Below, piece after piece: positions 1 to 64,000 of a stretch of 64,000 bases of DNA (the stretch's first letter is position 1; each line of letters opens with the position of its first letter). The notes beneath the pieces were generated by a model that did not search any database, was not told the DNA's origin, and saw only the letters and a list, made by a program, of their open reading frames with translations. Made by a program: the position numbers and the translations under genes. Source of the DNA: Bacteroidota bacterium (lineage in GTDB: Bacteria > Bacteroidota > Bacteroidia > Bacteroidales > GCA-2748055); contig JAHEEC010000004.1 of the NCBI GenBank assembly GCA_024640885.1, positions 13,488 through 77,487 on the forward strand. Reading direction: 5' to 3'.

Positions 1-166
1 TTTCCAGCCTCCTCTCCTTCCGGTTCTGGTTCCAGTTGTCAATTTGCAGTGCGATAAGGATCCCCGCGATTACCAGGATAAATTCACCCAGGGTATAGAG
101 CCAGAAGCTGCTTTTATTACCATTTGACAACTTCTTTTTTCGGACATTTCCAGGAAGCATGACCAT
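1..166 (-). CDS. DUF6090 family protein, N-terminal part (cut by window edge)
   Basis: Reading leftward from an ATG at 166 (a second in-frame ATG is at 160) the frame is open to the window edge. It encodes about 55 residues: a short basic N-terminus rich in Lys, then a single hydrophobic segment of the type GEFILVIAGILIALQIDNWN, then a charged RKERR stretch. That segment is the hallmark of DUF6090 proteins, which are common in Bacteroidota as small single-pass membrane proteins of unknown function. It starts 24 bases after the stop of the GH20-type gene on the same strand, so it may be the last gene of that operon. The remainder lies outside the window. Confidence 0.72.
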   Translation of the reverse strand, partial: MVMLPGNVRKKKLSNGNKSSFWLYTLGEFILVIAGILIALQIDNWNQNRKERRLE

Positions 167-189
167 GCAAAGTTTGTTGAGGTTATGGA

Positions 190-2817
190 CTATTGAATAT
201 AATATTTCTGCTTGTGATTCCGCACCTCCACCTCCTTCAGCCTGAATGCCAGTCCCCATGCCCCTTTCCACTGCTCCACCCTGATCAGGATATGGTTCCT
301 TCCCTCCTGCAGGTTCAGCACGATCTCATCTTCGTCGGGGATCAGGCTCCTTTTGCCATGAAAGTGGTACACCATCTCCCCGTTGCACCAGACCCTGGCC
401 CCGTCATTGCTTCCCAGCAGGGCGGTGACCTGCTGTGCTAGGGGTGCATCGATGGTGCAATAGGCATAGGCCACCGAGGTGACCGGCGGATCAAAGATGG
501 CCGTGAAATCCAATTCACCCTGTTTGGGGGAATCATATTTGTCCCACATCCGGTCCGTTCCCGTTGCATCGGTGAAGATCATGCCCGGGAAGGGCCTGGC
601 TTCCGCTTCCCCTCCCATGGGAAGCAGGAAATCCTCCCCGCTGTGTTCAAAATCTGAAATAGGGAAGCCCCCCGTCAGCAACCAGTACTGGAAGAACTGT
701 CCCGACCGTCGCCTGATGTCCAGCCTCACCTCCGTGGGTGGCGGGAGGTATGCCCCGTTCCTGAACTGTTCAATGGCCGCTCCAAGCAGTTGTCCGAGCT
801 CCTCCAGGGCACCCCGGTGGTTCCCGAACTCCATGAGCGCCCGGTCCCTCCAGTGGGCCCTGCTCTCCATGTCCCAGAGGATCCCGAATTCCGCTTCCAG
901 CCGCTCCATCCGGGATTTGAGTCCCCCGGCGACCTCCAGGGCCCCCGTGAGCTCATCCAGGGCGGCATCCCTGTGATAGCGCTGCAGCTCCGAAGCCCTT
1001 GCATAGGCTTCGGCAGCCTTCAGCAACTCCTCCCTGGCTTCGGCCATGAAGAGGTACTGAGAGGAGGTGAACCTGATGTATGCCAGGTCGATGTCATAAT
1101 AGGGGGTGAAGGTACCTGAAAGGATTTCCTTTGTCTTTGATGCCCACTCCTTCACTTCGGTCCAGGAACCGGGATCGAAGGTCACGGTTTCGCCCCGGGG
1201 GGGGACCAGCGTCTTGAGGAAGACGTTGGAGTTCATTTCGTAGGTTGGGCCCAGGTCGGTCAGGTGGTTCAGGGCATGCAGGGCAGAGGGGACCAGGTTT
1301 TTGGAATCGCCGTAAATGCCCCGGCTGAAGCGCAGGTCAAAATCCTCCAGTGGATCGCGGTTGGGCCGCCAGGACTGTTCGGCATTGTAGGCCACCCCGT
1401 ACCAGTCATGGGAGAAAAAGTGCATCCCCCCGTCATCCCACACCGTAAAGTAGACTCCGAGGGTTCCCTTTTCATATCCCTCGTTGATAAAGTTCCGGAT
1501 GTTGGTGGTGGTCATCCCGAAGTCAGGGATCAGCCGGTTTGAGTTGAGCACCCCCGGGGCGATGGTAAAATCAAACCCCGCATCCGTCAGGGGATCGATG
1601 AAGCGGGCAAAGGATTCCGACGCACCGTAATCCCAGGCGCCCATGATGATATCTTTAGGGATCATCTCAAGGACCTCGGGATGCTCCAGCACGATGTCCC
1701 CCCAGATGAGGGTACGCTTCCCCAGTCCCCGCAGCACCGAATCGATGCGGGTCACATGGTCCGCATAGATCCTGGCGGGGCCCAGGCGCTCCGCCGCCCC
1801 GGTAAGGGCTCCCCTGGTAAGGTCCCATGCCTCATCGCAATTGGGGGTGAACCAGGGAGCGCTGAAGGCCGGCGCCATCTCCCTGTAAATATCTGCCAGG
1901 AACTCAATGGATTCCGGGTTCAGGGGATCGATCATCCGGTCGGTGGCTCCCAGGTGCCTGAACTGGGGCAGGCTGAGGATCTTTTCAAAATGGCCCAGGG
2001 ACTGGAAGTTTCCCACCAGTTTGACCTGGTAGCCCGCTGCATAATCCGAAAGCTCCATGAACTCTTCCACGGATATTCCCCCGTCCCACGGAGCCAGGTC
2101 GGGGTACTTTTCGGTCCTGACCACATTTTCGATGTAGAAGGACATATGGTTGATCTTCATCTCCGCGTAGCGGCGCACCTGCTGTTTCAGGAAATCGCCG
2201 GTGGGAACAGGTCCCCGGCTGATGTCATCCATGACGCACCTGAACGGGATGGAGGGCCAGTCCCGGATGGTGAGCTGGGGCAGCCCGGCGGGTTCGGGGG
2301 ACCCCCTGAGGAGCTGCCGAAGGGATTGCACCCCGTAGAATGCACCTGCGGTCCCGTTGGCCACGATATAGATATTCTTCTTTTCAATCTTAAGCACATA
2401 CCCTTCTTCTCCCAGCTCCGGGCCGGGAACCATTCCCTTCTTCCGGGCAAGCTCCAGCAAGCGGTCATCTGAGCCGGCAATCCCGATCCAGAGGTGGGGT
2501 GAATTCCGCCCGGATTCCTCCACCTCCACCCGGTACCGCTCTGAAAAGGCCGCAGACAGTTGCCCACCGATGATGAAAGCAGTGGTCTCTTCCACCCCGG
2601 AAAGCCTCACCGAAAGGACCGGTCCATCCGGAGCAAAGCTCCCGCTCCCCTGCGCCACTTCCTGGGGGTAAGGTACCACGGGGATCCGGCGCTCCCGGAG
2701 GGCGGGGATGGGTGTCTCCTGTGCCCTAGTGTCCAGGGTCATCACACCCGCCAGCAGGATGCAGGCCCCCGTTGCAGCGATATAATATCTGGCTTTCTTT
2801 TTCAGGCGCTCTTCCAT
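190..2817 (-). CDS. GH20-type beta-N-acetylhexosaminidase-like glycoside hydrolase
   Basis: This 875-residue exported protein begins with a basic N-terminus and a hydrophobic signal segment (about residues 11-30). Residues ~45-175 match the alpha/beta domain that precedes the catalytic barrel in GH20 enzymes (PYPQE start, then TAGAFYGVQSLRQLL). The TIM barrel follows from the conserved IPFRCVMDDISRGP region; the Asp-Glu pair expected for substrate-assisted catalysis is in NCDEAWDL at about residue 330. The variant CDE replaces the classic HxGGDE, as in a divergent subgroup of family 20. The last ~100 residues resemble a PA14/jelly-roll type carbohydrate-binding domain (GSNDGARVWCNGE). It starts 3 bases after the TIM-barrel gene on the same strand and probably belongs to the same operon. 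The substrate is not certain and need not be a HexNAc glycan. Confidence 0.8.
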   Translation of the reverse strand: MEERLKKKARYYIAATGACILLAGVMTLDTRAQETPIPALRERRIPVVPYPQEVAQGSGSFAPDGPVLSVRLSGVEETTAFIIGGQLSAAFSERYRVEVEESGRNSPHLWIGIAGSDDRLLELARKKGMVPGPELGEEGYVLKIEKKNIYIVANGTAGAFYGVQSLRQLLRGSPEPAGLPQLTIRDWPSIPFRCVMDDISRGPVPTGDFLKQQVRRYAEMKINHMSFYIENVVRTEKYPDLAPWDGGISVEEFMELSDYAAGYQVKLVGNFQSLGHFEKILSLPQFRHLGATDRMIDPLNPESIEFLADIYREMAPAFSAPWFTPNCDEAWDLTRGALTGAAERLGPARIYADHVTRIDSVLRGLGKRTLIWGDIVLEHPEVLEMIPKDIIMGAWDYGASESFARFIDPLTDAGFDFTIAPGVLNSNRLIPDFGMTTTNIRNFINEGYEKGTLGVYFTVWDDGGMHFFSHDWYGVAYNAEQSWRPNRDPLEDFDLRFSRGIYGDSKNLVPSALHALNHLTDLGPTYEMNSNVFLKTLVPPRGETVTFDPGSWTEVKEWASKTKEILSGTFTPYYDIDLAYIRFTSSQYLFMAEAREELLKAAEAYARASELQRYHRDAALDELTGALEVAGGLKSRMERLEAEFGILWDMESRAHWRDRALMEFGNHRGALEELGQLLGAAIEQFRNGAYLPPPTEVRLDIRRRSGQFFQYWLLTGGFPISDFEHSGEDFLLPMGGEAEARPFPGMIFTDATGTDRMWDKYDSPKQGELDFTAIFDPPVTSVAYAYCTIDAPLAQQVTALLGSNDGARVWCNGEMVYHFHGKRSLIPDEDEIVLNLQEGRNHILIRVEQWKGAWGLAFRLKEVEVRNHKQKYYIQ

Positions 2818-2820
2818 CGT

Positions 2821-3747
2821 CTATTTTTCATCCAGGTGCCGGAACCAATTTTCAGTGAGCCAGGCTGCTGAAGAACGGTAGGCCCCGTCCAGGTCAGGAA
2901 CCGCCGATTCGGCACCGCCCACATCGATGCCGAACACCCCCCTGTAGCTGATCCGGTTCAGCATCTCAAGGAACCGTTCCCAGCGGATCTGCCCCTTCCC
3001 GATGGCCAGGTGCTCCAGCTTTCCGGTTGTGGAGTCCGAAAGGTGGATGTAGTCTACATGATCCTGCAGGCGGAGAAGGGAGAGAAAAAGATTGTCCTTC
3101 ATAAAGAACTGGTTTGCCGTATCCATGTTGAAACGCAGGTTGTCGCGCTTGACGGCTTCTGCCAGCAGCAGAAAACCGTCGGTGGTATTGGCCAGTGTCC
3201 CGTAACAGGGATGGATGTTGAACTTCAGGTTCCGGGCAGCCGCAATGTCGCAGGCCTGCCGGAAGGTCTCCACAATCCCGTTCCAGTAGTTTTTCCATTT
3301 CAACCTCATAGGAAAGGTGGCACCCGCGAGCACCTTTTCGTCATAGTGCCTGGCCACAGGGATCCCGCTGGGAAATTTCCAGGGAGGCAGCGGCGAGTTA
3401 TCCATTACCGCCACACAACCCAGTGATGCCGCCAGCTGACACCCCTTTTCAAACTGCTTCAGGTTCCTCTCCCTTTCGTTCCGGTCCGGGGAGCTCAGTC
3501 CCGGCAGCACCACGCAAAAATAGGGAATGGTCAATCCCAGTGAGGTGGCCTTTTCCCTGATCTGATGACGCATTCCGTAAACCCCGTCAAGGTGAAGGTC
3601 CCTGATCCCCTCCATCTCGATGCTCCGGAAACCAAGCTCCTTCATCTCCTTCATGTGTTGAAGGGAATCGGATGCATCGGGAGGATACCCGTGCCTGGTG
3701 ATGGTGTAGAGGTAACAACCGATAATATCCTTGTGAATTTGTTCCAT
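2821..3747 (-). CDS. Sugar phosphate isomerase/epimerase (AP-endonuclease-2-like TIM barrel)
   Basis: This is a 308-residue cytoplasmic protein of the xylose-isomerase-like TIM-barrel superfamily. Metal-ligand candidates occur in the expected order: Glu in SIEMEG (~45), His in NIHPCYG (~175), Asp in FNMDTANQF (~205) and His in YIHLSDS (~235). The C-terminal acidic ligand region reads GVFGIDVGG, with Asp where Glu is more common. Relatives epimerise or isomerise keto- and aldose sugars or inositols, but the family does not fix the substrate. It lies 10 bases from the Nramp-like gene and 3 bases from the GH20-type gene on the same strand, so it probably acts on a monosaccharide released by this locus. 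Confidence 0.8.
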   Translation of the reverse strand: MEQIHKDIIGCYLYTITRHGYPPDASDSLQHMKEMKELGFRSIEMEGIRDLHLDGVYGMRHQIREKATSLGLTIPYFCVVLPGLSSPDRNERERNLKQFEKGCQLAASLGCVAVMDNSPLPPWKFPSGIPVARHYDEKVLAGATFPMRLKWKNYWNGIVETFRQACDIAAARNLKFNIHPCYGTLANTTDGFLLLAEAVKRDNLRFNMDTANQFFMKDNLFLSLLRLQDHVDYIHLSDSTTGKLEHLAIGKGQIRWERFLEMLNRISYRGVFGIDVGGAESAVPDLDGAYRSSAAWLTENWFRHLDEK

Positions 3748-3757
3748 TTTCGCTGTT

Positions 3758-4996
3758 TTAGAAGAGTCCGGAAATGCCTATGATCCCTGCCACTGCCATG
3801 GCCACAGTGAACAACAGGATCAATCCCATGGTCACATTGGAGGCCACCCCCAGGGTATCTCCACCCATGATCACTTTCTTATTATATATGTATAGCATAA
3901 GGGCCAGTACCAGGGGGGTGACAATGGCTGCCATGGCCTGGGAAATAATCATGACCAGCACCGGTCTTCCCCCGAAGACGGGTACCACCAGTCCAAGCAA
4001 CACCCCGAAAAGGACCAGGAGGCGGCTGCTGGTGGACTTCATGTTCCTGGGCCTGTCATTAAAATCGGCAATGAGCCAGGGGGCCAGGAGGATAATGGGG
4101 AACAACGAGGAGAGCCCGGCTGCCACGATGCCCCCCACAAAAATGGAGATGGCAAACCTGCCCGCCAGGGGCTCCATCAGCTTCACCATATCGATGGCGT
4201 TATCCACCTTCAGTCCCAGCGGATGCAGTGTACCGGCCGCCGCAGCCATCACGGCCACGCTGAGCAGGAACATCATGGAGACTGAAATAATTGCATCCCT
4301 GCGTTCGGCTTTCAGGTCCGCCTTCCCCCACCCCTTTTCCTGCACCAGGATCGAACGCACCACGTAGAGGATGGCCCCCATGGTGGTCCCCACCATTCCG
4401 GCCATGATCAGCATGGCATCTGAATCGTGGGGAATGCGCGGGATAAGTCCCCTGATCACCTCCTCGGGCTCCGGGATCACCATGAACATGGTGAGCACAA
4501 AACTGAGCCCCATGATCCCCACGAAGATGGCCAGCACCTTCTCAAAGGTCCGGTGCTTCCCGTTCCAGAAGAGGTAGTAGAGCAAGGCTCCGAAGAACAG
4601 GGAGGTAATGATGGGACTGAAGCCCTCCCCCGACCGGGTCAGGGGCCTTGACCACTCCTGCACCACCTGGGTCACGACCCCCATGACCCCCATGCAGCTC
4701 ACCCACTCGCTGATGAGCAGGGAGGCCAGCACAAATAGGGTGACACCCAACCCGAAATATTTCCTGAAGCTGGTGAGGATGGTCAGCCCGGTGAGGGATG
4801 TGTACCGTCCAAACATCATGATCAGAAAATAGGTGAACAGGCAGGAGAGCAACAACGGCCAGATCATGGTCATCCCGTAGGCAGCCCCTGATGAGGCCAT
4901 GGTGGTGATGCTTCCCGTCCCGATGTTGTAACCGATCAGGAAGAGTCCGGGTGCAATGGACGCAAGAAAAATGCTGACTTTCTTTAGTTTGCTCAT
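3758..4996 (-). CDS. Nramp-like (SLC11/APC fold) transporter with non-canonical binding site
   Basis: This 412-residue integral membrane protein has about eleven hydrophobic segments and Nramp-type organisation. TM1 reads GLFLIGYNIGTGSIT, where a metal-transporting Nramp has the DPGN motif. TM6 reads MVGTTMGAILYVVRSI, where MPH would be expected. Both metal-ligand motifs are therefore replaced, so Mn/Fe transport is unlikely by family rules. The gene is 14 bases downstream of the GH28-PL22 gene and 10 bases upstream of the sugar isomerase, all on one strand, which suggests uptake of an organic product of polysaccharide breakdown. That substrate assignment is inference only. Confidence 0.75.
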   Translation of the reverse strand: MSKLKKVSIFLASIAPGLFLIGYNIGTGSITTMASSGAAYGMTMIWPLLLSCLFTYFLIMMFGRYTSLTGLTILTSFRKYFGLGVTLFVLASLLISEWVSCMGVMGVVTQVVQEWSRPLTRSGEGFSPIITSLFFGALLYYLFWNGKHRTFEKVLAIFVGIMGLSFVLTMFMVIPEPEEVIRGLIPRIPHDSDAMLIMAGMVGTTMGAILYVVRSILVQEKGWGKADLKAERRDAIISVSMMFLLSVAVMAAAAGTLHPLGLKVDNAIDMVKLMEPLAGRFAISIFVGGIVAAGLSSLFPIILLAPWLIADFNDRPRNMKSTSSRLLVLFGVLLGLVVPVFGGRPVLVMIISQAMAAIVTPLVLALMLYIYNKKVIMGGDTLGVASNVTMGLILLFTVAMAVAGIIGISGLF

Positions 4997-5010
4997 GGAT
5001 CGAAATTCGT

Positions 5011-7470
5011 TTACAATTCCCTGTGGGTGAGATCACCCACCGGTACCACATAGACCTGGGGCACCCCGGTCCGGTCAGATGTGAAACAGATGAAATTCCC
5101 CCCTGGACTGAAGAAAGGGTGCACATGGCTCATTCCCGAATCCCATCCGTCCACCGTCGAATTGGGCCAGCAAAGCACCTGTCCCTCTCCGGAGCCCAGA
5201 TCCAGGAGCAGCAGCTCGTTGGTAAAGGGCTCCTGGGAGTCGGAAACGAACCATCCTCCGTCCCTGCTCGCGATGCCGTGTCCCAGCCTGATGGTGTCGC
5301 TCTGATAATGCACCTGTAAATCCTCCCCCTGCTTGTTCATGGAACAGATGGCCACAGGCTCCCATCCCGGCCGAGTCTTGCGGAAGAAAAAGAACCTGGC
5401 CCCGTCGGAGGACCAGCTCTCGTGGGTGGCCCTGAAACCATAGGGCATGGTCAGGAACTGCCGGTCGGTCCCGGCATGCAGGTCCACCTTCCACGACCTG
5501 GCCCTTTGCTCCATGGGGAGCGACATGTCGTTCTGGGTATCGGGGCCCGGTACATAGGTGATCACACCGGGATCCTCCGGGTTGATGAGCGGGTGGGAGA
5601 TCTTCCCATCCCTTTGCCGGTGCATTTCCTGGATCTCTCCGGTCTCCAGGTCGGTCCGGTAAATGGCCTTGAGGGTGTCGTTCTCCACGTAGACCAGGGT
5701 ATACCTGCCGTCGTTGGTGAAGGAACCCGAATACCAGGGACGGTCGGGAAGCAGACCGGTATAATCGAACAGAAGTTCTTCGGTCCCCAGGGCTACATCG
5801 GTGGCATAGAGCTTCCACCCGTCCATATAACAGACCCTCTCTCCATCGGGCATGATGGTATAATCATCCATCAGAATATGGCGGGAATACCCTGTAAGCT
5901 CCCTGGCCACACCGGTACCCAGGTCCATCCGGCAGAGCCTCCATGCGCCGGAGCTGCGGGAAGCATAGACCACATATTTTTCATCGGCAGTGAAAGCCTG
6001 GCGCTCGAAGTAACATGCCACCGACGGCGCCGTATCGGAGGTGATCTGCCACACTTCCCTTCCCGTTTCGGGTGAGGTGCTTTTGATCCACGAGGGGACT
6101 CCCCCGTCATAAGAATAGGCTTTCCCGTTGATGGTCACCCGCTCCATGAACAGGTGGTCGGTATGATGGATCTCCACCTCTTTTTGGGCGGCCCGGATAA
6201 AGACCTCCCTGATCTCGATGGAATCAAGGTGCATCTGTGGAGAACCGTTCAGGTAGATCCCATGGTCCAGGGCATGGTTGGCCCGGATATTTTCTACCCT
6301 TATATTCCTGAAAAGGGGCGGGCAACAGGAACCCTCGTTCTTGTAATCGGAATCGATGATGATGGTGGAGGTGGTGGTGTCGAACTCCAGGTTCCGGGCA
6401 TAGATGTCATGCACCTCACCTCCCCGGTCCCTGTTCCCTTTCAGGTAGAATCCATAGATCACCTTCCCCGCAAAGCTGCAATCATGCACGTATACATCAT
6501 GCACACCCCCTGACATTTCGCTGCCCACCGCGACAGCATTGTGTCCCCTGAAGAGGCAGTTCCTCACCACGATATTCCTGCAGGGGATCCCCAGGGTCCT
6601 GGCCTCCAGGTCCCTTCCAGCCTTGATGGCAATGTTGTCGTCCCGGTTGTCGAATACGATCTCTTCGATAAGGATGTTCTCACTGGATTCGGGATCGATG
6701 CCGTCGTTGTTGAAGTTAAGGGCCTCATAGGTCAGGTTCCTTACCGTGATGTTTTTGGAATAAACCAGGTGCAGGCACCAGAAGGGCGAATCCGTAATTT
6801 TCAAATTCTCCACCAGGATATTCTCACACCCATAGAACTGCACCAGGTGGGGGCGAAGGTAATGCCCGCTGCCGAAAACTCTCTCCTCAAGGGGGACCGC
6901 CCCATTGTTCATGTTCCTGATCAGGGCCTGGTCAGGTCCCTGCAGTGCTTTCCAGTGGTGCCAGCTTTCCGAAGCATTTCCATCGATCTCCCCATCCCCC
7001 GTAACGGCCACATCACGGGCCTGGAATGCATATATAAATGGTGAATAATTATAGCACCGGGTACCCTCCCAGCTGGTGAGCACCACGGGCAGGTAATCCT
7101 TGGGATCACTGCCGAATACCAGCGTTGCCCCCTCCTCCAGGTGGAGCTCCATGTGGCTCCCGAGATGGATGGGCCCGTTGACCAGGTAGGTGCCCGCTTC
7201 CACCACCATTTTGCCTCCTCCATTTTCAGTGCAGGCGGAAAGGATCCGGTCGAAGGCCGGCTTGTTATCGGTCGTGCCGTCACCAGCGCCCCCGTAATCT
7301 GAAAGATTGAACTGCTGTTCGGGAATTTCCGGCAACCGGATCTGCTTCACGATCCGCTCGGCCCTGATCCAGGGATCAGAGGGATTGGCCCGGTCGATAT
7401 TCCCGCATCCCCCGGCAAACAGGATGGCCAGCACAACCAGGCCAGCCCATCCGCTGTGTATTTTCGACAT
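5011..7470 (-). CDS. GH28 polygalacturonase-like / PL22 oligogalacturonate lyase-like fusion lipoprotein
   Basis: I chose the ATG at 7470 (819 residues) because it gives a compact lipoprotein signal ending in LFAGGC; an in-frame start at 7497 would add nine residues. Residues ~40-460 form a right-handed beta-helix of the GH28 type, with the acidic motifs NNDGIDPESS and DDNIAIKAG and then GHNAVAVGSE in place of the classic GHG. Residues ~475-815 form a WD40-like beta-propeller matching PL22 oligogalacturonate lyases: THESWSSDG, GHGIASRDG and the HVHPFFSPGG metal-binding HxH region. PL22 enzymes use Mn-liganded His/Gln to cleave short unsaturated or saturated galacturonides. The fusion would couple release and cleavage of uronic oligosaccharides at the periplasmic or outer-membrane face. 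Each domain is close to full length. I do not know that the GH28 half is active. Confidence 0.82.
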   Translation of the reverse strand: MSKIHSGWAGLVVLAILFAGGCGNIDRANPSDPWIRAERIVKQIRLPEIPEQQFNLSDYGGAGDGTTDNKPAFDRILSACTENGGGKMVVEAGTYLVNGPIHLGSHMELHLEEGATLVFGSDPKDYLPVVLTSWEGTRCYNYSPFIYAFQARDVAVTGDGEIDGNASESWHHWKALQGPDQALIRNMNNGAVPLEERVFGSGHYLRPHLVQFYGCENILVENLKITDSPFWCLHLVYSKNITVRNLTYEALNFNNDGIDPESSENILIEEIVFDNRDDNIAIKAGRDLEARTLGIPCRNIVVRNCLFRGHNAVAVGSEMSGGVHDVYVHDCSFAGKVIYGFYLKGNRDRGGEVHDIYARNLEFDTTTSTIIIDSDYKNEGSCCPPLFRNIRVENIRANHALDHGIYLNGSPQMHLDSIEIREVFIRAAQKEVEIHHTDHLFMERVTINGKAYSYDGGVPSWIKSTSPETGREVWQITSDTAPSVACYFERQAFTADEKYVVYASRSSGAWRLCRMDLGTGVARELTGYSRHILMDDYTIMPDGERVCYMDGWKLYATDVALGTEELLFDYTGLLPDRPWYSGSFTNDGRYTLVYVENDTLKAIYRTDLETGEIQEMHRQRDGKISHPLINPEDPGVITYVPGPDTQNDMSLPMEQRARSWKVDLHAGTDRQFLTMPYGFRATHESWSSDGARFFFFRKTRPGWEPVAICSMNKQGEDLQVHYQSDTIRLGHGIASRDGGWFVSDSQEPFTNELLLLDLGSGEGQVLCWPNSTVDGWDSGMSHVHPFFSPGGNFICFTSDRTGVPQVYVVPVGDLTHREL

Positions 7471-7526
7471 AGCGTATTTAATGATCCCTGAGCGCACGAT
7501 TTACGCCCGCAGGGAAATGGTTAAAA

Positions 7527-7556
7527 AAAGGGCTCCGCTGTCATGCAGAGCCCTTT
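7527..7556 (-). terminator. Rho-independent terminator after the beta-helix T9SS gene
   Basis: An inverted repeat GGGCTC (7530-7535) / GAGCCC (7548-7553) is flanked by A and T runs. Read on the minus strand it gives a stem followed by seven T, 27 bases after the stop of the beta-helix gene. It separates that gene from the GH28-PL22 gene, so the downstream group may need its own promoter or read-through. Confidence 0.75.
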
Positions 7557-7582
7557 CAGCGATTGACAGGATCCCTGGATCC

Positions 7583-9547
7583 CTATCTCTTCAGGAACTT
7601 GGTGGTCACATTGCCACCTTCGTTTCCGACTGTGATGAAATAAAGCCCTTCGGCCAGGTCATCCACGCTCAGAGTGGCATGATCCACTTGCTGGAGCTCC
7701 ATGGACCTTACGCTTTTTCCAAGTACATCCCTGACCACAATGCGGGTCATTCCCTTGTACTGTACACTCAGCTGATCGGTGGCAGGGTTGGGATAAACTT
7801 TCAGTCCAAGTTCCTGGTTGGGTTTCACACCCACCGGGCTCGTGATGAGCTGAATGTTGTCCACATATGCCACAGTTCCGGCGCTCCTTGCTTCGGGGAA
7901 ATCGGGGAAGAAGACCAGCCTGGTGAGGGTCTCACCGATGTTGGCTGAAAAATCAAAGGTGATCACTTCCCACTGGTCGGTGACCGTGTTGGGCACTTTC
8001 ACTTCAGTGACGGTACCGCCCTGTTCCACCTTCAGTCCGCAGTTGCTGATGACGGACTTCCATACCATCATCTCCATGTGGTGCTTCTCCTGGGTAAAGG
8101 TCATTTTACCGTTGCCATCGGACCAGGCACCTGCCCACGTTTCGGCCGCGTCAAGCACGGTGAACATGAACACATTGTCGGAGGTGTTGATCCCCGACTT
8201 GTCCGGGTTGGGGATCACCGCCACGTTCTCGGGAGCATCGCCTGCATTGCCAAACTGGTGCCAGAAGTAGGCCTCATTCTGGCCTTCAAAATCCACAGGT
8301 ACCATGTCATCCCTGTCGGCGGTCCAGTTGCGGTCCCCCTGCTGCTTGCCGTCAAGTGCTGCCACAAAGGCTTTTGAATGCACATATCCAAAATCATAGG
8401 GCACATCCCTGTGGTACAGGTCATCCGGATCGGCGGGGATGGTGGGTATTTCCCAGAAAGGCGCATTGGCCAGGTCATAATCGGGATTCAACAGGTACAC
8501 CAGCATGGAATCGTTGAATGGCGCTCCATCGGTAAAGTTGATCTCAAAATTGAAATTGGGTCCATAGGCACCCGGCCTCATGAGGGCGGCCATCAGGGTG
8601 GCATTCATAAAGGGCGTGATGGTGGTCGTGTCATTGAGGTAAGGCAGCAGTTTTGCCGTATCCAGGTATGCAGTGTTCCCCATCATTTCCACTACCGGTG
8701 CCACGGCTCCCACTGAATCCACCGAAATGAAGTACCATTCACTGTCGTTATCCTTGGGTACGAATGCGGAGTTCACTGACATGTTATTTTTAAGGACCAG
8801 CATTTCTGTGGGACCGAAGGTGATCCCGTGCTGACCGATATTGTTCAATGTACAGTTGATCAGGCTTGCGTACTTGATCACCCCACCGTCGTCCCGGATG
8901 ATGCGGCTGGTCACATTGTACCAGGTGCAGTTCTCCATCATGATGGTGTCGATGTCATTGCCACGGTCGTCGATCCCCCGTCCGTTGTTGGGATCCCCGG
9001 GCTCGCCTATGTTGCTGATGACACAGTTGGTCAGGAAGTAGCTCTGGCCTGGGTTGTCGGTCCGGATAAAGGACTGGCTCGAGTTGTCGAACCAGCAATT
9101 GTCGGCAGTGACCTTCAGACCATCGGCGCTGCACCTGAGCATCCTGTCATTGCGTCCTCCCAGCTGGTCCAGGTTGGTTACATGGAGACCGATCAGTGTG
9201 ATATCGGCCCTGGGGCGGAATGCCCTGGAAGAACCGCTTCCTTCGTCCCTGGGTTGCAGGAACGGCCTGGCGCCATCTCCATCGGCTGCCACAATGGTCA
9301 GCGGGAAGCCGCTGTTCTCAATGGAACCCACCAGCCCGTAATAGGCTGTATTCCCCCTCTGAAGGCGGTAGACGGTGTTTTCGGGATCGTTCCTTTCCCC
9401 GGTTGCGGCGGTATCACCTGAGATGGCTGTATTCAGTGTGCCGATTCCCGGGTCCACATCCACATATCTCACCTGTGCGTTGACATTCAGTACCTGAAAT
9501 GCCAGGGCCAGAAATACCAAACAAAAACCGTAGTAGATTTTTTTCAT
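7583..9547 (-). CDS. Secreted right-handed beta-helix protein with T9SS type A sorting domain
   Basis: This 654-residue protein carries a Sec signal peptide (MKKIYYGFCLVFLALAF...NAQ). Residues ~60-290 show parallel beta-helix character, with repeated short strands and Asn/Asp turns (LKVTADNCWFDNSS, LINCTLNNIGQHGITFG), as in chondroitinase-B- and pectate-lyase-like families. Residues ~430-570 look like a beta-sandwich accessory domain. The last ~75 residues (LKVYPNPATDQLSV...GLYFITV...KFLKR) are a type A T9SS C-terminal domain, so the protein should be cell-surface bound or released. It is 50 bases downstream of the TonB-dependent receptor and is probably cotranscribed. Catalytic residues of a particular lyase family are not recognisable, so it could be a binding protein. 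Confidence 0.78.
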   Translation of the reverse strand: MKKIYYGFCLVFLALAFQVLNVNAQVRYVDVDPGIGTLNTAISGDTAATGERNDPENTVYRLQRGNTAYYGLVGSIENSGFPLTIVAADGDGARPFLQPRDEGSGSSRAFRPRADITLIGLHVTNLDQLGGRNDRMLRCSADGLKVTADNCWFDNSSQSFIRTDNPGQSYFLTNCVISNIGEPGDPNNGRGIDDRGNDIDTIMMENCTWYNVTSRIIRDDGGVIKYASLINCTLNNIGQHGITFGPTEMLVLKNNMSVNSAFVPKDNDSEWYFISVDSVGAVAPVVEMMGNTAYLDTAKLLPYLNDTTTITPFMNATLMAALMRPGAYGPNFNFEINFTDGAPFNDSMLVYLLNPDYDLANAPFWEIPTIPADPDDLYHRDVPYDFGYVHSKAFVAALDGKQQGDRNWTADRDDMVPVDFEGQNEAYFWHQFGNAGDAPENVAVIPNPDKSGINTSDNVFMFTVLDAAETWAGAWSDGNGKMTFTQEKHHMEMMVWKSVISNCGLKVEQGGTVTEVKVPNTVTDQWEVITFDFSANIGETLTRLVFFPDFPEARSAGTVAYVDNIQLITSPVGVKPNQELGLKVYPNPATDQLSVQYKGMTRIVVRDVLGKSVRSMELQQVDHATLSVDDLAEGLYFITVGNEGGNVTTKFLKR

Positions 9548-9597
9548 AATTTCTCTTTTTTGTTAATGATTAAATAATACTCCAATAATATAAAATT

Positions 9598-12519
9598 TTA
9601 AAATCTGTAAGTCAATCCGATATCAAAAGTTGTCCCGTAGACATAATTGGAGGTGATCAGCTTATTTACCGATCCTGCCACAAAGGTCTGTTCTTTCACA
9701 TTGGTCAGGTTGTTCACATAGAGGAACACTTCGAAATGATCCTTGATCTTCTGCTTGACCACCAGGTCCCAGCGGGTGGTGGCTCCCTCGATATTATCCT
9801 TCTCGGCGGTGATCCCCACGCTCTGGGCAAGCCTGCCGATCTCGGCTCCCTGGTCCACAAAAAGGCTCTCTCCCTGGTAAACCATGGAGATGCGGGCACT
9901 GAATCCCTTTCGTTCATACCCCAATGTGAGGTTCAGCAGGTTGTCCACCTGCCCGGGCATGTTCCCGCTGCGAACTGTATCGATCACCGTGGAAGTAAAG
10001 GGGTACACGGTCATGGTCTCGATGATGGAGATGGGGAAAAAGGTTTCAGACTTAAGGTGCGTGAAATTGGCCGATACCAGAATCCCGTTGAAAGGTGAAG
10101 GGAGGAAACGGAAATTGGACTGGAGGTCCAGTTCAAATCCCATGATGGTCGATAAACCCTGGGAATTTACCGGGCGGGTCAGGGTCAGCCCGTAAAGGGG
10201 ATTGGCAGGATCGAAGATCCGTGAGGTCAGGATATAATCGATGTTTTTCACCTCCTTATAGAAACCACCCACTGTAAAAAGTCCGAACTTCCCGAAAAAG
10301 GAGAGGATCGCATCGTAGTTCCATGCGGTCATATGCTCCAGGTTGGGTTCCCCGCGTTCTGCAAATGCCTCTCCCCTGTTGACGATCTCCCAGGGCACCA
10401 GGCTGAAAAAATTGGGCCTGTTGAGCGATTTGGCTGCCGCCAGCCTCAGGTTGGCCCAGTCGAACAGATTGAACTTCAGGTGGAACATGGGCAGCCACTG
10501 GTCCAGCACCCTGTTTCCCACCGAATCCGTTAGGCCCGTCACATTGATGATGGTCCCGTCCTCGTCCACCCTTGGCGAACCGTAGATGCTCCTGTAGCTG
10601 TTCTGGGTCCGCTCGTACCGTACCCCCGCGATCAGGTCCACCCTGTTGAAAAAAGTGAGGCCGCCCATCCCGTATCCTGCCAGGATATTCTCTCCTGCCT
10701 CATAATCGGCAAGGTCCACGGTGGGATCCAACACGTAATAATCGGCGTAATCATTCCTGAATGCCTCCACCTTGCCCGGATCGATCAGGGGTCCGTTCAC
10801 ATCCTCAGGGCCGGGCCCCAGGTAGTACCTTTTGTCGAAGAAACGCGCATAATCATCATTGTAGCTGTTCCCCAGGAAATTGCTCATCAGGACCCATTTC
10901 TGCAACTCGTTGATCTCCCAGTCAGGATCCTCACGGTTGTCGCCGATGATGTCCTGCCCCACAAAATGCTGGGTCCAGGTCCTTGTGACGTCGTTTACAC
11001 GGTATTTGCTCCTGTATTTACCGCCCGTCTTCACATAGCCCTGTACCTGTTTGCCGAGGTTGAAGGGAAGTTTAAGATTGCCCTGGAGGGTATAGTTGTC
11101 ATCCCGTACATTGTAAGTGTTGAAATCGACCCATTTGAGCCAGGTGGCATCCAGGTTGTTCTTGGCCGCTGCAACGATATCATCATAGGTAAGCTCGGAG
11201 CCTACGTTAAATGCCCCCAGTTCCCTGAATGTCATCATGCTTTCAAAGGGTCTGTCATTGGAAGAAAAGGAATAGGAGCCGGCCCAGTCAAACTCCAGGC
11301 GACCGAAGAACCTGTGTTGCCCGCTCAGGCGGTTGGATAGTACCAGGTTGGTTGAATGTCTCTCCACGAACTCATGTTCCTGGTAGGCGGAACCCACCCG
11401 GTACCTGCGCCGCCACCGGACCCCCTCCCGGTCGGTCTGGCCGAAATTGCTTGAGAACACGATCCCCCCGTTTTTCAATTTCAGGTCGATGGTGGTATTG
11501 GCATTGTACCTGTAGCGCGTTTCCTGGGTATAGTTAATGTTCAGGTTGTTGACCGCAAAAATGATATTCCCGTCCGCATCGACGCCAAGGTCGGTGTTAT
11601 AACCGCCGCTGTACCCTTCCGAGCTCCGGTCAGCCTTCTGGATCCCTCCCCCGATGATGATCCCCAGGCGGTCGTTGAAGAACCTGTCCTCAAACTGGGC
11701 GCTCCCCTTGTACTGGCCCAGTTGCTTGGAGAGATGGTTGTAACCGGTCTGTAATCTTGCATTTCCGTGAAATCCTCCGGAAGCGGTCCGTGATGTGAAA
11801 TTGACCGTCCCCCCGATGGCATCTGCATCCATATCGGGCAGGAGGGCCTTGTAGTATTCGATGCCCGAAAGCGCATCGGTGGAGAACATGCTCAGGTCCA
11901 CCGACCTGTCCTGGTCCGAAGTGGATGGGATCTTCTCCCCGTCAATGGTGATGGCATTGAACCGGGGCGCCATGCCCCTGAGGGTGACTTTGGTTCCTTC
12001 CCCCCCGTCCCTCACCAGGGAGACGCCGGGCAGCCTGGCCACAGTCTCTGCGGCATTCTGGTCGGGCAGCTCCATGATCTTTTCCTTGGAGACCACGTTC
12101 ACGATGGTATTGGCTTTGACCTGTTGGTTGATGGCAGCCGTCTGGCCCCGCATCATGGCGGTGATCACCACCTCCTCGCCCATGATGGATTCCATCTCCA
12201 TGGCCCCGTCAATCACCTTCACCTCACCGGCGACAATGGTGATATCCTGTTCAATGGTATGGTAGCTCAGGTAGCTGAACACCAGGGTATATTCACCGGG
12301 TTTTAAATTAAGCAACTCGTAATTTCCCTCCTGGTCGGTGACGGTCCCCAGGGAGGTCCCCATCAGTGCCACGTTGGCAAACATAAGCGGTTCCCCGCTG
12401 GCGACATCCTTCAATGCACCTTTTACACCGCCCCGGTTCTGGGCATACAACCCTGCAAAAGAACAGGTTGAGAGCAACAGGATGGTCAAAAATATGAACG
12501 CACGATTTTTCCCGGGCAT
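9598..12519 (-). CDS. TonB-dependent receptor with carboxypeptidase-regulatory-like domain (no SusD partner)
   Basis: I placed the start at the ATG at 12519 (973 residues), giving the signal peptide MPGKNRAFIFLTILLLSTC. The longer frame to 12618 would run back through the predicted promoter and operator. After the signal comes a CarboxypepD_reg-like Ig domain (VKGALKDVASGEPLMFANV), then a plug domain, then the 22-strand barrel ending in the aromatic GLTYRF. The plug carries PDMDADAIGGTVNFTSR, a hallmark of the TIGR01782-type receptors known mainly from Caulobacter/Xanthomonas and marine Bacteroidota. The receptor should import an oligosaccharide or related ligand across the outer membrane. 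No susD-like lipoprotein follows. Regulation is probably by the adjacent LacI protein through the 12600-12615 palindrome. Confidence 0.9.
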   Translation of the reverse strand: MPGKNRAFIFLTILLLSTCSFAGLYAQNRGGVKGALKDVASGEPLMFANVALMGTSLGTVTDQEGNYELLNLKPGEYTLVFSYLSYHTIEQDITIVAGEVKVIDGAMEMESIMGEEVVITAMMRGQTAAINQQVKANTIVNVVSKEKIMELPDQNAAETVARLPGVSLVRDGGEGTKVTLRGMAPRFNAITIDGEKIPSTSDQDRSVDLSMFSTDALSGIEYYKALLPDMDADAIGGTVNFTSRTASGGFHGNARLQTGYNHLSKQLGQYKGSAQFEDRFFNDRLGIIIGGGIQKADRSSEGYSGGYNTDLGVDADGNIIFAVNNLNINYTQETRYRYNANTTIDLKLKNGGIVFSSNFGQTDREGVRWRRRYRVGSAYQEHEFVERHSTNLVLSNRLSGQHRFFGRLEFDWAGSYSFSSNDRPFESMMTFRELGAFNVGSELTYDDIVAAAKNNLDATWLKWVDFNTYNVRDDNYTLQGNLKLPFNLGKQVQGYVKTGGKYRSKYRVNDVTRTWTQHFVGQDIIGDNREDPDWEINELQKWVLMSNFLGNSYNDDYARFFDKRYYLGPGPEDVNGPLIDPGKVEAFRNDYADYYVLDPTVDLADYEAGENILAGYGMGGLTFFNRVDLIAGVRYERTQNSYRSIYGSPRVDEDGTIINVTGLTDSVGNRVLDQWLPMFHLKFNLFDWANLRLAAAKSLNRPNFFSLVPWEIVNRGEAFAERGEPNLEHMTAWNYDAILSFFGKFGLFTVGGFYKEVKNIDYILTSRIFDPANPLYGLTLTRPVNSQGLSTIMGFELDLQSNFRFLPSPFNGILVSANFTHLKSETFFPISIIETMTVYPFTSTVIDTVRSGNMPGQVDNLLNLTLGYERKGFSARISMVYQGESLFVDQGAEIGRLAQSVGITAEKDNIEGATTRWDLVVKQKIKDHFEVFLYVNNLTNVKEQTFVAGSVNKLITSNYVYGTTFDIGLTYRF

Positions 12520-12563
12520 AAGGTATTGATCTTTTAAAATGAAAAAACCAGAGTCGACATGAG

Positions 12564-12594
12564 CAAATATAAAATATTTTTCCTTGGATACAAA
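12564..12594 (-). promoter_or_regulatory. Bacteroidota-type promoter of the TonB-dependent receptor operon
   Basis: On the minus strand a -33 element TTTG (12591-12594) and a -7 element TATATTTG (12564-12571) are separated by 19 bases. Both match the Bacteroidota consensus TTTG/TAnnTTTG and spacing. Transcription would start roughly 45 bases upstream of the receptor ATG at 12519. Confidence 0.75.
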
Positions 12595-12599
12595 GAAAT

Positions 12600-12615
12600 G
12601 TGTGTGCGAACACAC
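12600..12615. promoter_or_regulatory. Predicted LacI-family operator O1
   Basis: The sequence GTGTGTGCGAACACAC is a dyad with 6-bp arms and a central CG, the layout expected of LacI-family operators. It lies 5 bases upstream of the -33 box of the receptor promoter and about 100 bases upstream of the regulator's own start. A second copy with the same arms is at 14583-14598. Confidence 0.75.
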
Positions 12616-12713
12616 CATGCGGGATATCTCATTTTTTTCACTAAATTAGCATGGGAACGAATCACTGAAGAGGTTAATGTGAAACGAATCCAGGATCCTG
12701 AAGTTAATGCCCA

Positions 12714-13802
12714 ATGATCTTAAAAGGCGGAACCCATATTACCATCAAGGATATTGCAGAGAAGGCCGGTTGTTCCATCGGAACGGTGGACCGGGTCATC
12801 CATAACCGGGGCAGGGTATCACCGGCTTTGCGAAACAGGATCTCTGAGATCATCCGGGAACTGGATTACAAACCCAATGTGAATGCGCGGGTGCTGGCCA
12901 GCAAACGGGTATTGACCCTTGGGATCCTTCTTCCTTCCTTCCGAAAGGGGGAGTACTGGGAACTTCCCAACCTGGGGATCAGGGAGGCCATCATCTGTTA
13001 TGAAGCCCGGGGATACAGGATCCATGCGATCCAGTACACTTTTGACAAAACGGAGACATTCTTCAGTTCCGGCATGAAACTGCTGTCAGATGGGGTCGAC
13101 GGGATCATTATGGGCCCTGCATCCTACAAGGAGAGCATCAGGCTGATCAGGAACTATTTCCAGCAAAAGATCCCCTTTGTCCTGATCGATTCGGACATTT
13201 ACGGGGTCCCCTCCCTCTCCTTCATCGGGAAAGACCCGGTGCAGTCGGGGCTTACCGTGGCAAAGCTGACCCACCAGGTGACCCGTCATATCAGGGGACC
13301 CAAAAATTTGTGGGCCATTAACCTTTCAAAGAACCTTGACCAGATGTACGCGCTGCTGGCCAGGGAAAGTGGCTTTATGTCATACTTTTCGGACAGAATC
13401 CTTGAGGAGGAATACAGCTTCAGGACCTTTGAGATCGAGGACCGGGGGAGCCAGAAATACATCGATGAAAAGATGGAAGAGCTTCTTTCTGAAGGGATCC
13501 CGCATGCCATCTATGTGACCGGCTCAAGGGTTCACAAGATTGCCTCCAGCCTCAGGAAAATGAAACTGGATCAGAAGCCCCTCCTGATCGGGCATGACCT
13601 GGTTCAGAAGAACGAAGCGGCGGTAAGGGATGAATCCATCGATTTTTTAATCGAAGAGGAGGCCAGGAGGCAGGGTTACCTTGCAGTTGAATCCATGATC
13701 AGAAGCGTGATCAATAAAGAGAAGGTCGAAAAGAAGCAGTTGATGAACATGATGATCTACACCAGGGAGAACCTGCCGTCAGATCCTTCTGAGCAGGCAT
13801 GA
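12714..13802 (+). CDS. LacI-family transcriptional regulator
   Basis: This 362-residue protein has an N-terminal LacI helix-turn-helix ([25 protein letters not shown], residues ~8-33) with a hinge helix near [10 protein letters not shown] periplasmic-binding-protein-like effector domain fills the rest. The DRVIHNRG form (instead of SRVLN) is typical of the LacI subgroup in Bacteroidota whose effector domain resembles sugar-binding Peripla_BP_4 proteins. It is divergent from the TonB receptor, and its last 24 bases overlap the end of the convergent nagB-like gene. Two matching palindromes just outside the two neighbouring genes are its likely binding sites. The effector is presumably a sugar or sugar phosphate from the imported glycan. 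Confidence 0.9.
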
Positions 13803-14513
13803 GGATTCCTTGTCAAGGAACATCCAGGCCTGTTTGTGTCCGGTCAGCACCGACGCGGGCACCTCGGGTGAAACCTGACCCTCCACGGCATTCTTCACCG
13901 CCATTGCCTTTCTCTCATCAGGGACGGTACAGATGATGGACCCCGATTTCATGATCTGCCTGACAGACATGCTGATGGCCGTGGCCGGGACCGCCTCCAC
14001 CGAAGGGAACCATCCCTCGCCGTGCTGTTGCATCCTGCACGCGTCGTCCAGCTCCACCACCAGGTAAGGCTCCTCGGTCTCCAGGTCAGCCGGGGGATCA
14101 TTAAAAGCCAGGTGCCCGTTTTCGCCGATCCCGATAAAGGCCACATCCACCGGGTGCTTTCTGATCAGTGCATTTAACCTGCTGCATTCGGTCTGCGGAT
14201 CCGCCTCCCCGTTAATATAATGGAACTCTTTCAGCGGAACATGGTTTGCGAACCGCTCCTTCAGGTATCGCCTGAAGGAGGCATTGTGGCTCTCCGGAAG
14301 ACCGATATATTCGTCCAGGTGAAAGGCAGTGACCCTGGACCAGCTGATCCTGGCTGAGGTCAGTGCCGAGAGCATCTCAAACTGGGAGGACCCGGTGGCT
14401 ACCACAATAAATGCCTCCCCGTTGTTGCGGATCGCTTCATTGATCAGTTGTGCCCCCTTCCTGGCGGCAGCAATCCCCAACGCTTCCTTGGTGTCATGTA
14501 TGGATATTCTCAT
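13779..14513 (-). CDS. nagB: Glucosamine-6-phosphate deaminase/isomerase-like protein
   Basis: This 244-residue cytoplasmic protein of the NagB/6-phosphogluconolactonase fold shows the family signatures in order: [12 protein letters not shown] (phosphate loop, ~37-48), FHLDEYIGL with the catalytic Asp (~73) and [14 protein letters not shown] (~127-140). It is about 20 residues shorter than E. coli NagB, mostly at the C-terminus. The likely reaction is GlcN6P to Fru6P plus ammonia. Because its partners here are uronic-acid type enzymes, an isomerase for a related hexosamine phosphate is possible. It converges on the LacI gene, overlapping it by 24 bases, and has an operator-promoter pair of its own. 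Confidence 0.82.
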
Positions 14514-14545
14514 CTTAATGCACAGAAATTCAAATTACCTGACCG

Positions 14546-14578
14546 CAAAATTATTATAATTTTCAATACCCTTGCAAA
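14546..14578 (-). promoter_or_regulatory. Bacteroidota-type promoter of the nagB-like gene
   Basis: On the minus strand TTTG (14575-14578) and TAATTTTG (14546-14553) are separated by 21 bases, a good match to the -33/-7 consensus. The expected start site is about 25-30 bases upstream of the ATG at 14513. Confidence 0.68.
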
Positions 14579-14582
14579 AAAA

Positions 14583-14598
14583 GTGTGTGCGTACACAC
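14583..14598. promoter_or_regulatory. Predicted LacI-family operator O2
   Basis: GTGTGTGCGTACACAC has the same 6-bp arms and central CG as O1 at 12600-12615, differing only in one spacer base. It lies 4 bases upstream of the -33 box of the nagB-like promoter, the same geometry as O1. Confidence 0.75.
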
Positions 14599-14664
14599 AA
14601 TTTCTCATTTGCAAAGAGACCGGTTTTTCATAAATTTGAAAAAACCTCCCGTGATAGCTATTAA

Positions 14665-14814
14665 AAACAGGCTCCCAGTGAAAATTGGTTCCTGGAGGAT
14701 TTTGTCACCATCCTTGAGCCCGATCACCTCAGGGTGTTTGACCGGGAACATCCCCTCCCCGCAAACACCCTCCAGGGCAACGAGGCCGTGATGGGGTACC
14801 TCCATATCCGCTGA
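14665..14814 (+). pseudogene. Possible C-terminal gene remnant of unknown family
   Basis: In the 326-base space between the nagB-like and enolase-superfamily genes, the plus strand holds a 49-codon open stretch ending in TGA at 14812-14814. Its composition is protein-like (ENWFLEDFVTILEPDHLRVFD, then HPLPANTLQGNEAVMGYLHIR). There is no start codon near its beginning and an in-frame TAA at 14662-14664. I do not recognise the family. It may be the tail of a lost gene or chance. The rest of the space holds the nagB promoter and operator. Confidence 0.3.
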
Positions 14815-14839
14815 CCCTGCAACTGCCGGAAAGGGTGGG

Positions 14840-16102
14840 TCATTTTACGATCCTGTGTTTTTCCAAAAACCCGGGATCAATGGTCACCCCCAGTCCGGGC
14901 CCCGAAGGAACCTGCACCGTTCCCCCTTCGCTGGAAAGGGATGAGGTGGGGCATTCCAGCGGGATTTCCCTGTTGAACCCCTTAAATTCATGGTAGGGCC
15001 CCGCGTTGGGAAGAACCGATACAAAATGCATCATATAGAGGTAGCCCAGGCCCGAGCCCGAAATATGGGGCGTGCAGGTTTTTCCAAGCACCCCGGCCAT
15101 CCGAGCCACCCTCATGGCCCTGATCATGCCCCCGAAATAGAAGATATCCTGCTGGACCACATCCAGTGCCCGGTTCCCCAGGAGCCACCTGAGATTTCTC
15201 ATGCTGGGCTCCTGCTCTCCCCCTGCAATGGGGATCTCCAGGGCATCGGCCACCTGCCTGGTCTCCTCGTACCAGTCAAAGGGTACGGGCTCCTCGTAGA
15301 AATCGTAGTGATAAGCTTCAAGGATCCGGCCGATTCGGATGGCTTCCGCTGTGTCGTAGGAGCCATTGGAATCTGCATACATGACCATCTCCTCACCAAA
15401 AGCCTCCCGTACAAGGGGGATCAGTTTCTCTGTCCTCCCCGGGGGATCGTCCGTATTCCTGCTCATCCTGCCCCCGATCTTGATCTTCAGGGCCCTGGCC
15501 CCGGTCTCCTCCACCTGCTTCCGGATCAGCCCCAGGGACTCTTCGGCGCTCCTGCCCCTGAAATTGTTAGCCTGGTAGACGGCCACCCGCGGGTGGTGCA
15601 CCGGGCCGATCAGCTGGCCCATGGAGCTGCCGGAAATTTTACCCAGCATATCCAGCACCGCAAATTCGATGGTGGCCAGGGGCACCCACAGTGCCAGGTT
15701 CTGCATCTTGTAATTGCTCTGGTACACATAGACCTCATCCAGCAAGGTTTCCCAGTCCCTGGCATCCTTTCCCGGGAAAAAGGGCTGCAGCCGGTTCAGG
15801 AAGACGGGGTAGAGGGAGATCATCTGGGCGTTGTTGCTCACCGAGAGGCCTTCGGCACCGTCCTTTGAGGTCACCCTGCAAATGAAATTGTCCCCGTAAC
15901 GCAGCAGCTCCAGCCGGTCAATGATCACCGGATCGGGAAAGAGCCCTTTTTTCAGCACAGGCATACCCAGCACCCTGTCCAGTTCCCGGTAGTCTGTCTC
16001 TTCGCCGGGGACGGGCAAGGGCCTGCATCCATCCAGGAGGAGGCCGCTTCCAAGGCTCCCTGCAGCGGCTGTTTTAAAGAATTGGCGTCGGTTTGATTTC
16101 AT
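14840..16102 (-). CDS. Exported enolase-superfamily (mandelate racemase/muconate-lactonizing-like) enzyme
   Basis: The ATG at 16102 gives 420 residues (another ATG lies two codons upstream at 16108). The N-terminus has a twin-arginine signal (NRRQFFKTAAAG) followed by a lipobox-like LLLDGC. The enolase-superfamily residues appear in order: the KIKIGG lysines (~190), Asp of YADSNGSYD (~220), Glu of YEEPVPFD (~245), Glu of AGGEQEP (~270), Asp of QQDIFYFGG (~295) and His of CTPHISGSG (~325). This matches the mandelate racemase subgroup, which abstracts protons alpha to carboxylates for racemisation, dehydration or cycloisomerisation of acid sugars. An exported form is unusual but recurs in Bacteroidota. 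It is divergent from a dicarboxylate-type transporter, so a sugar acid or organic acid substrate is plausible. Confidence 0.83.
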   Translation of the reverse strand: MKSNRRQFFKTAAAGSLGSGLLLDGCRPLPVPGEETDYRELDRVLGMPVLKKGLFPDPVIIDRLELLRYGDNFICRVTSKDGAEGLSVSNNAQMISLYPVFLNRLQPFFPGKDARDWETLLDEVYVYQSNYKMQNLALWVPLATIEFAVLDMLGKISGSSMGQLIGPVHHPRVAVYQANNFRGRSAEESLGLIRKQVEETGARALKIKIGGRMSRNTDDPPGRTEKLIPLVREAFGEEMVMYADSNGSYDTAEAIRIGRILEAYHYDFYEEPVPFDWYEETRQVADALEIPIAGGEQEPSMRNLRWLLGNRALDVVQQDIFYFGGMIRAMRVARMAGVLGKTCTPHISGSGLGYLYMMHFVSVLPNAGPYHEFKGFNREIPLECPTSSLSSEGGTVQVPSGPGLGVTIDPGFLEKHRIVK

Positions 16103-16199
16103 GTGCATTGGATTCGGTGAAACGGATCAAAATCCTAAACTTACAAATAGGGGATCAAATCTGTTGCATCAACTGCTAAATAATAGTAGTTTAGAGGTC

Positions 16200-17711
16200 A
16201 TGCAGCGGAAATTCATCGGCTTCTTCCTGGGCATCCTTGCCTTTGTGGCCATCATGGTGTTCGCGGACCTGGAACCCGGGAAACCCCAGGTAACAGCAAC
16301 CCTTGCAGTGGCAGTACTCATGGCTGTCTGGTGGATCTCCGAGACCATTCCCCTGGCGGTGACCGCCCTCGTGCCCCTGGTGCTTTTTCCGGCCATGGGG
16401 GTCCTGGACGGGAAGGCGGTTTCCGAGGTTTACATGAACCACATCATCTTTGTATTCGTGGGAGGATTCATGATGGCCCTGGCCATGGAGAGGTGGAACC
16501 TGCACAAAAGGATCGCACTCAAACTGCTTGTGCTTATCGGGGTGAGCCCGGGCCGCATCCTGCTGGGATTCATGGCCACTTCAGGATTTCTTTCTATGTG
16601 GATCTCGAATACGGCCACCGCCATGATGATGATCCCCATCGTCCTCTCCGTGGTATTGAGCCTCGAGGAGAACCTTAAAAACGGATCCGCCTCCAGGTAT
16701 GCCACCGGGCTGTTCCTGGCCATCGCCTACAGCGCCTCCATCGGGGGCATGGCCACGCTGGTGGGTTCCCCCACCAACCTGGTGTGTCCCAGGATCCTCA
16801 CCCTGCTCTACCCGGGAGCCCCCGAGATCACATTTTCAAGCTGGATGTCCTTTGCACTTCCTGTCACCCTGCTGATGCTGGTAGCGGTCTGGCTGGTTAT
16901 TTACCTGATGTTCAGGCCGCGTCAGCCATGGGAACATGTGGACAAGGCCCATTTCAGGAAGGCTTATAAGGCACTGGGCAAAGCCAGCCGTGAAGAGCGC
17001 ATCGTCTTTATCCTGTTCCTGGCACTGGCCCTCCTGTGGGTCACCCGGACAGGCATCTCCTTCAGCCGGTTCACCATACCCGGGTGGGCCCAGATTTTCA
17101 GGACGCCCGAGTTCATCAATGATGGCACAGTGGCGATTTTCATATCCATCCTCCTCTTCATCGTTCCGGCCGGAAATGGCAACGGGGAGAGGATCATGGA
17201 TTGGAAGACCGCCCGGAAGCTCCCCTGGAACATCGTGCTGCTGTTCGGGGGTGGTTTTGCCCTGGCGCTGGGTTTCCAGGCATCGGGACTGGCCATCTGG
17301 TTCGGTGAGCAGCTGTTGTGGACACAGGGGGTGCATCCCTACCTGATCCTCCTGGCTGTGGTGACCCTCATGTCCTTTCTTACGGAACTCACCTCCAACG
17401 TGGCCTCCACCCAGATGTTGCTGCCGGTGTTTGCAAGCCTGGCGGTCAGCAGCGGGAACAATCCCCTCTTGCTGATGATCCCTGCCACCCTCTCCTCATC
17501 CCTGGCATTTATGTTGCCCACGGCCACTCCTCCCAACGCGATCATATTCGGGACCAACCGGATCCAGATCCCGACCATGGTGCGCACCGGGTTTATCCTG
17601 AACATGGTGGGTATCCTTGTGGTGGTGCTGGTCACCTGGCTCCTGGGCGAAAGGGTCCTTGGCATAGACCTGGGAATCATTCCGCCCTGGGCTGTAACGG
17701 GCGGACCGTGA
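16200..17711 (+). CDS. DASS (SLC13)-family sodium:carboxylate symporter
   Basis: I chose the ATG at 16200 (503 residues), which begins directly with the first membrane segment; the longer frame from 16101 would overlap the divergent gene. The protein has 11-13 hydrophobic segments. It carries the paired DASS substrate/sodium motifs: SNTATAMMMIPI in the first half and the SNVASTQMLLPV / LPTATPPNAI pair in the second. Family members cotransport di- or tricarboxylates or sulfate with sodium. Placement opposite an enolase-superfamily acid-sugar enzyme hints at a carboxylated substrate. A candidate promoter, TTG-N20-TAGTTTAG, ends just before the start. Confidence 0.88.
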   Translation: MQRKFIGFFLGILAFVAIMVFADLEPGKPQVTATLAVAVLMAVWWISETIPLAVTALVPLVLFPAMGVLDGKAVSEVYMNHIIFVFVGGFMMALAMERWNLHKRIALKLLVLIGVSPGRILLGFMATSGFLSMWISNTATAMMMIPIVLSVVLSLEENLKNGSASRYATGLFLAIAYSASIGGMATLVGSPTNLVCPRILTLLYPGAPEITFSSWMSFALPVTLLMLVAVWLVIYLMFRPRQPWEHVDKAHFRKAYKALGKASREERIVFILFLALALLWVTRTGISFSRFTIPGWAQIFRTPEFINDGTVAIFISILLFIVPAGNGNGERIMDWKTARKLPWNIVLLFGGGFALALGFQASGLAIWFGEQLLWTQGVHPYLILLAVVTLMSFLTELTSNVASTQMLLPVFASLAVSSGNNPLLLMIPATLSSSLAFMLPTATPPNAIIFGTNRIQIPTMVRTGFILNMVGILVVVLVTWLLGERVLGIDLGIIPPWAVTGGP

Positions 17712-17748
17712 CCGAATCACGGTACTTTTAGAATATGAACATTTCAGA

Positions 17749-18456
17749 ATGAATATGAGCCTCGGAAAAAAGATCATCATCATCACTGCCTTCGCCATCG
17801 CCATGGGATTCCTGGAGAGCGCAGTGGTGGTCTATTTAAGGGAGATCCTTTATCCTGAAGGATTCGATTTTCCCCTTTCACCCATACCGGTCCACCTGGC
17901 CATCACCGAACTTTTCCGGGAGGTGGCCACCATGGTGATGCTGGTCACCATCGGGATCATGGCGGCAAGGCGATTCAGCACCGGATTTGCATGGTTCATC
18001 TACAGTTTTGCCATCTGGGATATCTTCTATTACATTTTCCTGAAGGCGATCCTTGGATGGCCGGCCTCCCTCTTTACCTGGGATGTGCTGTTCCTCATCC
18101 CCACCACCTGGACGGGCCCGGTCCTCTCGCCCGTGGTGGTCTCGCTTACCATGATCCTGCTGGCCCTGGCAATCCTGCTGAAAGCGGAAAAAGGAGGTGA
18201 CTCCCGCATCATGGGCCGCGAATGGCTCCTCTTTATCCTGGGATCACTGGTGTTGATCCTGGGGTTCATATTTGACTATTCCGGTCACATGCTCACCCAA
18301 TTTTCGGTAGGTGAGATGCTGAGGGTAAAAGATCCGGAAGTGCTGGAAGTGGCCACCTGGTATATCCCCCATCGCTTCCCCTGGTGGATCTTCGGGATCG
18401 GGGAGGTGATCATCCTGGGGACCATCGGGCTATACTGGAGAAGGACCGGGCGCTGA
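17749..18456 (+). CDS. Multi-pass membrane protein of unknown function
   Basis: I do not recognise a family. The 235 residues contain about seven hydrophobic segments (roughly 9-30, 52-70, 76-98, 104-120, 124-145, 160-178 and 208-228). A conserved-looking loop before the last segment (YIPHRFPWWIFGIGE) is rich in His, Arg and Trp. A Glu in the first segment (GFLESAVVVYLRE) is notable for a membrane helix. It follows the DASS transporter by 37 bases on the same strand and may be cotranscribed with it. It has no signal peptide or soluble domain. Confidence 0.7.
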   Translation: MNMSLGKKIIIITAFAIAMGFLESAVVVYLREILYPEGFDFPLSPIPVHLAITELFREVATMVMLVTIGIMAARRFSTGFAWFIYSFAIWDIFYYIFLKAILGWPASLFTWDVLFLIPTTWTGPVLSPVVVSLTMILLALAILLKAEKGGDSRIMGREWLLFILGSLVLILGFIFDYSGHMLTQFSVGEMLRVKDPEVLEVATWYIPHRFPWWIFGIGEVIILGTIGLYWRRTGR

Positions 18457-18475
18457 GTCTCCTTAGATGCCGGTT

Positions 18476-18497
18476 GCGGTCCCCTGAACCGGACCGC
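18476..18497. terminator. Possible stem-loop terminator between convergent genes
   Basis: GCGGTCC (18476-18482) and GGACCGC (18491-18497) form a perfect 7-bp stem in the 44 bases between the ends of the membrane-protein and aminotransferase genes. There is no T run on either side, so termination is inferred from position only. Confidence 0.4.
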
Positions 18498-18500
18498 CTG

Positions 18501-19643
18501 TCAGTCATTGAGGATCCTGTCCAGGGCAGTGGTTACCATGGCCACATTCTCGGGCCGGCTGTTGAATCCCATCAGGCCAATGCGCCAGACCCTCCCCTCC
18601 AGCTCCCCGAGTCCGTTGCCGATCTCAATGTTGTAGTCGTCCAGCAATGCAGTGGTTACCTTCCTGGCATCCACTTCCTCAGGAACCGAGACAGTGATCA
18701 GGCTGGGAAGGCGGATCTCCTTCCTGACAAATGGTTCCAGCCCTATTTTGCGCAACTGGGCAATGAGCAGGTCCGCATTTCTCCGGTGCCTCTCCCAGCG
18801 CGCTTCAAGCCCCTCTTCAACCACCAGCCTGAGTGCTTCGTAAATTCCATAGTTCAAATTAATGGGGGCGGTATGGTGGTAGATCCGTTCCCTGCCCCAG
18901 TACCTGCCGAGGAGGGTGAGGTCGAGGTACCAGTTCGAGACTTTCACCGACCGGTTGCCGATCTTCTCCATGGCCCTCTCCCCGAGGGTCAGGGCGGATA
19001 TGCCCGGGGGACAGCTGAGGCACTTCTGGGAAGCCGAATAGGCTGCATCGATTTTCCATTCATCCACAAAGAGGGGTACCCCGCCCAGGCTCGATACCGC
19101 ATCCACCAGCAGCAGGGTGCCATGCTTGCGGCACAGATCCCCTACGCCCAGGAGTGATTGCCTCACGCCGGTGGAGGTCTCTGCATGCACCAGGCAAAGG
19201 ATCGCCGGTCTGTGCTCCCTGAGCGCCATTGAGATCTCCTGCCTGGTAAAAGATTCACCCCAGGGTTTGTTGAATGTGGAGACCACTGCACCATATCGTT
19301 CTGCCATTTCGGCCATGCGCAATCCAAAATAGCCATTGACCCCCACCAGTACTTTATCGCCCGGTTCAACCAGGTTGGCAATGGCCGCCTCCATGGCAGC
19401 ACTGCCTGTACCGCTGACCGGGAAGCATGTGGAGTTATCGGTCTGGAACAGGTACCTCAGCATCTCCTGGTTCCCGTCCATGATGTCAATGAATTCGGGG
19501 TCCAGGTGCCCCAGGAGCCTCGTGGCCATGGCTTGCATCACACGCGGATGTGCATTGGAGGGTCCGGGGCCAAGCAGAAGCCTCGGCGGCACATTAAGCT
19601 GGGAAAACGAATTCCTGTGGGTATCTGAGACTCTTGGTTCCAT
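18501..19643 (-). CDS. Class-V aminotransferase, alanine/serine-glyoxylate type
   Basis: Starting at the ATG at 19643 (380 residues) the protein opens with the LLLGPGPSNAHPRVM signature of alanine-glyoxylate and serine-pyruvate aminotransferases. Other family marks are FPVSGTGSAAMEA (cofactor phosphate binding), VDAVSSLGG (Asp binding the pyridine nitrogen, ~185) and the Schiff-base lysine in SASQKCLSCPPG (~205). The expected reaction is transamination between an amino acid and glyoxylate or pyruvate; ureidoglycine-glyoxylate exchange is a family alternative. It stands alone on the minus strand between two plus-strand groups, so context does not refine the substrate. Confidence 0.85.
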   Translation of the reverse strand: MEPRVSDTHRNSFSQLNVPPRLLLGPGPSNAHPRVMQAMATRLLGHLDPEFIDIMDGNQEMLRYLFQTDNSTCFPVSGTGSAAMEAAIANLVEPGDKVLVGVNGYFGLRMAEMAERYGAVVSTFNKPWGESFTRQEISMALREHRPAILCLVHAETSTGVRQSLLGVGDLCRKHGTLLLVDAVSSLGGVPLFVDEWKIDAAYSASQKCLSCPPGISALTLGERAMEKIGNRSVKVSNWYLDLTLLGRYWGRERIYHHTAPINLNYGIYEALRLVVEEGLEARWERHRRNADLLIAQLRKIGLEPFVRKEIRLPSLITVSVPEEVDARKVTTALLDDYNIEIGNGLGELEGRVWRIGLMGFNSRPENVAMVTTALDRILND

Positions 19644-19877
19644 AAGATGCAATGGTTAAATCCGGCACAACAAAGAGCATAAAAATAATCCTTCAATTGG
19701 TGCAAAGCAAGGAAATCGTCAAATTGCACTGGCAGGGCGATGCAGGCCGGGTTACGAGGCAATTATGCCCGTCAATGCTTGGATGAAGAGAGAATATTTG
19801 CTAGCTTTCTACGATGCTAGGAAGAAGCGTGGTGCGCTTCATCATATTTCCATTTAAACCAGAACAACAACCTTAGT
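19644..19877. other. Intergenic region, divergent promoters expected
   Basis: These 234 bases separate the divergently transcribed aminotransferase and Gfo/Idh-like genes. I see no convincing gene, RNA or clean promoter consensus. An AATATTTG at about 19791 is one mismatch from the -7 consensus. Confidence 0.4.
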
Positions 19878-21287
19878 ATGAAAACCATTCCAATCCTGAT
19901 GATCATGCTTTCGCTCATATCCTGTATCCGGGATAAGGAGGGAACCACAGAACAAGGAACCACTCAAAACACAGAAGCAATGTTTACACCCTTAGAAGGA
20001 AAAGTAAGGATCATGAACCTGGATCCGGGACACTTTCACGCTGCCCTGGTGCAAAAAACCATGTATGACGGGGTGGACCCTGTGGTCCATGTGTATGCAC
20101 CAGAAGGACCTGAGGTACAGAGCTACCTGAACAGCATCAAGGATTACAACTCCAGGCTGGAGGATCCCACCTCATGGATCGAAGAGGTATATACGGGTCC
20201 CGATTTCCTTGAAAAAATGCTTGAACAGAAGCCGGGAAACGTGATGGTGGTTTCCGGGAACAACGCCAAGAAAACCGAGTACATCCTGGAGACCGTCAGG
20301 GCCGGGATCCATGTGCTGGCTGACAAACCCATGGTGATCACCCCGGATGAGTTCCCCATGCTCGAGGAGGCATTCCAGGTGGCCCGAAAGAACGGGGTGC
20401 TGCTTTATGACATCATGACCGAGCGGTACGAGATCACCACCATGCTCCAGAAGGAGCTCTCACAGATGCCGGATATTTTCGGTGAACTGGAACGCGGCAC
20501 CCCTGAAAATCCGGCCATCACCAAGGAGAGCGTGCACCACTTCTTTAAATATGTATCGGGGAAGGCGCTGGTGCGCCCCCCGTGGTTCTTTGATGTGGAA
20601 CAACAGGGAGAGGGGATCGTGGACGTGACCACCCACCTGGTGGACCTGATCCAGTGGGAAGCCTTCCCGGGGGTGGTCCTGAAAAAGGAGGATGTGGAGG
20701 TCACTTCAGGGAGGCGGTGGACCACCGACCTCTCCCCGGAGATGTTCCTCAAGGTAACGGGGCTGGAGCGCTATCCTGCATACCTGCTGAAAGATACCGA
20801 AGGGGATCTCCTGAAGGTTTACAGCAACGGCGAGATCAATTACACACTGAAAGGGATCCACGCAAAGGTCTCGGTCATCTGGAACTTCCAGGCTCCCGAA
20901 GGAACCGGTGACACACACTATTCGGTCATGCGCGGGAGCGGATGCAACCTGGTGATCCGGCAGGGAGAAGAGGAAGGGTACAAACCCCTGCTCTATATCG
21001 AAACTCCGGATCTGGCCGATCCCGCCTCATTCGGGTCACGCCTGGAGAAGGGGGTCGCTAAGCTGGCCTCCACTTACCCGGGCATAGGATTGAAGAAACT
21101 GGAGAAAGGCCGATGGCTCCTTGAGATCCCGGACCATTACAAGGTGGGACATGAAGCCCATTTCGGACAGGTGACAGAAAAATTCCTGGAATATCTGGGC
21201 TCCGGCCACATTCCCGAATGGGAGGTCCCGAACATGATCGTGAAATACTATACCACCACCCGGGGAATGAAGATGGCCATGGAATGA
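19878..21287 (+). CDS. Gfo/Idh/MocA-like oxidoreductase lipoprotein
   Basis: The 469 residues begin with a lipoprotein signal (lipobox LSLISC at ~17). A Rossmann-type domain runs over ~40-190, with VMVVSGNNAKK and HVLADKPMVI, the latter equivalent to the EKP motif of Gfo/Idh enzymes. A long C-terminal domain from ~200 resembles the putative oxidoreductase C-terminal domain seen in Bacteroidota. The first glycine-rich loop is atypical (MNLDPGHFHAA), so NAD(P) binding may be altered. Exported Gfo/Idh-like proteins often act on glycans with tightly bound cofactor. It is first in a plus-strand group with a PhoD-like phosphoesterase and a polysaccharide-active fusion protein. Its specific reaction is unknown. 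Confidence 0.78.
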   Translation: MKTIPILMIMLSLISCIRDKEGTTEQGTTQNTEAMFTPLEGKVRIMNLDPGHFHAALVQKTMYDGVDPVVHVYAPEGPEVQSYLNSIKDYNSRLEDPTSWIEEVYTGPDFLEKMLEQKPGNVMVVSGNNAKKTEYILETVRAGIHVLADKPMVITPDEFPMLEEAFQVARKNGVLLYDIMTERYEITTMLQKELSQMPDIFGELERGTPENPAITKESVHHFFKYVSGKALVRPPWFFDVEQQGEGIVDVTTHLVDLIQWEAFPGVVLKKEDVEVTSGRRWTTDLSPEMFLKVTGLERYPAYLLKDTEGDLLKVYSNGEINYTLKGIHAKVSVIWNFQAPEGTGDTHYSVMRGSGCNLVIRQGEEEGYKPLLYIETPDLADPASFGSRLEKGVAKLASTYPGIGLKKLEKGRWLLEIPDHYKVGHEAHFGQVTEKFLEYLGSGHIPEWEVPNMIVKYYTTTRGMKMAME

Positions 21288-21340
21288 TCCCGGCTCCCGG
21301 GGCACTCTCCCCTGTGGGGTAATTAATTCAATATCCAGCC

Positions 21341-23005
21341 ATGAAGCACCTGATCCACCACCACTCCGCGAAGCAACTGCCCCACCCGGCCTGGATGCCG
21401 GTCCTGGTGATGCTCCTTGCAGCACTCCTTGTGGCAGGTTGCGGCACCCCAACGGAACCGCCGGTCATCTCGCCCTTTGCGAACCTGGACACCATCTGTA
21501 CCAACGACTGGTGGAACCGGGGGCCCAACCCGATCCTTGATGTGAAGGTTGAGCGTGACCGGGTAGTGGCTTTCGGCCTCTATACGGTCTCGGACAACAC
21601 GCTGAAGATCAGCGCCCAGCTTTATCCCCTCTATCCACAGGAAACCAGGACGGTGAGGCTGGAGATCCTGGCGAACGGCTCCTGGAAAGAGATCGGCCGC
21701 GAGGAGGTCAATGACATTGGATGGTCAGCCCTTTTCAGGGTGGAAAACTGGAACAGCGCAATGGACACGCCCTACCGGCTGCGGCACGGAGAACGAGCCG
21801 TCTACGAGGGGTTGATCCGGCGTGATCCCCTGGAAAAGGAGGAGATCGTCCTGGCCGCATTCAGCTGCAACAGCAACCGGGACAGGGGCGACCGTGAGAG
21901 CTATATCCGGAACATCGAAGCCCTGGATCCCGACCTCTTGTTCTATGCCGGGGACCAGTCCTATGACCATACAGAACACACCGCCGCCTGGCTCCTTTTT
22001 GGAAAGCAATTCGGGGAGACCTTCCGGAACAGGCCCTGCATCTGCATCCCCGATGATCATGATGTGGGCCAGGGAAACCTCTGGGGTGAGGGTGGAAAAG
22101 TTTCACATTCAATGGGTTCCGATGATGGCGGGTACTCCTACCACCCCGAATATGTAAAAATGGTGGAACGCTGCCAGACCGGTCACCTCCCCGATCCCTT
22201 CGATCCCACCCCGGTGGAACAGGGCATCGGTGTCTATTACACCAACCTGGTGGTAGGGGGGATTGATTTTGCCATCATCGAGGACCGCAAGTTCAAATCC
22301 GGGCCCAACGGCAAGATCCCGCAGCAGGGTCCCAGGCCCGACCATATTTTGAACCCTGACTATGATCCGGCATCCATCGACCTGGAGGGCCTGGTCATGC
22401 TGGGTGACCGGCAACTGAATTTCCTGGACCAGTGGGCCGGGTGGACCGAAGGCGTGGCCATGAAGGCAGTGCTCTCGCAGACGGGATTTTGCGGCGGTGC
22501 CCATCTCCACGGCAGCAGGGTGAACCGGTTGCATGCCGATCTTGATTCCAATGGATGGCCCCAGTCAGGACGCAACAGGGCGCTCAGGGCCATTCAAAAA
22601 GCCAGCGCGGTGCATATCGCGGGTGACCAGCATATTGCCACGGTGATCCACCACGGCATCGACCGGTTCGGGGACGGACCCTGGGCATTTGTGGTGCCTG
22701 CCAGTGTAAATAACTACTATAAAAGGTGGTGGTGGCCCGAAGATGAACAACCGGGCATGCAACATGACCCGGAAAACCCCCTGCCCTGGACAGGGGATTA
22801 TTTCGACGGGATGGGGAACAGGATCACCATGGTTGCCTATGCAAACCCTGAGAATCCTTCTGAAGGGGGCGGGTTTGGACTGATCAGGTTCAATAAACCG
22901 GCACGTGAGGTGACCTTCGAGTGCTGGCCCCGTGACGTGTTCGTGCTGGAAAAGGGAGCCAGCCAGTTTCCGGGATGGCCCGTCACCATAAAACCTGAAC
23001 CATGA
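21341..23005 (+). CDS. PhoD-like metallophosphoesterase lipoprotein
   Basis: This is a 554-residue protein with an N-terminal lipoprotein signal (LLAALLVAGC, Cys ~33). An Ig-like N-terminal domain is followed by the metallophosphoesterase core of PhoD-like phosphatases: AAFSCNSN, FYAGDQSYDH (~205), PDDHDVGQGN (~235) and IAGDQHIAT (~425), which supply Asp, Asn and His metal ligands. PhoD enzymes hydrolyse phosphodiesters or phosphomonoesters outside the cytoplasm. Being coupled to a glycan-active gene by an ATGA overlap suggests removal of phosphate or a similar ester from a polysaccharide, though this is inference. Confidence 0.82.
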   Translation: MKHLIHHHSAKQLPHPAWMPVLVMLLAALLVAGCGTPTEPPVISPFANLDTICTNDWWNRGPNPILDVKVERDRVVAFGLYTVSDNTLKISAQLYPLYPQETRTVRLEILANGSWKEIGREEVNDIGWSALFRVENWNSAMDTPYRLRHGERAVYEGLIRRDPLEKEEIVLAAFSCNSNRDRGDRESYIRNIEALDPDLLFYAGDQSYDHTEHTAAWLLFGKQFGETFRNRPCICIPDDHDVGQGNLWGEGGKVSHSMGSDDGGYSYHPEYVKMVERCQTGHLPDPFDPTPVEQGIGVYYTNLVVGGIDFAIIEDRKFKSGPNGKIPQQGPRPDHILNPDYDPASIDLEGLVMLGDRQLNFLDQWAGWTEGVAMKAVLSQTGFCGGAHLHGSRVNRLHADLDSNGWPQSGRNRALRAIQKASAVHIAGDQHIATVIHHGIDRFGDGPWAFVVPASVNNYYKRWWWPEDEQPGMQHDPENPLPWTGDYFDGMGNRITMVAYANPENPSEGGGFGLIRFNKPAREVTFECWPRDVFVLEKGASQFPGWPVTIKPEP

Positions 23006-26000
23006 GAAGATCCATCCTCCTCCTGCTCCTGCTGGGGGCATTCACCGGCCATGCCATCTCGCAACTGATCCCGGCTGAGCGCCGGATCCAATGGGACCCG
23101 GGGATCCCGGGCGGGATCCCGGATATCAGCGGTCCGGTGGAAAACATCCTGGATTACGGGGCCGATCCCACCGGGGTGGCGGACAGCAGGGAGGCCATCG
23201 CCAGGGCCATGGTGGCAATGCCTTCCACAGGCGGGGTGGTATTCATCCCGGAAGGTACCTTCCGGGTGGGAGACAAAATATCCGTGGGAAAGGATGGTGT
23301 GGTGTTCCGCGGCACCGGCAGGAAATCAAGGCTTCTCCTGGAATTCGACGGGGATGCCATCGAGGTGGTCACCTACCGGCGGGGTGCATGGCAACAGCTT
23401 CTCCAGGGCGCTTTCAAAGATTCCCTTGCAGTGACCGTTGAAGACGGATCCCTTTTCAAACCGGGTGAATTTGCCGAGATCGAGCAGGACAACGATTCCC
23501 TCCTGATGTACACCAATCCCGACTGGATCGTCTCCTGGGGGGAGAATTCGGTGGGGCAACTTTTTGAAGTGGAGGCAGTACAGGGGAACCGGGTGACCTT
23601 CAGATCCCCCGTCCACCTTGACTTTTCCACGGAGCTGAATGCGCGGATCAGGCCCCAGGGATTTATTCGGAAGGTGGGATTCGAGGAGCTCTACATGGAG
23701 AAAATGACCCCCGGCGGCCATACCCTGATCTTTAAGAACGCGGCTTACTGCTGGGTAAGGAACGTGGAGAGCAACCACACCCGGAGGACCCATGTGCACC
23801 AGACCACGTGCCTTGGGAACGAAGTCAGGGAGAGCTATTTTCACCGCTCCTTTGACTATGGAGGGGGAGGAAGCGGATACGGTGTGGAGTGCGGCTTTCA
23901 CGTCACCAATACCCTGGTGGAAAACAACATCTTCGATTCGCTCCGCCACGCCATGATCATCCAGGTGGGCGCCAACGGGAATGTGTACGGATATAACTAC
24001 TCCATCCACCCGGTCCAGGGGGATGGAGAGACCAACCTGAACGTGGGATGGACACCTCCGGATATCTCCATCCACGGCCACTACCCGTTCATGAATCTTT
24101 TTGAAGGAAACGAGGTGGAAGAGCTGGGCATCGGTGATTACTGGGGTCCGGCCGGACCCGGCAACACCTATTTCAGGAACAGGTTGAAGGGGGACGGGAT
24201 CCTTTACTATGATGCATCACACCGGCAGAATGTGATCGGTAACCTGACCACTAAAATATCCGATTCCTCCGGTAAGAGCGAACAGAAGCTGGAGCACGGG
24301 AACGTGGTCAACGGGAGTACGCAATGGGATCCCGGGATCCCTGAACGGGAGCTGCCGGGGTCCTATTACCTTGATTCGGTTCCGGATTTTTTCGGGGACC
24401 TGGACTGGCCCCCTTTCGGTCCGGATGTGGCCTCACCCGTGAAGTTGCCTGCCCAGACCCGGTTTGAGAACCTTCCCTTCCTGAATGTGGCCCCTGACCG
24501 GGATCCGGTGCCTGCCTATGAGAAACTTGAGTTCACCATCGATAACGGAAAGAGCTATGACAATCCCTTCGATCCCTCGGAGGTTGATATTTCGGGCCGG
24601 TTCATCTCCCCTTCCGGGGATGAGGTAATGATCAATGCATTCTGGGACGGGGGCGCCTGGAAACTGAGGTTTGCTGGCGGTGAAACGGGACAGTGGAGCT
24701 ACACCGTTGCGGTATCGGACCGGGATGGCAAAGAGGAGATAAAGGGCCAGTTCCAGGTCACCGGTTCCGGCCAGAAAGGATGGATCCGCCCCTCCGAACA
24801 GGACCCGCACTACCTGGTCCACGATGACGGCAGCCCGTTCTACGGGATCGGGATGGCAGTGCCCTGGCTGGTATACGACGACCGCTACTACGACCAGCCT
24901 GACCTGTTCTCCGGACTCAGTGGATACGGCGTGAATTTCATCAACTGGCTCTTTACCAGCTGGGACATCCTGCTCATAAGGGATTCGTACCAGGCTTTCA
25001 GCATGGAGGATGCCGAACGGTTTGACCTGCTGATCGCCGATGCCGAAGCGCAGGGCATCAAACTCCTGCTGGGGATCTGGATCCACGACCTCCTGAGGGA
25101 TGCACCTCATCCCTGGAGCGGATTCTACGACTGGAGCTCGAATCCTTTCAACCAGCTCACCACGGCGGATGGATTCTTCAGCGACTCCACCAGCTGGGAG
25201 TTCCAGAAGAATTATTACCGCTATATCATTGCCAGGTGGGGTTACTCCTCCTCCGTGGCCATGTGGCACCTGGTGGCGGAAATCAACGGGACCAATGCCA
25301 TCTATGATCCCTATGCCATGAACAATGATGAAAGGGGCTGGCACAACAGGATGAACCGTTTCTTCAGCGAAAACGACCCTTTCGGTCACCCCACCTCTGT
25401 GTCCGGAAGCGGGGGGTATGATTTCGGCAATGGCTGGGAGATCACCGGGGTTCCCCAGGCCCACGAGTACCCCTACCCCCGGGACCGCATCAAAGAGAAC
25501 CCCGACCGGATCGCTTACTGGTCCGACCGGCTTTTCAAAGGGTACCAAAAACCCGCGCTTATCGGCGAATTTGGCAAATATCTTTACGAGGAGGGGATCT
25601 CCGAAAGTTTCCTGCACAACGGCATCTGGGCCGGGCTGATGTCAGGTGCCGCCGCCACCCCCCTGCACTGGTGGGGCGGGCAGATCGCCTCCCGGCCGGA
25701 AAATTTCAGCACCTTCAACCAGGCCATGCTGGAGCAGTTATTATACCTGAAAACCTTTGTGGATGGAATTGATATGGCCGCCCAGGGATTCACCTCCCTC
25801 TACAGTGCACCCGAAGGGGAGCGCATTCTCCTGTCGGGGATGCCCGAAGGAAAAGCATATGGTTTGAAGGGCGATTCAATCCACCTCTGCTGGATCTACC
25901 ATGTGAACGAGCGCTCTGCCACCCTCTTTTCAGGGGTCGGGATCGAGTTACCCGGTCTCCCCGAGGGAAATTATGCCATAAGTTTTTACGACACCTGGAG

Positions 26001-26382
26001 CGGGGAGTGGGCCCCCCCGGGAATGGAGGCAGAGACCGTGGAGGGAGTTCTCCAGGTCGCATGTCCCGATTTCACCGGAGACCTGGCTTTAAAAATCGAG
26101 TATGCCGGCCCCGCAGGCGGGACAGGGACAGTGCACCGGGGAGGCCAGGAGTTCCAGATCTTTCCAAATCCCTGCAGTGCTACCCTCTTTATCAATGGAT
26201 CCCGGCATGTACGCGCCCTGCGTCTTCTGAGCGTCACCGGCCAGCTCCTGGCAGAAAAGCATGCGCCCCGCGATCCCGTGGACCGGCTGGACCTTACCGC
26301 TTTCAGTGAAGGGATCTACCTGCTTGAGATCGAAGATGCCTGGGGAAACAGGCACAACTTCAGGATCCTGCGCATCTCCTGA
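23002..26382 (+). CDS. Secreted fusion: beta-helix domain + DUF5060/GH5-like hydrolase + T9SS domain
   Basis: This 1126-residue protein has a Sec signal (RRSILLLLLLGAFTGHA). Residues ~30-480 form a pectate-lyase-type parallel beta-helix that begins with the common ILDYGADPTGVADSREAI motif. Residues ~505-600 look like DUF5060, a beta-sandwich preceding GH barrels. Residues ~600-960 are a TIM-barrel hydrolase with probable acid/base Glu in WHLVAEINGT and nucleophile Glu in ALIGEFGKY. A further beta-rich segment and a type A T9SS domain (IFPNPCSATLFI...GIYLLEI) end the protein. Start and preceding stop overlap as ATGA, indicating translational coupling to the PhoD-like gene. Both catalytic modules look complete, so it could be a two-activity surface enzyme. 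Confidence 0.8.
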   Translation: MRRSILLLLLLGAFTGHAISQLIPAERRIQWDPGIPGGIPDISGPVENILDYGADPTGVADSREAIARAMVAMPSTGGVVFIPEGTFRVGDKISVGKDGVVFRGTGRKSRLLLEFDGDAIEVVTYRRGAWQQLLQGAFKDSLAVTVEDGSLFKPGEFAEIEQDNDSLLMYTNPDWIVSWGENSVGQLFEVEAVQGNRVTFRSPVHLDFSTELNARIRPQGFIRKVGFEELYMEKMTPGGHTLIFKNAAYCWVRNVESNHTRRTHVHQTTCLGNEVRESYFHRSFDYGGGGSGYGVECGFHVTNTLVENNIFDSLRHAMIIQVGANGNVYGYNYSIHPVQGDGETNLNVGWTPPDISIHGHYPFMNLFEGNEVEELGIGDYWGPAGPGNTYFRNRLKGDGILYYDASHRQNVIGNLTTKISDSSGKSEQKLEHGNVVNGSTQWDPGIPERELPGSYYLDSVPDFFGDLDWPPFGPDVASPVKLPAQTRFENLPFLNVAPDRDPVPAYEKLEFTIDNGKSYDNPFDPSEVDISGRFISPSGDEVMINAFWDGGAWKLRFAGGETGQWSYTVAVSDRDGKEEIKGQFQVTGSGQKGWIRPSEQDPHYLVHDDGSPFYGIGMAVPWLVYDDRYYDQPDLFSGLSGYGVNFINWLFTSWDILLIRDSYQAFSMEDAERFDLLIADAEAQGIKLLLGIWIHDLLRDAPHPWSGFYDWSSNPFNQLTTADGFFSDSTSWEFQKNYYRYIIARWGYSSSVAMWHLVAEINGTNAIYDPYAMNNDERGWHNRMNRFFSENDPFGHPTSVSGSGGYDFGNGWEITGVPQAHEYPYPRDRIKENPDRIAYWSDRLFKGYQKPALIGEFGKYLYEEGISESFLHNGIWAGLMSGAAATPLHWWGGQIASRPENFSTFNQAMLEQLLYLKTFVDGIDMAAQGFTSLYSAPEGERILLSGMPEGKAYGLKGDSIHLCWIYHVNERSATLFSGVGIELPGLPEGNYAISFYDTWSGEWAPPGMEAETVEGVLQVACPDFTGDLALKIEYAGPAGGTGTVHRGGQEFQIFPNPCSATLFINGSRHVRALRLLSVTGQLLAEKHAPRDPVDRLDLTAFSEGIYLLEIEDAWGNRHNFRILRIS

Positions 26383-26391
26383 TGTTTTGGA

Positions 26392-27921
26392 TCAACCGCC
26401 CCACAACTGGGCGGCGAACCTGTTCTTTTTCACCATGGCCCCGTACTCCCAGGGCGGAGCGATACACCGTGGGCACCAGTGTCCCCCCTTCAATACCGCA
26501 TGGGGGGTCATGCTGAAAGGGTGTCCAAGGCTGCATACCCAGTCAAGGGAAAGGTTCATTTCGCCGTTCCATCCTGCACTGACCAGCGACCCACCCCTGA
26601 AACGGGCCGCCTGTTGCAGGTCATCCTCCGTCAGCTCCTTCTTGGACTCCGGGTATCCATGGTCGAGCCTCCGGTAGGACTGGTCCACGTCAAGGGAGGG
26701 CATGGGGCCTTCCCACCCGGGAATGGCCCTGAAGGCTTCCACCGAACCAAAGAATGCATTGATCTTCCCGGTGTCGCCCTCCCTGATCCACCACAGGGGT
26801 CCGTGTTCCCTTCGGGCCAGTTTTTTAAGCTGGCTATGGGTGGCCCGCTGCACCATCCACCTGAACGGCGGCAGTTTTTTATTGAGCCACGCGGTGACTT
26901 TGAGGGTCAGGGGAAGTTGCTGCCGTACCTCCTCATAAAAATCCTCCATGGTTTGTCCGCCCCGCCAGTGACCCAGGTAGTCATTCAGCACGGAGGCATC
27001 CTCGAAGTACTGCATGTGAAAATTCTTCAGGGCGAACCACTGCCTATCCATGGCTTTCCGGTAGTCGATGCCCAGCATCAGGTAGATCCTGCGAAGGAAT
27101 TCAAGGTAGGTGGTCCGGCAGCCTGGCCCGCCCGAAATATTGTAGTACCCACCCCAGAAATCGGAATCCGCGGGGAGATCCAGGCAACGGACCAGCAAAC
27201 GTCCCGCATCCCTTGCCGTAACATTTTCCATCATTGAATGTAGAGGCTGGTGGAACATGATGGGGTCCATGAGCGAGAAGAGACCCGGGATCATAATAAA
27301 GGTTTGCCTGAGTGAAACACGGTGTTTGATCCCTGACTGCATCACGCACAGTTCCCCCTCGATCTTGGAGAGTGCGTAGGTGTCAAAGACGCTGGGCACG
27401 ATGGGATCGCCCGTCCTCCCCACGTGGACAGGGGGCAGCCTGTCGCCGTATTCGGCCACCGATCCGATGTAGACCATCCTGGTGTGTTCCGGGTCCCGGG
27501 CCTCGATGGCCTCTACGATATACCGCGTGCCCCTGGCATTGACCAGGTTTGCCATCTCCGGCCTTCGGTCGGCCTCCGGCGAGATCAGCGCAAGGGTGTG
27601 CAGGCACCAGTCGATCCCCCTGCAGGCCTCCTCCACATCGGCCCGCTCCAGGACATCGCCCCAGACGATCTTTAATCCATCGCTTTCCACGGTACCGGCT
27701 CCCCGGATGGGAACGATGCCCGATTGCCGTTCATAGGTTGCAAACTGTTTTTTGTTGGCCCGGGAAGGGCGCAACAGGAGGACAATCTTGTAGTGTGTCC
27801 TCTTTTCCCAAAGGAGCCTGAACGCCTCGGAACCCATGGAGCCAGAGGCTCCGGTCAGCAGCACCACCTGGCGCGGTCCCGCTGCACTTTCCATTTTTTC
27901 GTTTCTGCCGGCTCCGCTCAT
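26392..27921 (-). CDS. NAD-dependent epimerase/dehydratase (extended SDR) with C-terminal zinc-ribbon-like tail
   Basis: Of the 509 residues, ~15-330 form an extended SDR domain: glycine motif LTGASGSMGSEAF, a serine in YIGSVAEYGD and the catalytic YALSK at ~185. From ~340 the protein departs from ordinary epimerases. The last 70 residues contain WVCSLGHPFSMTPHAV followed by GGHWCPRC, a CxxGH...CPxC treble-clef pattern seen in nucleic-acid-associated zinc ribbons. The combination is unusual. The start overlaps the stop of the YdeI-like gene by 4 bases. It is the last gene of the long minus-strand run and converges on the T9SS fusion gene with only 9 bases between stops. Function is probably sugar-nucleotide or lipid modification. 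Confidence 0.75.
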   Translation of the reverse strand: MSGAGRNEKMESAAGPRQVVLLTGASGSMGSEAFRLLWEKRTHYKIVLLLRPSRANKKQFATYERQSGIVPIRGAGTVESDGLKIVWGDVLERADVEEACRGIDWCLHTLALISPEADRRPEMANLVNARGTRYIVEAIEARDPEHTRMVYIGSVAEYGDRLPPVHVGRTGDPIVPSVFDTYALSKIEGELCVMQSGIKHRVSLRQTFIMIPGLFSLMDPIMFHQPLHSMMENVTARDAGRLLVRCLDLPADSDFWGGYYNISGGPGCRTTYLEFLRRIYLMLGIDYRKAMDRQWFALKNFHMQYFEDASVLNDYLGHWRGGQTMEDFYEEVRQQLPLTLKVTAWLNKKLPPFRWMVQRATHSQLKKLARREHGPLWWIREGDTGKINAFFGSVEAFRAIPGWEGPMPSLDVDQSYRRLDHGYPESKKELTEDDLQQAARFRGGSLVSAGWNGEMNLSLDWVCSLGHPFSMTPHAVLKGGHWCPRCIAPPWEYGAMVKKNRFAAQLWGG

Positions 27922-28505
27922 TTCAGTCCCAGCTCCTCTCCATTTTCGAGGAGCCTCATTGACTCCTCCACACGGCTTGCGACAGTGCCCGGCCTTTTGG
28001 CCATGTTGATCCAGATGTTATACTCCCGCTGGCACCTCTGGCTCAGTGCAAAATAGTGATCCCTGGCCACGGGATGGTCCTGGAATGCCTGCATCAGTGC
28101 CCCTGGCAGTTCATCATTCACCTCGGGAGGGCTCACCACCCGGTCCCACCTGCCATTTTCCCGGGCCGCCTCTATCTTGGCCATTCCGTAAGGGGTCATC
28201 CTCCCGGCCAGGATGAGCTCCTCCACCTTCTTCTTATTGATTTCCGACCAGTTACTGGTCGGTTTCCGGGGTGTGAACTTCCGGGCATATTCCAGGTCAT
28301 CGATCCTGAGCACCAGTGAGTCAACCCATCCATAACAGAGGGCCTCGTCCAGGGCTTCCTGGTAACTGAAGGGTACCGGTCCCGATCCCTTCTTCCTGAA
28401 GACGAGCCACACACCATCCGATCTATGGTGGTTCTCCTGCAGCCACGCCTTCCATGCCAGGATGGAGCCTGCACGCAGCTGCTCCAGGGGGTTTTTCTTA
28501 TTCAT
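27918..28505 (-). CDS. YdeI/OmpD-associated family protein
   Basis: The ATG at 28505 (195 residues) overlaps the end of the permease gene by 8 bases, so I prefer it to the longer frame from 28532. The sequence matches YdeI-type proteins: AWLQENHHRSDGVWLVFRKK near the N-terminus, EALDEALCYGWVDS and KFTPRKPTSNWSEINK in the middle, then an OmpD-associated helical tail. Family members are small cytoplasmic proteins linked to stress or antimicrobial peptide tolerance; the biochemistry is not established. Overlaps on both sides show that it is translated as part of the operon. Confidence 0.82.
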   Translation of the reverse strand: MNKKNPLEQLRAGSILAWKAWLQENHHRSDGVWLVFRKKGSGPVPFSYQEALDEALCYGWVDSLVLRIDDLEYARKFTPRKPTSNWSEINKKKVEELILAGRMTPYGMAKIEAARENGRWDRVVSPPEVNDELPGALMQAFQDHPVARDHYFALSQRCQREYNIWINMAKRPGTVASRVEESMRLLENGEELGLK

Positions 28506-31500
28506 TTCTGAGGGCATCATAGATGGAGGCATCCTTCAGGGAGGCCCTGGTGATCAGGTGGATCCAGGCCCAGCCATTGGCCAGGAGGATCACAAGCCAG
28601 GCTACAATGGCGGTAAAAGAGGTCCCCGTATGGGCACTCAAAATGGAGGGAAGGGTGGCCACAATGGCTGCCAGGAAACCTGTCCCAATGCCCGTCAGCA
28701 GCAGGATCATATACTCCCTGACCACCAGTTTCCTGATCCGCTCCCGGCCAAATCCCACGGCTTTCAGCAGGGCCATTTCCTGCTTCCGCTCCAGGATGCT
28801 CCTGGAAAGGACCACCACCAGGCCAAAGGTACCCACCAGCAAGCCCAGCGCACCCATCACCATAAATATGGACAGGTAGGTATTGGTCACCGAGTTGAAT
28901 TCGGAGAGCCGGGTGGCCGTCAGCTGCATCTCCCATCCCAGGTCCCTCATACCCCGGTAGAGTTCCGTGCTGATGGCCGCCGTATCGGCTGTTTCTCCCC
29001 TGACCAGGAATATGTTTGTACCGCTGCTCTGGGGAAATTGTTCCAGGAACCTGCTGCCGGAGATGATCACATTGCCCTGGAAGACCGACGGGGCCAGTCC
29101 CCCGATCAGCAACAGCTTCATGGTCCCTCCCCCGGCATTGGTGTAAAGCAGCGTATCACCCACCTCCAGTCCCAGCCCCCACTTGATCACTGTTTCATCG
29201 GCAATGGCCGGGATGAGCCCGCCGGGCAACACCTGGTCCAGCGAGCTCCAGGGATGCGCTTCATCCAGGAAAGGGGTGCGTGTCAAAAAGGAGAAGCTTC
29301 CGTCAAGCCTCCCGGGGTCCACCCCCAGGATTTGAGGATTCACCACCTTGTTAAGATTCAGGCAACTGGCATCATCGCCGGAGGCAACCCTGAATTGCAC
29401 GAATGAGGTGTTTCCCTCCAGCCCGAATTCATACTGAACCGCCGGATCATTGAGCTGTTTGAGCACAGGTACGGTGGATTCTGCGTAATAGAGGAATCCC
29501 CCGGTGCCACTGGCCGGATCTTCCGAATTCCTGAAAAGGTCCTTCCGGTTGCTTCCCGTGGATACCACCAGGAACGCACCGATGGCAAAGAGGATCACAA
29601 TGGTGATGCTCCTGGTCCGGTTCCTGAGGGCATTTTTCCAGCTCAATCCCCTGAGATCGAATCCCCGCTCCTGCTCCTGCTGCAGGCGTCCCAGGTACCA
29701 CAGGTAAAAAAGCACGGCCGAAATGAGCAATAAACCGCCCGCGGCAAAGAATACCGGCACATTGACCACCTGCCCGCCTGACAGTTGTGAGATTATTAGC
29801 CCCGCCGCGGCGATCCCGGGGAGGAGCGCACCAAGGGCAATGAAGAGCTGACCGGTGATGAATTTCCGTACCGGCCCTCCGGTTGATTTTCCACTGGCCC
29901 GGTGGGATATAAAATGCCGTTTCAACATCCTGGACAAAGGGATATAGAGTGCCAGCACAGAGATGATCAAGGTAAGCACCAGGCCGGTAGCCAGGGTGGA
30001 GGCCCTCACATCCATATGCATCATTTCGGTGCGCACCACATCCCTCCAGACTCCGTTCAGTGCACGGAAAACCAGGTGATTGTAAAGCAATGACAGTGCC
30101 ACACCGGCCAGCCCCCCCACCAGGGCAACCACCAGGCTCTCCGCGGCCATGACCCGCCTGATGATCTTTAAGGGGATCCCCATGACCACCAGCGTCCTAA
30201 GCTGGCTTTCGCGGCTCTCCAGGTTCAGCAGGAAGAGCAGCACCGTGAGAAGGACCCCTGCCAGCAGGAGAAAGAAACTGAGCCCGCCGAACAACTGGCT
30301 GAAATCCACCCCGCTCCCGGCGGCATCAAATCCCTTGGTCCTCACCGATTCCAGTGTAAATCCAAGGGATTGGGGATCAAACCCGTCAAGGATCGACGGT
30401 ACCCGCAAAGCGGCATCCCCTGACCCCATGTCAAACCTGAAGGCAGTGTAAGTCCCAAAACGGTTCTTCCACATCTCCACCGCCTGTGAAACCTGGATGT
30501 AGGCTTTGGGGATCCCGGCGTAACGGTCCCAGTAGTCTTCATCCTTGTCGCGGATCTCCTCCAGGGTGATGGGTACACCCGTATCCCAGTCACGGCAGTT
30601 CCCGGCATCGGAGAGTCCGGGCAGGTCCGGCATCAGTTTCCTGTCGGCGAACCTGCCTTCTATGGGGACCACTGACCTGACCACAAAACCGGAGGTGATC
30701 TCGGTTAATTCACGAAGGGGCCCCACCACGAAATAGGTCAACCGGATGGTATCCCCAACCCCTGCGGAAAGGTCTTCGGCAAGCCATTCATTGATGATGA
30801 TCTCTCCCGCCTTCAGCCACTGGTCGGGCAAGGTGGAGACAAATGAGTAAGGGGTGCTCCTGCCGGAAAAATCAAGGTGGTTCACAAAGTAGGTGATCAG
30901 CGGAATTCCTTCCGGCGTGATGTGATCCAGCTGATCCGAAAGGACATTATCAATGAATACCCGGTCGCTGGTCACCGAAAGCTGCTGAAGGCCGTCAAGG
31001 TATTCCATATTCAGTCCCGCGTCCCGGGCTGAAAAGGATTCCCGGATGACCTCCCGGATCTCATCTTCACCCTCTCCGTCCTTAACCTCCAGCAGCAGTA
31101 CATTGATCCTGCCGGAGAAATCCATGAGCTCCTGCATCCTTTGCAGTGACAGGAACACATTGAAGGGAGCTGCCTGGGAGACTTTCAGGTTGAACCTTCC
31201 CAGCATTGCCTCCCCGGCTATATCAACCACCACAGCCCTGAACGGGACCACCTCCTCCGCGTCTGAAACAAAGGGCGCATTGAGCGGGATCAGGGAAGCC
31301 CGGTTGATCCTCAGGAGTATCTCGTCGCCGATTCCGAGGTTGAGCCTGCTTGCCAGGTTGGCACTGATGATCACGCTGTCACCGGAGAGGGAGCCATAGG
31401 TTCCGTCCAATCCGGCCATCCGGTCAAAATCATGATCCACCCCGATCACCTGCAGGTTGTTGATCCTTTGCTGGCCCCCTGCAGCCACGCCGCTTCCCTC

Positions 31501-31770
31501 CTGGAGCAGCAGGGATGAAACGGGCACATTCAGTTGCCGGGAAATCTTCCCGGAAAGTTCACCTGTAAAATAGCGGTCCCCCGCTTTCAATACGTGGGTT
31601 ACATTGCCAAGGCGGTATTCCACGATCCGGTTGAGGCTGTATTCCACCGAATCTCCCACCATCAGTGCACCGGTCAGCACCGCTCCACTGATGGCCACAC
31701 CAAGTGCCAGCAGGAGGTTTTTCTTCCGGTAATAGATCAGGTTATTCCTTATGAGCCTCAGGATCTTCAT
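28498..31770 (-). CDS. FtsX-like ABC transporter permease (MacB/LolC type)
   Basis: This 1090-residue membrane protein has an N-terminal helix (~20-42), a large extracytoplasmic MacB-PCD-like domain, a first FtsX block of three helices (~500-630), two further helices (~650-705), a second periplasmic domain and a final three-helix FtsX block (~955-1075). The second block contains SRSILERKQEMALLKAVGFG, a typical FtsX coupling region. Such 8-10 helix permeases pair with LolD/MacB-type ATPases to move lipoproteins, lipids or peptides by mechanotransmission rather than a channel. The partner ATPase gene is 19 bases upstream. Confidence 0.88.
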   Translation of the reverse strand: MKILRLIRNNLIYYRKKNLLLALGVAISGAVLTGALMVGDSVEYSLNRIVEYRLGNVTHVLKAGDRYFTGELSGKISRQLNVPVSSLLLQEGSGVAAGGQQRINNLQVIGVDHDFDRMAGLDGTYGSLSGDSVIISANLASRLNLGIGDEILLRINRASLIPLNAPFVSDAEEVVPFRAVVVDIAGEAMLGRFNLKVSQAAPFNVFLSLQRMQELMDFSGRINVLLLEVKDGEGEDEIREVIRESFSARDAGLNMEYLDGLQQLSVTSDRVFIDNVLSDQLDHITPEGIPLITYFVNHLDFSGRSTPYSFVSTLPDQWLKAGEIIINEWLAEDLSAGVGDTIRLTYFVVGPLRELTEITSGFVVRSVVPIEGRFADRKLMPDLPGLSDAGNCRDWDTGVPITLEEIRDKDEDYWDRYAGIPKAYIQVSQAVEMWKNRFGTYTAFRFDMGSGDAALRVPSILDGFDPQSLGFTLESVRTKGFDAAGSGVDFSQLFGGLSFFLLLAGVLLTVLLFLLNLESRESQLRTLVVMGIPLKIIRRVMAAESLVVALVGGLAGVALSLLYNHLVFRALNGVWRDVVRTEMMHMDVRASTLATGLVLTLIISVLALYIPLSRMLKRHFISHRASGKSTGGPVRKFITGQLFIALGALLPGIAAAGLIISQLSGGQVVNVPVFFAAGGLLLISAVLFYLWYLGRLQQEQERGFDLRGLSWKNALRNRTRSITIVILFAIGAFLVVSTGSNRKDLFRNSEDPASGTGGFLYYAESTVPVLKQLNDPAVQYEFGLEGNTSFVQFRVASGDDASCLNLNKVVNPQILGVDPGRLDGSFSFLTRTPFLDEAHPWSSLDQVLPGGLIPAIADETVIKWGLGLEVGDTLLYTNAGGGTMKLLLIGGLAPSVFQGNVIISGSRFLEQFPQSSGTNIFLVRGETADTAAISTELYRGMRDLGWEMQLTATRLSEFNSVTNTYLSIFMVMGALGLLVGTFGLVVVLSRSILERKQEMALLKAVGFGRERIRKLVVREYMILLLTGIGTGFLAAIVATLPSILSAHTGTSFTAIVAWLVILLANGWAWIHLITRASLKDASIYDALRNE

Positions 31771-31789
31771 GTGCGGGCTTTGTTGCCGG

Positions 31790-32473
31790 TCAAATCTGTT
31801 CCAGGTTCCCCTTTCTCAATTCCAGGGTCTTCCCCATTCTTTTGGCCAGGCTGGCAGAATGGGTCACCAGCAACAGGGTCAATCCATCCTCACTGTTCAG
31901 TTCCAGGAGCAGGTCGGCCATCCGCTCCACATTTTCACTGTCAAGCGCCCCGGTGGGCTCATCGGCCAGAAGCAGGGCAGGATTGTTGATCATGGCCCTG
32001 ACCACTGCGGCACGCTGGCACTCTCCCCCCGAGAGTTTTCCCGGAAATTTGTTCCTGTACTCCCAGATGCCTACCCGGTTCATGAGCGCACCTGCCCTAT
32101 CAATTTTTTCCGCCCGCAGGCTTTTATCACGTTCCACAAGGGTTGGAACAAGGATGTTCTCCATGAGCGTGCACTGGGGCAACAGGTGGTGGAACTGGAA
32201 AACGAACCCGATGCTTTGATTTCTGAAACGGTCCATCTCCTGCCTGCTGTAGCCCGTGATATCCTTCCCGTTGAATTGGACGCTGCCCGTATCGGGATGA
32301 TCCATCCCGCCGATCAGGTTCAGCAGGGTGGTCTTGCCGGATCCGGACGGGCCCAGGATGGCAATGTGTTCCCCGTATGAAACTTCCATGGAAAGATGAT
32401 CCAGGACAGGCTGAAAGCCCGGATCGCCGGGTTTGCCAAACCCTTTGCTGACATTCTCGAGTTTTAGAAGCAT
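31790..32473 (-). CDS. ABC transporter ATP-binding protein (LolD/MacB family)
   Basis: This 227-residue ATPase has Walker A GPSGSGKTT (~41-49), Q-loop FVFQFHHLLPQ, signature LSGGECQRAAV (~145), Walker B ALLLADEPTGALD (~165) and the H-loop VTHSASLAKR. The FHHLLPQ Q-loop is typical of the LolD/MacB branch. It forms a two-gene exporter with the downstream FtsX-like permease and starts 8 bases after the glycosyltransferase stop. Confidence 0.92.
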   Translation of the reverse strand: MLLKLENVSKGFGKPGDPGFQPVLDHLSMEVSYGEHIAILGPSGSGKTTLLNLIGGMDHPDTGSVQFNGKDITGYSRQEMDRFRNQSIGFVFQFHHLLPQCTLMENILVPTLVERDKSLRAEKIDRAGALMNRVGIWEYRNKFPGKLSGGECQRAAVVRAMINNPALLLADEPTGALDSENVERMADLLLELNSEDGLTLLLVTHSASLAKRMGKTLELRKGNLEQI

Positions 32474-32481
32474 AATGCGCT

Positions 32482-33804
32482 TTAATTGGTGACCTCCACC
32501 GGTGCCCGGGCAGCCGATTTTACGGCGTTCTCGTAAACGGCCACCATGCGTTCGGCCTGGACATCAATATGAAAATGCTGAAGGACCCCTTCCCTTCCTT
32601 TCTTGCTGAGGCGATCCATTTCATCGGGATCCGAGAGGATCCTTTCAAGGGACTGTGAGAGCGATTCCGGGGTATTTTTGTCATAGATGATCCCCCCGCC
32701 CGTAAGATTCACAATCTCCGGGAAAGCCCCCAGGGCGGGCTGCACCACCGGTACGCCGGATACCATGCATTCAAGCAGGTAGATCCCGAATGCCTCGCCA
32801 TTGCGAACCGGGACAGAGACCACTGAAACCTTATCCAGGAACTCCCTCAGGCCCTTCTCCTCAAACTCCTCGTGAAACTCCACCTGGCCGGTAAGGTGGT
32901 GGTCTTTCAACTTTTTCCGGATCTCTGCCAGGTGCCTGCGGTCATCCCCGGTGGATCCCCCCGTAAGCACAAGCTCCACATCCTCAAAACCCGCTTTTTG
33001 TTTTAACAATATAAAGGCATCCACCAGGATATCGGTCCCGTTTTCATGGCACATGCGGGAGATAAAACCGATCTTCCGCTGCTTCCCGCTCACCGGATTA
33101 TAATGATAATCCTCCGGATCCACACCAATATGCACGCTGGTCAGTTTTTCCTCGGGGATCTCCATATTCTTCTTCATCACCCCGGCATAATATTCACTGA
33201 CCGCGATGAAGGAGGTGACATGCTCTGACTTCCTGGACATCAGGCGCCATACACTCTCACGGGCAGATGGTTTCATTACATCCACCCAGACATCTTCATC
33301 CTGCAATGAGCAGATCACGGGCACGTTGGTCCGTTCAGCCAACCTGTGGGCCAGTCCAAGCAAGAGTGCATTGGAAAGGTGGATCACGTCGGGATTGCAA
33401 TTTTCGACGATCCAATCCACCATTTTTTCCAGTTCCTCCTTTTGCTGACCCTCTTCACCCAGCAGCATGTTCACGGTCATCTCTTCCAGTCCGCTGGCCC
33501 TCGTGGATCCTGCAAATTTCGAAGCCAGCTTCAACATGGGCTTTGCATTCAGCAGCCTGTCAACCCATTTCGGGGCTCTCCTGAAGATGGGGAAGATCTG
33601 TTTCAGGTAGATGCTTATGGCCCCGTAAAATACAGGGATCTCCCTGCTCAGGTCATGTTCATCGGCGAACAGGGGCAGGTACATGGGGATCTTTACCACC
33701 GTATGGTCTGATTTTCTGAGGGCCATCACGTACTTGGAATCCCTCAGGCAGTTCCCGCAATAAAAACTGCCCCCCGATCCGGGGATAATATGCATTATTT
33801 TCAT
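32482..33804 (-). CDS. GT4-type glycosyltransferase
   Basis: The ATG at 33804 (440 residues) gives the usual MKIMHIIPGSGGSFYCGNCLRD beginning; the longer frame to 33888 would overlap the propeller gene. It has the two-Rossmann GT-B fold: an N-terminal acceptor domain, IGFISRMCHENGTDILVDAF at the start of the donor domain, VELVLTGGS, and the retaining GT4 EX7E region (NGEAFGIYLLECMVSG). The SFYCGNCLRD start is characteristic of a GT4 subgroup. It begins 4 bases after the propeller gene and precedes the ABC pair, so it could build a glycolipid or glycan for export. Substrates are unknown. Confidence 0.85.
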   Translation of the reverse strand: MKIMHIIPGSGGSFYCGNCLRDSKYVMALRKSDHTVVKIPMYLPLFADEHDLSREIPVFYGAISIYLKQIFPIFRRAPKWVDRLLNAKPMLKLASKFAGSTRASGLEEMTVNMLLGEEGQQKEELEKMVDWIVENCNPDVIHLSNALLLGLAHRLAERTNVPVICSLQDEDVWVDVMKPSARESVWRLMSRKSEHVTSFIAVSEYYAGVMKKNMEIPEEKLTSVHIGVDPEDYHYNPVSGKQRKIGFISRMCHENGTDILVDAFILLKQKAGFEDVELVLTGGSTGDDRRHLAEIRKKLKDHHLTGQVEFHEEFEEKGLREFLDKVSVVSVPVRNGEAFGIYLLECMVSGVPVVQPALGAFPEIVNLTGGGIIYDKNTPESLSQSLERILSDPDEMDRLSKKGREGVLQHFHIDVQAERMVAVYENAVKSAARAPVEVTN

Positions 33805-33808
33805 AGCC

Positions 33809-34972
33809 TTATTTTTTTCCGAAACAATAGAGCCGCCCGTCATCACCGGCCACATAGATGCGCTGGTTGACCACCGCCGGATTGGCATTCACAGGAGTAC
33901 CCAGTTCATAACTCCAGACCGGGCTGCCGGTTTTCAGGTCCAGCAGGAAGATATCGCCCCTCATATTGGCTGCCAGCAACCGCTTGCCAACCACCACCGA
34001 AGAAGCGTCCACCCTGCTCCCGGTATTGTATTTCCAAACCAGTTCACCACTCCTTTTGTTCAGGCAATAGACGAATTTATCCTGGTTCCCGATATAGATA
34101 TGATCCCCGTATACCGCTGGTGATGCCAGGAAGGGCAGGTTAGCCTGCTTGTTTTCAAATACCCAGCTTATTTTCTGGTTCAGAAGGTCCACTGCCGAGA
34201 AACGGCCGTCATAATCCCCCACGAATGCATGATCGCCGTCGATGCAAGCCGAGCTTGCCACGTAGGTGGAGATCGCAAGGCTCGATCTGGATTTACCGGT
34301 GAGGGCATCCACCAGGTGCAGGTAGCCGTCACAACCGCCAAATACGGCCATCCCGTCATAGAGTGCACAGGCCCCATTGATGAAATTATCAGTCTCGTAT
34401 TTCCACAATCCCTTCCCGGTTTCCTGGTCCACCGCATGGAGGTAATAATCGTAACTGCCCAGAAGGATCACCTTTTTTCTTCCGCTGTCATACAGCACGG
34501 GTGATCCCATGATCTGGTTGTCGGTCTTGTAGGTCCACCTGATGTTCCCGGTTTTCAGGTCCACTGCATTGAGTGTGCCGTCAAGGTTTCCGGCGTAGGC
34601 TACCCCGTTGACGATCAGGGCCGGGGCCTCAATGCTGTTCCCTGTAACAATTTTCCAGTTGAGGGTGCCGTCGGCATTGATCCCGTAAAGGCTCCCGTTG
34701 ACGGTCCCCACCACGATGATCCCGCCGCATGCCACCGGGGCGGCCTTGATCCCGGCATCCAGCCTGAAGTTCCAGAGCAGCTCAGGTTTATCGGTAAGGG
34801 TGGCCTGGCTCACTCCTGTAAGTTCAGGATCCCCCCTGAAATTTGCCCAGCAATCAGACCCCTGTGCCATGAGCGGACCAGGAACCAACCACATGCCCGC
34901 CCCCATGGCGAGCCCCAGAGCCATCAAGATGTTGCGGCCAGACCTTTTGCTTCTCTTTATCAAACTTTCCAC
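33809..34972 (-). CDS. PQQ-type (BamB-like) beta-propeller protein, exported
   Basis: This is a 387-residue protein with a basic N-terminus and a signal peptide ending near PLMAQG. The start is GTG at 34972, inside an AAAGT repeat tract; a TTG at 34963 and an ATG at 34924 are alternatives. The mature part contains WANFRGDPELTG and seven or eight repeats of the form G.IYVG...G.LYCLD..TG...W.Y.T, the tryptophan-docking PQQ repeat. No residues typical of true quinoprotein dehydrogenases (adjacent Cys pair, Ca ligands) are visible, so I do not claim PQQ binding. It is next to the iron-sulfur/FAD protein and probably acts in the periplasm. Confidence 0.78.
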   Translation of the reverse strand: MESLIKRSKRSGRNILMALGLAMGAGMWLVPGPLMAQGSDCWANFRGDPELTGVSQATLTDKPELLWNFRLDAGIKAAPVACGGIIVVGTVNGSLYGINADGTLNWKIVTGNSIEAPALIVNGVAYAGNLDGTLNAVDLKTGNIRWTYKTDNQIMGSPVLYDSGRKKVILLGSYDYYLHAVDQETGKGLWKYETDNFINGACALYDGMAVFGGCDGYLHLVDALTGKSRSSLAISTYVASSACIDGDHAFVGDYDGRFSAVDLLNQKISWVFENKQANLPFLASPAVYGDHIYIGNQDKFVYCLNKRSGELVWKYNTGSRVDASSVVVGKRLLAANMRGDIFLLDLKTGSPVWSYELGTPVNANPAVVNQRIYVAGDDGRLYCFGKK

Positions 34973-35009
34973 TTTACAAACTTTTCACTGTTCAAACTTT
35001 ACACTTTCA
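34961..35009 (-). repeat. AAAGT-type short repeat tract, junction A
   Basis: On the minus strand this reads as irregular copies of AAAGTNT/AAAGTTTG (AAAGTGT, AAAGTTTG, AAAAGTTTGT, AAAGTGG, AAAGTTTG). It fills the spacer between the FAD/FeS gene and the propeller gene and extends into the latter's first codons, so its start codon lies inside the repeats. Confidence 0.65.
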
Positions 35010-36555
35010 GACTCAGCGCCCCCGTGGGGCACGCCACAGCCACCTCCGCAGCTGCCTGTTTCAGACCACGGTCAAGGGTCTCGTGAAAGGGGATCCCCAC
35101 AACTACCTCAAATCCCCTGCCAATAAATGTCAGCCCCAGCTCCTCCTTATAGTTTTCGGTGATCCGGACGCAGATCCCGCATTTGATGCATTTGGATGGC
35201 TCATAGATCACCCGGTCATGCTGGTCCTGCTTTGTGCACAGGACCCGCTCGTCGGACCTGTATTTTTTCTGGTCAGCCCCGTAGGCATCGGAATAGATCC
35301 GCAAACTGCACTGGTGCTGGTCACGGCAATCGCAGTGCAAACAGCGTGCGGCCTCCGCCATCACCTGCCCGGGGGTGAACCCGGCTGAAAGAAGTTCAGG
35401 CTCGATGCGATTTCCAGGGACCGATTCCTTGAGGTACTCTGCATATTCGGCCGGCAACAGCTTCCCGAACCTGGAGTTGAATACGAAGGGCTCGCCCTTC
35501 ACGCTCTTCCCCGAGAGGAACTGGTCCACGCTGAATGAAGCCTCCTTGCCCTGTCCCAGCGCCCGGATTGCCATTTTTGAAGGCCTCAATGCGCTCCCCA
35601 CCACGAATACCGCCGAACCGTCCACCTGGTAGGTATTCATATCCGCTTCCACTCCCCTATCCTGCATGGGAAGTCCCCACCCGGAGACCCCGCTTTCGCC
35701 TTTCCCAGTGGCCACGATCACCGCATCATTGGCCTTGAGAAGGGCACTAAAACCATCACTGTCGACCTCTTCGTTGAACCTGAAGGCCACCCCCGTCTTC
35801 GCAATTGTCTCTATTTCAGTATCGAGAACAGCAGGCGGAAGCTCCCCTTCCCCTACCTCTTTGCGCATGCTGCCTCCTGCCTTCCCGTTGCGGTCAATGA
35901 CCGTACACCGGTGTCCTTTCAGGGCAAGATGGTAGGCCGCTGCAAGTCCCGCAGGACCCGCTCCGATGATCACAACCTTCTTCCCGGTGTCGGGCATGGC
36001 AGAGGGTATCCAGTGGGTCTCTTTTTCCAGGTCATGGTCCCCCGCCGCCCTTTTCAGAAGGCAGATGGACACTGCGCCGTCCATTGGTTTTCGCCGGCAG
36101 GCCCCTTCGCATGGGGCCGGACAGATCCTGCCAAGCACAGAGGGCAAAGCAATGTCCTGTTTGACAACTTTCATGGCCTCGGAGAATTTTCCTTCGGCCA
36201 GCAACCTGTTCATGCGCGGAATGTCCATATGGGCCGGACAGGTGACCTGGCATGGAGCCTCACAATCCCCCACATGCTCACTGAGCATCAGCTCAAGAGA
36301 TGTTTTCCGGGCATCGAAAACCTCCTCATCCATGGAAATGATATCCATTCCCTCCTCCACTGACAGTGAGCAGGACGGGATGATCCTGCCGCTGTTGCGC
36401 TCCTTCACCACGCAGACCATGCAGGAGGTAAAGTGTTCCGCATTCTCCAGGTAGCACATGGAAGGCACCTCCGCGCCTGTCTCCCTCACCACATGCATCA
36501 GGACAGCGCCTTCTGCGGCCTCAACCTCCCTGTTATCGATTTTTAGCTTCACCAT
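34999..36555 (-). CDS. FAD and iron-sulfur oxidoreductase (NuoG-like [2Fe-2S] + GltD-like, lacking the NAD(P) domain)
   Basis: The ATG at 36555 gives 518 residues. A NuoG/HydA-type [2Fe-2S] domain has Cys at ~34, 45, 48 and 62 (C-x10-C-x2-C-x13-C). A GltD-type FeS helical domain follows, with CEAPCQVTCP (~98-106) and CPAPCEGACRR (~145-153). The FAD motif VVIIGAGPAGLAAA is at ~194-207. Only about 110 residues separate it from the closing FAD region (VFVVGSAL, ~316), so the second Rossmann domain that binds NAD(P)H in GltD, NfnB and StnA is absent. The C-terminal part holds RCLHCDCRDQHQC and a KCIKCGIC cluster. The gene begins 14 bases after the NuoEF-like fusion, its probable electron partner. 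Electrons likely enter or leave through FeS clusters. Confidence 0.82.
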   Translation of the reverse strand: MVKLKIDNREVEAAEGAVLMHVVRETGAEVPSMCYLENAEHFTSCMVCVVKERNSGRIIPSCSLSVEEGMDIISMDEEVFDARKTSLELMLSEHVGDCEAPCQVTCPAHMDIPRMNRLLAEGKFSEAMKVVKQDIALPSVLGRICPAPCEGACRRKPMDGAVSICLLKRAAGDHDLEKETHWIPSAMPDTGKKVVIIGAGPAGLAAAYHLALKGHRCTVIDRNGKAGGSMRKEVGEGELPPAVLDTEIETIAKTGVAFRFNEEVDSDGFSALLKANDAVIVATGKGESGVSGWGLPMQDRGVEADMNTYQVDGSAVFVVGSALRPSKMAIRALGQGKEASFSVDQFLSGKSVKGEPFVFNSRFGKLLPAEYAEYLKESVPGNRIEPELLSAGFTPGQVMAEAARCLHCDCRDQHQCSLRIYSDAYGADQKKYRSDERVLCTKQDQHDRVIYEPSKCIKCGICVRITENYKEELGLTFIGRGFEVVVGIPFHETLDRGLKQAAAEVAVACPTGALSLKV

Positions 36556-36569
36556 GTACCTGGTTTCAA

Positions 36570-38915
36570 TTACCTTATTATCACAGCATTTTCGGGACAT
36601 ACCTGCCTGCACCCGTCACACTGGATGCACAGCTCATTGTCCACCACATGTTTCTCATGGGGCTTGAAAGCGATGGCATCCACCGGACAGTCCTGGGCGC
36701 ATAATGTACAGCCAATGCAGTCATCCGTAATCTCATATTTGATCAGCGCCTTGCATCTCCCGGCCGGACACTCCCCCCTGATGTGGGCCTCATACTCTTC
36801 CCTGAAGTACCTGAGGGTGGAGAGGATGGGATTTGGCGCCGTCCTGCACAGTCCGCACAGGCTCCCTTTCCTGGTCCATCCGGCCAGGTGCTCAAGGTTT
36901 ACCAGGTCCTCTTCAGTTCCCTTGCCGGCGGTGATCTTTTCCAGGATCTCAAGCATCCGCTTGGTTCCAATGCGGCCGAAACTGCATTTACCGCATGCCT
37001 CATTCTGTGTAAAAGTGAGGAAATAGCGGGCAATATCCACCATGCAGTCCCTGTCATCGAGCACCACCAGTCCCCCGGAGCCCATCATGGCCCCCACCTC
37101 GCTGAGGGATTCGAAATCGATGGGTGTATCGGACTTCCAGGAGGGCACGCACCCCCCGGAGGGGCCACCGATCTGTACAGCCTTGAAACTCCTCCCGTCG
37201 GCCACTCCCCCTCCGATCTCCTCCACCACTTCCCGTACGGTCATTCCCATGGGAACCTCGATGAGCCCGCCCCGGGCCACCTTGCCTGCCAGTGCGAAGA
37301 CCTTGGTGCCCCTTGATTTCTCGGTGCCGATCCGGTTGAATGCCCCCGCCGAGTTCTTGATAATATAGGCGATCTGTGCAAATGTTTCTGTGTTGTTCAC
37401 CAGCGTGGGCTGTCCCCACAATCCCTTTACCGCAGGAAAGGGGGGCCTGATCCTCGGGAATCCCCTTTTCCCTTCAATGGATTCCATGAGGGCGGTCTCC
37501 TCCCCGCAGACAAACGCACCGGCGCCCTGGTATACTGTCAGATCAAAATCGAACCCGGTCCCCAGGATATTTTTTCCCAGGTAACCCCCGGCACGGCAAA
37601 TTTCTATGGCTTGCAGCACACGGTTTACCGCAAGGGGGTACTCCGCCCTGATATAGAGAATCCCTTCCCGGGCCCCTACGGCATAACCTGCGGCGATCAT
37701 CCCCTCCAGGATTCGGTAGGGATAGGATTCAAGCAACATCCGGTCCATAAAGGCCCCCGGATCCCCTTCATCCCCGTTGCAGATCACATATTTTGTATCG
37801 CTGCGGCTGGCAGCCACCATCTTCCATTTTTGTCCCGTGGGGAACCCGGCTCCTCCCCTTCCCCTGATCCCGCTTTCGGTGATCTCCTGGATCACCTGTT
37901 CGGGGCTCATCTCCTTCAGCACCTTTGTCAATCCCCTGAATCCGTTTCGCTGCTTGTACTCTTCCACATCAATGGGATTGATGACCCCCCTGAATTCTGT
38001 GGCCATGGGCACCTGCTTTCCAAGGAAGGAGGAGACATGCTTTTCCCTTACATCAAGGGAATACCTCTCCACCCCGAGCCACCTGCTGTCATCACGGACC
38101 GAATCGGCGGCCTGGAGCAGTTTGCCGGAGATCCGCCTCAGGAACCCCTTTGGCTGAAAATGATTTTCAACGATCTGCTCCACATCGGCAGCCTTTACCT
38201 TTGAATAGAGGGTGGGCTCCCCCTCTGTGGGTACGATCTCCACCAGGGGTACCTGGTGACACATCCCCACACACCCCACATGTTTCAGCTTCACATTCAG
38301 ACCCTGCCTGTCGATGGTATCCCTCAGGGTATCCCTGATCTCATCGCTTCCGCTGGCCACGCAGCATGAACCCAGGCCGATCCGTATCTCTCCCTTCACC
38401 TCGCTGCCGTCGGCATATTTGTACCGTTTCTTCTTCCCTTCCGTCTTCTGGCTCTCAAAATCACGAAGGATGGAACCCACACTGGAGGTGGTTACATGTC
38501 CGTAGGTCACCTGGTCGATCTGGACCACCGGGGCCAGTGTGCAACATCCCAGGCAGTTGACTTTTTCAACCGTGTAGCTCCCCGAAGCGGTGGTGTCCTC
38601 ATGCCCCTCAAGGTCCAGTTCCCGTTTCATGGAGTCGTAGACCTGCTCGGCCCCCTTTACGTGGCAGGCGGTTCCCACGCACACCTTGATCATGTGTTTT
38701 CCTGCGGGTGTGAACCTGAACTGGGAATAGAAACTGGCCACACCCACGATGCGTGCCGGAGTGATCTCTGATATCTCGCACACCCTCCTCAGGGCCTCTT
38801 CCGGAAGGTAATTATAGCGCTCCTGTATGGCCTGTAACACGGGAATCACCGCATTCTGGCTCTTCCCCAGCTTCTCTATGATCTGATCTATATCTCTTAA
38901 CTCAACTTCCGCCAT
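36570..38915 (-). CDS. HydC-HydB-like (NuoE-NuoF) fusion, NADH-oxidising flavin/iron-sulfur subunit
   Basis: The 781 residues form four modules. A NuoE/HydC thioredoxin-like [2Fe-2S] domain has Cys 79, 84, 121 and 125. A second thioredoxin-like domain as in HydB has Cys 184/185, 215 and 219. A NuoF domain (~300-700) has the FMN/NADH loop RGRGGAGFPTG at 351-361 and GAGAFVCGEETAL. A C-terminal pair of [4Fe-4S] clusters follows (CIGCTLCAQDCP, CIQCDGCRQVCP). HydB and HydC are normally separate proteins. The NuoF N3-type cluster is odd: C641-x2-C644 then Gly at 647 where Cys is expected, and later C687-x2-C690, with an extra Cys. It should exchange electrons between NADH and FeS carriers. No hydrogenase catalytic subunit lies in the window. 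Confidence 0.9.
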   Translation of the reverse strand: MAEVELRDIDQIIEKLGKSQNAVIPVLQAIQERYNYLPEEALRRVCEISEITPARIVGVASFYSQFRFTPAGKHMIKVCVGTACHVKGAEQVYDSMKRELDLEGHEDTTASGSYTVEKVNCLGCCTLAPVVQIDQVTYGHVTTSSVGSILRDFESQKTEGKKKRYKYADGSEVKGEIRIGLGSCCVASGSDEIRDTLRDTIDRQGLNVKLKHVGCVGMCHQVPLVEIVPTEGEPTLYSKVKAADVEQIVENHFQPKGFLRRISGKLLQAADSVRDDSRWLGVERYSLDVREKHVSSFLGKQVPMATEFRGVINPIDVEEYKQRNGFRGLTKVLKEMSPEQVIQEITESGIRGRGGAGFPTGQKWKMVAASRSDTKYVICNGDEGDPGAFMDRMLLESYPYRILEGMIAAGYAVGAREGILYIRAEYPLAVNRVLQAIEICRAGGYLGKNILGTGFDFDLTVYQGAGAFVCGEETALMESIEGKRGFPRIRPPFPAVKGLWGQPTLVNNTETFAQIAYIIKNSAGAFNRIGTEKSRGTKVFALAGKVARGGLIEVPMGMTVREVVEEIGGGVADGRSFKAVQIGGPSGGCVPSWKSDTPIDFESLSEVGAMMGSGGLVVLDDRDCMVDIARYFLTFTQNEACGKCSFGRIGTKRMLEILEKITAGKGTEEDLVNLEHLAGWTRKGSLCGLCRTAPNPILSTLRYFREEYEAHIRGECPAGRCKALIKYEITDDCIGCTLCAQDCPVDAIAFKPHEKHVVDNELCIQCDGCRQVCPENAVIIR

Positions 38916-38931
38916 GTTCCCTTGCTATCTC

Positions 38932-38985
38932 CCAAACTTTCAACATTACAACTTTACAAACTACTGGACTTTATGACTTTACTTG
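38932..38985 (-). repeat. AAAGT-type short repeat tract, junction B
   Basis: Read on the minus strand: AAAGTCAT, AAAGTCC, then AAAGTTGT, AATGTTG, AAAGTTTG, within the spacer between the membrane propeller gene and the NuoEF-like gene. The tract ends about 17 bases before the ATG at 38915. Confidence 0.6.
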
Positions 38986-38988
38986 CTG

Positions 38989-40842
38989 TCACTGCCCGAT
39001 GCCATAGAGGTGGCTGTCACCCCTGAGGTATACCATCCCGTCCGAAAATACCGGGAGCGCGTACCCCGACTCACCCAGATCCGGTTCACCAATGAGCGTA
39101 CCCGACCGGTCGGCTTTCAGGATGTGCATCACACCCCCCACATCCATGGCATAAAGTTTTCCATCGGCGACCATGGGCGAGGAATAGAATCCGTCATTGA
39201 ACTCCTTTTCCCAGACTTTCGCGCCCGACTTCGCATCGTAACACACCAGCACTCCGTAGCTGGTGGCCACCCATAGCAATCCGTTATAGGCCACGGGACT
39301 GGCCACCTCTGCCAGGTATTCGTCATCCTCCCAGGTAAAGGTGGTTCCCGCCTGGGGCTTTACGGCCACCAGCCTGGCATATTCATTGGTGGCAAAGACA
39401 AGGCCCTCTCCATATGCAATGGAGGGTGCCACTTCGCCCATCATGGCCTCCACTTTCCAGATCTCGGCGCCGGTTGCCAGGTCGTTGCCCATCACATAGG
39501 GATCTGCCGAGGTGACCACCTGAATCTTCCCGCCCGCCTCGACAAGTGCCGGGGATGCCCAGGAGATATGCACCGGCCGCTGCACATCCCACAGGGTCTC
39601 TCCGTTTGCCGTATTGAGGGCAAGCAACCTGCCCCCGCTGTTGGTATCATACTGGATCACCAGTTTGTTTTCCCACACCTGGAGCGAGGAGGAGTGGCCG
39701 TAATGGTTGCCGGGAACCCCCAGGTTCCTTCCCCACACCTTGTTGCCATTCAGGTCGAAGGCAATCACATCGCCGGTGGCAAAAATGGCATATACCCTTT
39801 TCCCGTCCACGGCCATGGTAGGTGCTGCCAGGCCCGTATCTTCGGTCACCTTCGGGGCAGTGGCCGGTGAACCCGGGATACCGGTGACCGCCTTCTCCCA
39901 GAGCAGCTGGCCCGTAAGCCGGTTGTAGCAGGCCACAATCCTTGACTGGCTGTCTCCTCCTGATATGAACAGCTTATCGCCCCAGATGACAGGCGAATTA
40001 AAACCTGGCTTGGAGAAGGCTACCTTCCATTTAATATTATCACCGGTGGAGCCGTTCCAGCTCACCGGAATATTTTTTGAGTATGAAACTCCCAATCCCT
40101 GGAATCCCCGGAATGTGGCATGGTTCTTCTTAAAATCCTCGCGGTTGAAAGGGGTGGAGGCGGCAACAGCGGCTGAGGGAGCCTGGTTTGCACCGGTCCC
40201 TTCATCGGGAAGTCCTTCCTGTCCTTCTGCCACGACTGCCACGGCCTGTCCCGTTTCGGTTCCAGGGGCACCGGCTAAAGCTGACGTATCCCCGGCTGTT
40301 CCGAATACATCGATCACCTCCACGCCTGTCTCCACTGGCGCGGCCTCGCCTGATGCGCCCATTCCCTGGTAACCTTTCAGATAATCATTGCTCACATAGG
40401 CAGCCACCAGTGAGAGCCCCAGGATTAGACCGCCCGAAAGGAACAGCCAGTACTGGGCGTTGGCCCTTGCTTTCAGGAGTTGTTCGGTAACCTCCCCGGG
40501 CTGCTCGATCCCGGACCGAAGGTCGGTGTGGACCTTCACTGAGACCGCCAGGATAATCCCCCCCACCAGCAGCAGCCAGGTACCGGTCCTGATCTGCCAG
40601 CGGGCTGTAAAGTATGCCTTGCGTGCCAGAAGGTCAAAACTCCGGATCTCTTCCTTCAACTCCTCGTTGTTGGGTTCCCCGGACAACCGTTCCACCAGGG
40701 CCACAATGGTCTTGCTTTCCAGGGGCTCATTCTGTTTCATGTGCCAGAAATTGAGCAGGAGAAGCAGGGCCACCACCCCGCAGAATATCCCCGATACAAG
40801 CGATGCCCTGTAGGCTATTTTCAGTTTTGTATTATTATCCAT
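38989..40842 (-). CDS. Membrane-anchored PQQ-type beta-propeller protein
   Basis: This 617-residue protein has three hydrophobic segments at ~13-31, 87-103 and 130-150. A low-complexity Ala/Gly/Glu linker (~155-240) follows, then a propeller of PQQ-type repeats (~245-617). Repeat examples are IVACYNRLTGQLLWEKAV, LLALNTANGETLWDV and VLVCYDAKSGAKVWEKEF. Three membrane helices place the N-terminus and the propeller on opposite sides of the inner membrane. There is no heme motif. The gene lies between the NosR/NapH-like membrane ferredoxin and the NuoEF-like fusion, so it may anchor or scaffold a membrane redox complex. Confidence 0.8.
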   Translation of the reverse strand: MDNNTKLKIAYRASLVSGIFCGVVALLLLLNFWHMKQNEPLESKTIVALVERLSGEPNNEELKEEIRSFDLLARKAYFTARWQIRTGTWLLLVGGIILAVSVKVHTDLRSGIEQPGEVTEQLLKARANAQYWLFLSGGLILGLSLVAAYVSNDYLKGYQGMGASGEAAPVETGVEVIDVFGTAGDTSALAGAPGTETGQAVAVVAEGQEGLPDEGTGANQAPSAAVAASTPFNREDFKKNHATFRGFQGLGVSYSKNIPVSWNGSTGDNIKWKVAFSKPGFNSPVIWGDKLFISGGDSQSRIVACYNRLTGQLLWEKAVTGIPGSPATAPKVTEDTGLAAPTMAVDGKRVYAIFATGDVIAFDLNGNKVWGRNLGVPGNHYGHSSSLQVWENKLVIQYDTNSGGRLLALNTANGETLWDVQRPVHISWASPALVEAGGKIQVVTSADPYVMGNDLATGAEIWKVEAMMGEVAPSIAYGEGLVFATNEYARLVAVKPQAGTTFTWEDDEYLAEVASPVAYNGLLWVATSYGVLVCYDAKSGAKVWEKEFNDGFYSSPMVADGKLYAMDVGGVMHILKADRSGTLIGEPDLGESGYALPVFSDGMVYLRGDSHLYGIGQ

Positions 40843-40843
40843 G

Positions 40844-40878
40844 CTTTACAACTTTACAACTTTACAATTTTGGGACTT
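40844..40878 (-). repeat. AAAGTTGT octamer tract, junction C
   Basis: On the minus strand three near-perfect copies of AAAGTTGT run up to the ATG at 40842 of the membrane propeller gene. The tract also covers the stop region of the membrane ferredoxin gene. It is the clearest octamer array in the window. Confidence 0.7.
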
Positions 40879-42148
40879 TTTCCACCGGGCAAAAATCCAT
40901 GCATCTTCCGCAGCTGAAACAATCCCCCTTGTGCGGTTCATAATCCTCCCTCCTCCTGAACACCACCTGGTTCATCAACGTGATCCCCAGTGCCAGTCCG
41001 ATGAATCCTCCAAATGCCCAGCCTCCCTTTTTAAATTTATTGCGGATCACTGTGGCCCTTTCAACCAGCTGATCAAAGGTCTCCCCCGATTTCAGGAATG
41101 CCTGGATATCCAGGTTCTCCTCGTCCTGCCTCAACTCCGGACTCTTGATCATCAACTCGGCCAGGTACACATCATTATGAACCCGGCTCATGAATATGTG
41201 GGATTTGTATCCGATCCATCCCCCTGCGAGGGTAAGGACCGGGATCAACACGATATAGAGGATGAATTTCCTCAGGTTCCTTCTGGACACTTCCGGGCTC
41301 CTGTATTCCGGGTCCACCGGATATTCGATGGCATCAAAGGGACAGGAATCCTTGCAGAGCTTGCACTTGATGCATTCCGAAGGTGTAATGGAGAGGTGCC
41401 ATTTGGAGAACCTGGAGAGCCAGCCCAGCAGTACTCCGTAGGGACAGAACACCCGGCAGTAGGGACGGGCATAGAACATTCCGAGGATCAGGAAGGTGAT
41501 GCCCAGGAAGATCATCAGGAACGGGCCATCCATCCTGAAGATGCCCACGAAGGGATCGTAGCGGCAGATGATAAAATCGCTTCCGGTGGCCGCAAAAAGG
41601 ATGGACAAACCCAGGTATATGACAGGGATGAATCCAAGGGTCTTCCTGATCCAGCTTGGAATGGAGATGGGATTGACCACCAGGAGGTCCTGGATGGCCC
41701 CAAGCGGGCATGCAGCCGCACAGAATGTCCTTCCGAAAAAGAGGGCGAAGAGCAGGGGCAGCAGGAAGAAGAGCAGTGCGGTCAGGGAGATGGCATAGGT
41801 GGGATCAAAAATGGAAAGGGCCACATTCTGAATGGCCCCGATGGAGCAGATACACCCGTCCCGGTAAAATCCAAAATAGGCCAGTGAAAAGAGGGAAAGC
41901 CAGAGCAATCCCTTCCGGGACCTTTTCCGGATGGCGAGCCAGGAGGCCAGGGACAATACTGCCAGCAACACGAACACGTCGAAATATTCCAGTGCAATGG
42001 CCCTGGGTTCCGGTGTGGTGGGGCTGGGTTGTACATACCCCGAATCAAATTCAGGTTTGGGAAACCGCTGCTGGGCGGCGAGAAAATTCCCGGCCAGCAT
42101 GGAAAGCAGGAGCAGCAGGAGCGCAATGGTTCGGGTCCTTTTCCCCAT
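40862..42148 (-). CDS. NosR/NapH-like membrane polyferredoxin
   Basis: The ATG at 42148, one base before the preceding stop, gives 428 residues and a signal-like first helix. About six membrane segments carry paired CxxxCP-type motifs (TFCAAACPLGA, PYCRVFCPYG), a DGCICSIGA motif and a RYDPFVGIFR motif. These are the layout of the membrane half of NosR and NirI and, more loosely, NapH. Two [4Fe-4S] ferredoxin motifs follow: CIKCKLCKDSCP and, at the extreme C-terminus, CFSCGRCMDFCP. The periplasmic FMN-binding domain of NosR is absent. It should carry electrons across or along the inner membrane, between the NuoEF/FAD proteins on one side and the exported ferredoxins encoded just upstream. Confidence 0.85.
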   Translation of the reverse strand: MGKRTRTIALLLLLLSMLAGNFLAAQQRFPKPEFDSGYVQPSPTTPEPRAIALEYFDVFVLLAVLSLASWLAIRKRSRKGLLWLSLFSLAYFGFYRDGCICSIGAIQNVALSIFDPTYAISLTALLFFLLPLLFALFFGRTFCAAACPLGAIQDLLVVNPISIPSWIRKTLGFIPVIYLGLSILFAATGSDFIICRYDPFVGIFRMDGPFLMIFLGITFLILGMFYARPYCRVFCPYGVLLGWLSRFSKWHLSITPSECIKCKLCKDSCPFDAIEYPVDPEYRSPEVSRRNLRKFILYIVLIPVLTLAGGWIGYKSHIFMSRVHNDVYLAELMIKSPELRQDEENLDIQAFLKSGETFDQLVERATVIRNKFKKGGWAFGGFIGLALGITLMNQVVFRRREDYEPHKGDCFSCGRCMDFCPVEKVPKL

Positions 42149-42149
42149 A

Positions 42150-42728
42150 TCAGCCCTCCTCCTCCTTGATGAAACTACCCTTGACCTTATAAGGTTCGTC
42201 GGCAGGAACCCGGCTGATGGCCTTTGACGGACAGGACCTTGCAATGGCACACTGGTTGCAGTTCAGGCATAGGTCATGCCTGATCTGCAGGTGCAAAGAG
42301 CCGTTCCCGAAAGAGGAGCAGCCTTTCACGCACTTGGCACATCCGATGCAAAGATCCTCGTCAATGACATATTCGAAATAGGGTTCCTCAATAAATCGGC
42401 GCTGGATGGCAGTGGTGGGGCACAGCTGGTTTTCCGCCCCGGTCTGAAGTTTTGCCCCGGGCTTAAAATATCCGCCACACAGGTCGCAATAGCCGCAAAG
42501 GTCATATGCATGTACACATTTTACTGCCGAATCGGCCTTGACACACTCGGTGGCGCAGCGGCCGCACTGGGTGCACTTGAAAGGATCGATCTGCCATACA
42601 TAGTCCTTCCCCGTGGATGAACGGGCCAGGGTCAGGACACCGGTCCCGAGGACTGTCAACCCCAGGGTAAGCCTCACCCCGTTATTGATAAATTCCCTCC
42701 TGTTGTAACCCTTATCCTTTTTGTCCAT
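42150..42728 (-). CDS. Tat-type exported polyferredoxin (NapG-like)
   Basis: The ATG at 42728 (192 residues) puts a twin-arginine-like NRREFINNGVRLTLGL at the N-terminus. The mature protein has multiple cysteine clusters: CTQCGRCATEC, then CVHAYDLCGYCDLCGG, CIGCAKCVKGC and CLNCNQCAIARSCP. These fit three or four [4Fe-4S] centres. NapG and related periplasmic ferredoxins have a similar plan and work with NapH-type membrane partners. It overlaps the preceding small gene by 17 bases and is followed after one base by the membrane polyferredoxin. Confidence 0.83.
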   Translation of the reverse strand: MDKKDKGYNRREFINNGVRLTLGLTVLGTGVLTLARSSTGKDYVWQIDPFKCTQCGRCATECVKADSAVKCVHAYDLCGYCDLCGGYFKPGAKLQTGAENQLCPTTAIQRRFIEEPYFEYVIDEDLCIGCAKCVKGCSSFGNGSLHLQIRHDLCLNCNQCAIARSCPSKAISRVPADEPYKVKGSFIKEEEG

Positions 42729-42918
42729 AATTGCGGGTATTTTCTGCTTCCGGTAAATCACATCTCTTCAGTTTATTGCAGCTCCTGCACTGGAAGTCAT
42801 CGGAGCACGCTTCACCGAGGACCACCTGTCTTCTTGACACCAGGATCCCTCCCAGTGCGAAAAGCACAGCCACCAGGCCGCCCCGGGCCGCACGGTTTAA
42901 GAAATATCTTCTATCCAT
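42712..42918 (-). CDS. Small Tat-type membrane-anchored cysteine protein
   Basis: From the ATG at 42918 the product is 68 residues: a twin-arginine-like MDRRYFLNRAARGG, one hydrophobic segment, and a short tail with ACSDDFQCRSCNKLKRCDLP. The four Cys (C-x4-C-x2-C-x5-C) could ligate one FeS cluster or metal. I do not recognise a named family. It overlaps the NHL gene upstream by 8 bases and the polyferredoxin gene downstream by 17, so it is very probably translated and part of the same complex. Confidence 0.7.
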   Translation of the reverse strand: MDRRYFLNRAARGGLVAVLFALGGILVSRRQVVLGEACSDDFQCRSCNKLKRCDLPEAENTRNYGQKG

Positions 42919-43879
42919 TGCCTTTGGGTTCAAAAATTCTTACCATATCCCTGTCAAAATCAAGGGCATAAATGATACCCTGTGTATCAACGCATACATC
43001 AGGGGCCTTCCCCTCCTCCTTGAAGAGCCTGGGGGGAGCCACCACACTTAAGAGTTTCCCGGATTGGTCATAGATCTTGATCCGAACGATCCCCTTCTCG
43101 CTGGTGACAAAGGAGCCATCTCCCAGCACGGTGATCCTTGCGGGATTACAACATCCCATGAATCCTTCAATATCGAAGGAGGTATTCTCCCAGAAACCCC
43201 TCAACCGCCCTTCGTCGGTGTAATTTTCGATGGAATGTTTGCCGGGATTCACCACCCACAATTCCCCGAAACCATTCACCACCAGGTCAAAATTGGCACT
43301 GGGCACAATAAATCCGTGGCCATCGTCCGTTTCCGATTTGCCCTCAAATTCTCCCTGGATCTCCCCGCTGCTGTTATAGATTACCACCTTCCTGTTGCCT
43401 GCGTCTGCCACATAGACCCGCTCCCCCTTGATGGCCAGCGAAGTGACCACGGCACGTTCACCCAGTCCGCTCCACTGATCAAGCAGCAATCCGCCATGGC
43501 TGTATTTTGCCACAAAATCATTGTACCCCACATAGAGGTACTTCTCATCCGCGGCAATGCATGTGGAATTGGGCAGAATGGCGTAGAGGCCTTCAGGGGT
43601 TCCAGCCCTGGAGATCACCGCAAGCGAGGAATCGCACGCGATGAACAGGGTGTCATTAAAACAGCATATTCCGGATGCTTTAAGGGATCCCAGCGAAAAG
43701 TTTCGCGTCTCCAGGTGGGAGATAAGTTTTTCATCCACATCCCTGTATTGATCCACATCCAGGGCATATGGATTCTCTCCGCGCCGGTCGGGACGCTTGG
43801 TGAGGAAATCGAACAGGATCACACCGATGATAACTGCCAGGATCACAAGTACCACTATGGTCAGGCTTCTCTTTTTCAT
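42911..43879 (-). CDS. Membrane-anchored NHL/six-bladed beta-propeller protein
   Basis: The protein has 322 residues with an N-terminal anchor (KKRSLTIVVLVILAVIIGVILF). A propeller with NHL-like blades follows, for example VTSLAIKGERVYVADAGNRKVVIYNSSG, and further blades ending near GIIYALDFDRDMVRIFEP. Several Cys (ICCFND, STCIAAD, MGCCNPARI) are scattered and lack a cluster motif, apart from the CC pairs. Such propellers usually bind proteins or small ligands. The position between the PQQ-type propellers and the ferredoxin genes suggests a periplasmic scaffold role in the same assembly. Confidence 0.8.
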   Translation of the reverse strand: MKKRSLTIVVLVILAVIIGVILFDFLTKRPDRRGENPYALDVDQYRDVDEKLISHLETRNFSLGSLKASGICCFNDTLFIACDSSLAVISRAGTPEGLYAILPNSTCIAADEKYLYVGYNDFVAKYSHGGLLLDQWSGLGERAVVTSLAIKGERVYVADAGNRKVVIYNSSGEIQGEFEGKSETDDGHGFIVPSANFDLVVNGFGELWVVNPGKHSIENYTDEGRLRGFWENTSFDIEGFMGCCNPARITVLGDGSFVTSEKGIVRIKIYDQSGKLLSVVAPPRLFKEEGKAPDVCVDTQGIIYALDFDRDMVRIFEPKGNG

Positions 43880-43905
43880 GGTTGTCCCCGTTAAATTAGA
43901 TATCC

Positions 43906-45333
43906 TTATTGCCTTTGGGCTGCCATATCCAGGCAGACCATTGTTTTTGAATCCCTCATCACCAGGTATCCGTCGGCGATGGCAAGAGGTCCCCAGGCAT
44001 CGTTCCCTTCCAGGACCCTGTAGCTGTCCAGTTCAATGTACTCCCGGGTACTGGGCCTGGCGATGGTGAGGGTGGCGTCGTCGTTCAAAATAAAGAGTTT
44101 GTTATCCGCAAGGATGAACGGGCCCAGTCCAAATCGCTTGTCCTGCCCGCTGGACCAGACGACTTTTGTAAAATCATCGGGATGAACGCATACCAGCTGG
44201 TTTCTCAGCGGCCCAGCATCCTTTGGAAGGATTCCCAGGAAGTACCCGTTATACTCCAGGGGGGTTTGTTGCTCGCAAGCAAGGCCGTCTTTGGGGGCAT
44301 ACTCTTTTAACACCTCCACATTGAACAGCTCTCCGGATTTGACCACCTTCAGCACCATGGATCCAGCGCCATACCCGGCTGTTAAAAATACCTTTCCGTC
44401 CGGCAAACAGACCGGTGATGGCGCCACCACCTGGTGATTCCAGGCCGTGGTCTGCCAGAGGATCTCTCCTGCCCTGGGGCCATCGGCAGCCACCCCGCAA
44501 ACTCCCCCGAAGGCACTGTATACATACATTCTCACCCCTCCCAGTTCCCATGGTACGATGGAGGAATGGGACATTTCCCAGCCCAGCTCATTGGGAGTTT
44601 CCCACAATACTTCCCCACTCTCCATGTCCAGTGCGGCCATGAGGGATGTTCCGCCGAGTGCGATAACGGCTTTCCCTTCATCGATCAGCGGGCACTGCCC
44701 GGTGTACCAGAGCGGGATCTTGGCGCCATAATCCTTTTCCACATTCAGGCCCCAGAGGAATTCACCATCCTGCCTCCTCACACACATGACATGGCTGCGG
44801 GGACCGATGGTCAGGACAAAATCTTCGGTTATGGCAGGGACCGTGCGGGACATGCCGTGGTTCCTCTTCAGGTTAATTTTATACCCCCTTTTCCAGATCT
44901 CCCTTCCATCCACCAGTGAAAAGCATCGCAGGACGTCGGCCCGTTCAGTTTCATCATAATCCATCACGTAGACGGCTCCCTTGTAAATGGCAGCCCCGGC
45001 GTGTCCCTCACCCAGCTCGACCGACCACAGGATGTGCGGACCCTCAGCCGGGAAGTGATCGATGAGGGCAACTTTTGACTGGCTGATGTTATCAAAATTG
45101 GCTCCCCGGAAGCGTGGCCAGCTCTCCTGCAGGTCACTTTCAAGGGTTCCCATCTGTTCGAAATAGGCACCAATATCAATGTCGGCGATCACCCTGCTGG
45201 CGCCCCGGTTATCAAGCCCCGGCTGGGTGGTCACAAAATCATCCACCGGGTCACTGGCGAGCCACCAGCCAAGGGAAATCAGCCCTGCCAGAACCAGTGA
45301 ACCTGTCACAATATTTGGTGCATTCACCCTCAT
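43906..45333 (-). CDS. PQQ-type beta-propeller protein, N-terminally anchored
   Basis: Of the 475 residues, an N-terminal hydrophobic segment (~9-26, IVTGSLVLAGLISLGWWLA) serves as anchor or signal. After a 50-residue lead comes WPRFRGANFDNIS, the entry motif shared with the other propellers here, then repeats such as VLRCFSLVDGREIWKRGY, LMAALDMESGEVLWETP and LVCVHPDDFTKVVWSSG. It follows the next propeller gene upstream by 5 bases and precedes the NHL gene by 26. Enzymatic activity is not indicated by any recognised residue set. Confidence 0.8.
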   Translation of the reverse strand: MRVNAPNIVTGSLVLAGLISLGWWLASDPVDDFVTTQPGLDNRGASRVIADIDIGAYFEQMGTLESDLQESWPRFRGANFDNISQSKVALIDHFPAEGPHILWSVELGEGHAGAAIYKGAVYVMDYDETERADVLRCFSLVDGREIWKRGYKINLKRNHGMSRTVPAITEDFVLTIGPRSHVMCVRRQDGEFLWGLNVEKDYGAKIPLWYTGQCPLIDEGKAVIALGGTSLMAALDMESGEVLWETPNELGWEMSHSSIVPWELGGVRMYVYSAFGGVCGVAADGPRAGEILWQTTAWNHQVVAPSPVCLPDGKVFLTAGYGAGSMVLKVVKSGELFNVEVLKEYAPKDGLACEQQTPLEYNGYFLGILPKDAGPLRNQLVCVHPDDFTKVVWSSGQDKRFGLGPFILADNKLFILNDDATLTIARPSTREYIELDSYRVLEGNDAWGPLAIADGYLVMRDSKTMVCLDMAAQRQ

Positions 45334-45361
45334 CCACTTTATGACTTTATGACTTTGTAAC
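45334..45361 (-). repeat. AAAGTCAT octamer tract, junction D
   Basis: On the minus strand AAAGTCAT-AAAGTCAT-AAAGTGG runs directly into the ATG at 45333. It spans the stop of the upstream propeller gene, so its last codons are made of the repeat. Confidence 0.62.
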
Positions 45362-46613
45362 TAATAAGCATATCACCATGCCGAACCAGCAACATCCCGT
45401 TATAGATGGCCGGTCTTGCCCAGTGCGGCCCGTTTCCTTCCTCAACCCTGAAAGTGCCTGTGACTTCAAATGCACCCGGATCGGCCTTCACAAGCGCCAT
45501 ATTGCCACGTTTCTCCTCCATGCAGTAAAGCATGCCGTCGGCGAAGATGATGGGACCTTTGTTGTGAAAATCACCGATCCACACGATCTCGCCTGTACGC
45601 CAGTTCATGCATACCCATTTGCCGCTGTTCCGGTCCGTGAAATTGGATCCGTACAAAAAACCATCCACCAGCACCACCCCGTGGTTTTGATTGTCAAATG
45701 TCCGGTCAGAGAATTTTTCTTTGACCGACCTTCCGTCAGGGGCAATCTCCAGCATGACCGATGGCACATCCCAGCCATTTGAGATCCAGAGGCAACTGTC
45801 CCTGTAGATGGGTGTATTGGCCAGGATGGTGGCATTATCCCCGTTTTTATCGAGAAAATTATACTGATAGGTCCACAGGATCTCTCCGTCATCGGGGTCC
45901 ACTCCCATAAGATGGGTCTGCGAAGCGGTGATGACATACTCCTCCCCGCAATGCTCGATTAGGATGGGTGACATGTTGGAGCGATGTGCCCCGATTGAAC
46001 CGGACTTCCATACCAGCCGGCCATTCATCTTATCCAGTGCGATCACGGTTGTGGCCGCGCCGCACGGGGTGGTGATGACCTTGTCGCCCACCAGGAGCAG
46101 GGATTCGGAAACCCCGAACATATCCCACTCGCTTCCATATTCCCCGTGGACATCCACACTCCAGATCTCCTCCCCGGTCCGTGCCTGGAAACACGACATC
46201 CTGTCCTGGCCCGAGAGTACATAGACCCGGTCGCCCTCGACCGTGGGTGTGCACCTCGCTTCGGGGAACGACTGGTTCCAGGCCGGACCGTAAGGCCTTT
46301 GCCAGACCATCTTTCCATCCAGGTCCAGGGCGCTGAGGTACTCAATGGTATCCACGGTACCGGTCACGTAGATCAGCTCCTTTGTGGCAACCGTGGATGA
46401 GAATCCCTTTCCGATCCCACCGGCTGTAAAAAGGAGCTCAGGACCCTGCTCCGGCCATTCCTTTATCAACATGGTATCCGGGAAAATCCCGTCCCGGTTC
46501 GGCCCCCTCCATTGGGCATCCTGCGCGGTCAGGTCACCGAACAAGGTCCCAAGGGCCATCACCAGGATGACGGAATTCCGCCTCAAAAAACCTATTTTAC
46601 CAATCAGATACAC
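45339..46613 (-). CDS. PQQ-type beta-propeller protein, secreted
   Basis: The longest frame starts at a GTG at 46613, preceded by AAAGGA (424 residues); the true start may be an internal TTG or GTG, since no ATG precedes the hydrophobic segment (SVILVMALGTLFGDLTAQ). The mature region opens with AQWRGPNRDGIFPDT, the planctomycete/Bacteroidota-style WRGPxRDG entry, followed by PQQ-type repeats (MSCFQARTGEEIWSVDV, VIALDKMNGRLVWKSG, VCMNWRTGEIVWIGDF). It is closely similar in layout to the next gene upstream and probably arose by tandem duplication. Confidence 0.78.
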   Translation of the reverse strand: MYLIGKIGFLRRNSVILVMALGTLFGDLTAQDAQWRGPNRDGIFPDTMLIKEWPEQGPELLFTAGGIGKGFSSTVATKELIYVTGTVDTIEYLSALDLDGKMVWQRPYGPAWNQSFPEARCTPTVEGDRVYVLSGQDRMSCFQARTGEEIWSVDVHGEYGSEWDMFGVSESLLLVGDKVITTPCGAATTVIALDKMNGRLVWKSGSIGAHRSNMSPILIEHCGEEYVITASQTHLMGVDPDDGEILWTYQYNFLDKNGDNATILANTPIYRDSCLWISNGWDVPSVMLEIAPDGRSVKEKFSDRTFDNQNHGVVLVDGFLYGSNFTDRNSGKWVCMNWRTGEIVWIGDFHNKGPIIFADGMLYCMEEKRGNMALVKADPGAFEVTGTFRVEEGNGPHWARPAIYNGMLLVRHGDMLISYKVIKS

Positions 46614-46649
46614 TCCTTTATACTCCTTAATATTTCATCAATACCTCAA

Positions 46650-47864
46650 TCAGCTTTTTACGTTGTAGGCAATGAGCGCATTGCCATGCCTTACATAGAG
46701 CACTCCATCCTGGATCACGGGATGTGCCCAGTGCTGTTCCGAGCCCAGGGTTACCCTGGTTCGGCTGATCACCTGGAACCCGGCCGGAGTGGCCTTTACC
46801 AGGGCCAGTTCGCCCCGTTCGCTGTAGCAGTAAAGCATGCCGTCGGCATAGATCACCGCCCCTTTCCCGATGGCCGTGGATGCATACATCTCCTTTCCGG
46901 TGTTCCATTCCAGGCAGCGCCATTCACGGTTGTTATCTCCCGATGCGTAAATATATCCGTCCACCAGCACAGCCCCGCCGACGCGGGTATCCAGTTTTTT
47001 GGTGGTCCAGGCCGGTGTCACAGCGCTCCCATCCTGGTTCAGTTTAAGCAGGCCCCCTCCCTGGCCATACCCGCTGAAGTAAAAAAGAGATCCCTCATGG
47101 TAAATGGGGGTATTTGGATGAACGGACCACTCGTTGGGCTGGCTTTGCTTCCACAGCGTCTTTCCTGTGGCCGCATCCAGCCCGATCAGGTGTGAAGCGG
47201 TGTGGGTGGCCAGGATCTTCCGCCCGTGATGCTCAAACAAAAGGGGCGTGCAGTAGGCCGACAGCTCTCCGTTGCCGGGGCTGGTCCAGATCAGCGCTCC
47301 TGTCTGCCTGTTCAGTGCCACCATGTTATTTTTCTTTCCACCGGGGGTAGCGAAGATCACTTCACCGTCCACTACAGGGGTTTCGTTCATACCCCACTGG
47401 GTAATTGAACCATCAAAATCCTTAAACAGATCTTTGCTCCAAAGGATGCTGCCGTCCCCTTCGTTTAAACAATAGAGCTTTCCCAATCCACTCTCCAGGT
47501 ATACCCTGTTCCCTGCAACCACAGGGGTACCCCGGGTACCGTACCAGCTTTCGGTAAATTCGGGACCGTAGGCTGCCTTATAGATCAGTTTGCCATTCCG
47601 ATGAAATTTGAAAAGAAAACCGGTCCCGTCGATCATCCCGGTTACATAAACCGACCCATTGCTGACAGCGGCCGATGAGTGTCCCTGCCCCAGGTTCTCA
47701 TAGGACCAGAGGATCTCCGGTCCGTCAACCGGCCATTTCGCCAACAACCCGGTTTCAGGATAGCTTCCGTCCCGTGAGGGTCCTCTCCACCGGGTGGGTT
47801 CCTGGCACAGCGTACTCACAGAAAGAAGGGTGGAGAGTATAAAGATGGATATTCTGGTCATCAT
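46650..47864 (-). CDS. PQQ-type beta-propeller protein, secreted (first gene of the run)
   Basis: I start at the ATG at 47864 (404 residues); a TTG lies one codon upstream and another ATG follows at 47861. A signal peptide (ISIFILSTLLSVSTLC) precedes TRWRGPSRDGSYPETGLLAKWP. The repeats include LYCLNEGDGSILWSKDL, MVALNRQTGALIWTSPG and LIGLDAATGKTLWKQ. It is the 5'-most gene of the 21-kb minus-strand run and so marks the likely operon start. A -7-like CAAAATTA (minus TAATTTTG) lies 33 bases upstream. Its length and motif order match the next propeller. Confidence 0.8.
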   Translation of the reverse strand: MMTRISIFILSTLLSVSTLCQEPTRWRGPSRDGSYPETGLLAKWPVDGPEILWSYENLGQGHSSAAVSNGSVYVTGMIDGTGFLFKFHRNGKLIYKAAYGPEFTESWYGTRGTPVVAGNRVYLESGLGKLYCLNEGDGSILWSKDLFKDFDGSITQWGMNETPVVDGEVIFATPGGKKNNMVALNRQTGALIWTSPGNGELSAYCTPLLFEHHGRKILATHTASHLIGLDAATGKTLWKQSQPNEWSVHPNTPIYHEGSLFYFSGYGQGGGLLKLNQDGSAVTPAWTTKKLDTRVGGAVLVDGYIYASGDNNREWRCLEWNTGKEMYASTAIGKGAVIYADGMLYCYSERGELALVKATPAGFQVISRTRVTLGSEQHWAHPVIQDGVLYVRHGNALIAYNVKS

Positions 47865-47896
47865 CAATATTTTGTATAAAACATTATTATAACCAG

Positions 47897-47904
47897 CAAA
47901 ATTA
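47897..47904 (-). promoter_or_regulatory. Candidate -7 element for the propeller/redox operon
   Basis: TAATTTTG on the minus strand, 33 bases upstream of the ATG at 47864, matches TAnnTTTG. I cannot find a good TTTG at the usual distance upstream, so only the -7 element is supported. The rest of the 297-base intergenic region is AT-rich and holds the divergent promoter at 48069-48101. Confidence 0.4.
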
Positions 47905-48068
47905 ACACTAATCAGCAGTATTGAACGGTTTCAGAGAAGGAGCTGAAGTTATTCAGAATGAATCTAATCTGGCCTCCTTTAGAGGGTTCAAATAGCTGCA
48001 AATAATCAAATTAGAATTCGGGATGCAAAGGCGCATAACTCCCAACTATGCTGTTTTTAGATGAAATG

Positions 48069-48101
48069 TTTGGAAAATAAGCTTTAATTGTTATAAATTT
48101 G
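48069..48101 (+). promoter_or_regulatory. Bacteroidota-type promoter for the SatD-like/GH2 operon
   Basis: TTTG (48069-48072) and TAAATTTG (48094-48101) are separated by 21 bases, fitting the -33/-7 consensus. The ATG of the SatD-like gene lies 60 bases downstream. Confidence 0.62.
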
Positions 48102-48161
48102 GCGTCTAACCATTTTGGATAATAAATCTAGAAATACCCGGTAAATTTTATTTAGTTTGGA

Positions 48162-48827
48162 ATGACGAAAAAGGCACATTACGCCGTTATCGCGGGAGAA
48201 CTTGCCCCTGGATCCAGGGTGTCGGATGAAAAGTTCAGTAAGATCCCTGATCTGATCCGTGCTTCATTCCAGGCCGTCAACAGGCTGGTTCCGGAGGAGG
48301 GAAAGCTGAAATACGAGATTATCAGGATGGATGAGTTCCTTGCCCTTTCCAATTCCCCCCTCCATGCATTGCGTTCGGTGATCATGTTATTCAGTGCCTT
48401 TCGCTTCCTCTCCTACCGGGAGCTGGCTGAAAGACTCGAACTGAAGATCTGTGTGGGGATCGGACCCGTGGAATTCGCACAGGAGCACCTCAGGGAATCC
48501 GATGGCACTGCATTCAGAACAGCGGCGAGCGGGATCGGGCTGATGAAACGGAACCAGCGCCTGAGCATCCTTACCCCTGGCAACACCCTGAACGCGGAGT
48601 TTGATCTTACCTGCAGTTTCATGGACATCATGATCCACGACTGGTCGGACGAGCAGGCAGAAGCCATGTTCCTTAACCTGACCGGCAAGAACCAGATGGA
48701 GATCAGCCAGATGCTCAACATCTCCCAACCGGCTGTGAACCGAAGGCTCAAAGCTGCACACTTTGATACAATCCACAAATTTATTGACCGTTACGAATAC
48801 CTTCAAAAGAGCGAAAGTCAATCATGA
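48162..48827 (+). CDS. SatD-like protein with C-terminal helix-turn-helix
   Basis: This 221-residue protein matches the SatD family over its length. It has an N-terminal HYAVIAGELAPGSRV, then RMDEFLALSNSPLHALRSVIML, KICVGIGPVEF with ESDGTAF, and a C-terminal HTH (QMEISQMLNISQPAVNRRLKAA). SatD proteins resemble nucleotidyl-cyclase-like folds joined to an HTH and are normally followed by a DUF3307 membrane protein. Here the next gene is a GH2 hydrolase, coupled by an ATGA overlap. It is likely a regulator or sensor; the ligand is unknown. Confidence 0.75.
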   Translation: MTKKAHYAVIAGELAPGSRVSDEKFSKIPDLIRASFQAVNRLVPEEGKLKYEIIRMDEFLALSNSPLHALRSVIMLFSAFRFLSYRELAERLELKICVGIGPVEFAQEHLRESDGTAFRTAASGIGLMKRNQRLSILTPGNTLNAEFDLTCSFMDIMIHDWSDEQAEAMFLNLTGKNQMEISQMLNISQPAVNRRLKAAHFDTIHKFIDRYEYLQKSESQS

Positions 48828-51244
48828 AAATCACCCATTGGATCATACTTGGTGTTGCGATCACCCTGGCTACCTGGTTCATATACCGGACCAGGGAAAC
48901 CCCTCCCAGGGTCAATACCAGCATCGATCTGAACTGGAGGTTCATCCTGGAGGACCCCACAGGGGCCGCCGATCCTGAATTTGATGATGCGGGCTGGCGG
49001 TATATAGCGCTTCCCCATGACTGGATGATCGAGCAGCCGGTATCGGAAACCAATCCATCGGGAACCGAAGGGGGATACTATCCCGGTGGCGTGGGCTGGT
49101 ACCGAAGGACGCTCGACCTGACCGAGTACCAGGATATGGATCAGTTTTACCTGCTTTTCGAGGGCGTGCAGATGAATGCGGATGTCTACTTTAACGGGAA
49201 ACACCTTGGCAAACAGGTATATGGATATTCCAGCTTCTATCATGACATCACTTCCCTGGTCCGCACAGACACCATGAATGTGATCGCTGTCCGCACCGAT
49301 TGCAGCAATCTCCCTGTGGACAGGTGGTATTCAGGGGGAGGAATATACAGGCATGTGAGGCTGATCGCCACAAATTCAGTGCATGTACCCATCTGGGGAA
49401 CCGCAGTTACATCCAGGATTGACAGTGCAGGAGGTGCCGAGATGACCGTATCGATGGATATGCTGAACGAAGGAAGAAGATCCCAGCGATTCGAGGTTCG
49501 TTATGATATCGTGGACCCGGGCGGAAGGATTGTGGCGGAAGGGAAGAGCATGGAATTTCTGGAGCCGGACTCCAAAGGGAGCACGGTGCACACTTTCCGG
49601 ATCGAGGAACCGCTCCTCTGGTCACCGGAACAACCCAACCTGTATGAGGTGAACTGTTACCTCATGGATCGAAACAGCCGGATCGACCATGTGAAAACGA
49701 TCCACGGGATCAGGACAGCGGAGTTCAATCCCGATAAAGGATTCCTGCTGAACGGGGAAAAATTGATAATGAAAGGCGTTTGCCTCCACCATGATGGCGG
49801 GGAGCTGGGTGCAGCTGTCCCGCTGGAGAGCTGGAAAAGGAGGTTTAACCTTTTAAAAGAGCTTGGGGTGAACGCCATCAGGTTTGCACACAACCCGCAT
49901 GCACCGGAGGTCCTGGATCTTTGTGACAGGATGGGTTTCCTGGTGATCGATGAGATGTATGATAAGTGGGTGGGTAGCTGGCACGCAGATGATGAAGAGA
50001 GGCAATTCGAAGCCACCTGGGAAACAGATCTCGCCAACTTCATACGTCGCGACCGGAATCACCCGTCGGTGGTACTCTGGAGCGTGGGTAATGAAACCAT
50101 GGAGCAACTGGATGATCCGGTGGCCGGGGTGGAACGGTACAGGAACCTCATGGCCCTGGTCAGGGAAATTGATCCCTCCAGGATGGTTACTGCTGCACTT
50201 CATCCAGGTACACCGGGGGATCATGAAGTGCCTTCCAGCATGATGTTCGTCTCCCCCGTTGTATCCTACAATTACAGGACGGACTCCTTCAGCACCTGGC
50301 ACGAACAGTACCCTGACCTGGTATTTATTGCCACCGAAACCAAGGCTTACGGAACCAACAGGATGGTAGATTACCAGGTGATTGATTATGCCGACAATTC
50401 ATGGAACGACATGGAAGAGTTTGTCGCCGGACAGTTCATATGGGCAGGGATCGATTATCTTGGAGAATCTGCAGGCTGGCCCGACAGGGGGTTGCGGAAC
50501 GGATTGATGCTGACCAATGGATTTATCAAACCGCACTCATATTACATTGGCTCCCGTTACCGTGAAGACCCCATGGTAAAACTCACGGTAAAAGATTCGC
50601 TGCTGGCCGATTCACTCAACAGGAGTAAAAGCTGGCAGACAAGCTGGGTCGGGGCCCCGCTGGTGGATCACTGGAGCTTCGAGAAAGGCTCATCTTCCAA
50701 GGAGGTAGTGATCTTTACAAATTGCGACCGCGTGGAGTTGCGCCTGAACAACCATTTAATCGATACCCTTGAACGCAAAGCATTTCCGGATGGGGTTATC
50801 AAACGGCAGGTCCCCTATGAACCGGGTGAACTTGTAGCCCATGCCTTCTTCAATGATGAAAGGGGCAGGACCCGGATGGTATCCGATACCCTTATCACCG
50901 CTGCCCGGCCCTATGCCCTGGCCATGCAATCCGACCGGCAACAGGTCAGAACCCACAGTGGCGGTGTGGTTCATATTACCACAAAGGTGGTGGACAGCAC
51001 CGGGGTGTTAAACCCGAACAGCAGTCACCTCGTCAACTATCAACTGGACGGACCCGGAAGGATCCGGGTAATCGACAATGGCGACCTGGCAGATCATACA
51101 CCCTATGGCTCCTCCTCAAAAGAGGTCAGGAAGGGAAAGCAATTGTTGATCCTTCAGGCCGGCAGTGAACCGGGTGATCTGATCATCAGCGCCACCGCTG
51201 AGGGCCTGAGGCCTTCACAGGTAAAGATCAAGTCAAAGGAATAA
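48824..51244 (+). CDS. GH2-family glycoside hydrolase
   Basis: The protein is 806 residues with an N-terminal signal or anchor (~5-22). The GH2 domains follow in order: sugar-binding jelly roll (DLNWRF, IALPHDWMIEQP, WYRRTLDL), Ig-like domain (~185-290), TIM barrel from GIRTAEFNPDKGFLLNGEK, and two C-terminal Ig-like domains of the DUF4982 type. Acid/base Glu is in VVLWSVGNE (~425) and the nucleophile in FIATETKAYG (~505). GH2 enzymes are exo-acting beta-galactosidases, beta-glucuronidases or beta-mannosidases, and I cannot decide between them. Translation is coupled to the SatD-like gene. Confidence 0.88.
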   Translation: MKITHWIILGVAITLATWFIYRTRETPPRVNTSIDLNWRFILEDPTGAADPEFDDAGWRYIALPHDWMIEQPVSETNPSGTEGGYYPGGVGWYRRTLDLTEYQDMDQFYLLFEGVQMNADVYFNGKHLGKQVYGYSSFYHDITSLVRTDTMNVIAVRTDCSNLPVDRWYSGGGIYRHVRLIATNSVHVPIWGTAVTSRIDSAGGAEMTVSMDMLNEGRRSQRFEVRYDIVDPGGRIVAEGKSMEFLEPDSKGSTVHTFRIEEPLLWSPEQPNLYEVNCYLMDRNSRIDHVKTIHGIRTAEFNPDKGFLLNGEKLIMKGVCLHHDGGELGAAVPLESWKRRFNLLKELGVNAIRFAHNPHAPEVLDLCDRMGFLVIDEMYDKWVGSWHADDEERQFEATWETDLANFIRRDRNHPSVVLWSVGNETMEQLDDPVAGVERYRNLMALVREIDPSRMVTAALHPGTPGDHEVPSSMMFVSPVVSYNYRTDSFSTWHEQYPDLVFIATETKAYGTNRMVDYQVIDYADNSWNDMEEFVAGQFIWAGIDYLGESAGWPDRGLRNGLMLTNGFIKPHSYYIGSRYREDPMVKLTVKDSLLADSLNRSKSWQTSWVGAPLVDHWSFEKGSSSKEVVIFTNCDRVELRLNNHLIDTLERKAFPDGVIKRQVPYEPGELVAHAFFNDERGRTRMVSDTLITAARPYALAMQSDRQQVRTHSGGVVHITTKVVDSTGVLNPNSSHLVNYQLDGPGRIRVIDNGDLADHTPYGSSSKEVRKGKQLLILQAGSEPGDLIISATAEGLRPSQVKIKSKE

Positions 51245-51258
51245 TCTTCCGGTATATC

Positions 51259-51576
51259 TCATTCCTTCCCCCACTCCCATCCTCTCTGGAGCTGCCCGAT
51301 GACCTTCCCGTTCTTCACTCTATACCTTTCGACGGTATTGCGTTCCATGTCAAGGTCATCAATCAGGAACTCCCGGGTTGGATAGCATTTGCTTTTGGTG
51401 ATGACATTGGTAATCACCACAGAGGTATCTTCCATCACAATGGTTGCAGAATATTTCTGATCGCCCCTGGGTTTGAACACATAATCTGTATAATGCTCCA
51501 TCCCGAAGGTATAGTGTACATCAGTTTGAAGTGCATCTTCAAGCATATCGGAAGATTTGATGGTAAGCACTTTCAT
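51259..51576 (-). CDS. Small protein of unknown function
   Basis: The 105 residues have no signal peptide or membrane segment. The sequence appears as alternating strands (YSATIVMEDTSVVITNVITK) followed by a charged helix (FLIDDLDMERNTVERYRVKNG) and a Trp-rich end (GWEWGKE). I do not recognise a family. It follows the histidine kinase by 29 bases on the same strand and converges on the GH2 gene with 14 bases between stops. Confidence 0.6.
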   Translation of the reverse strand: MKVLTIKSSDMLEDALQTDVHYTFGMEHYTDYVFKPRGDQKYSATIVMEDTSVVITNVITKSKCYPTREFLIDDLDMERNTVERYRVKNGKVIGQLQRGWEWGKE

Positions 51577-51605
51577 TGATAAATGGTTGAAAGGTATTTC
51601 ACTTG

Positions 51606-53666
51606 TTATTTTTTTGCCGCTTTAATACCCAGGATCACGGTGGTGCCGGTGCCGGTTTTACTTTCAATATTCATCCAGCCACCGTTGGATTGAATGATCT
51701 CGTTGCATATTTTCAGCCCCAGCCCCGATCCTTTTTCACCATTGGTTCCGTTGGTGCTTACATGGGATCTGGCATCAAGCAATTTCCTTCTGATGGAAGA
51801 GGGAATCCCGATCCCCGCGTCTCGAATTGAAATCACCACCTCTCCTTTATCTTTTTTTGACGAGATGTAGATCGTTCCTTTTTCGGGAGTGAATTTTATG
51901 GCATTGCTGAGCAGGTTCCTGATTACGATGTACAGCTGGTCCCTGTCGGCCTCCAGGTAATGATCCTCACTCACGAAAACCTCAACTTTCAATTTCTTAT
52001 CCTTCAACCCGATATTAACCAGGACCAGGCTCTCATCTATCAGATCTTTCAATTTGAACCGGACCATGGTGGCTTTCAGTTTTCCTGTCTGCGAACGTCC
52101 CCAGACCAGGAGGTTATCCAGGAGGTTATAGGTGGCCTCGGCGGAACTGGCGATCATCTTCAATAGTTCATCCCTCTCCTCATTTGAAACATCCGGGTTG
52201 TCGAGGATCATCTCCAGCGCCTGCCTGGCGTAGCCAATGGGCGCACGGACATCATGGCCGATGATGGCAAAGAGCCTGTTTCTTGCATTCATTGCCTCCA
52301 CCAGGTCCCGGTTGGTGGATTCCAGCTTCTTCTTTTGCCCTTCCAGCTGTAACGACATGGATTGGAGTTCGGTAGTCCGTTCTTCCACCAGGTTTTCCAG
52401 GTTGTTTCTCACCTGGCTCAATTCAACGGCAAGCTTATCAGACATTTTCTGCAGGCGGTCTGACTTGTCAGCAAAAATGTAGGCATAGATCAGGAGGTAA
52501 ATAAACATGGCGTAATGAATAACATACGGCGAGTCTATGAGATCAATCTCGACCAGCATATCATTGAGTGATCCGGCAAAGAGGACCATGAGTCCCAGTG
52601 TAAAGGCAGGCGCATGGCTTCTTCCCCGGTTCCAGGCCAGCAATATCACATAGAGGATTACCACACTGATGCCGATGAAAAGTGCAAAAAACCAGGGAAG
52701 GGTATAGGAAAACAGGCTGATGGGGGAAACCACCACCACCACAATGAAGATCACCGAGATCCACATGATGAGCCTGAAAATTAATTTTGGGAACTCTATG
52801 GGAAAGAGTGACCTGATCATCAGCGTAAAGAAAGGGGCAAAAAAGTAAATGATGAGGTATTCCAGCCTGGCCATGGTGAGCCCGTTCAGATTTATTTCAT
52901 CCAGGATGGGCAGATCCAGGATCATTCCCACCCTGAACGTCATCAAAAGACAAATCAGGGAAAAGTAGAGCCTGTATTGCTCTGAACGGATCAGGTAAAG
53001 GCCGAGAAAATAGATGCCAATGATCAGAAATGCCCCCATCAGGAAATGCCCCCTGAAAAGCTCCCTGTCCCTGGCCTGCTCCATCTGATCGGGCAATCCC
53101 ATGGTGATCCCTCCCACAATACCGCTTGACCTGTAATCGAAATTGGAAACCCTGATCAACAATTCCGCGGCCTGACCCTGGACCGTTGCGACAACCAGTG
53201 GCCGGTCGTACTTGATCACTGTCTGGTACTTATTGACCCCTGGAAACCCAAGGTAGTCGATCGCCTTCCCGTTCAGAAAGTATCCGGAGGCCGAAAATAC
53301 ATCCTTGATCCCGAAGGCAACTTCATCCACCCTTTCCGGCAGCAAAAGGACCAGCCTGTAGGTGGCAAAGCCATATCGCTCAATCTCGGGCAGTGCATAC
53401 CGCAAACTGTACCATGAACCGGGGACTGAAATATAGTTCATCTCTCCGGTATCCCCTTCTATGGCGGGATTGAGCATCTGATTCCAGTAAAACTCATATT
53501 CACCCTTGAGTTCAACGGGACCCTGTTGTTTAAAATTGTAGTTCCTCAGATCAATCACGCCCTTCACGGCCACAGGAGATTCCTGCGCATGAAGCTCCAA
53601 AAGCGTGACAAAAGCAAACGCAAAAAAAGATATTAGGGTCCGAATTCTCATGGAAGAATTACCCAT
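51606..53666 (-). CDS. 7TMR-DISM sensor histidine kinase
   Basis: This 686-residue kinase begins with a signal peptide (LISFFAFAFVTLLELHAQ). An extracytoplasmic 7TMR-DISMED2-like beta-sandwich (~30-180, with YISVPGSWYSLRY) is followed by seven membrane helices (~200-400). A coiled coil (~405-465) leads to HisKA with the phospho-acceptor in FAIIGHDVRAPIGYA (~475), then an HATPase domain (NLLSNAIKFT N-box, IRDAGIGIP, GEKGSGLGL). DISMED2 domains are thought to bind carbohydrates or similar ligands. No response regulator lies nearby, so its output is unknown. ATG at 53651 is an alternative start. Confidence 0.88.
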   Translation of the reverse strand: MGNSSMRIRTLISFFAFAFVTLLELHAQESPVAVKGVIDLRNYNFKQQGPVELKGEYEFYWNQMLNPAIEGDTGEMNYISVPGSWYSLRYALPEIERYGFATYRLVLLLPERVDEVAFGIKDVFSASGYFLNGKAIDYLGFPGVNKYQTVIKYDRPLVVATVQGQAAELLIRVSNFDYRSSGIVGGITMGLPDQMEQARDRELFRGHFLMGAFLIIGIYFLGLYLIRSEQYRLYFSLICLLMTFRVGMILDLPILDEINLNGLTMARLEYLIIYFFAPFFTLMIRSLFPIEFPKLIFRLIMWISVIFIVVVVVSPISLFSYTLPWFFALFIGISVVILYVILLAWNRGRSHAPAFTLGLMVLFAGSLNDMLVEIDLIDSPYVIHYAMFIYLLIYAYIFADKSDRLQKMSDKLAVELSQVRNNLENLVEERTTELQSMSLQLEGQKKKLESTNRDLVEAMNARNRLFAIIGHDVRAPIGYARQALEMILDNPDVSNEERDELLKMIASSAEATYNLLDNLLVWGRSQTGKLKATMVRFKLKDLIDESLVLVNIGLKDKKLKVEVFVSEDHYLEADRDQLYIVIRNLLSNAIKFTPEKGTIYISSKKDKGEVVISIRDAGIGIPSSIRRKLLDARSHVSTNGTNGEKGSGLGLKICNEIIQSNGGWMNIESKTGTGTTVILGIKAAKK

Positions 53667-53670
53667 AAAG

Positions 53671-54597
53671 TTATGCTTTTTCTTTTATGATTGAATGATT
53701 TTTCCTGTGAACCAGGTTCAAAATCACCAGCGATGAAGCAATGATCAGCATCCCTGATATTGTTACAGGCGCCGGTTTTTCGGATTCCAACAGGATCCAA
53801 CTCAGCACTGCCCCGAACAGGGGTATCAGGAATTTCCAGAAATTCAGATCAGATACTTTGATCCCGGGCCTCTTCAGCAGGACGGTCCATATGGAAATGG
53901 CGATTGCAGACAGCAAACTCAACCAACCAAGGGAAAGATAATATACTCCGGGCTTTGGAGCGGCATGCAAGCCTTCAAGGGGAATGGAAATGAGAAACAG
54001 GGCCCCGCCTCCGATGATCATCGAGGTGGAACTGATCACCAGGGGTGGAATCATTCCCTTTTCCCTGGCGATGATCACATTGGTGAACCCGGAGAGTATG
54101 TTAATGGCGATCAGCAGGGATATCCCCAGCAGGGCCACATGCCCCGTTGCCGACCCTGGATCCTTGGCCAGGCTGACCAGTGCCACTCCCAGGATTCCGA
54201 AAAGGATCACCAGCGTTTTTTTAAGGGTCATCCGGTCACCTGGCATGGTAAAGTGTGCCACCAGTGACACAAACAGGGGCTGCGATCCTATCAAAATCGC
54301 GCCGACAGCAGCCGGGATCAGGTTGATGCCCGTGTAAAACAAAGCGTATTGCAGGAATGTCTGGAGGAAGGCGATCAAAAGGATCATCTTCCATTGCATC
54401 TTTAATACCCGGAAGAAGGAAGGATTAAACCTGAAGGCCAGTGGAAATACCAGCAATCCGGAAATAAAGAATCGCGTGCCGGCAAACTGGAGGGGTGTGG
54501 TAAATTGCAATCCAATCTTAACGCTTGCAAATGCAGAGGACCATAAAATGCAGGCCAGAATTGCCAGAAAGGCTGTATTGAGACGGGTATCAGACAT
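53671..54597 (-). CDS. EamA/DMT-superfamily transporter
   Basis: I use the ATG at 54597 (308 residues); the frame extends to a GTG at 54624 that would overlap the neighbouring stop. Ten hydrophobic helices form two EamA repeats (first ~9-140, second ~150-290). Typical marks are ACILWSSAFASVKIGL and the GSQPLFVSLVAHF segment. These transporters export amino acids, metabolites or nucleotide sugars. It lies 4 bases from the histidine kinase and 17 from the nucleotidyltransferase, all on one strand. Confidence 0.85.
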   Translation of the reverse strand: MSDTRLNTAFLAILACILWSSAFASVKIGLQFTTPLQFAGTRFFISGLLVFPLAFRFNPSFFRVLKMQWKMILLIAFLQTFLQYALFYTGINLIPAAVGAILIGSQPLFVSLVAHFTMPGDRMTLKKTLVILFGILGVALVSLAKDPGSATGHVALLGISLLIAINILSGFTNVIIAREKGMIPPLVISSTSMIIGGGALFLISIPLEGLHAAPKPGVYYLSLGWLSLLSAIAISIWTVLLKRPGIKVSDLNFWKFLIPLFGAVLSWILLESEKPAPVTISGMLIIASSLVILNLVHRKNHSIIKEKA

Positions 54598-54614
54598 CCA
54601 CCCTTTCCAGGGGA

Positions 54615-55523
54615 TCAATCCCACAGCGCTTCCGGATAGAGACCGTTATCCACCAGGGTGCGAATGGCACTCAACACTGTGGGTCTATCCTCCTGGTAGG
54701 TAACCCCGAACCAGGATTCGGGGGTCTGAAGCACTGACATCCTGGCTTTCCCGGTATTGATCAGTTTGTCAACCACCAGGGGGATGTATAGTTCGGCTTT
54801 CGGATTTTCAATGTGGTCCTTAATGAATACCCTGAACACATCCTCAATGTGCGCAAAGAAATCAGGGGTGAAGCCAAACAGGTTCATGGAGACCGTGTCT
54901 TTGCGCTGCAGCGGATGAACAGATCCGTCTTCATCTGCGTAGACTATGTTTCCATCCTTCAGGAAAACTTTTGTGCGTTCAATCATGCCTTTGAGATAGC
55001 CCTGGCCATCCACCTGGCAAACACCACGTGCCACAGACCCGTGCTCTGAAACGGTTTTTTGGAGCTCAAACCCCACCATGCAATAATGGCCGGACAACTC
55101 CCCGCCGGACCGTACCAGGAAATCCCTCATGATCCGGTAGGATTCCCTCCCGTAAAAGTCATCTGCGTTGATCACTGCAAATGGTTCCTTTATGGCGTCT
55201 TTGGCCATCAACACCGCATGGGCAGTCCCCCAGGGCTTGACCCTGTTCCCCGGCAATTCAAATCCTTCCGGAATATTGTCAATGGACTGGATCACATAAT
55301 CCACCTTCAGGTGCGAAGGGAACTTTCTCACATAACTGGCGCGGAATTCCTCTTCCATCCCCGGTGAAATCACAAATACAAAGCGGTCAAAGCCCGCACG
55401 GATGGCGTCGTAAATGGAATAATCGGTGATGGTCTCGCCCGAAGGACCGAATGGATCCACCTGTTTCATTCCCCCGTAACGGCTTCCCATTCCGGCAGCA
55501 AGTATTAATAAAGTTGTGTGCAT
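54615..55523 (-). CDS. Sugar-1-phosphate nucleotidyltransferase family protein
   Basis: The 302 residues begin with the NTP-binding loop LAAGMGSRYGGMKQVDPFGPSGETI and carry VINADDFYG, the metal-binding NADD motif (~118). The overall plan is that of glucose-1-phosphate/mannose-1-phosphate nucleotidyltransferases, and MurU-like enzymes fall in the same superfamily. It is divergent from an operon holding an MFS transporter, a ROK kinase and an anomeric sugar kinase, so it probably forms a UDP- or GDP-sugar from the sugar 1-phosphate they make. The base specificity cannot be read here. Confidence 0.84.
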   Translation of the reverse strand: MHTTLLILAAGMGSRYGGMKQVDPFGPSGETITDYSIYDAIRAGFDRFVFVISPGMEEEFRASYVRKFPSHLKVDYVIQSIDNIPEGFELPGNRVKPWGTAHAVLMAKDAIKEPFAVINADDFYGRESYRIMRDFLVRSGGELSGHYCMVGFELQKTVSEHGSVARGVCQVDGQGYLKGMIERTKVFLKDGNIVYADEDGSVHPLQRKDTVSMNLFGFTPDFFAHIEDVFRVFIKDHIENPKAELYIPLVVDKLINTGKARMSVLQTPESWFGVTYQEDRPTVLSAIRTLVDNGLYPEALWD

Positions 55524-55583
55524 GGCAAATTGTTGTACATATAATAGAACAGAAGCATAAAAGTACTATATGCGATTAAATTA

Positions 55584-55613
55584 TTTGACTTAATTAAGAA
55601 AAGATTAAATTTA
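55584..55613 (+). promoter_or_regulatory. Candidate promoter of the MFS-ROK-kinase operon
   Basis: TTTG (55584-55587) and TAAATTTA (55606-55613) are spaced by 18 bases, with one mismatch to the -7 consensus. The ATG of the MFS gene is 42 bases further on. Confidence 0.45.
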
Positions 55614-55655
55614 TGCGCACCTGACTAAACTGACAACCTAACTAAAACTTCTATC

Positions 55656-56906
55656 ATGAACAAAACAGCAAGCAAAAAGATCGGTCCGGCAATTCCGCTG
55701 ATGATCGTCGGTGTCATATTCTTTATGATCGGATTCGGGGTGGGCATCAGCGGGTTCCTGACACCCGCTCTCAGGTCCGCCTTTAACCTCACCACCGGAC
55801 AATCGTACCTGGTCACCGCCGCCATTTTCTCTGCATTTGTCATTTTTGGGCGGCCCACTGGATGGGTCATTAAAAAGATAGGCTACCGGCGATCCATGAT
55901 GATTGCTTTCTTTGTCATGGCCCTTGGAATGCTTTTGTTCGTGCCCTCCTCCAACGCGGTGAGTTTCCCGCTGTTCCTGGTGGCTCTTTTTGTGGGCGGG
56001 ATCGGGAATACGCTCCTTCAGGGTTCAGTGAATCCCTATATCACCATTATCGGACCGGAAGAAACCGCCGCCGTCCGCATGAGCCTCATGGGGATCATGA
56101 ACAAGCTGGCCTGGTGGATCGCACCGGTCTTCCTCGGAATCTTTATCGATCTACAGGAGGTGAAGGTTGATGATATCATTCTTCCGTTTTACATTGTCAC
56201 AGCGATCCTGGTTGTACTGGGTATTTTTGTCTACTTCGCCCCTCTGCCCGAGGTGAAAGCGGCCGGGGAAGATGACGAAGAAGGTGTAACCGCCGAATCA
56301 AGTTATGCAGCAGGTAAAACCAGCGTGCTTCAATTCCCCCACCTTCTCCTCGGGGTTCTTGCCTTGTTCCTTTACGTGGGTATCGAAACACTTCCCATGG
56401 CCTCAATCATCGATTTTGCACGTGCCACATTTGGTGATGTGGACAACCTGGAATCCTATGCAAAGTTCGTAACCCTGGGCCTGGTGGCCGGATACCTGTT
56501 TGGAGTAATCGCCATTCCCCGTTTCGTTTCCCAGACCAGGGCCCTGATCACATTTGCAGTGCTGGGTGTCCTCTCTACTTTACTGCTGATTTACCTGCCG
56601 CCCAGGTATGCATTTTTTGCCCTTCTTTTAGCCAGCTTCTCGAATTCACTGATGTGGCCCGCCATATGGCCGCTGGCCATCAAAGATCTTGGGAAATTCA
56701 CCAAGGCAGGCGCTTCCATGCTGGTCATGGCCATCGTGGGTGGTGCTGTGATCCCGCTGATCTTCGGTTTCATTGTGGATGCAGTGAAAACCACCGAGCA
56801 GGCAGTGGTTGGGAATTACCAGGCCGCATACTGGATCATGGTTCCCTGCTATGTTTTCATCCTCTATTTTGCAATTTCAGGACATAAAGTAAGAACAAAG
56901 AAATAA
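55656..56906 (+). CDS. Sugar MFS transporter
   Basis: This 416-residue membrane protein has twelve predicted helices. It carries the MFS loop 2-3 motif FGRPTGWVIKKIGYRRS (~68-84, G-x3-D/G-R/K-x-G-R/K-R/K type) and a central charged loop (EDDEEGV, ~207). The pattern resembles fucose/N-acetylglucosamine permeases of Bacteroidota. It heads an operon of ROK kinase, phosphotransferase and CBM9-like genes, so it likely imports the sugar they act on. Confidence 0.85.
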   Translation: MNKTASKKIGPAIPLMIVGVIFFMIGFGVGISGFLTPALRSAFNLTTGQSYLVTAAIFSAFVIFGRPTGWVIKKIGYRRSMMIAFFVMALGMLLFVPSSNAVSFPLFLVALFVGGIGNTLLQGSVNPYITIIGPEETAAVRMSLMGIMNKLAWWIAPVFLGIFIDLQEVKVDDIILPFYIVTAILVVLGIFVYFAPLPEVKAAGEDDEEGVTAESSYAAGKTSVLQFPHLLLGVLALFLYVGIETLPMASIIDFARATFGDVDNLESYAKFVTLGLVAGYLFGVIAIPRFVSQTRALITFAVLGVLSTLLLIYLPPRYAFFALLLASFSNSLMWPAIWPLAIKDLGKFTKAGASMLVMAIVGGAVIPLIFGFIVDAVKTTEQAVVGNYQAAYWIMVPCYVFILYFAISGHKVRTKK

Positions 56907-56911
56907 TTCAT

Positions 56912-57760
56912 ATGAAGCGATTATATATTGGCATTGACATAGGCGGAACCTCCATGGTGGCCGCAAGGTTTTCTGAGAGCGAAATGCTGGAACGCACCGA
57001 GGTCCGCACCGGATCTGACCGGCCGGCAGAAGAGATCATGGAGAGACTTTTCGGGGCCATTGAAAAGGTGCTGACTGATGAGGTTGTGGCCATTGGTGTG
57101 GGAATGCCAGGATTCATGAACACCGAGAGCGGCGAGATCCTGCAGATCAATAACATCCCGTCCTTCAGGGGATTTTCAGTGAAAAAAGCCATTGAGAAAC
57201 GTTTTAACCTGCCTGCATTCCAAAACAATGATGCCAACTGTTTTGCGCTGGGTGAGGCCTATTACGGTGCCGGTAAAAACTTTCGAAACATGGTGGGCAT
57301 CACCATGGGGACCGGGCTGGGAAGTGGTATTATCATTGACCGGAAAATTCATGCCGGACTATTTGGCGGCGCAGGAGAGGTGGGATGCGTTCCAATCCAG
57401 GGGGGAATTGGAGATGATTTCTGCAGCAATGCACTTTTTGTGAAGAGCTATAAAAAGGATGGGATTGACCTTTTTAATGAGGCCAAAGCAGGCAATAAAG
57501 AATCAGTCAAGGCCTTTGAGCATCTCGCCAGGAACCTTGGAGAATTATTAAGACTAGTCATGTATATTGTGGCCCCGGAAGCATTTGTGATTGGCGGCTC
57601 GGTCGCTAAATCATGGGAATTTCTTGAGAAACCCCTCAGGGCGGAAGTGGACAAATTCCTGGTTGAATTGATAAGCAAAGAGGTGAAATTGCTGCCGGCA
57701 CAGTTGGACAATGCAGGTCTTTATGGCGCTGCTGCACTTTGCATCTCCCAGATGGATTAA
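56912..57760 (+). CDS. ROK-family sugar kinase-like protein
   Basis: These 282 residues contain the ROK/ASKHA nucleotide motifs IGIDIGGTSMVAARF (~5-19), VGMPGFMNTESGEIL, and NNDANCFALGEAYYG (~105, with catalytic Asp). The region GAGEVGCVPIQGG...DDFCSN replaces the usual Zn-binding CxCGxxGC, so the structural zinc site is probably absent. ROK kinases phosphorylate glucose, GlcNAc, ManNAc or fructose at C-6. It is 5 bases downstream of the MFS gene. Confidence 0.85.
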   Translation: MKRLYIGIDIGGTSMVAARFSESEMLERTEVRTGSDRPAEEIMERLFGAIEKVLTDEVVAIGVGMPGFMNTESGEILQINNIPSFRGFSVKKAIEKRFNLPAFQNNDANCFALGEAYYGAGKNFRNMVGITMGTGLGSGIIIDRKIHAGLFGGAGEVGCVPIQGGIGDDFCSNALFVKSYKKDGIDLFNEAKAGNKESVKAFEHLARNLGELLRLVMYIVAPEAFVIGGSVAKSWEFLEKPLRAEVDKFLVELISKEVKLLPAQLDNAGLYGAAALCISQMD

Positions 57761-57764
57761 GCAT

Positions 57765-58853
57765 ATGAAAGTAGAAGAAATCGCAAGAGAGTTTGCAACA
57801 GAAGGGAGCATTGGTGAAGTAAAATCACACAAGGGAGGACATATCAATGACAGCTATCACCTGGTGAACCAGACCGGGGACAAGCCCGATTACCTGCTCC
57901 AGCGGGTTAATCATTATGTGTTCAAGGATGTGGACCTGCTCATGAGGAATATGTCCATTGTGACCGAGTACATTGAGGACATTGTAGGTAAAGAGGACCC
58001 CGAGAACCTCTCAAGAAAGGTCCTCCGGATCATTCCCACGGTCCATGGAAAATCCTACTTCAAGGATCCTGACGGGAATTTCTGGCGTGTACTTAACTTC
58101 ATTGAAGATCATGTGGTGTTTGAAAGGGCCACCGATCCCCGGATCGCCTATGAAGGGGCCCGGATGTTTGGGAACTTCACCAGCATGCTTTCAGGGATGG
58201 ATGCTACAAAGCTCGGCTACACCATCCCCGATTTCCACAATCTGAAATGGAGGCTCTCCAACCTTAAGGAGAGCATTAAGGAAGATGCGGCCGGCCGGGT
58301 GAAGCTTGTGCGGGACGAGATCAGGTATGTGGAATCGAGCACCAAACTGATGAGCACGATCCAGGACCTGGGTGAGAAGGGGGCCATTCCCCTTCGGGTT
58401 ACGCACAACGATACAAAAATCAACAATGTGCTGTTTGACAAGGATTTGAAAGGTTTGTGCGTGATCGACCTGGATACGGTAATGCCCGGTTTTGTCCATA
58501 GTGATATGGGGGACGGTGTCAGGACCTTCACCAATACCGGGGAGGAAGACGATGAAAACCTGGATAACGTCACCATGGACCTTGAACTCTTCCGTTCTTT
58601 TGCTACCGGTTTCCTGGATTCAACACGAAAAATCCTGAACCCCACCGAAATAGAGACCCTTGTGCATGCCGGATTGCTTTTCCCGTTTATGCAGGGGGTC
58701 AGGTTCCTCACCGATTATCTTGCCGGTGATGTGTATTACAAGATCAAACACAAAGAGCACAACCTGGTCAGGACCAGGGCCCAGTTCAAACTCGCACAGG
58801 ACGGGGAATCAAAAATGGTTGTGATGCAGGAGATTATTAAAGGACTTGTTTGA
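57765..58853 (+). CDS. APH-fold anomeric sugar kinase (NahK-like)
   Basis: The ATG at 57765 (362 residues) gives MKVEEIAREF; the frame opens further upstream inside the ROK gene. It has the aminoglycoside-phosphotransferase fold: VKSHKGGHINDSYHL at the glycine-rich loop, YLLQRVNHYVF, the Brenner motif THNDTKINNVLFD (~227) and the metal site VIDLDTVMPG (~250). This combination and length fit N-acetylhexosamine 1-kinase (NahK) and, more distantly, AmgK. It starts 4 bases after the ROK stop. The product would be a sugar 1-phosphate suited to the nucleotidyltransferase encoded divergently. Confidence 0.86.
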   Translation: MKVEEIAREFATEGSIGEVKSHKGGHINDSYHLVNQTGDKPDYLLQRVNHYVFKDVDLLMRNMSIVTEYIEDIVGKEDPENLSRKVLRIIPTVHGKSYFKDPDGNFWRVLNFIEDHVVFERATDPRIAYEGARMFGNFTSMLSGMDATKLGYTIPDFHNLKWRLSNLKESIKEDAAGRVKLVRDEIRYVESSTKLMSTIQDLGEKGAIPLRVTHNDTKINNVLFDKDLKGLCVIDLDTVMPGFVHSDMGDGVRTFTNTGEEDDENLDNVTMDLELFRSFATGFLDSTRKILNPTEIETLVHAGLLFPFMQGVRFLTDYLAGDVYYKIKHKEHNLVRTRAQFKLAQDGESKMVVMQEIIKGLV

Positions 58854-58860
58854 TGGGGTC

Positions 58861-59487
58861 ATGATAGTTGAAAGAATACACGCTCTAAAAACCACGGCGC
58901 CGGCTCCCGGCACCTGGGAAGGAATCCACAGGATGGATCACCAGAATTGGCTAAAGGCTATAAGTGTAAGAGCCAGCTTTAACATCTACCACGACGGGAC
59001 CCACATTTACCTGACCTATTTTGTGAAGGAGGAACAGGTCAGGGCAGTCAACACCGAATTCAATTCACCGGTTTGGGAAGACAGTTGCGTGGAGTTCTTT
59101 TTTTCTCCTCCGGGAGTCGGGGATAGCTATTACAATTTCGAATTCAATGCCATTGGTGCAGTACTGGGGGCTTTTGGGAAAAACCGGTACGAAAGGAATC
59201 CACTTCAGCCTTCAACACTTGAAAAGATCGAAGTCATACCTTCCCTTGGAAGAAACCCCCTGGGCTCCATTGATAAACCCACCAGGTGGAACCTGTGGGT
59301 CAAAATCCCAGTAAGCGTTCTCACGTTCAGTCACATCGAGGACCTCTCCGAATTGGATGCACATGGAAATTTTTACAAGTGCGGTGATTTGCTTGACCAC
59401 CCACACTACCTCTCCTGGAAGCCTGTATTATCTCCTGATCCCGATTTTCACCTGCCCAATTACTTTGGCCAGCTCTCATTTATGTAG
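58861..59487 (+). CDS. CBM9-like carbohydrate-binding domain protein
   Basis: I start at the ATG at 58861 (208 residues); a TTG at 58846 would overlap the kinase gene. The sequence is a single CBM9-like beta-sandwich: IYHDGTHIYLTYFVKEEQVRA, then PVWEDSCVEFFFSP, YYNFEFNAIGA and a C-terminal FGQLSFM strand. No signal peptide is visible, which is unusual for a carbohydrate-binding module. It lies 7 bases after the NahK-like gene. Confidence 0.8.
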   Translation: MIVERIHALKTTAPAPGTWEGIHRMDHQNWLKAISVRASFNIYHDGTHIYLTYFVKEEQVRAVNTEFNSPVWEDSCVEFFFSPPGVGDSYYNFEFNAIGAVLGAFGKNRYERNPLQPSTLEKIEVIPSLGRNPLGSIDKPTRWNLWVKIPVSVLTFSHIEDLSELDAHGNFYKCGDLLDHPHYLSWKPVLSPDPDFHLPNYFGQLSFM

Positions 59488-59504
59488 ATTCTCTTCAATG
59501 AGTA

Positions 59505-60269
59505 ATGCGCATGGCACGTACCCCTGAACAGCTCCAATCTGAAAAGCTTTTCAAAAAAATTTGCCGAAAAACAGGGACCACCATTCGTGACCATCATATG
59601 ATTAATGAGGGGGACCGCGTCCTGGTCGGGCTATCCGGAGGAAAAGATTCAATGATCCTGCTGCAGGCCCTTGCGGAGCGGCGCCGGGCTATGCCCTTTG
59701 ATTTTACAATCATTGCTTCACATATTGAGGCTGAGGGAATCGGCTACTGCATTGACCGGGGCAAACTCAAATCCTTTTGCGATGAACTAAAGGTGCCACT
59801 GCATTATCTCACAATTGAACCAGATTTTGACCAGGACCCTTCCAAGGCCGCCTGTTTTATCTGCTCATGGCACCGGCGAAAAAAACTATTCGCGCTGGCA
59901 AAGGAGCTGGAATGCAACAAACTTGCCCTGGGCCATCACCGGAATGACGCAGTGGAGACCCTGCTTCTCAATATGATCTACCACGGTTCAATCAGTTCCC
60001 TCCCCTACTCCCTGGAAATGTTCGATGGCCGCATGAAACTGATCAGACCCCTGATGGACCTTGATGAACGGATGCTTTCCGAGTACGCTGAATTAAATGA
60101 TTTGGTGAAAGTGGAAAAAAGTTGTCCCCACGAAACAAGTACCCGGCGCGAGCGCGTTGGCCGGATGATTAAAGATATCGAAGAGCTTCATGGAAGGGGA
60201 CCATTCAATATGTTCAAATCAATGGATAAGATCTTTGAAGAATATCTGCCTGGCAGATCCAAAGCATGA
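59505..60269 (+). CDS. ttcA: TtcA-family tRNA 2-thiolation protein
   Basis: This 254-residue PP-loop ATPase has VLVGLSGGKDSMILLQAL (~42-59), a CFICSWHRRKK motif (~118-128, CxxC) that would bind an iron-sulfur cluster, and KLALGHHRNDAVETLLLN (~145). This is the TtcA/TuaA layout for 2-thiocytidine (or related thiouridine) formation in tRNA. The usual third cluster Cys may be the one in KVEKSCPHE. It appears to be a stand-alone housekeeping gene. Confidence 0.85.
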   Translation: MRMARTPEQLQSEKLFKKICRKTGTTIRDHHMINEGDRVLVGLSGGKDSMILLQALAERRRAMPFDFTIIASHIEAEGIGYCIDRGKLKSFCDELKVPLHYLTIEPDFDQDPSKAACFICSWHRRKKLFALAKELECNKLALGHHRNDAVETLLLNMIYHGSISSLPYSLEMFDGRMKLIRPLMDLDERMLSEYAELNDLVKVEKSCPHETSTRRERVGRMIKDIEELHGRGPFNMFKSMDKIFEEYLPGRSKA

Positions 60270-60421
60270 TCCCTGAGATACCTGATGAGCACCTCCGGGG
60301 GCGGACTGAATTATTCCCGGGCATTTCATGCAATTTATGATCCTTATTCCCTAAATTGATAAAAATTGAACAGATCAAGATTACAGATGTTACTGATTTA
60401 TTAACCCTTAAATCAAATACC

Positions 60422-60838
60422 ATGCTTAACGAATTCAAAAAGTTCATCAACAAAGGCAACGTGGTGGAAATGGCTGTCGGCCTGATCATGGCAGTCTATT
60501 TTGGAGCCATTGTGAAATCCCTGGTGGATCATATTCTCATGCCTCCCATCGGGATGCTGCTGGGAAACGTGGATTTCTCAAATCTGAAGATAGTTCTTCA
60601 GGGCGCATCTATGAATGGTGACGTTGTAGTCCCGGAAGTAGCCATCAGCTATGGCTTGTTCCTTAATACGATCATTACCTTCCTGATTGTATCTGTAGCG
60701 ATTTTCATCGTGATCAAAGGTTATAACAGGATGAAGACGGCTATGGAGAAGAAAGAGGCGGAAACCCCTGCTGCTCCCCCGGCACCTTCAAAAGAAGAGG
60801 TACTCCTTACAGAGATCAGGGACCTGCTGAAAAAGTAA
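60422..60838 (+). CDS. mscL: Large-conductance mechanosensitive channel
   Basis: The ATG at 60422 (138 residues) yields the classic MLNEFKKFINKGNVVEMAVGLIMAVYFGAIV start: amphipathic N-terminal helix then TM1. A second helix (~80-100, FLNTIITFLIVSVAIFIVIK) and a charged C-terminal coiled coil (KKEAETPAAPPAPSKEEVLLTEIRDLL) complete the MscL plan. Length is normal for the family. The 150 bases before it show no convincing gene. Confidence 0.93.
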   Translation: MLNEFKKFINKGNVVEMAVGLIMAVYFGAIVKSLVDHILMPPIGMLLGNVDFSNLKIVLQGASMNGDVVVPEVAISYGLFLNTIITFLIVSVAIFIVIKGYNRMKTAMEKKEAETPAAPPAPSKEEVLLTEIRDLLKK

Positions 60839-60847
60839 TTTTTTCGG

Positions 60848-61507
60848 ATGAACCGAGAGCTGCGGATCACAGGAGACGGATCCCACACCATGTACGTCAG
60901 CGACATGGACGAATCCTATCATTCTAAGCACGGTGCCCTGCAGGAATCTGTTCATATATTCATTCGCAAAGGATTTCAAACCATTGAGAAATCCCCTGTA
61001 CACATTCTTGAACTGGGATTGGGTACAGGATTAAATGTCATGCTGACACTTGCTGAGTCGGAAAAATCCGGATCTGATGTCTTTTACCATTCGGTAGAAA
61101 AATATCCATTGAATGCAGCCGAATTCGGAAAACTGAACTACGAAGCGATGATCGCCGGTCTCCCTGCAGGCAGTTTGATTCGCATGCATGAAGCTCCATG
61201 GGGGATTGATTTCAACCTATCCGATCATTTCAGGATGTTCAAAGAGCATTCCGATTTCAGGTCAATGGATCCGGAAGGAAGATTTGACCTGGTGTATTTT
61301 GATGCATTTGCTCCTGATAAACAACCGGAACTATGGACGCGGGAAATTTTCTCAAAACTTTTTGCCCTGATGGAGCCCGGAGCCATATTGGTCAGTTATT
61401 CTTCAAAAGGAGAAGTGCGACGGGTACTGAACTCATGTGGTTTTGAAGTGAGAAAAATTCCGGGACCTCCAGGAAAAAGGGAAATGATCCAGGCCATTAG
61501 AAGATAA
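60848..61507 (+). CDS. mnmD: MnmD-like tRNA (mnm5s2U34) methyltransferase
   Basis: The 219 residues carry the DUF752/MnmC-methyltransferase signatures: TGDGSHTMYVSDMDESYHSKHGALQES (~8-34), the SAM-binding LELGLGTGLNVMLTL (~55-69) and VYFDAFAPDKQPELWT (~155-170). It lacks the FAD-dependent oxidase half of MnmC, as in MnmD-type enzymes. Start is 9 bases after the mscL stop. Confidence 0.88.
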   Translation: MNRELRITGDGSHTMYVSDMDESYHSKHGALQESVHIFIRKGFQTIEKSPVHILELGLGTGLNVMLTLAESEKSGSDVFYHSVEKYPLNAAEFGKLNYEAMIAGLPAGSLIRMHEAPWGIDFNLSDHFRMFKEHSDFRSMDPEGRFDLVYFDAFAPDKQPELWTREIFSKLFALMEPGAILVSYSSKGEVRRVLNSCGFEVRKIPGPPGKREMIQAIRR

Positions 61508-61538
61508 TTGTGTGTCTATAATATTTCTTATATCTTCG
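61508..61538 (+). promoter_or_regulatory. Candidate promoter of the FKBP gene
   Basis: TTG (61508-61510) and TATCTTCG (61531-61538) are 20 bases apart, with one mismatch to the -7 consensus. The ATG is 28 bases downstream. Confidence 0.42.
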
Positions 61539-61566
61539 CACTCATTATTTTCCAAAACAGACACAA

Positions 61567-62286
61567 ATGAATAACAGACACATTATCACGATTGTAGTAG
61601 TAGCGGTCGCAGGACTTGTGGCCGGATATTTTATCGGAGCAAGCAGGGGCGGTATTAGGACAGAGGGGCAGGTTTCCATGAAAAATCAATCCGACTCCCT
61701 CAATTACTTTCTGGGACTGAACATGGGATACAACCTTAAGGAAGCTCCATGGGAAGTGGATGCTGGCCTGATCAGCTCTGGTTTTGCCCAGGTTCTGGAT
61801 GATTCATCCTCATATGACCAGGTAACTGCGGATGCCATCTTCCGGGAATTAAATATGGCCATTTCTCAGAGGGCAGCTCAAGAAGCTGAAGCTGCTGCCA
61901 TGAACAACCTCGAAAAAGGCATTGCCTTTCTTGAAGAGAATAAAACGAAGGAAGGTGTTTTCAGCACCGAGACTGGCTTACAATATGAAGTAATTACCGA
62001 GGGTACCGGTCCCAAACCGGATGCATCCTCAACGGTTACTGTATTTTATGAAGGCAGCCTCATTGATGGAACGGTTTTCGAAAGCAGTTTTGAAACCCAG
62101 GATTCTGTGACATTTCCTCTTTCCGGCGTGATCCAGGGATGGACTGAAGGTGTTCAGCTGATGACAGTTGGATCAACCTACCGGTTCTTTATTCCTGCAA
62201 GCCTTGCTTATGGCCCAAGGGATACCGGTCCAATTCCTGGCAACTCGGTTCTTATTTTCAAGATTGAACTTCTGGGATTAGAGTAA
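61567..62286 (+). CDS. FKBP-type peptidyl-prolyl cis-trans isomerase
   Basis: The protein is 239 residues with an N-terminal signal or anchor helix (~6-25). A Mip/FkpA-type helical dimerisation domain follows (~35-130, DSLNYFLGLNMGYNL...RAAQEAEAAA). A complete C-terminal FKBP domain (~140-239) contains TVTVFYEGSLIDGTVFESSF, GVIQGWTEGVQLM and SLAYGPRDTGPIPGNSVLIF. It should act in the periplasm as a foldase. A strong terminator follows. Confidence 0.92.
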   Translation: MNNRHIITIVVVAVAGLVAGYFIGASRGGIRTEGQVSMKNQSDSLNYFLGLNMGYNLKEAPWEVDAGLISSGFAQVLDDSSSYDQVTADAIFRELNMAISQRAAQEAEAAAMNNLEKGIAFLEENKTKEGVFSTETGLQYEVITEGTGPKPDASSTVTVFYEGSLIDGTVFESSFETQDSVTFPLSGVIQGWTEGVQLMTVGSTYRFFIPASLAYGPRDTGPIPGNSVLIFKIELLGLE

Positions 62287-62301
62287 TACCCCATTAAAAT
62301 T

Positions 62302-62337
62302 AAAAAAGGCTGTTCGTCAAAGCGAACAGCCTTTTTT
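62302..62337 (+). terminator. Rho-independent terminator after the FKBP gene
   Basis: A 9-bp perfect stem (GGCTGTTCG / CGAACAGCC) extended by A6/T6 pairing encloses a 6-base loop and ends in TTTTTT, 15 bases after the FKBP stop. Confidence 0.9.
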
Positions 62338-62466
62338 GTTGATCATAGAGATCTGGATTGAGGCTTTCTTTCAATCAAAAACAATCTTCAACAGACAAAA
62401 GTATTTCCAAAGAAATGGTACTTTTGGCACATTTACATAACCCTAATTTCTAAAAGAACTTCAATT

Positions 62467-62880
62467 ATGAGCTTCGAGATAAACGGCCGACTGGCAGAGA
62501 AATTCGAAACGCAAAAAGTCTCTGACCGATTCCAGAAACGTGAATTTGTCCTGGAGATCAAATCGACTGGCACCACCGGCTTTGAATTTGTTGACTTCAT
62601 CAAATTCCAGTCTACACAGGATAAATGTTCCCTTTTGGACCAGTTCAATATCGATGACATGGTCAAGGTTGCTTTTAACCTGAGAGGTCGCAAGTGGGAA
62701 AAGGAGGGCCAGGTATCGTATTTTACTAACCTTGAAGCCTGGCGCATCGAAAAGATACAGAACGAGACCAGCGAGCCTTTCATTGATACTCCCGCTGAGG
62801 AGACTTTTCCAACTCAGGATGCACCCTTTCCCTCACAGCTCCCTGAGAATGATTCCGAAATTGATGACCTGCCATTTTGA
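62467..62880 (+). CDS. DUF3127 domain protein
   Basis: This 137-residue cytoplasmic protein matches DUF3127, with FEINGRLAEKFETQKVSDRFQKREFVLEI at the start and VKVAFNLRGRKWEKEGQVSYFTNLEAW in the middle. The C-terminal ~35 residues are an acidic tail ending DSEIDDLPF. An OB-like fold and an acidic DDLPF tail recall single-stranded-DNA-binding proteins, a similarity long noted for this family. A -7-like TACTTTTG is at 62419-62426. Confidence 0.85.
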   Translation: MSFEINGRLAEKFETQKVSDRFQKREFVLEIKSTGTTGFEFVDFIKFQSTQDKCSLLDQFNIDDMVKVAFNLRGRKWEKEGQVSYFTNLEAWRIEKIQNETSEPFIDTPAEETFPTQDAPFPSQLPENDSEIDDLPF

Positions 62881-62938
62881 AAACTTGAAAACATTAACAA
62901 ACCCCTAATTAAAAGTTGGCAGAGGCATCAAATTGTAA

Positions 62939-63808
62939 TCACCCTTCCTGGGAACGCTCACTCTTCACCTTTTCCGTTTCACCTGTTTTATAATACTTAG
63001 GGATCACGGTCCTCACTGGAATTTCACACTCAATGGTTGTACCTTTAAAGGAACTGTCACTCACAAGGATTTTTCCATTCATTGCGAGTATCAGTCCCCT
63101 GGCCAGCTTGTAGCCAAGTCCGATCGTATCGGAGGTATTATACCAGTCCTCTTCTATCTCAGTTGTTTCAAAGATCTTCCTGGCTCTTTCCTGTAACAGC
63201 ATGTTACTGCTGTCTTTCACAGTGAAAACCAGTATATTTTTATCGGCGAACGAAGCGCCAATTTCAACGACTCCTTTCTTAGTCTGGGTCAGGGCATTTT
63301 CAATTAGACAGCTTAAAGCTCTTGACAGGCGCTGCTTATCTATAATGATCCGCGCTTCCTTGAATGCATCTCTCACATTCAGCAGTAACGCTACCCTTTC
63401 CCTGTTTATCCTGTACCGATCCAGGTTATACTGATCATAAAGTCCCCTGAGCAACTTGTAGATTTCAACTTCATCTTCCTTCAGCTTCAGGTTTCCCGTC
63501 TCGATCAGCGTAAGATCAATCAGGTTGTCCATCATGTTTAAGAGCGAATTGCTGTTTCTCGTGATATGGTTGATGTAAGCATCCCGTGCATCACCGTCCA
63601 CATCCTCTTCTCCAAGCAGGTGAGAAAATCCAATGATTGCATTCATCGGGGTCCTGATTTCGTGGGAGATATTGGAGAGGAATCTGGTCTTCACCCTTGT
63701 CCCGTCTGACTGGAACTGTTTCAGGGTGTCCTCCAACCAGGCAATCTTCTCTTCAAGTTGCTTGGTATACTCCATTAAATCCTTATAATCAGGCTTCTCA
63801 CTCATCAT
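62939..63808 (-). CDS. Cytoplasmic histidine kinase (HisKA/HATPase)
   Basis: Starting at an ATG at 63808 (tandem with one at 63805), the product is 289 residues; a frame to 63874 is open. A short coiled coil (YTKQLEEKIAWLEDTL) precedes HisKA with FLSNISHEIRTPMNAIIGFSHLL, then a degenerate HATPase. The N box reads SCLIENALTQTKKG, and the G boxes are weak (TIGLGYKLARGLILAMNG). It has no membrane segment or receiver domain, so it probably partners with another protein. Confidence 0.82.
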   Translation of the reverse strand: MMSEKPDYKDLMEYTKQLEEKIAWLEDTLKQFQSDGTRVKTRFLSNISHEIRTPMNAIIGFSHLLGEEDVDGDARDAYINHITRNSNSLLNMMDNLIDLTLIETGNLKLKEDEVEIYKLLRGLYDQYNLDRYRINRERVALLLNVRDAFKEARIIIDKQRLSRALSCLIENALTQTKKGVVEIGASFADKNILVFTVKDSSNMLLQERARKIFETTEIEEDWYNTSDTIGLGYKLARGLILAMNGKILVSDSSFKGTTIECEIPVRTVIPKYYKTGETEKVKSERSQEG

Positions 63809-63878
63809 CCATCCATTAATCAGCAATAAATCAAAGTAATTTATAAGACCCACCTCACGCCGAGGTGTGGCCATTTAA

Positions 63879-64000
63879 TTAACGCTTCATCCTTTTCAGG
63901 ATCTTCTCAGCGTCACTCTGATAATAATGATTTGAAGAAGAAGCAATCATAGCCAGCTGCCTGCGGGCACGATCAGTTTCATCCATGGCCAGCAAACATC
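63879..64000 (-). CDS. C-terminal end of an unidentified protein (cut by window edge)
   Basis: From the window edge leftward one frame is open for 40 codons to TAA at 63879-63881, coding CLLAMDETDRARRQLAMIASS...YQSDAEKILKRMKR. The helical, charged pattern suits a tetratricopeptide-type C-terminus. Its stop lies 5 bases before the longest possible start of the histidine kinase, suggesting an operon. Confidence 0.55.
   Translation of the reverse strand, partial: CLLAMDETDRARRQLAMIASSSNHYYQSDAEKILKRMKR

Follow-up and report, generated by a model that had tools for sequence, protein, structure and literature searches.

Introduction

The nearest relatives of known structure to the protein described here, FADA, are StnC of Sporomusa ovata (8oh5_C) and the large subunits of the NfnABC complexes of Caldicellulosiruptor (9bov_A) and Thermococcus sibiricus (9n5u_A). 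In the S. ovata Stn complex, the GltD-like protein is StnC, and StnA is HydC-like (PMC10482914); an earlier reading of this DNA from the sequence alone had cited StnA as the GltD-like protein, which is corrected here. The FAD of StnC terminates the electron-transfer chain and does not lie between clusters, the FAD-proximal cluster C7 has K170 among its ligands, and little Stn activity was left in the R239A variant (PMC10482914). These proteins belong to a wider setting, the Bfu family, whose Types 1-4 pair a complete BfuBC core with a feeder subunit resembling BfuA; the described third partners are hydrogenase, formate, NADP, F420, CO, pyruvate, aldehyde, benzoyl-CoA, Nuo/quinone and rubrerythrin (PMC9304861). 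That classification has no NapGH-like type, and clades without an obvious third substrate were noted in it (PMC9304861).

FADA is encoded in the window, which is the whole stretch of 64,000 nucleotides that was analysed (Table 1). It resembles the BfuA/StnC proteins of the Nfn-Bfu group in its order of a [2Fe-2S] domain, a GltD double cluster, an FAD domain and a NuoG-type Fe-S region, and in having a HydBC-type partner. In contrast to StnC and NfnABC, however, FADA has neither the NADPH domain, which is a defining feature of StnC, nor the Asp of the GD motif that closes the FAD site, and the equivalent of StnC R239 is mostly lost. FADA also retains only one cluster of the StnC dicluster and has no FdhF-like C-terminal domain, and the HydC and HydB partners are fused. 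The nearest clade in our tree was PRK12814 (NCBIfam NF009454, "putative NADPH-dependent glutamate synthase small subunit", a 657-aa model). PRK12814 proteins share the N- and C-terminal Fe-S layout of FADA, including Cys165 and K168, but they have the NADPH domain and no HydB or HydC neighbour in the six loci examined; FADA scored 374 bits against NF009454, below the curated cut-off of 916.

Table 1. Features of the FADA locus, with positions numbered along the window.
Feature	Positions	Strand	Comment
FtsX/MacB-type permease (28498-31770) and ABC ATPase (31790-32473)	28498..32473	minus	conserved neighbours
GT4 glycosyltransferase with invariant CGNC motif	32482..33888	minus	conserved neighbour
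PQQl, PQQ/BamB-like propeller directly after FADA	33809..34972	minus	cluster member
FADA, BfuA/StnC-type Fe-S flavoprotein without NADPH domain, 518 aa	34999..36555	minus	
FADA C-terminal Fe-S region	35017..35346	minus	C405, C408, C410, C416 and C456, C459, C462, C509
FADA single FAD-type Rossmann domain, residues 190-350	35506..35988	minus	motif counts and model
NADPH-domain deletion site, FADA residues 284-316	35608..35706	minus	alignment to long form
FADA GltD/DPD-type double [4Fe-4S] region, residues 94-168	36052..36276	minus	Pfam Fer4_20
FADA NuoG-type N-terminal [2Fe-2S] domain, residues 1-75	36331..36555	minus	Pfam Fer2_4; C34, C45, C48, C62
HydC-HydB (BfuC-BfuB) fusion (HydCB), 781 aa	36570..38915	minus	complete bifurcating core by sequence
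HydCB B1 [4Fe-4S] ligand region, residues 641-690	36846..36995	minus	CGKCSFG...SLCGLC instead of CxxCxxC...SLCGLG
PQQtm, membrane-anchored PQQ/BamB-like beta-propeller	38989..40842	minus	cluster member
NapH/NosR-like membrane polyferredoxin	40862..42250	minus	Fer4_5 and Fer4 domains
Tat-signal ferredoxin (Fd)	42150..42761	minus	Cys for four [4Fe-4S] clusters, NapG-like arrangement
NHL-type propeller with invariant GCCNP motif	42911..43879	minus	cluster member
PQQ1, PQQ/BamB-like propeller	43906..45333	minus	cluster member

Overall architecture of FADA and comparison with solved complexes

The FADA reading frame is intact and runs from 36555 to 34999. Pfam profiles matched Fer2_4 (residues 1-72), Fer4_20 (98-178), one FAD/NAD-type Rossmann domain (from 192) and a C-terminal Fe-S region (452-514), and the Pyr_redox_2 profile matched by the first 108 of its 291 positions only. 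The FAD domain is flanked on either side by Fe-S clusters, as the sequence-only reading had observed. The short spacing between the FAD motifs that it had noted was also confirmed: about 118-123 residues separate the GxGxxG motif (198-203) from the closing FAD segment (316-321). In a phmmer comparison with 9bov_A, the alignment was split, with FADA residues 1-292 matched to 3-294 and residues 268-514 to 419-671, so that approximately 125 residues of the chain were skipped; 8oh5_C gave the same pattern. The match to the GltD/NfnB-type subunits of StnABC and NfnABC was full-length, with an NADPH domain of about 150 residues cleanly missing. At this site FADA contains 33 residues, compared with 183 in a long form of the PRK12814 type from the same phylum, and the lost part includes the dinucleotide motif GGGNTAIDAARTALRLGA.

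The AlphaFold2 model of FADA, built from 74 sequences, showed a pLDDT of 89 and a pTM of 0.86 (with 18 sequences, the pLDDT was 66), and its sole Rossmann-type domain was found at residues 193-347. Upon superposition on 9bov_A, 8oh5_C and 9n5u_A, 497-499 of the 518 residues were overlaid with an rmsd of 2.3-3.2 Å and Z-scores of 38-40, spanning chain residues 3-675 or 10-702 of the solved complexes. This comparison with the Nfn and Stn structures, which the sequence-only reading had suggested as a check, revealed no NAD(P) domain in the FADA model; the alignment gap and the single Rossmann-type domain of the model both bear out the proposed loss of the NAD(P)H-binding domain.

The homologue set comprised 86 non-redundant FAD-bearing proteins, of which the named ones were from Bacteroidota except for one labelled Chlorobiota. 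The NADPH domain was missing in 86/86, and because all homologues share this state, a frameshift or assembly artefact was ruled out as the cause of the short FADA. The 19 conserved Fe-S cysteines, H94 and K168 were invariant in the same 86 proteins; these residues comprise C34, C45, C48 and C62 of the [2Fe-2S] domain, H94, C98, C102, C106, C145, C149, C153, C165 and K168 of the double [4Fe-4S] region, and the C-terminal cysteines. All residues that align with the ligands of clusters C3-C7, the FAD-proximal Lys among them, were invariant; the assignment to C3-C7 is by alignment.

Distribution of the NADPH domain and HydC-HydB fusions

A scan of genome contigs gave 471 relatives, of which 80 were kept, and a plasmid search gave distant matches only. 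Among 198 genomes of the window's order, we found 29 full-length single-frame HydC-HydB fusions. By coordinates, the short FADA was adjacent in 19, on the same contig but farther off in one (L177) and on another contig in four, while the remaining five had a still shorter homologue. No neighbour with an NADPH domain was found beside any of the 29 fusions, which answers in the affirmative the earlier question of whether homologues beside HydC-HydB fusions all lack the domain. StnC-type partners of about 1200 aa, in which the NADPH domain is present, adjoin unfused hydC and hydB; the broader proposition that every HydB-type neighbour lacks the domain was therefore rejected. These observations support the view that NADPH-domain loss tracks HydC-HydB fusion.

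In the tree of FADA Fe-S parts, all NADPH-less forms were grouped (support 99/98) beside PRK12814, with StnC as the outgroup. Since the NADPH domain is present in PRK12814 as well as in StnC, a single loss in the FADA lineage is the simplest reading of this topology. Cys165 was considered as a residue arising with the deletion, and this was ruled out, as the PRK12814 long forms also carry it.

A separate observation concerns the locus L177 (G562, about 3700-14900), where FADA lies about 12 kb from HydCB owing to an insertion of about 10 kb of unrelated genes, including apparent SNF2-type helicase and DNA methylase genes; the cluster is otherwise conserved.

Conservation and deletion of the flavin domain

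The fingerprint of the FAD domain was retained in part in the FAD-bearing homologues: the GxGxxG motif and the GG loop were each present in 86/86, and the acidic residue after β2 in 84/86. Because GxGxxG and the GG loop are universal, most members probably still bind FAD, which may be functional there. The Asp of the GD motif, however, was found in 0/86 homologues (Asn in 56, Ser in 27, Ala in two and a gap in one), and the StnC R239 equivalent was Arg in only six of the 86, compared with 28/28 long forms. Relative to the Fe-S parts, conservation of the FAD domain was about 10 points lower in the FADA clade and one point higher in PRK12814, and the invariant residues remaining in the FADA domain were nearly all glycines. 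Judged by these conservation patterns, the FADA flavin domain is under relaxed constraint.

Deletions were also observed. The second half of the FAD domain was lost in L050 and a part of it in L049, and five genomes (L172-L176) encoded, between HydCB and a PQQ propeller, a homologue of 327-366 aa in which the whole FAD domain was deleted; the GltD cluster region joins the C-terminal Fe-S region directly, and the Fe-S ligands are kept. In a quick tree of HydCB, the FAD-less forms were nested among FAD-bearing ones with two origins. The FADA tree alone was compatible with one or two FAD losses (72/73) and the HydCB quick tree favoured two, so that the FAD domain was apparently deleted in two independent events, with some FAD-less relatives sitting on long branches.

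These data bear on how the flavin is used. The sequence-only reading had regarded the FAD as a likely internal relay, and an obligatory relay between the flanking Fe-S clusters would suit both the retained fingerprint and the presence of clusters at both ends of FADA. We nevertheless consider this quite unlikely: the whole domain is deleted in five genomes that retain the clusters, partial deletions occur in L049 and L050, the GD Asp and (in 80/86) the R239 equivalent are lost under relaxed constraint, and the StnC FAD ends its chain (PMC10482914). It is also conceivable, if unlikely, that the domain was re-purposed, with the FAD exchanging electrons with a new protein or small molecule at the face bared by NADPH-domain loss, and that some lineages later dropped this branch; the deletion would bare the flavin pocket in the model, and the fingerprint persists in the 86 FAD-bearing members. 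A new partner site fits poorly with the loss of the R239 equivalent and the GD Asp, with a set of invariant residues made up nearly entirely of glycines, and with the existence of lineages lacking the domain. That FADA as a whole is a decaying remnant without function is barely credible, although its domains were lost stepwise, given the invariant 19 cysteines, H94 and K168 and its fixed position in an operon conserved over many families. We instead favour a dispensable FAD: because at least five genomes delete the domain and keep the clusters, electrons can presumably pass without it.

Relocation of a cysteine, a putative ligand of the FAD-proximal cluster

K168 of FADA corresponds to K170 of StnC, a C7 ligand (PMC10482914). 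A fourth Cys near one cluster was found at position 165 in FAD-bearing members and at 142 in FAD-less relatives. In particular, C165 occurred together with K168 in FAD-bearing members, whereas all FAD-less members had C142 without K168; L179, with a degenerate FAD domain, also had C142 and no K168. Each of the 55 aligned rows had a Cys at either 139-143 or 163-166, and none had it at both. Because these sites are mutually exclusive, a Cys is retained when FAD and K168 are lost, which hints that the cluster survives flavin loss through a change of ligand, with C142 and C165 as its putative ligands.

The HydCB partner and the conserved gene cluster

HydCB residues 171-780 aligned to 9n5u_B (E 6e-207), and the N-terminus is a NuoE-type [2Fe-2S] domain. 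The BfuB features were all recognized, namely the FMN site, the B1 cluster, the N-terminal [2Fe-2S] and the C-terminal two [4Fe-4S], together with the BfuC [2Fe-2S]. Because its cluster, FMN and NAD motifs match those of the B subunits of StnABC, NfnABC and HydABC, HydCB is, by sequence, a complete BfuBC core that would bifurcate NADH and ferredoxin. The sequence-only reading had named an NADH-oxidising partner; the NADH-type partner stands, and the predicted cofactor set goes further, to that of a full bifurcating BfuBC. In the B1 region, the third Cys of CxxCxxC is replaced by Gly, and the Gly of SLCGLG by Cys. This swap was perfectly correlated (Gly/Cys in 12 loci and Cys/Gly in 74), and the Gly/Cys state was limited to the window's genus and close relatives.

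FADA and HydCB are part of an 11-gene cluster common to many Bacteroidota families. The order PQQ1-NHL-Fd-NapH-PQQtm-HydCB-FADA-PQQl-GT4-ABC-FtsX was found from the window's genus to Prolixibacteraceae, Saprospiraceae and Cyclobacteriaceae, and the genes in the window are separated by short gaps, the longest of 149 bases, or overlap. In the NapH-like protein, 15/15 Cys were 100% conserved in 63 sequences; in the Tat ferredoxin, 16/17 Cys were 100% conserved and the Tat RR was conserved in at least 97%. Sequence matches of both proteins in the PDB were weak only. NapGH is a quinol dehydrogenase module formed by membrane-bound NapH and a Tat-exported four-cluster ferredoxin. The cluster likewise has a membrane NapH-like protein adjoining a Tat-exported four-cluster ferredoxin, but the NapH-like protein scored only 36.5 bits against TIGR02163, far below the NapH cut-off of 213, and no nitrate reductase is encoded in the conserved cluster. 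Compared with the list in PMC9304861, none of the described Bfu third partners is encoded in the conserved cluster; unlike Types 1-4, it encodes the NapH-like protein, the Tat ferredoxin and propellers. No description of the 11-gene cluster was found in the freely available papers searched.

Invariant residues that might bind metal or act in redox chemistry were present in the propeller proteins, namely GCCNP in NHL, C184, C214, H111, H159 and H256 in PQQ1, and NHYGH in PQQtm. They could form a periplasmic redox site. The GT4 glycosyltransferase has an invariant CGNC (C44, C47) and C193 in 59 homologues, which is odd for a GT4 enzyme.

Some loci depart from the common arrangement. In G612 (L181, 6451-9051), FADA and the following propeller lie in one frame of 867 aa with a hydrophobic joint and no Met at the junction, and the two may thus be naturally fused. 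A few Mariniphaga-like loci have FADA with the propeller, GT4 and ABC genes, with no HydCB or NapH within the flank examined. A Mariniphaga MAG (L105, 1233-5055) has FADA-PQQl-GT4-ABC-FtsX after heme-synthesis-like genes (HemN, HemG and ferrochelatase types), with no HydCB in the flank examined.

Discussion

We consider it reasonably probable that FADA, a variant of BfuA, is an NADPH-blind Fe-S conduit that joins the bifurcating HydCB core to a further electron partner, most likely the NapH-like protein and the Tat ferredoxin. As judged from the sequence and the model, FADA derives from an StnC/PRK12814-like NADPH:FAD:Fe-S protein and has lost the NADPH-binding domain. Electrons would move between the HydCB core and FADA via clusters equivalent to C3-C4-C5-C6-C7 of StnC, for which the ligands are conserved in FADA and the order is carried over from the StnC structure. 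C7, which in StnC is fed by NADPH via FAD, would now serve as an outlet to another partner, and FAD is perhaps still bound in most members, yet dispensable. The likeliest outlet partner is the co-conserved NapH-like membrane protein with the Tat-exported four-cluster ferredoxin. We propose a route from the core through FADA and NapH to the periplasmic ferredoxin because the gene order recurs and the Tat motif and cluster Cys are conserved; the proposal is drawn from gene neighbourhood and cluster content. From gene order, this chain may in turn feed a reaction of the propeller proteins in the periplasm, or be fed by it. We favour electron flow from NADH and reduced ferredoxin to the periplasm over the reverse direction.

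More tentatively, with the balance leaning slightly against it, the locus may represent an undescribed Bfu class, common in Bacteroidota, that has a transmembrane NapGH-like chain to the periplasm as its third partner; its feeder would be evolving from an NADPH flavoenzyme to a flavin-free Fe-S wire, and the fourth ligand of the proximal cluster would relocate with flavin loss.

The homologues of this one electron-entry subunit form a natural series, from NADPH, FAD and Fe-S, through FAD and Fe-S, to Fe-S only, and the last two stages occupy the same operon slot. With this series, the idea that BfuA merely feeds a fixed bifurcating core can be tested directly. The locus points to an uncharacterised bifurcating-type system of hundreds of Bacteroidota genomes, which might connect NADH and ferredoxin with the periplasm.
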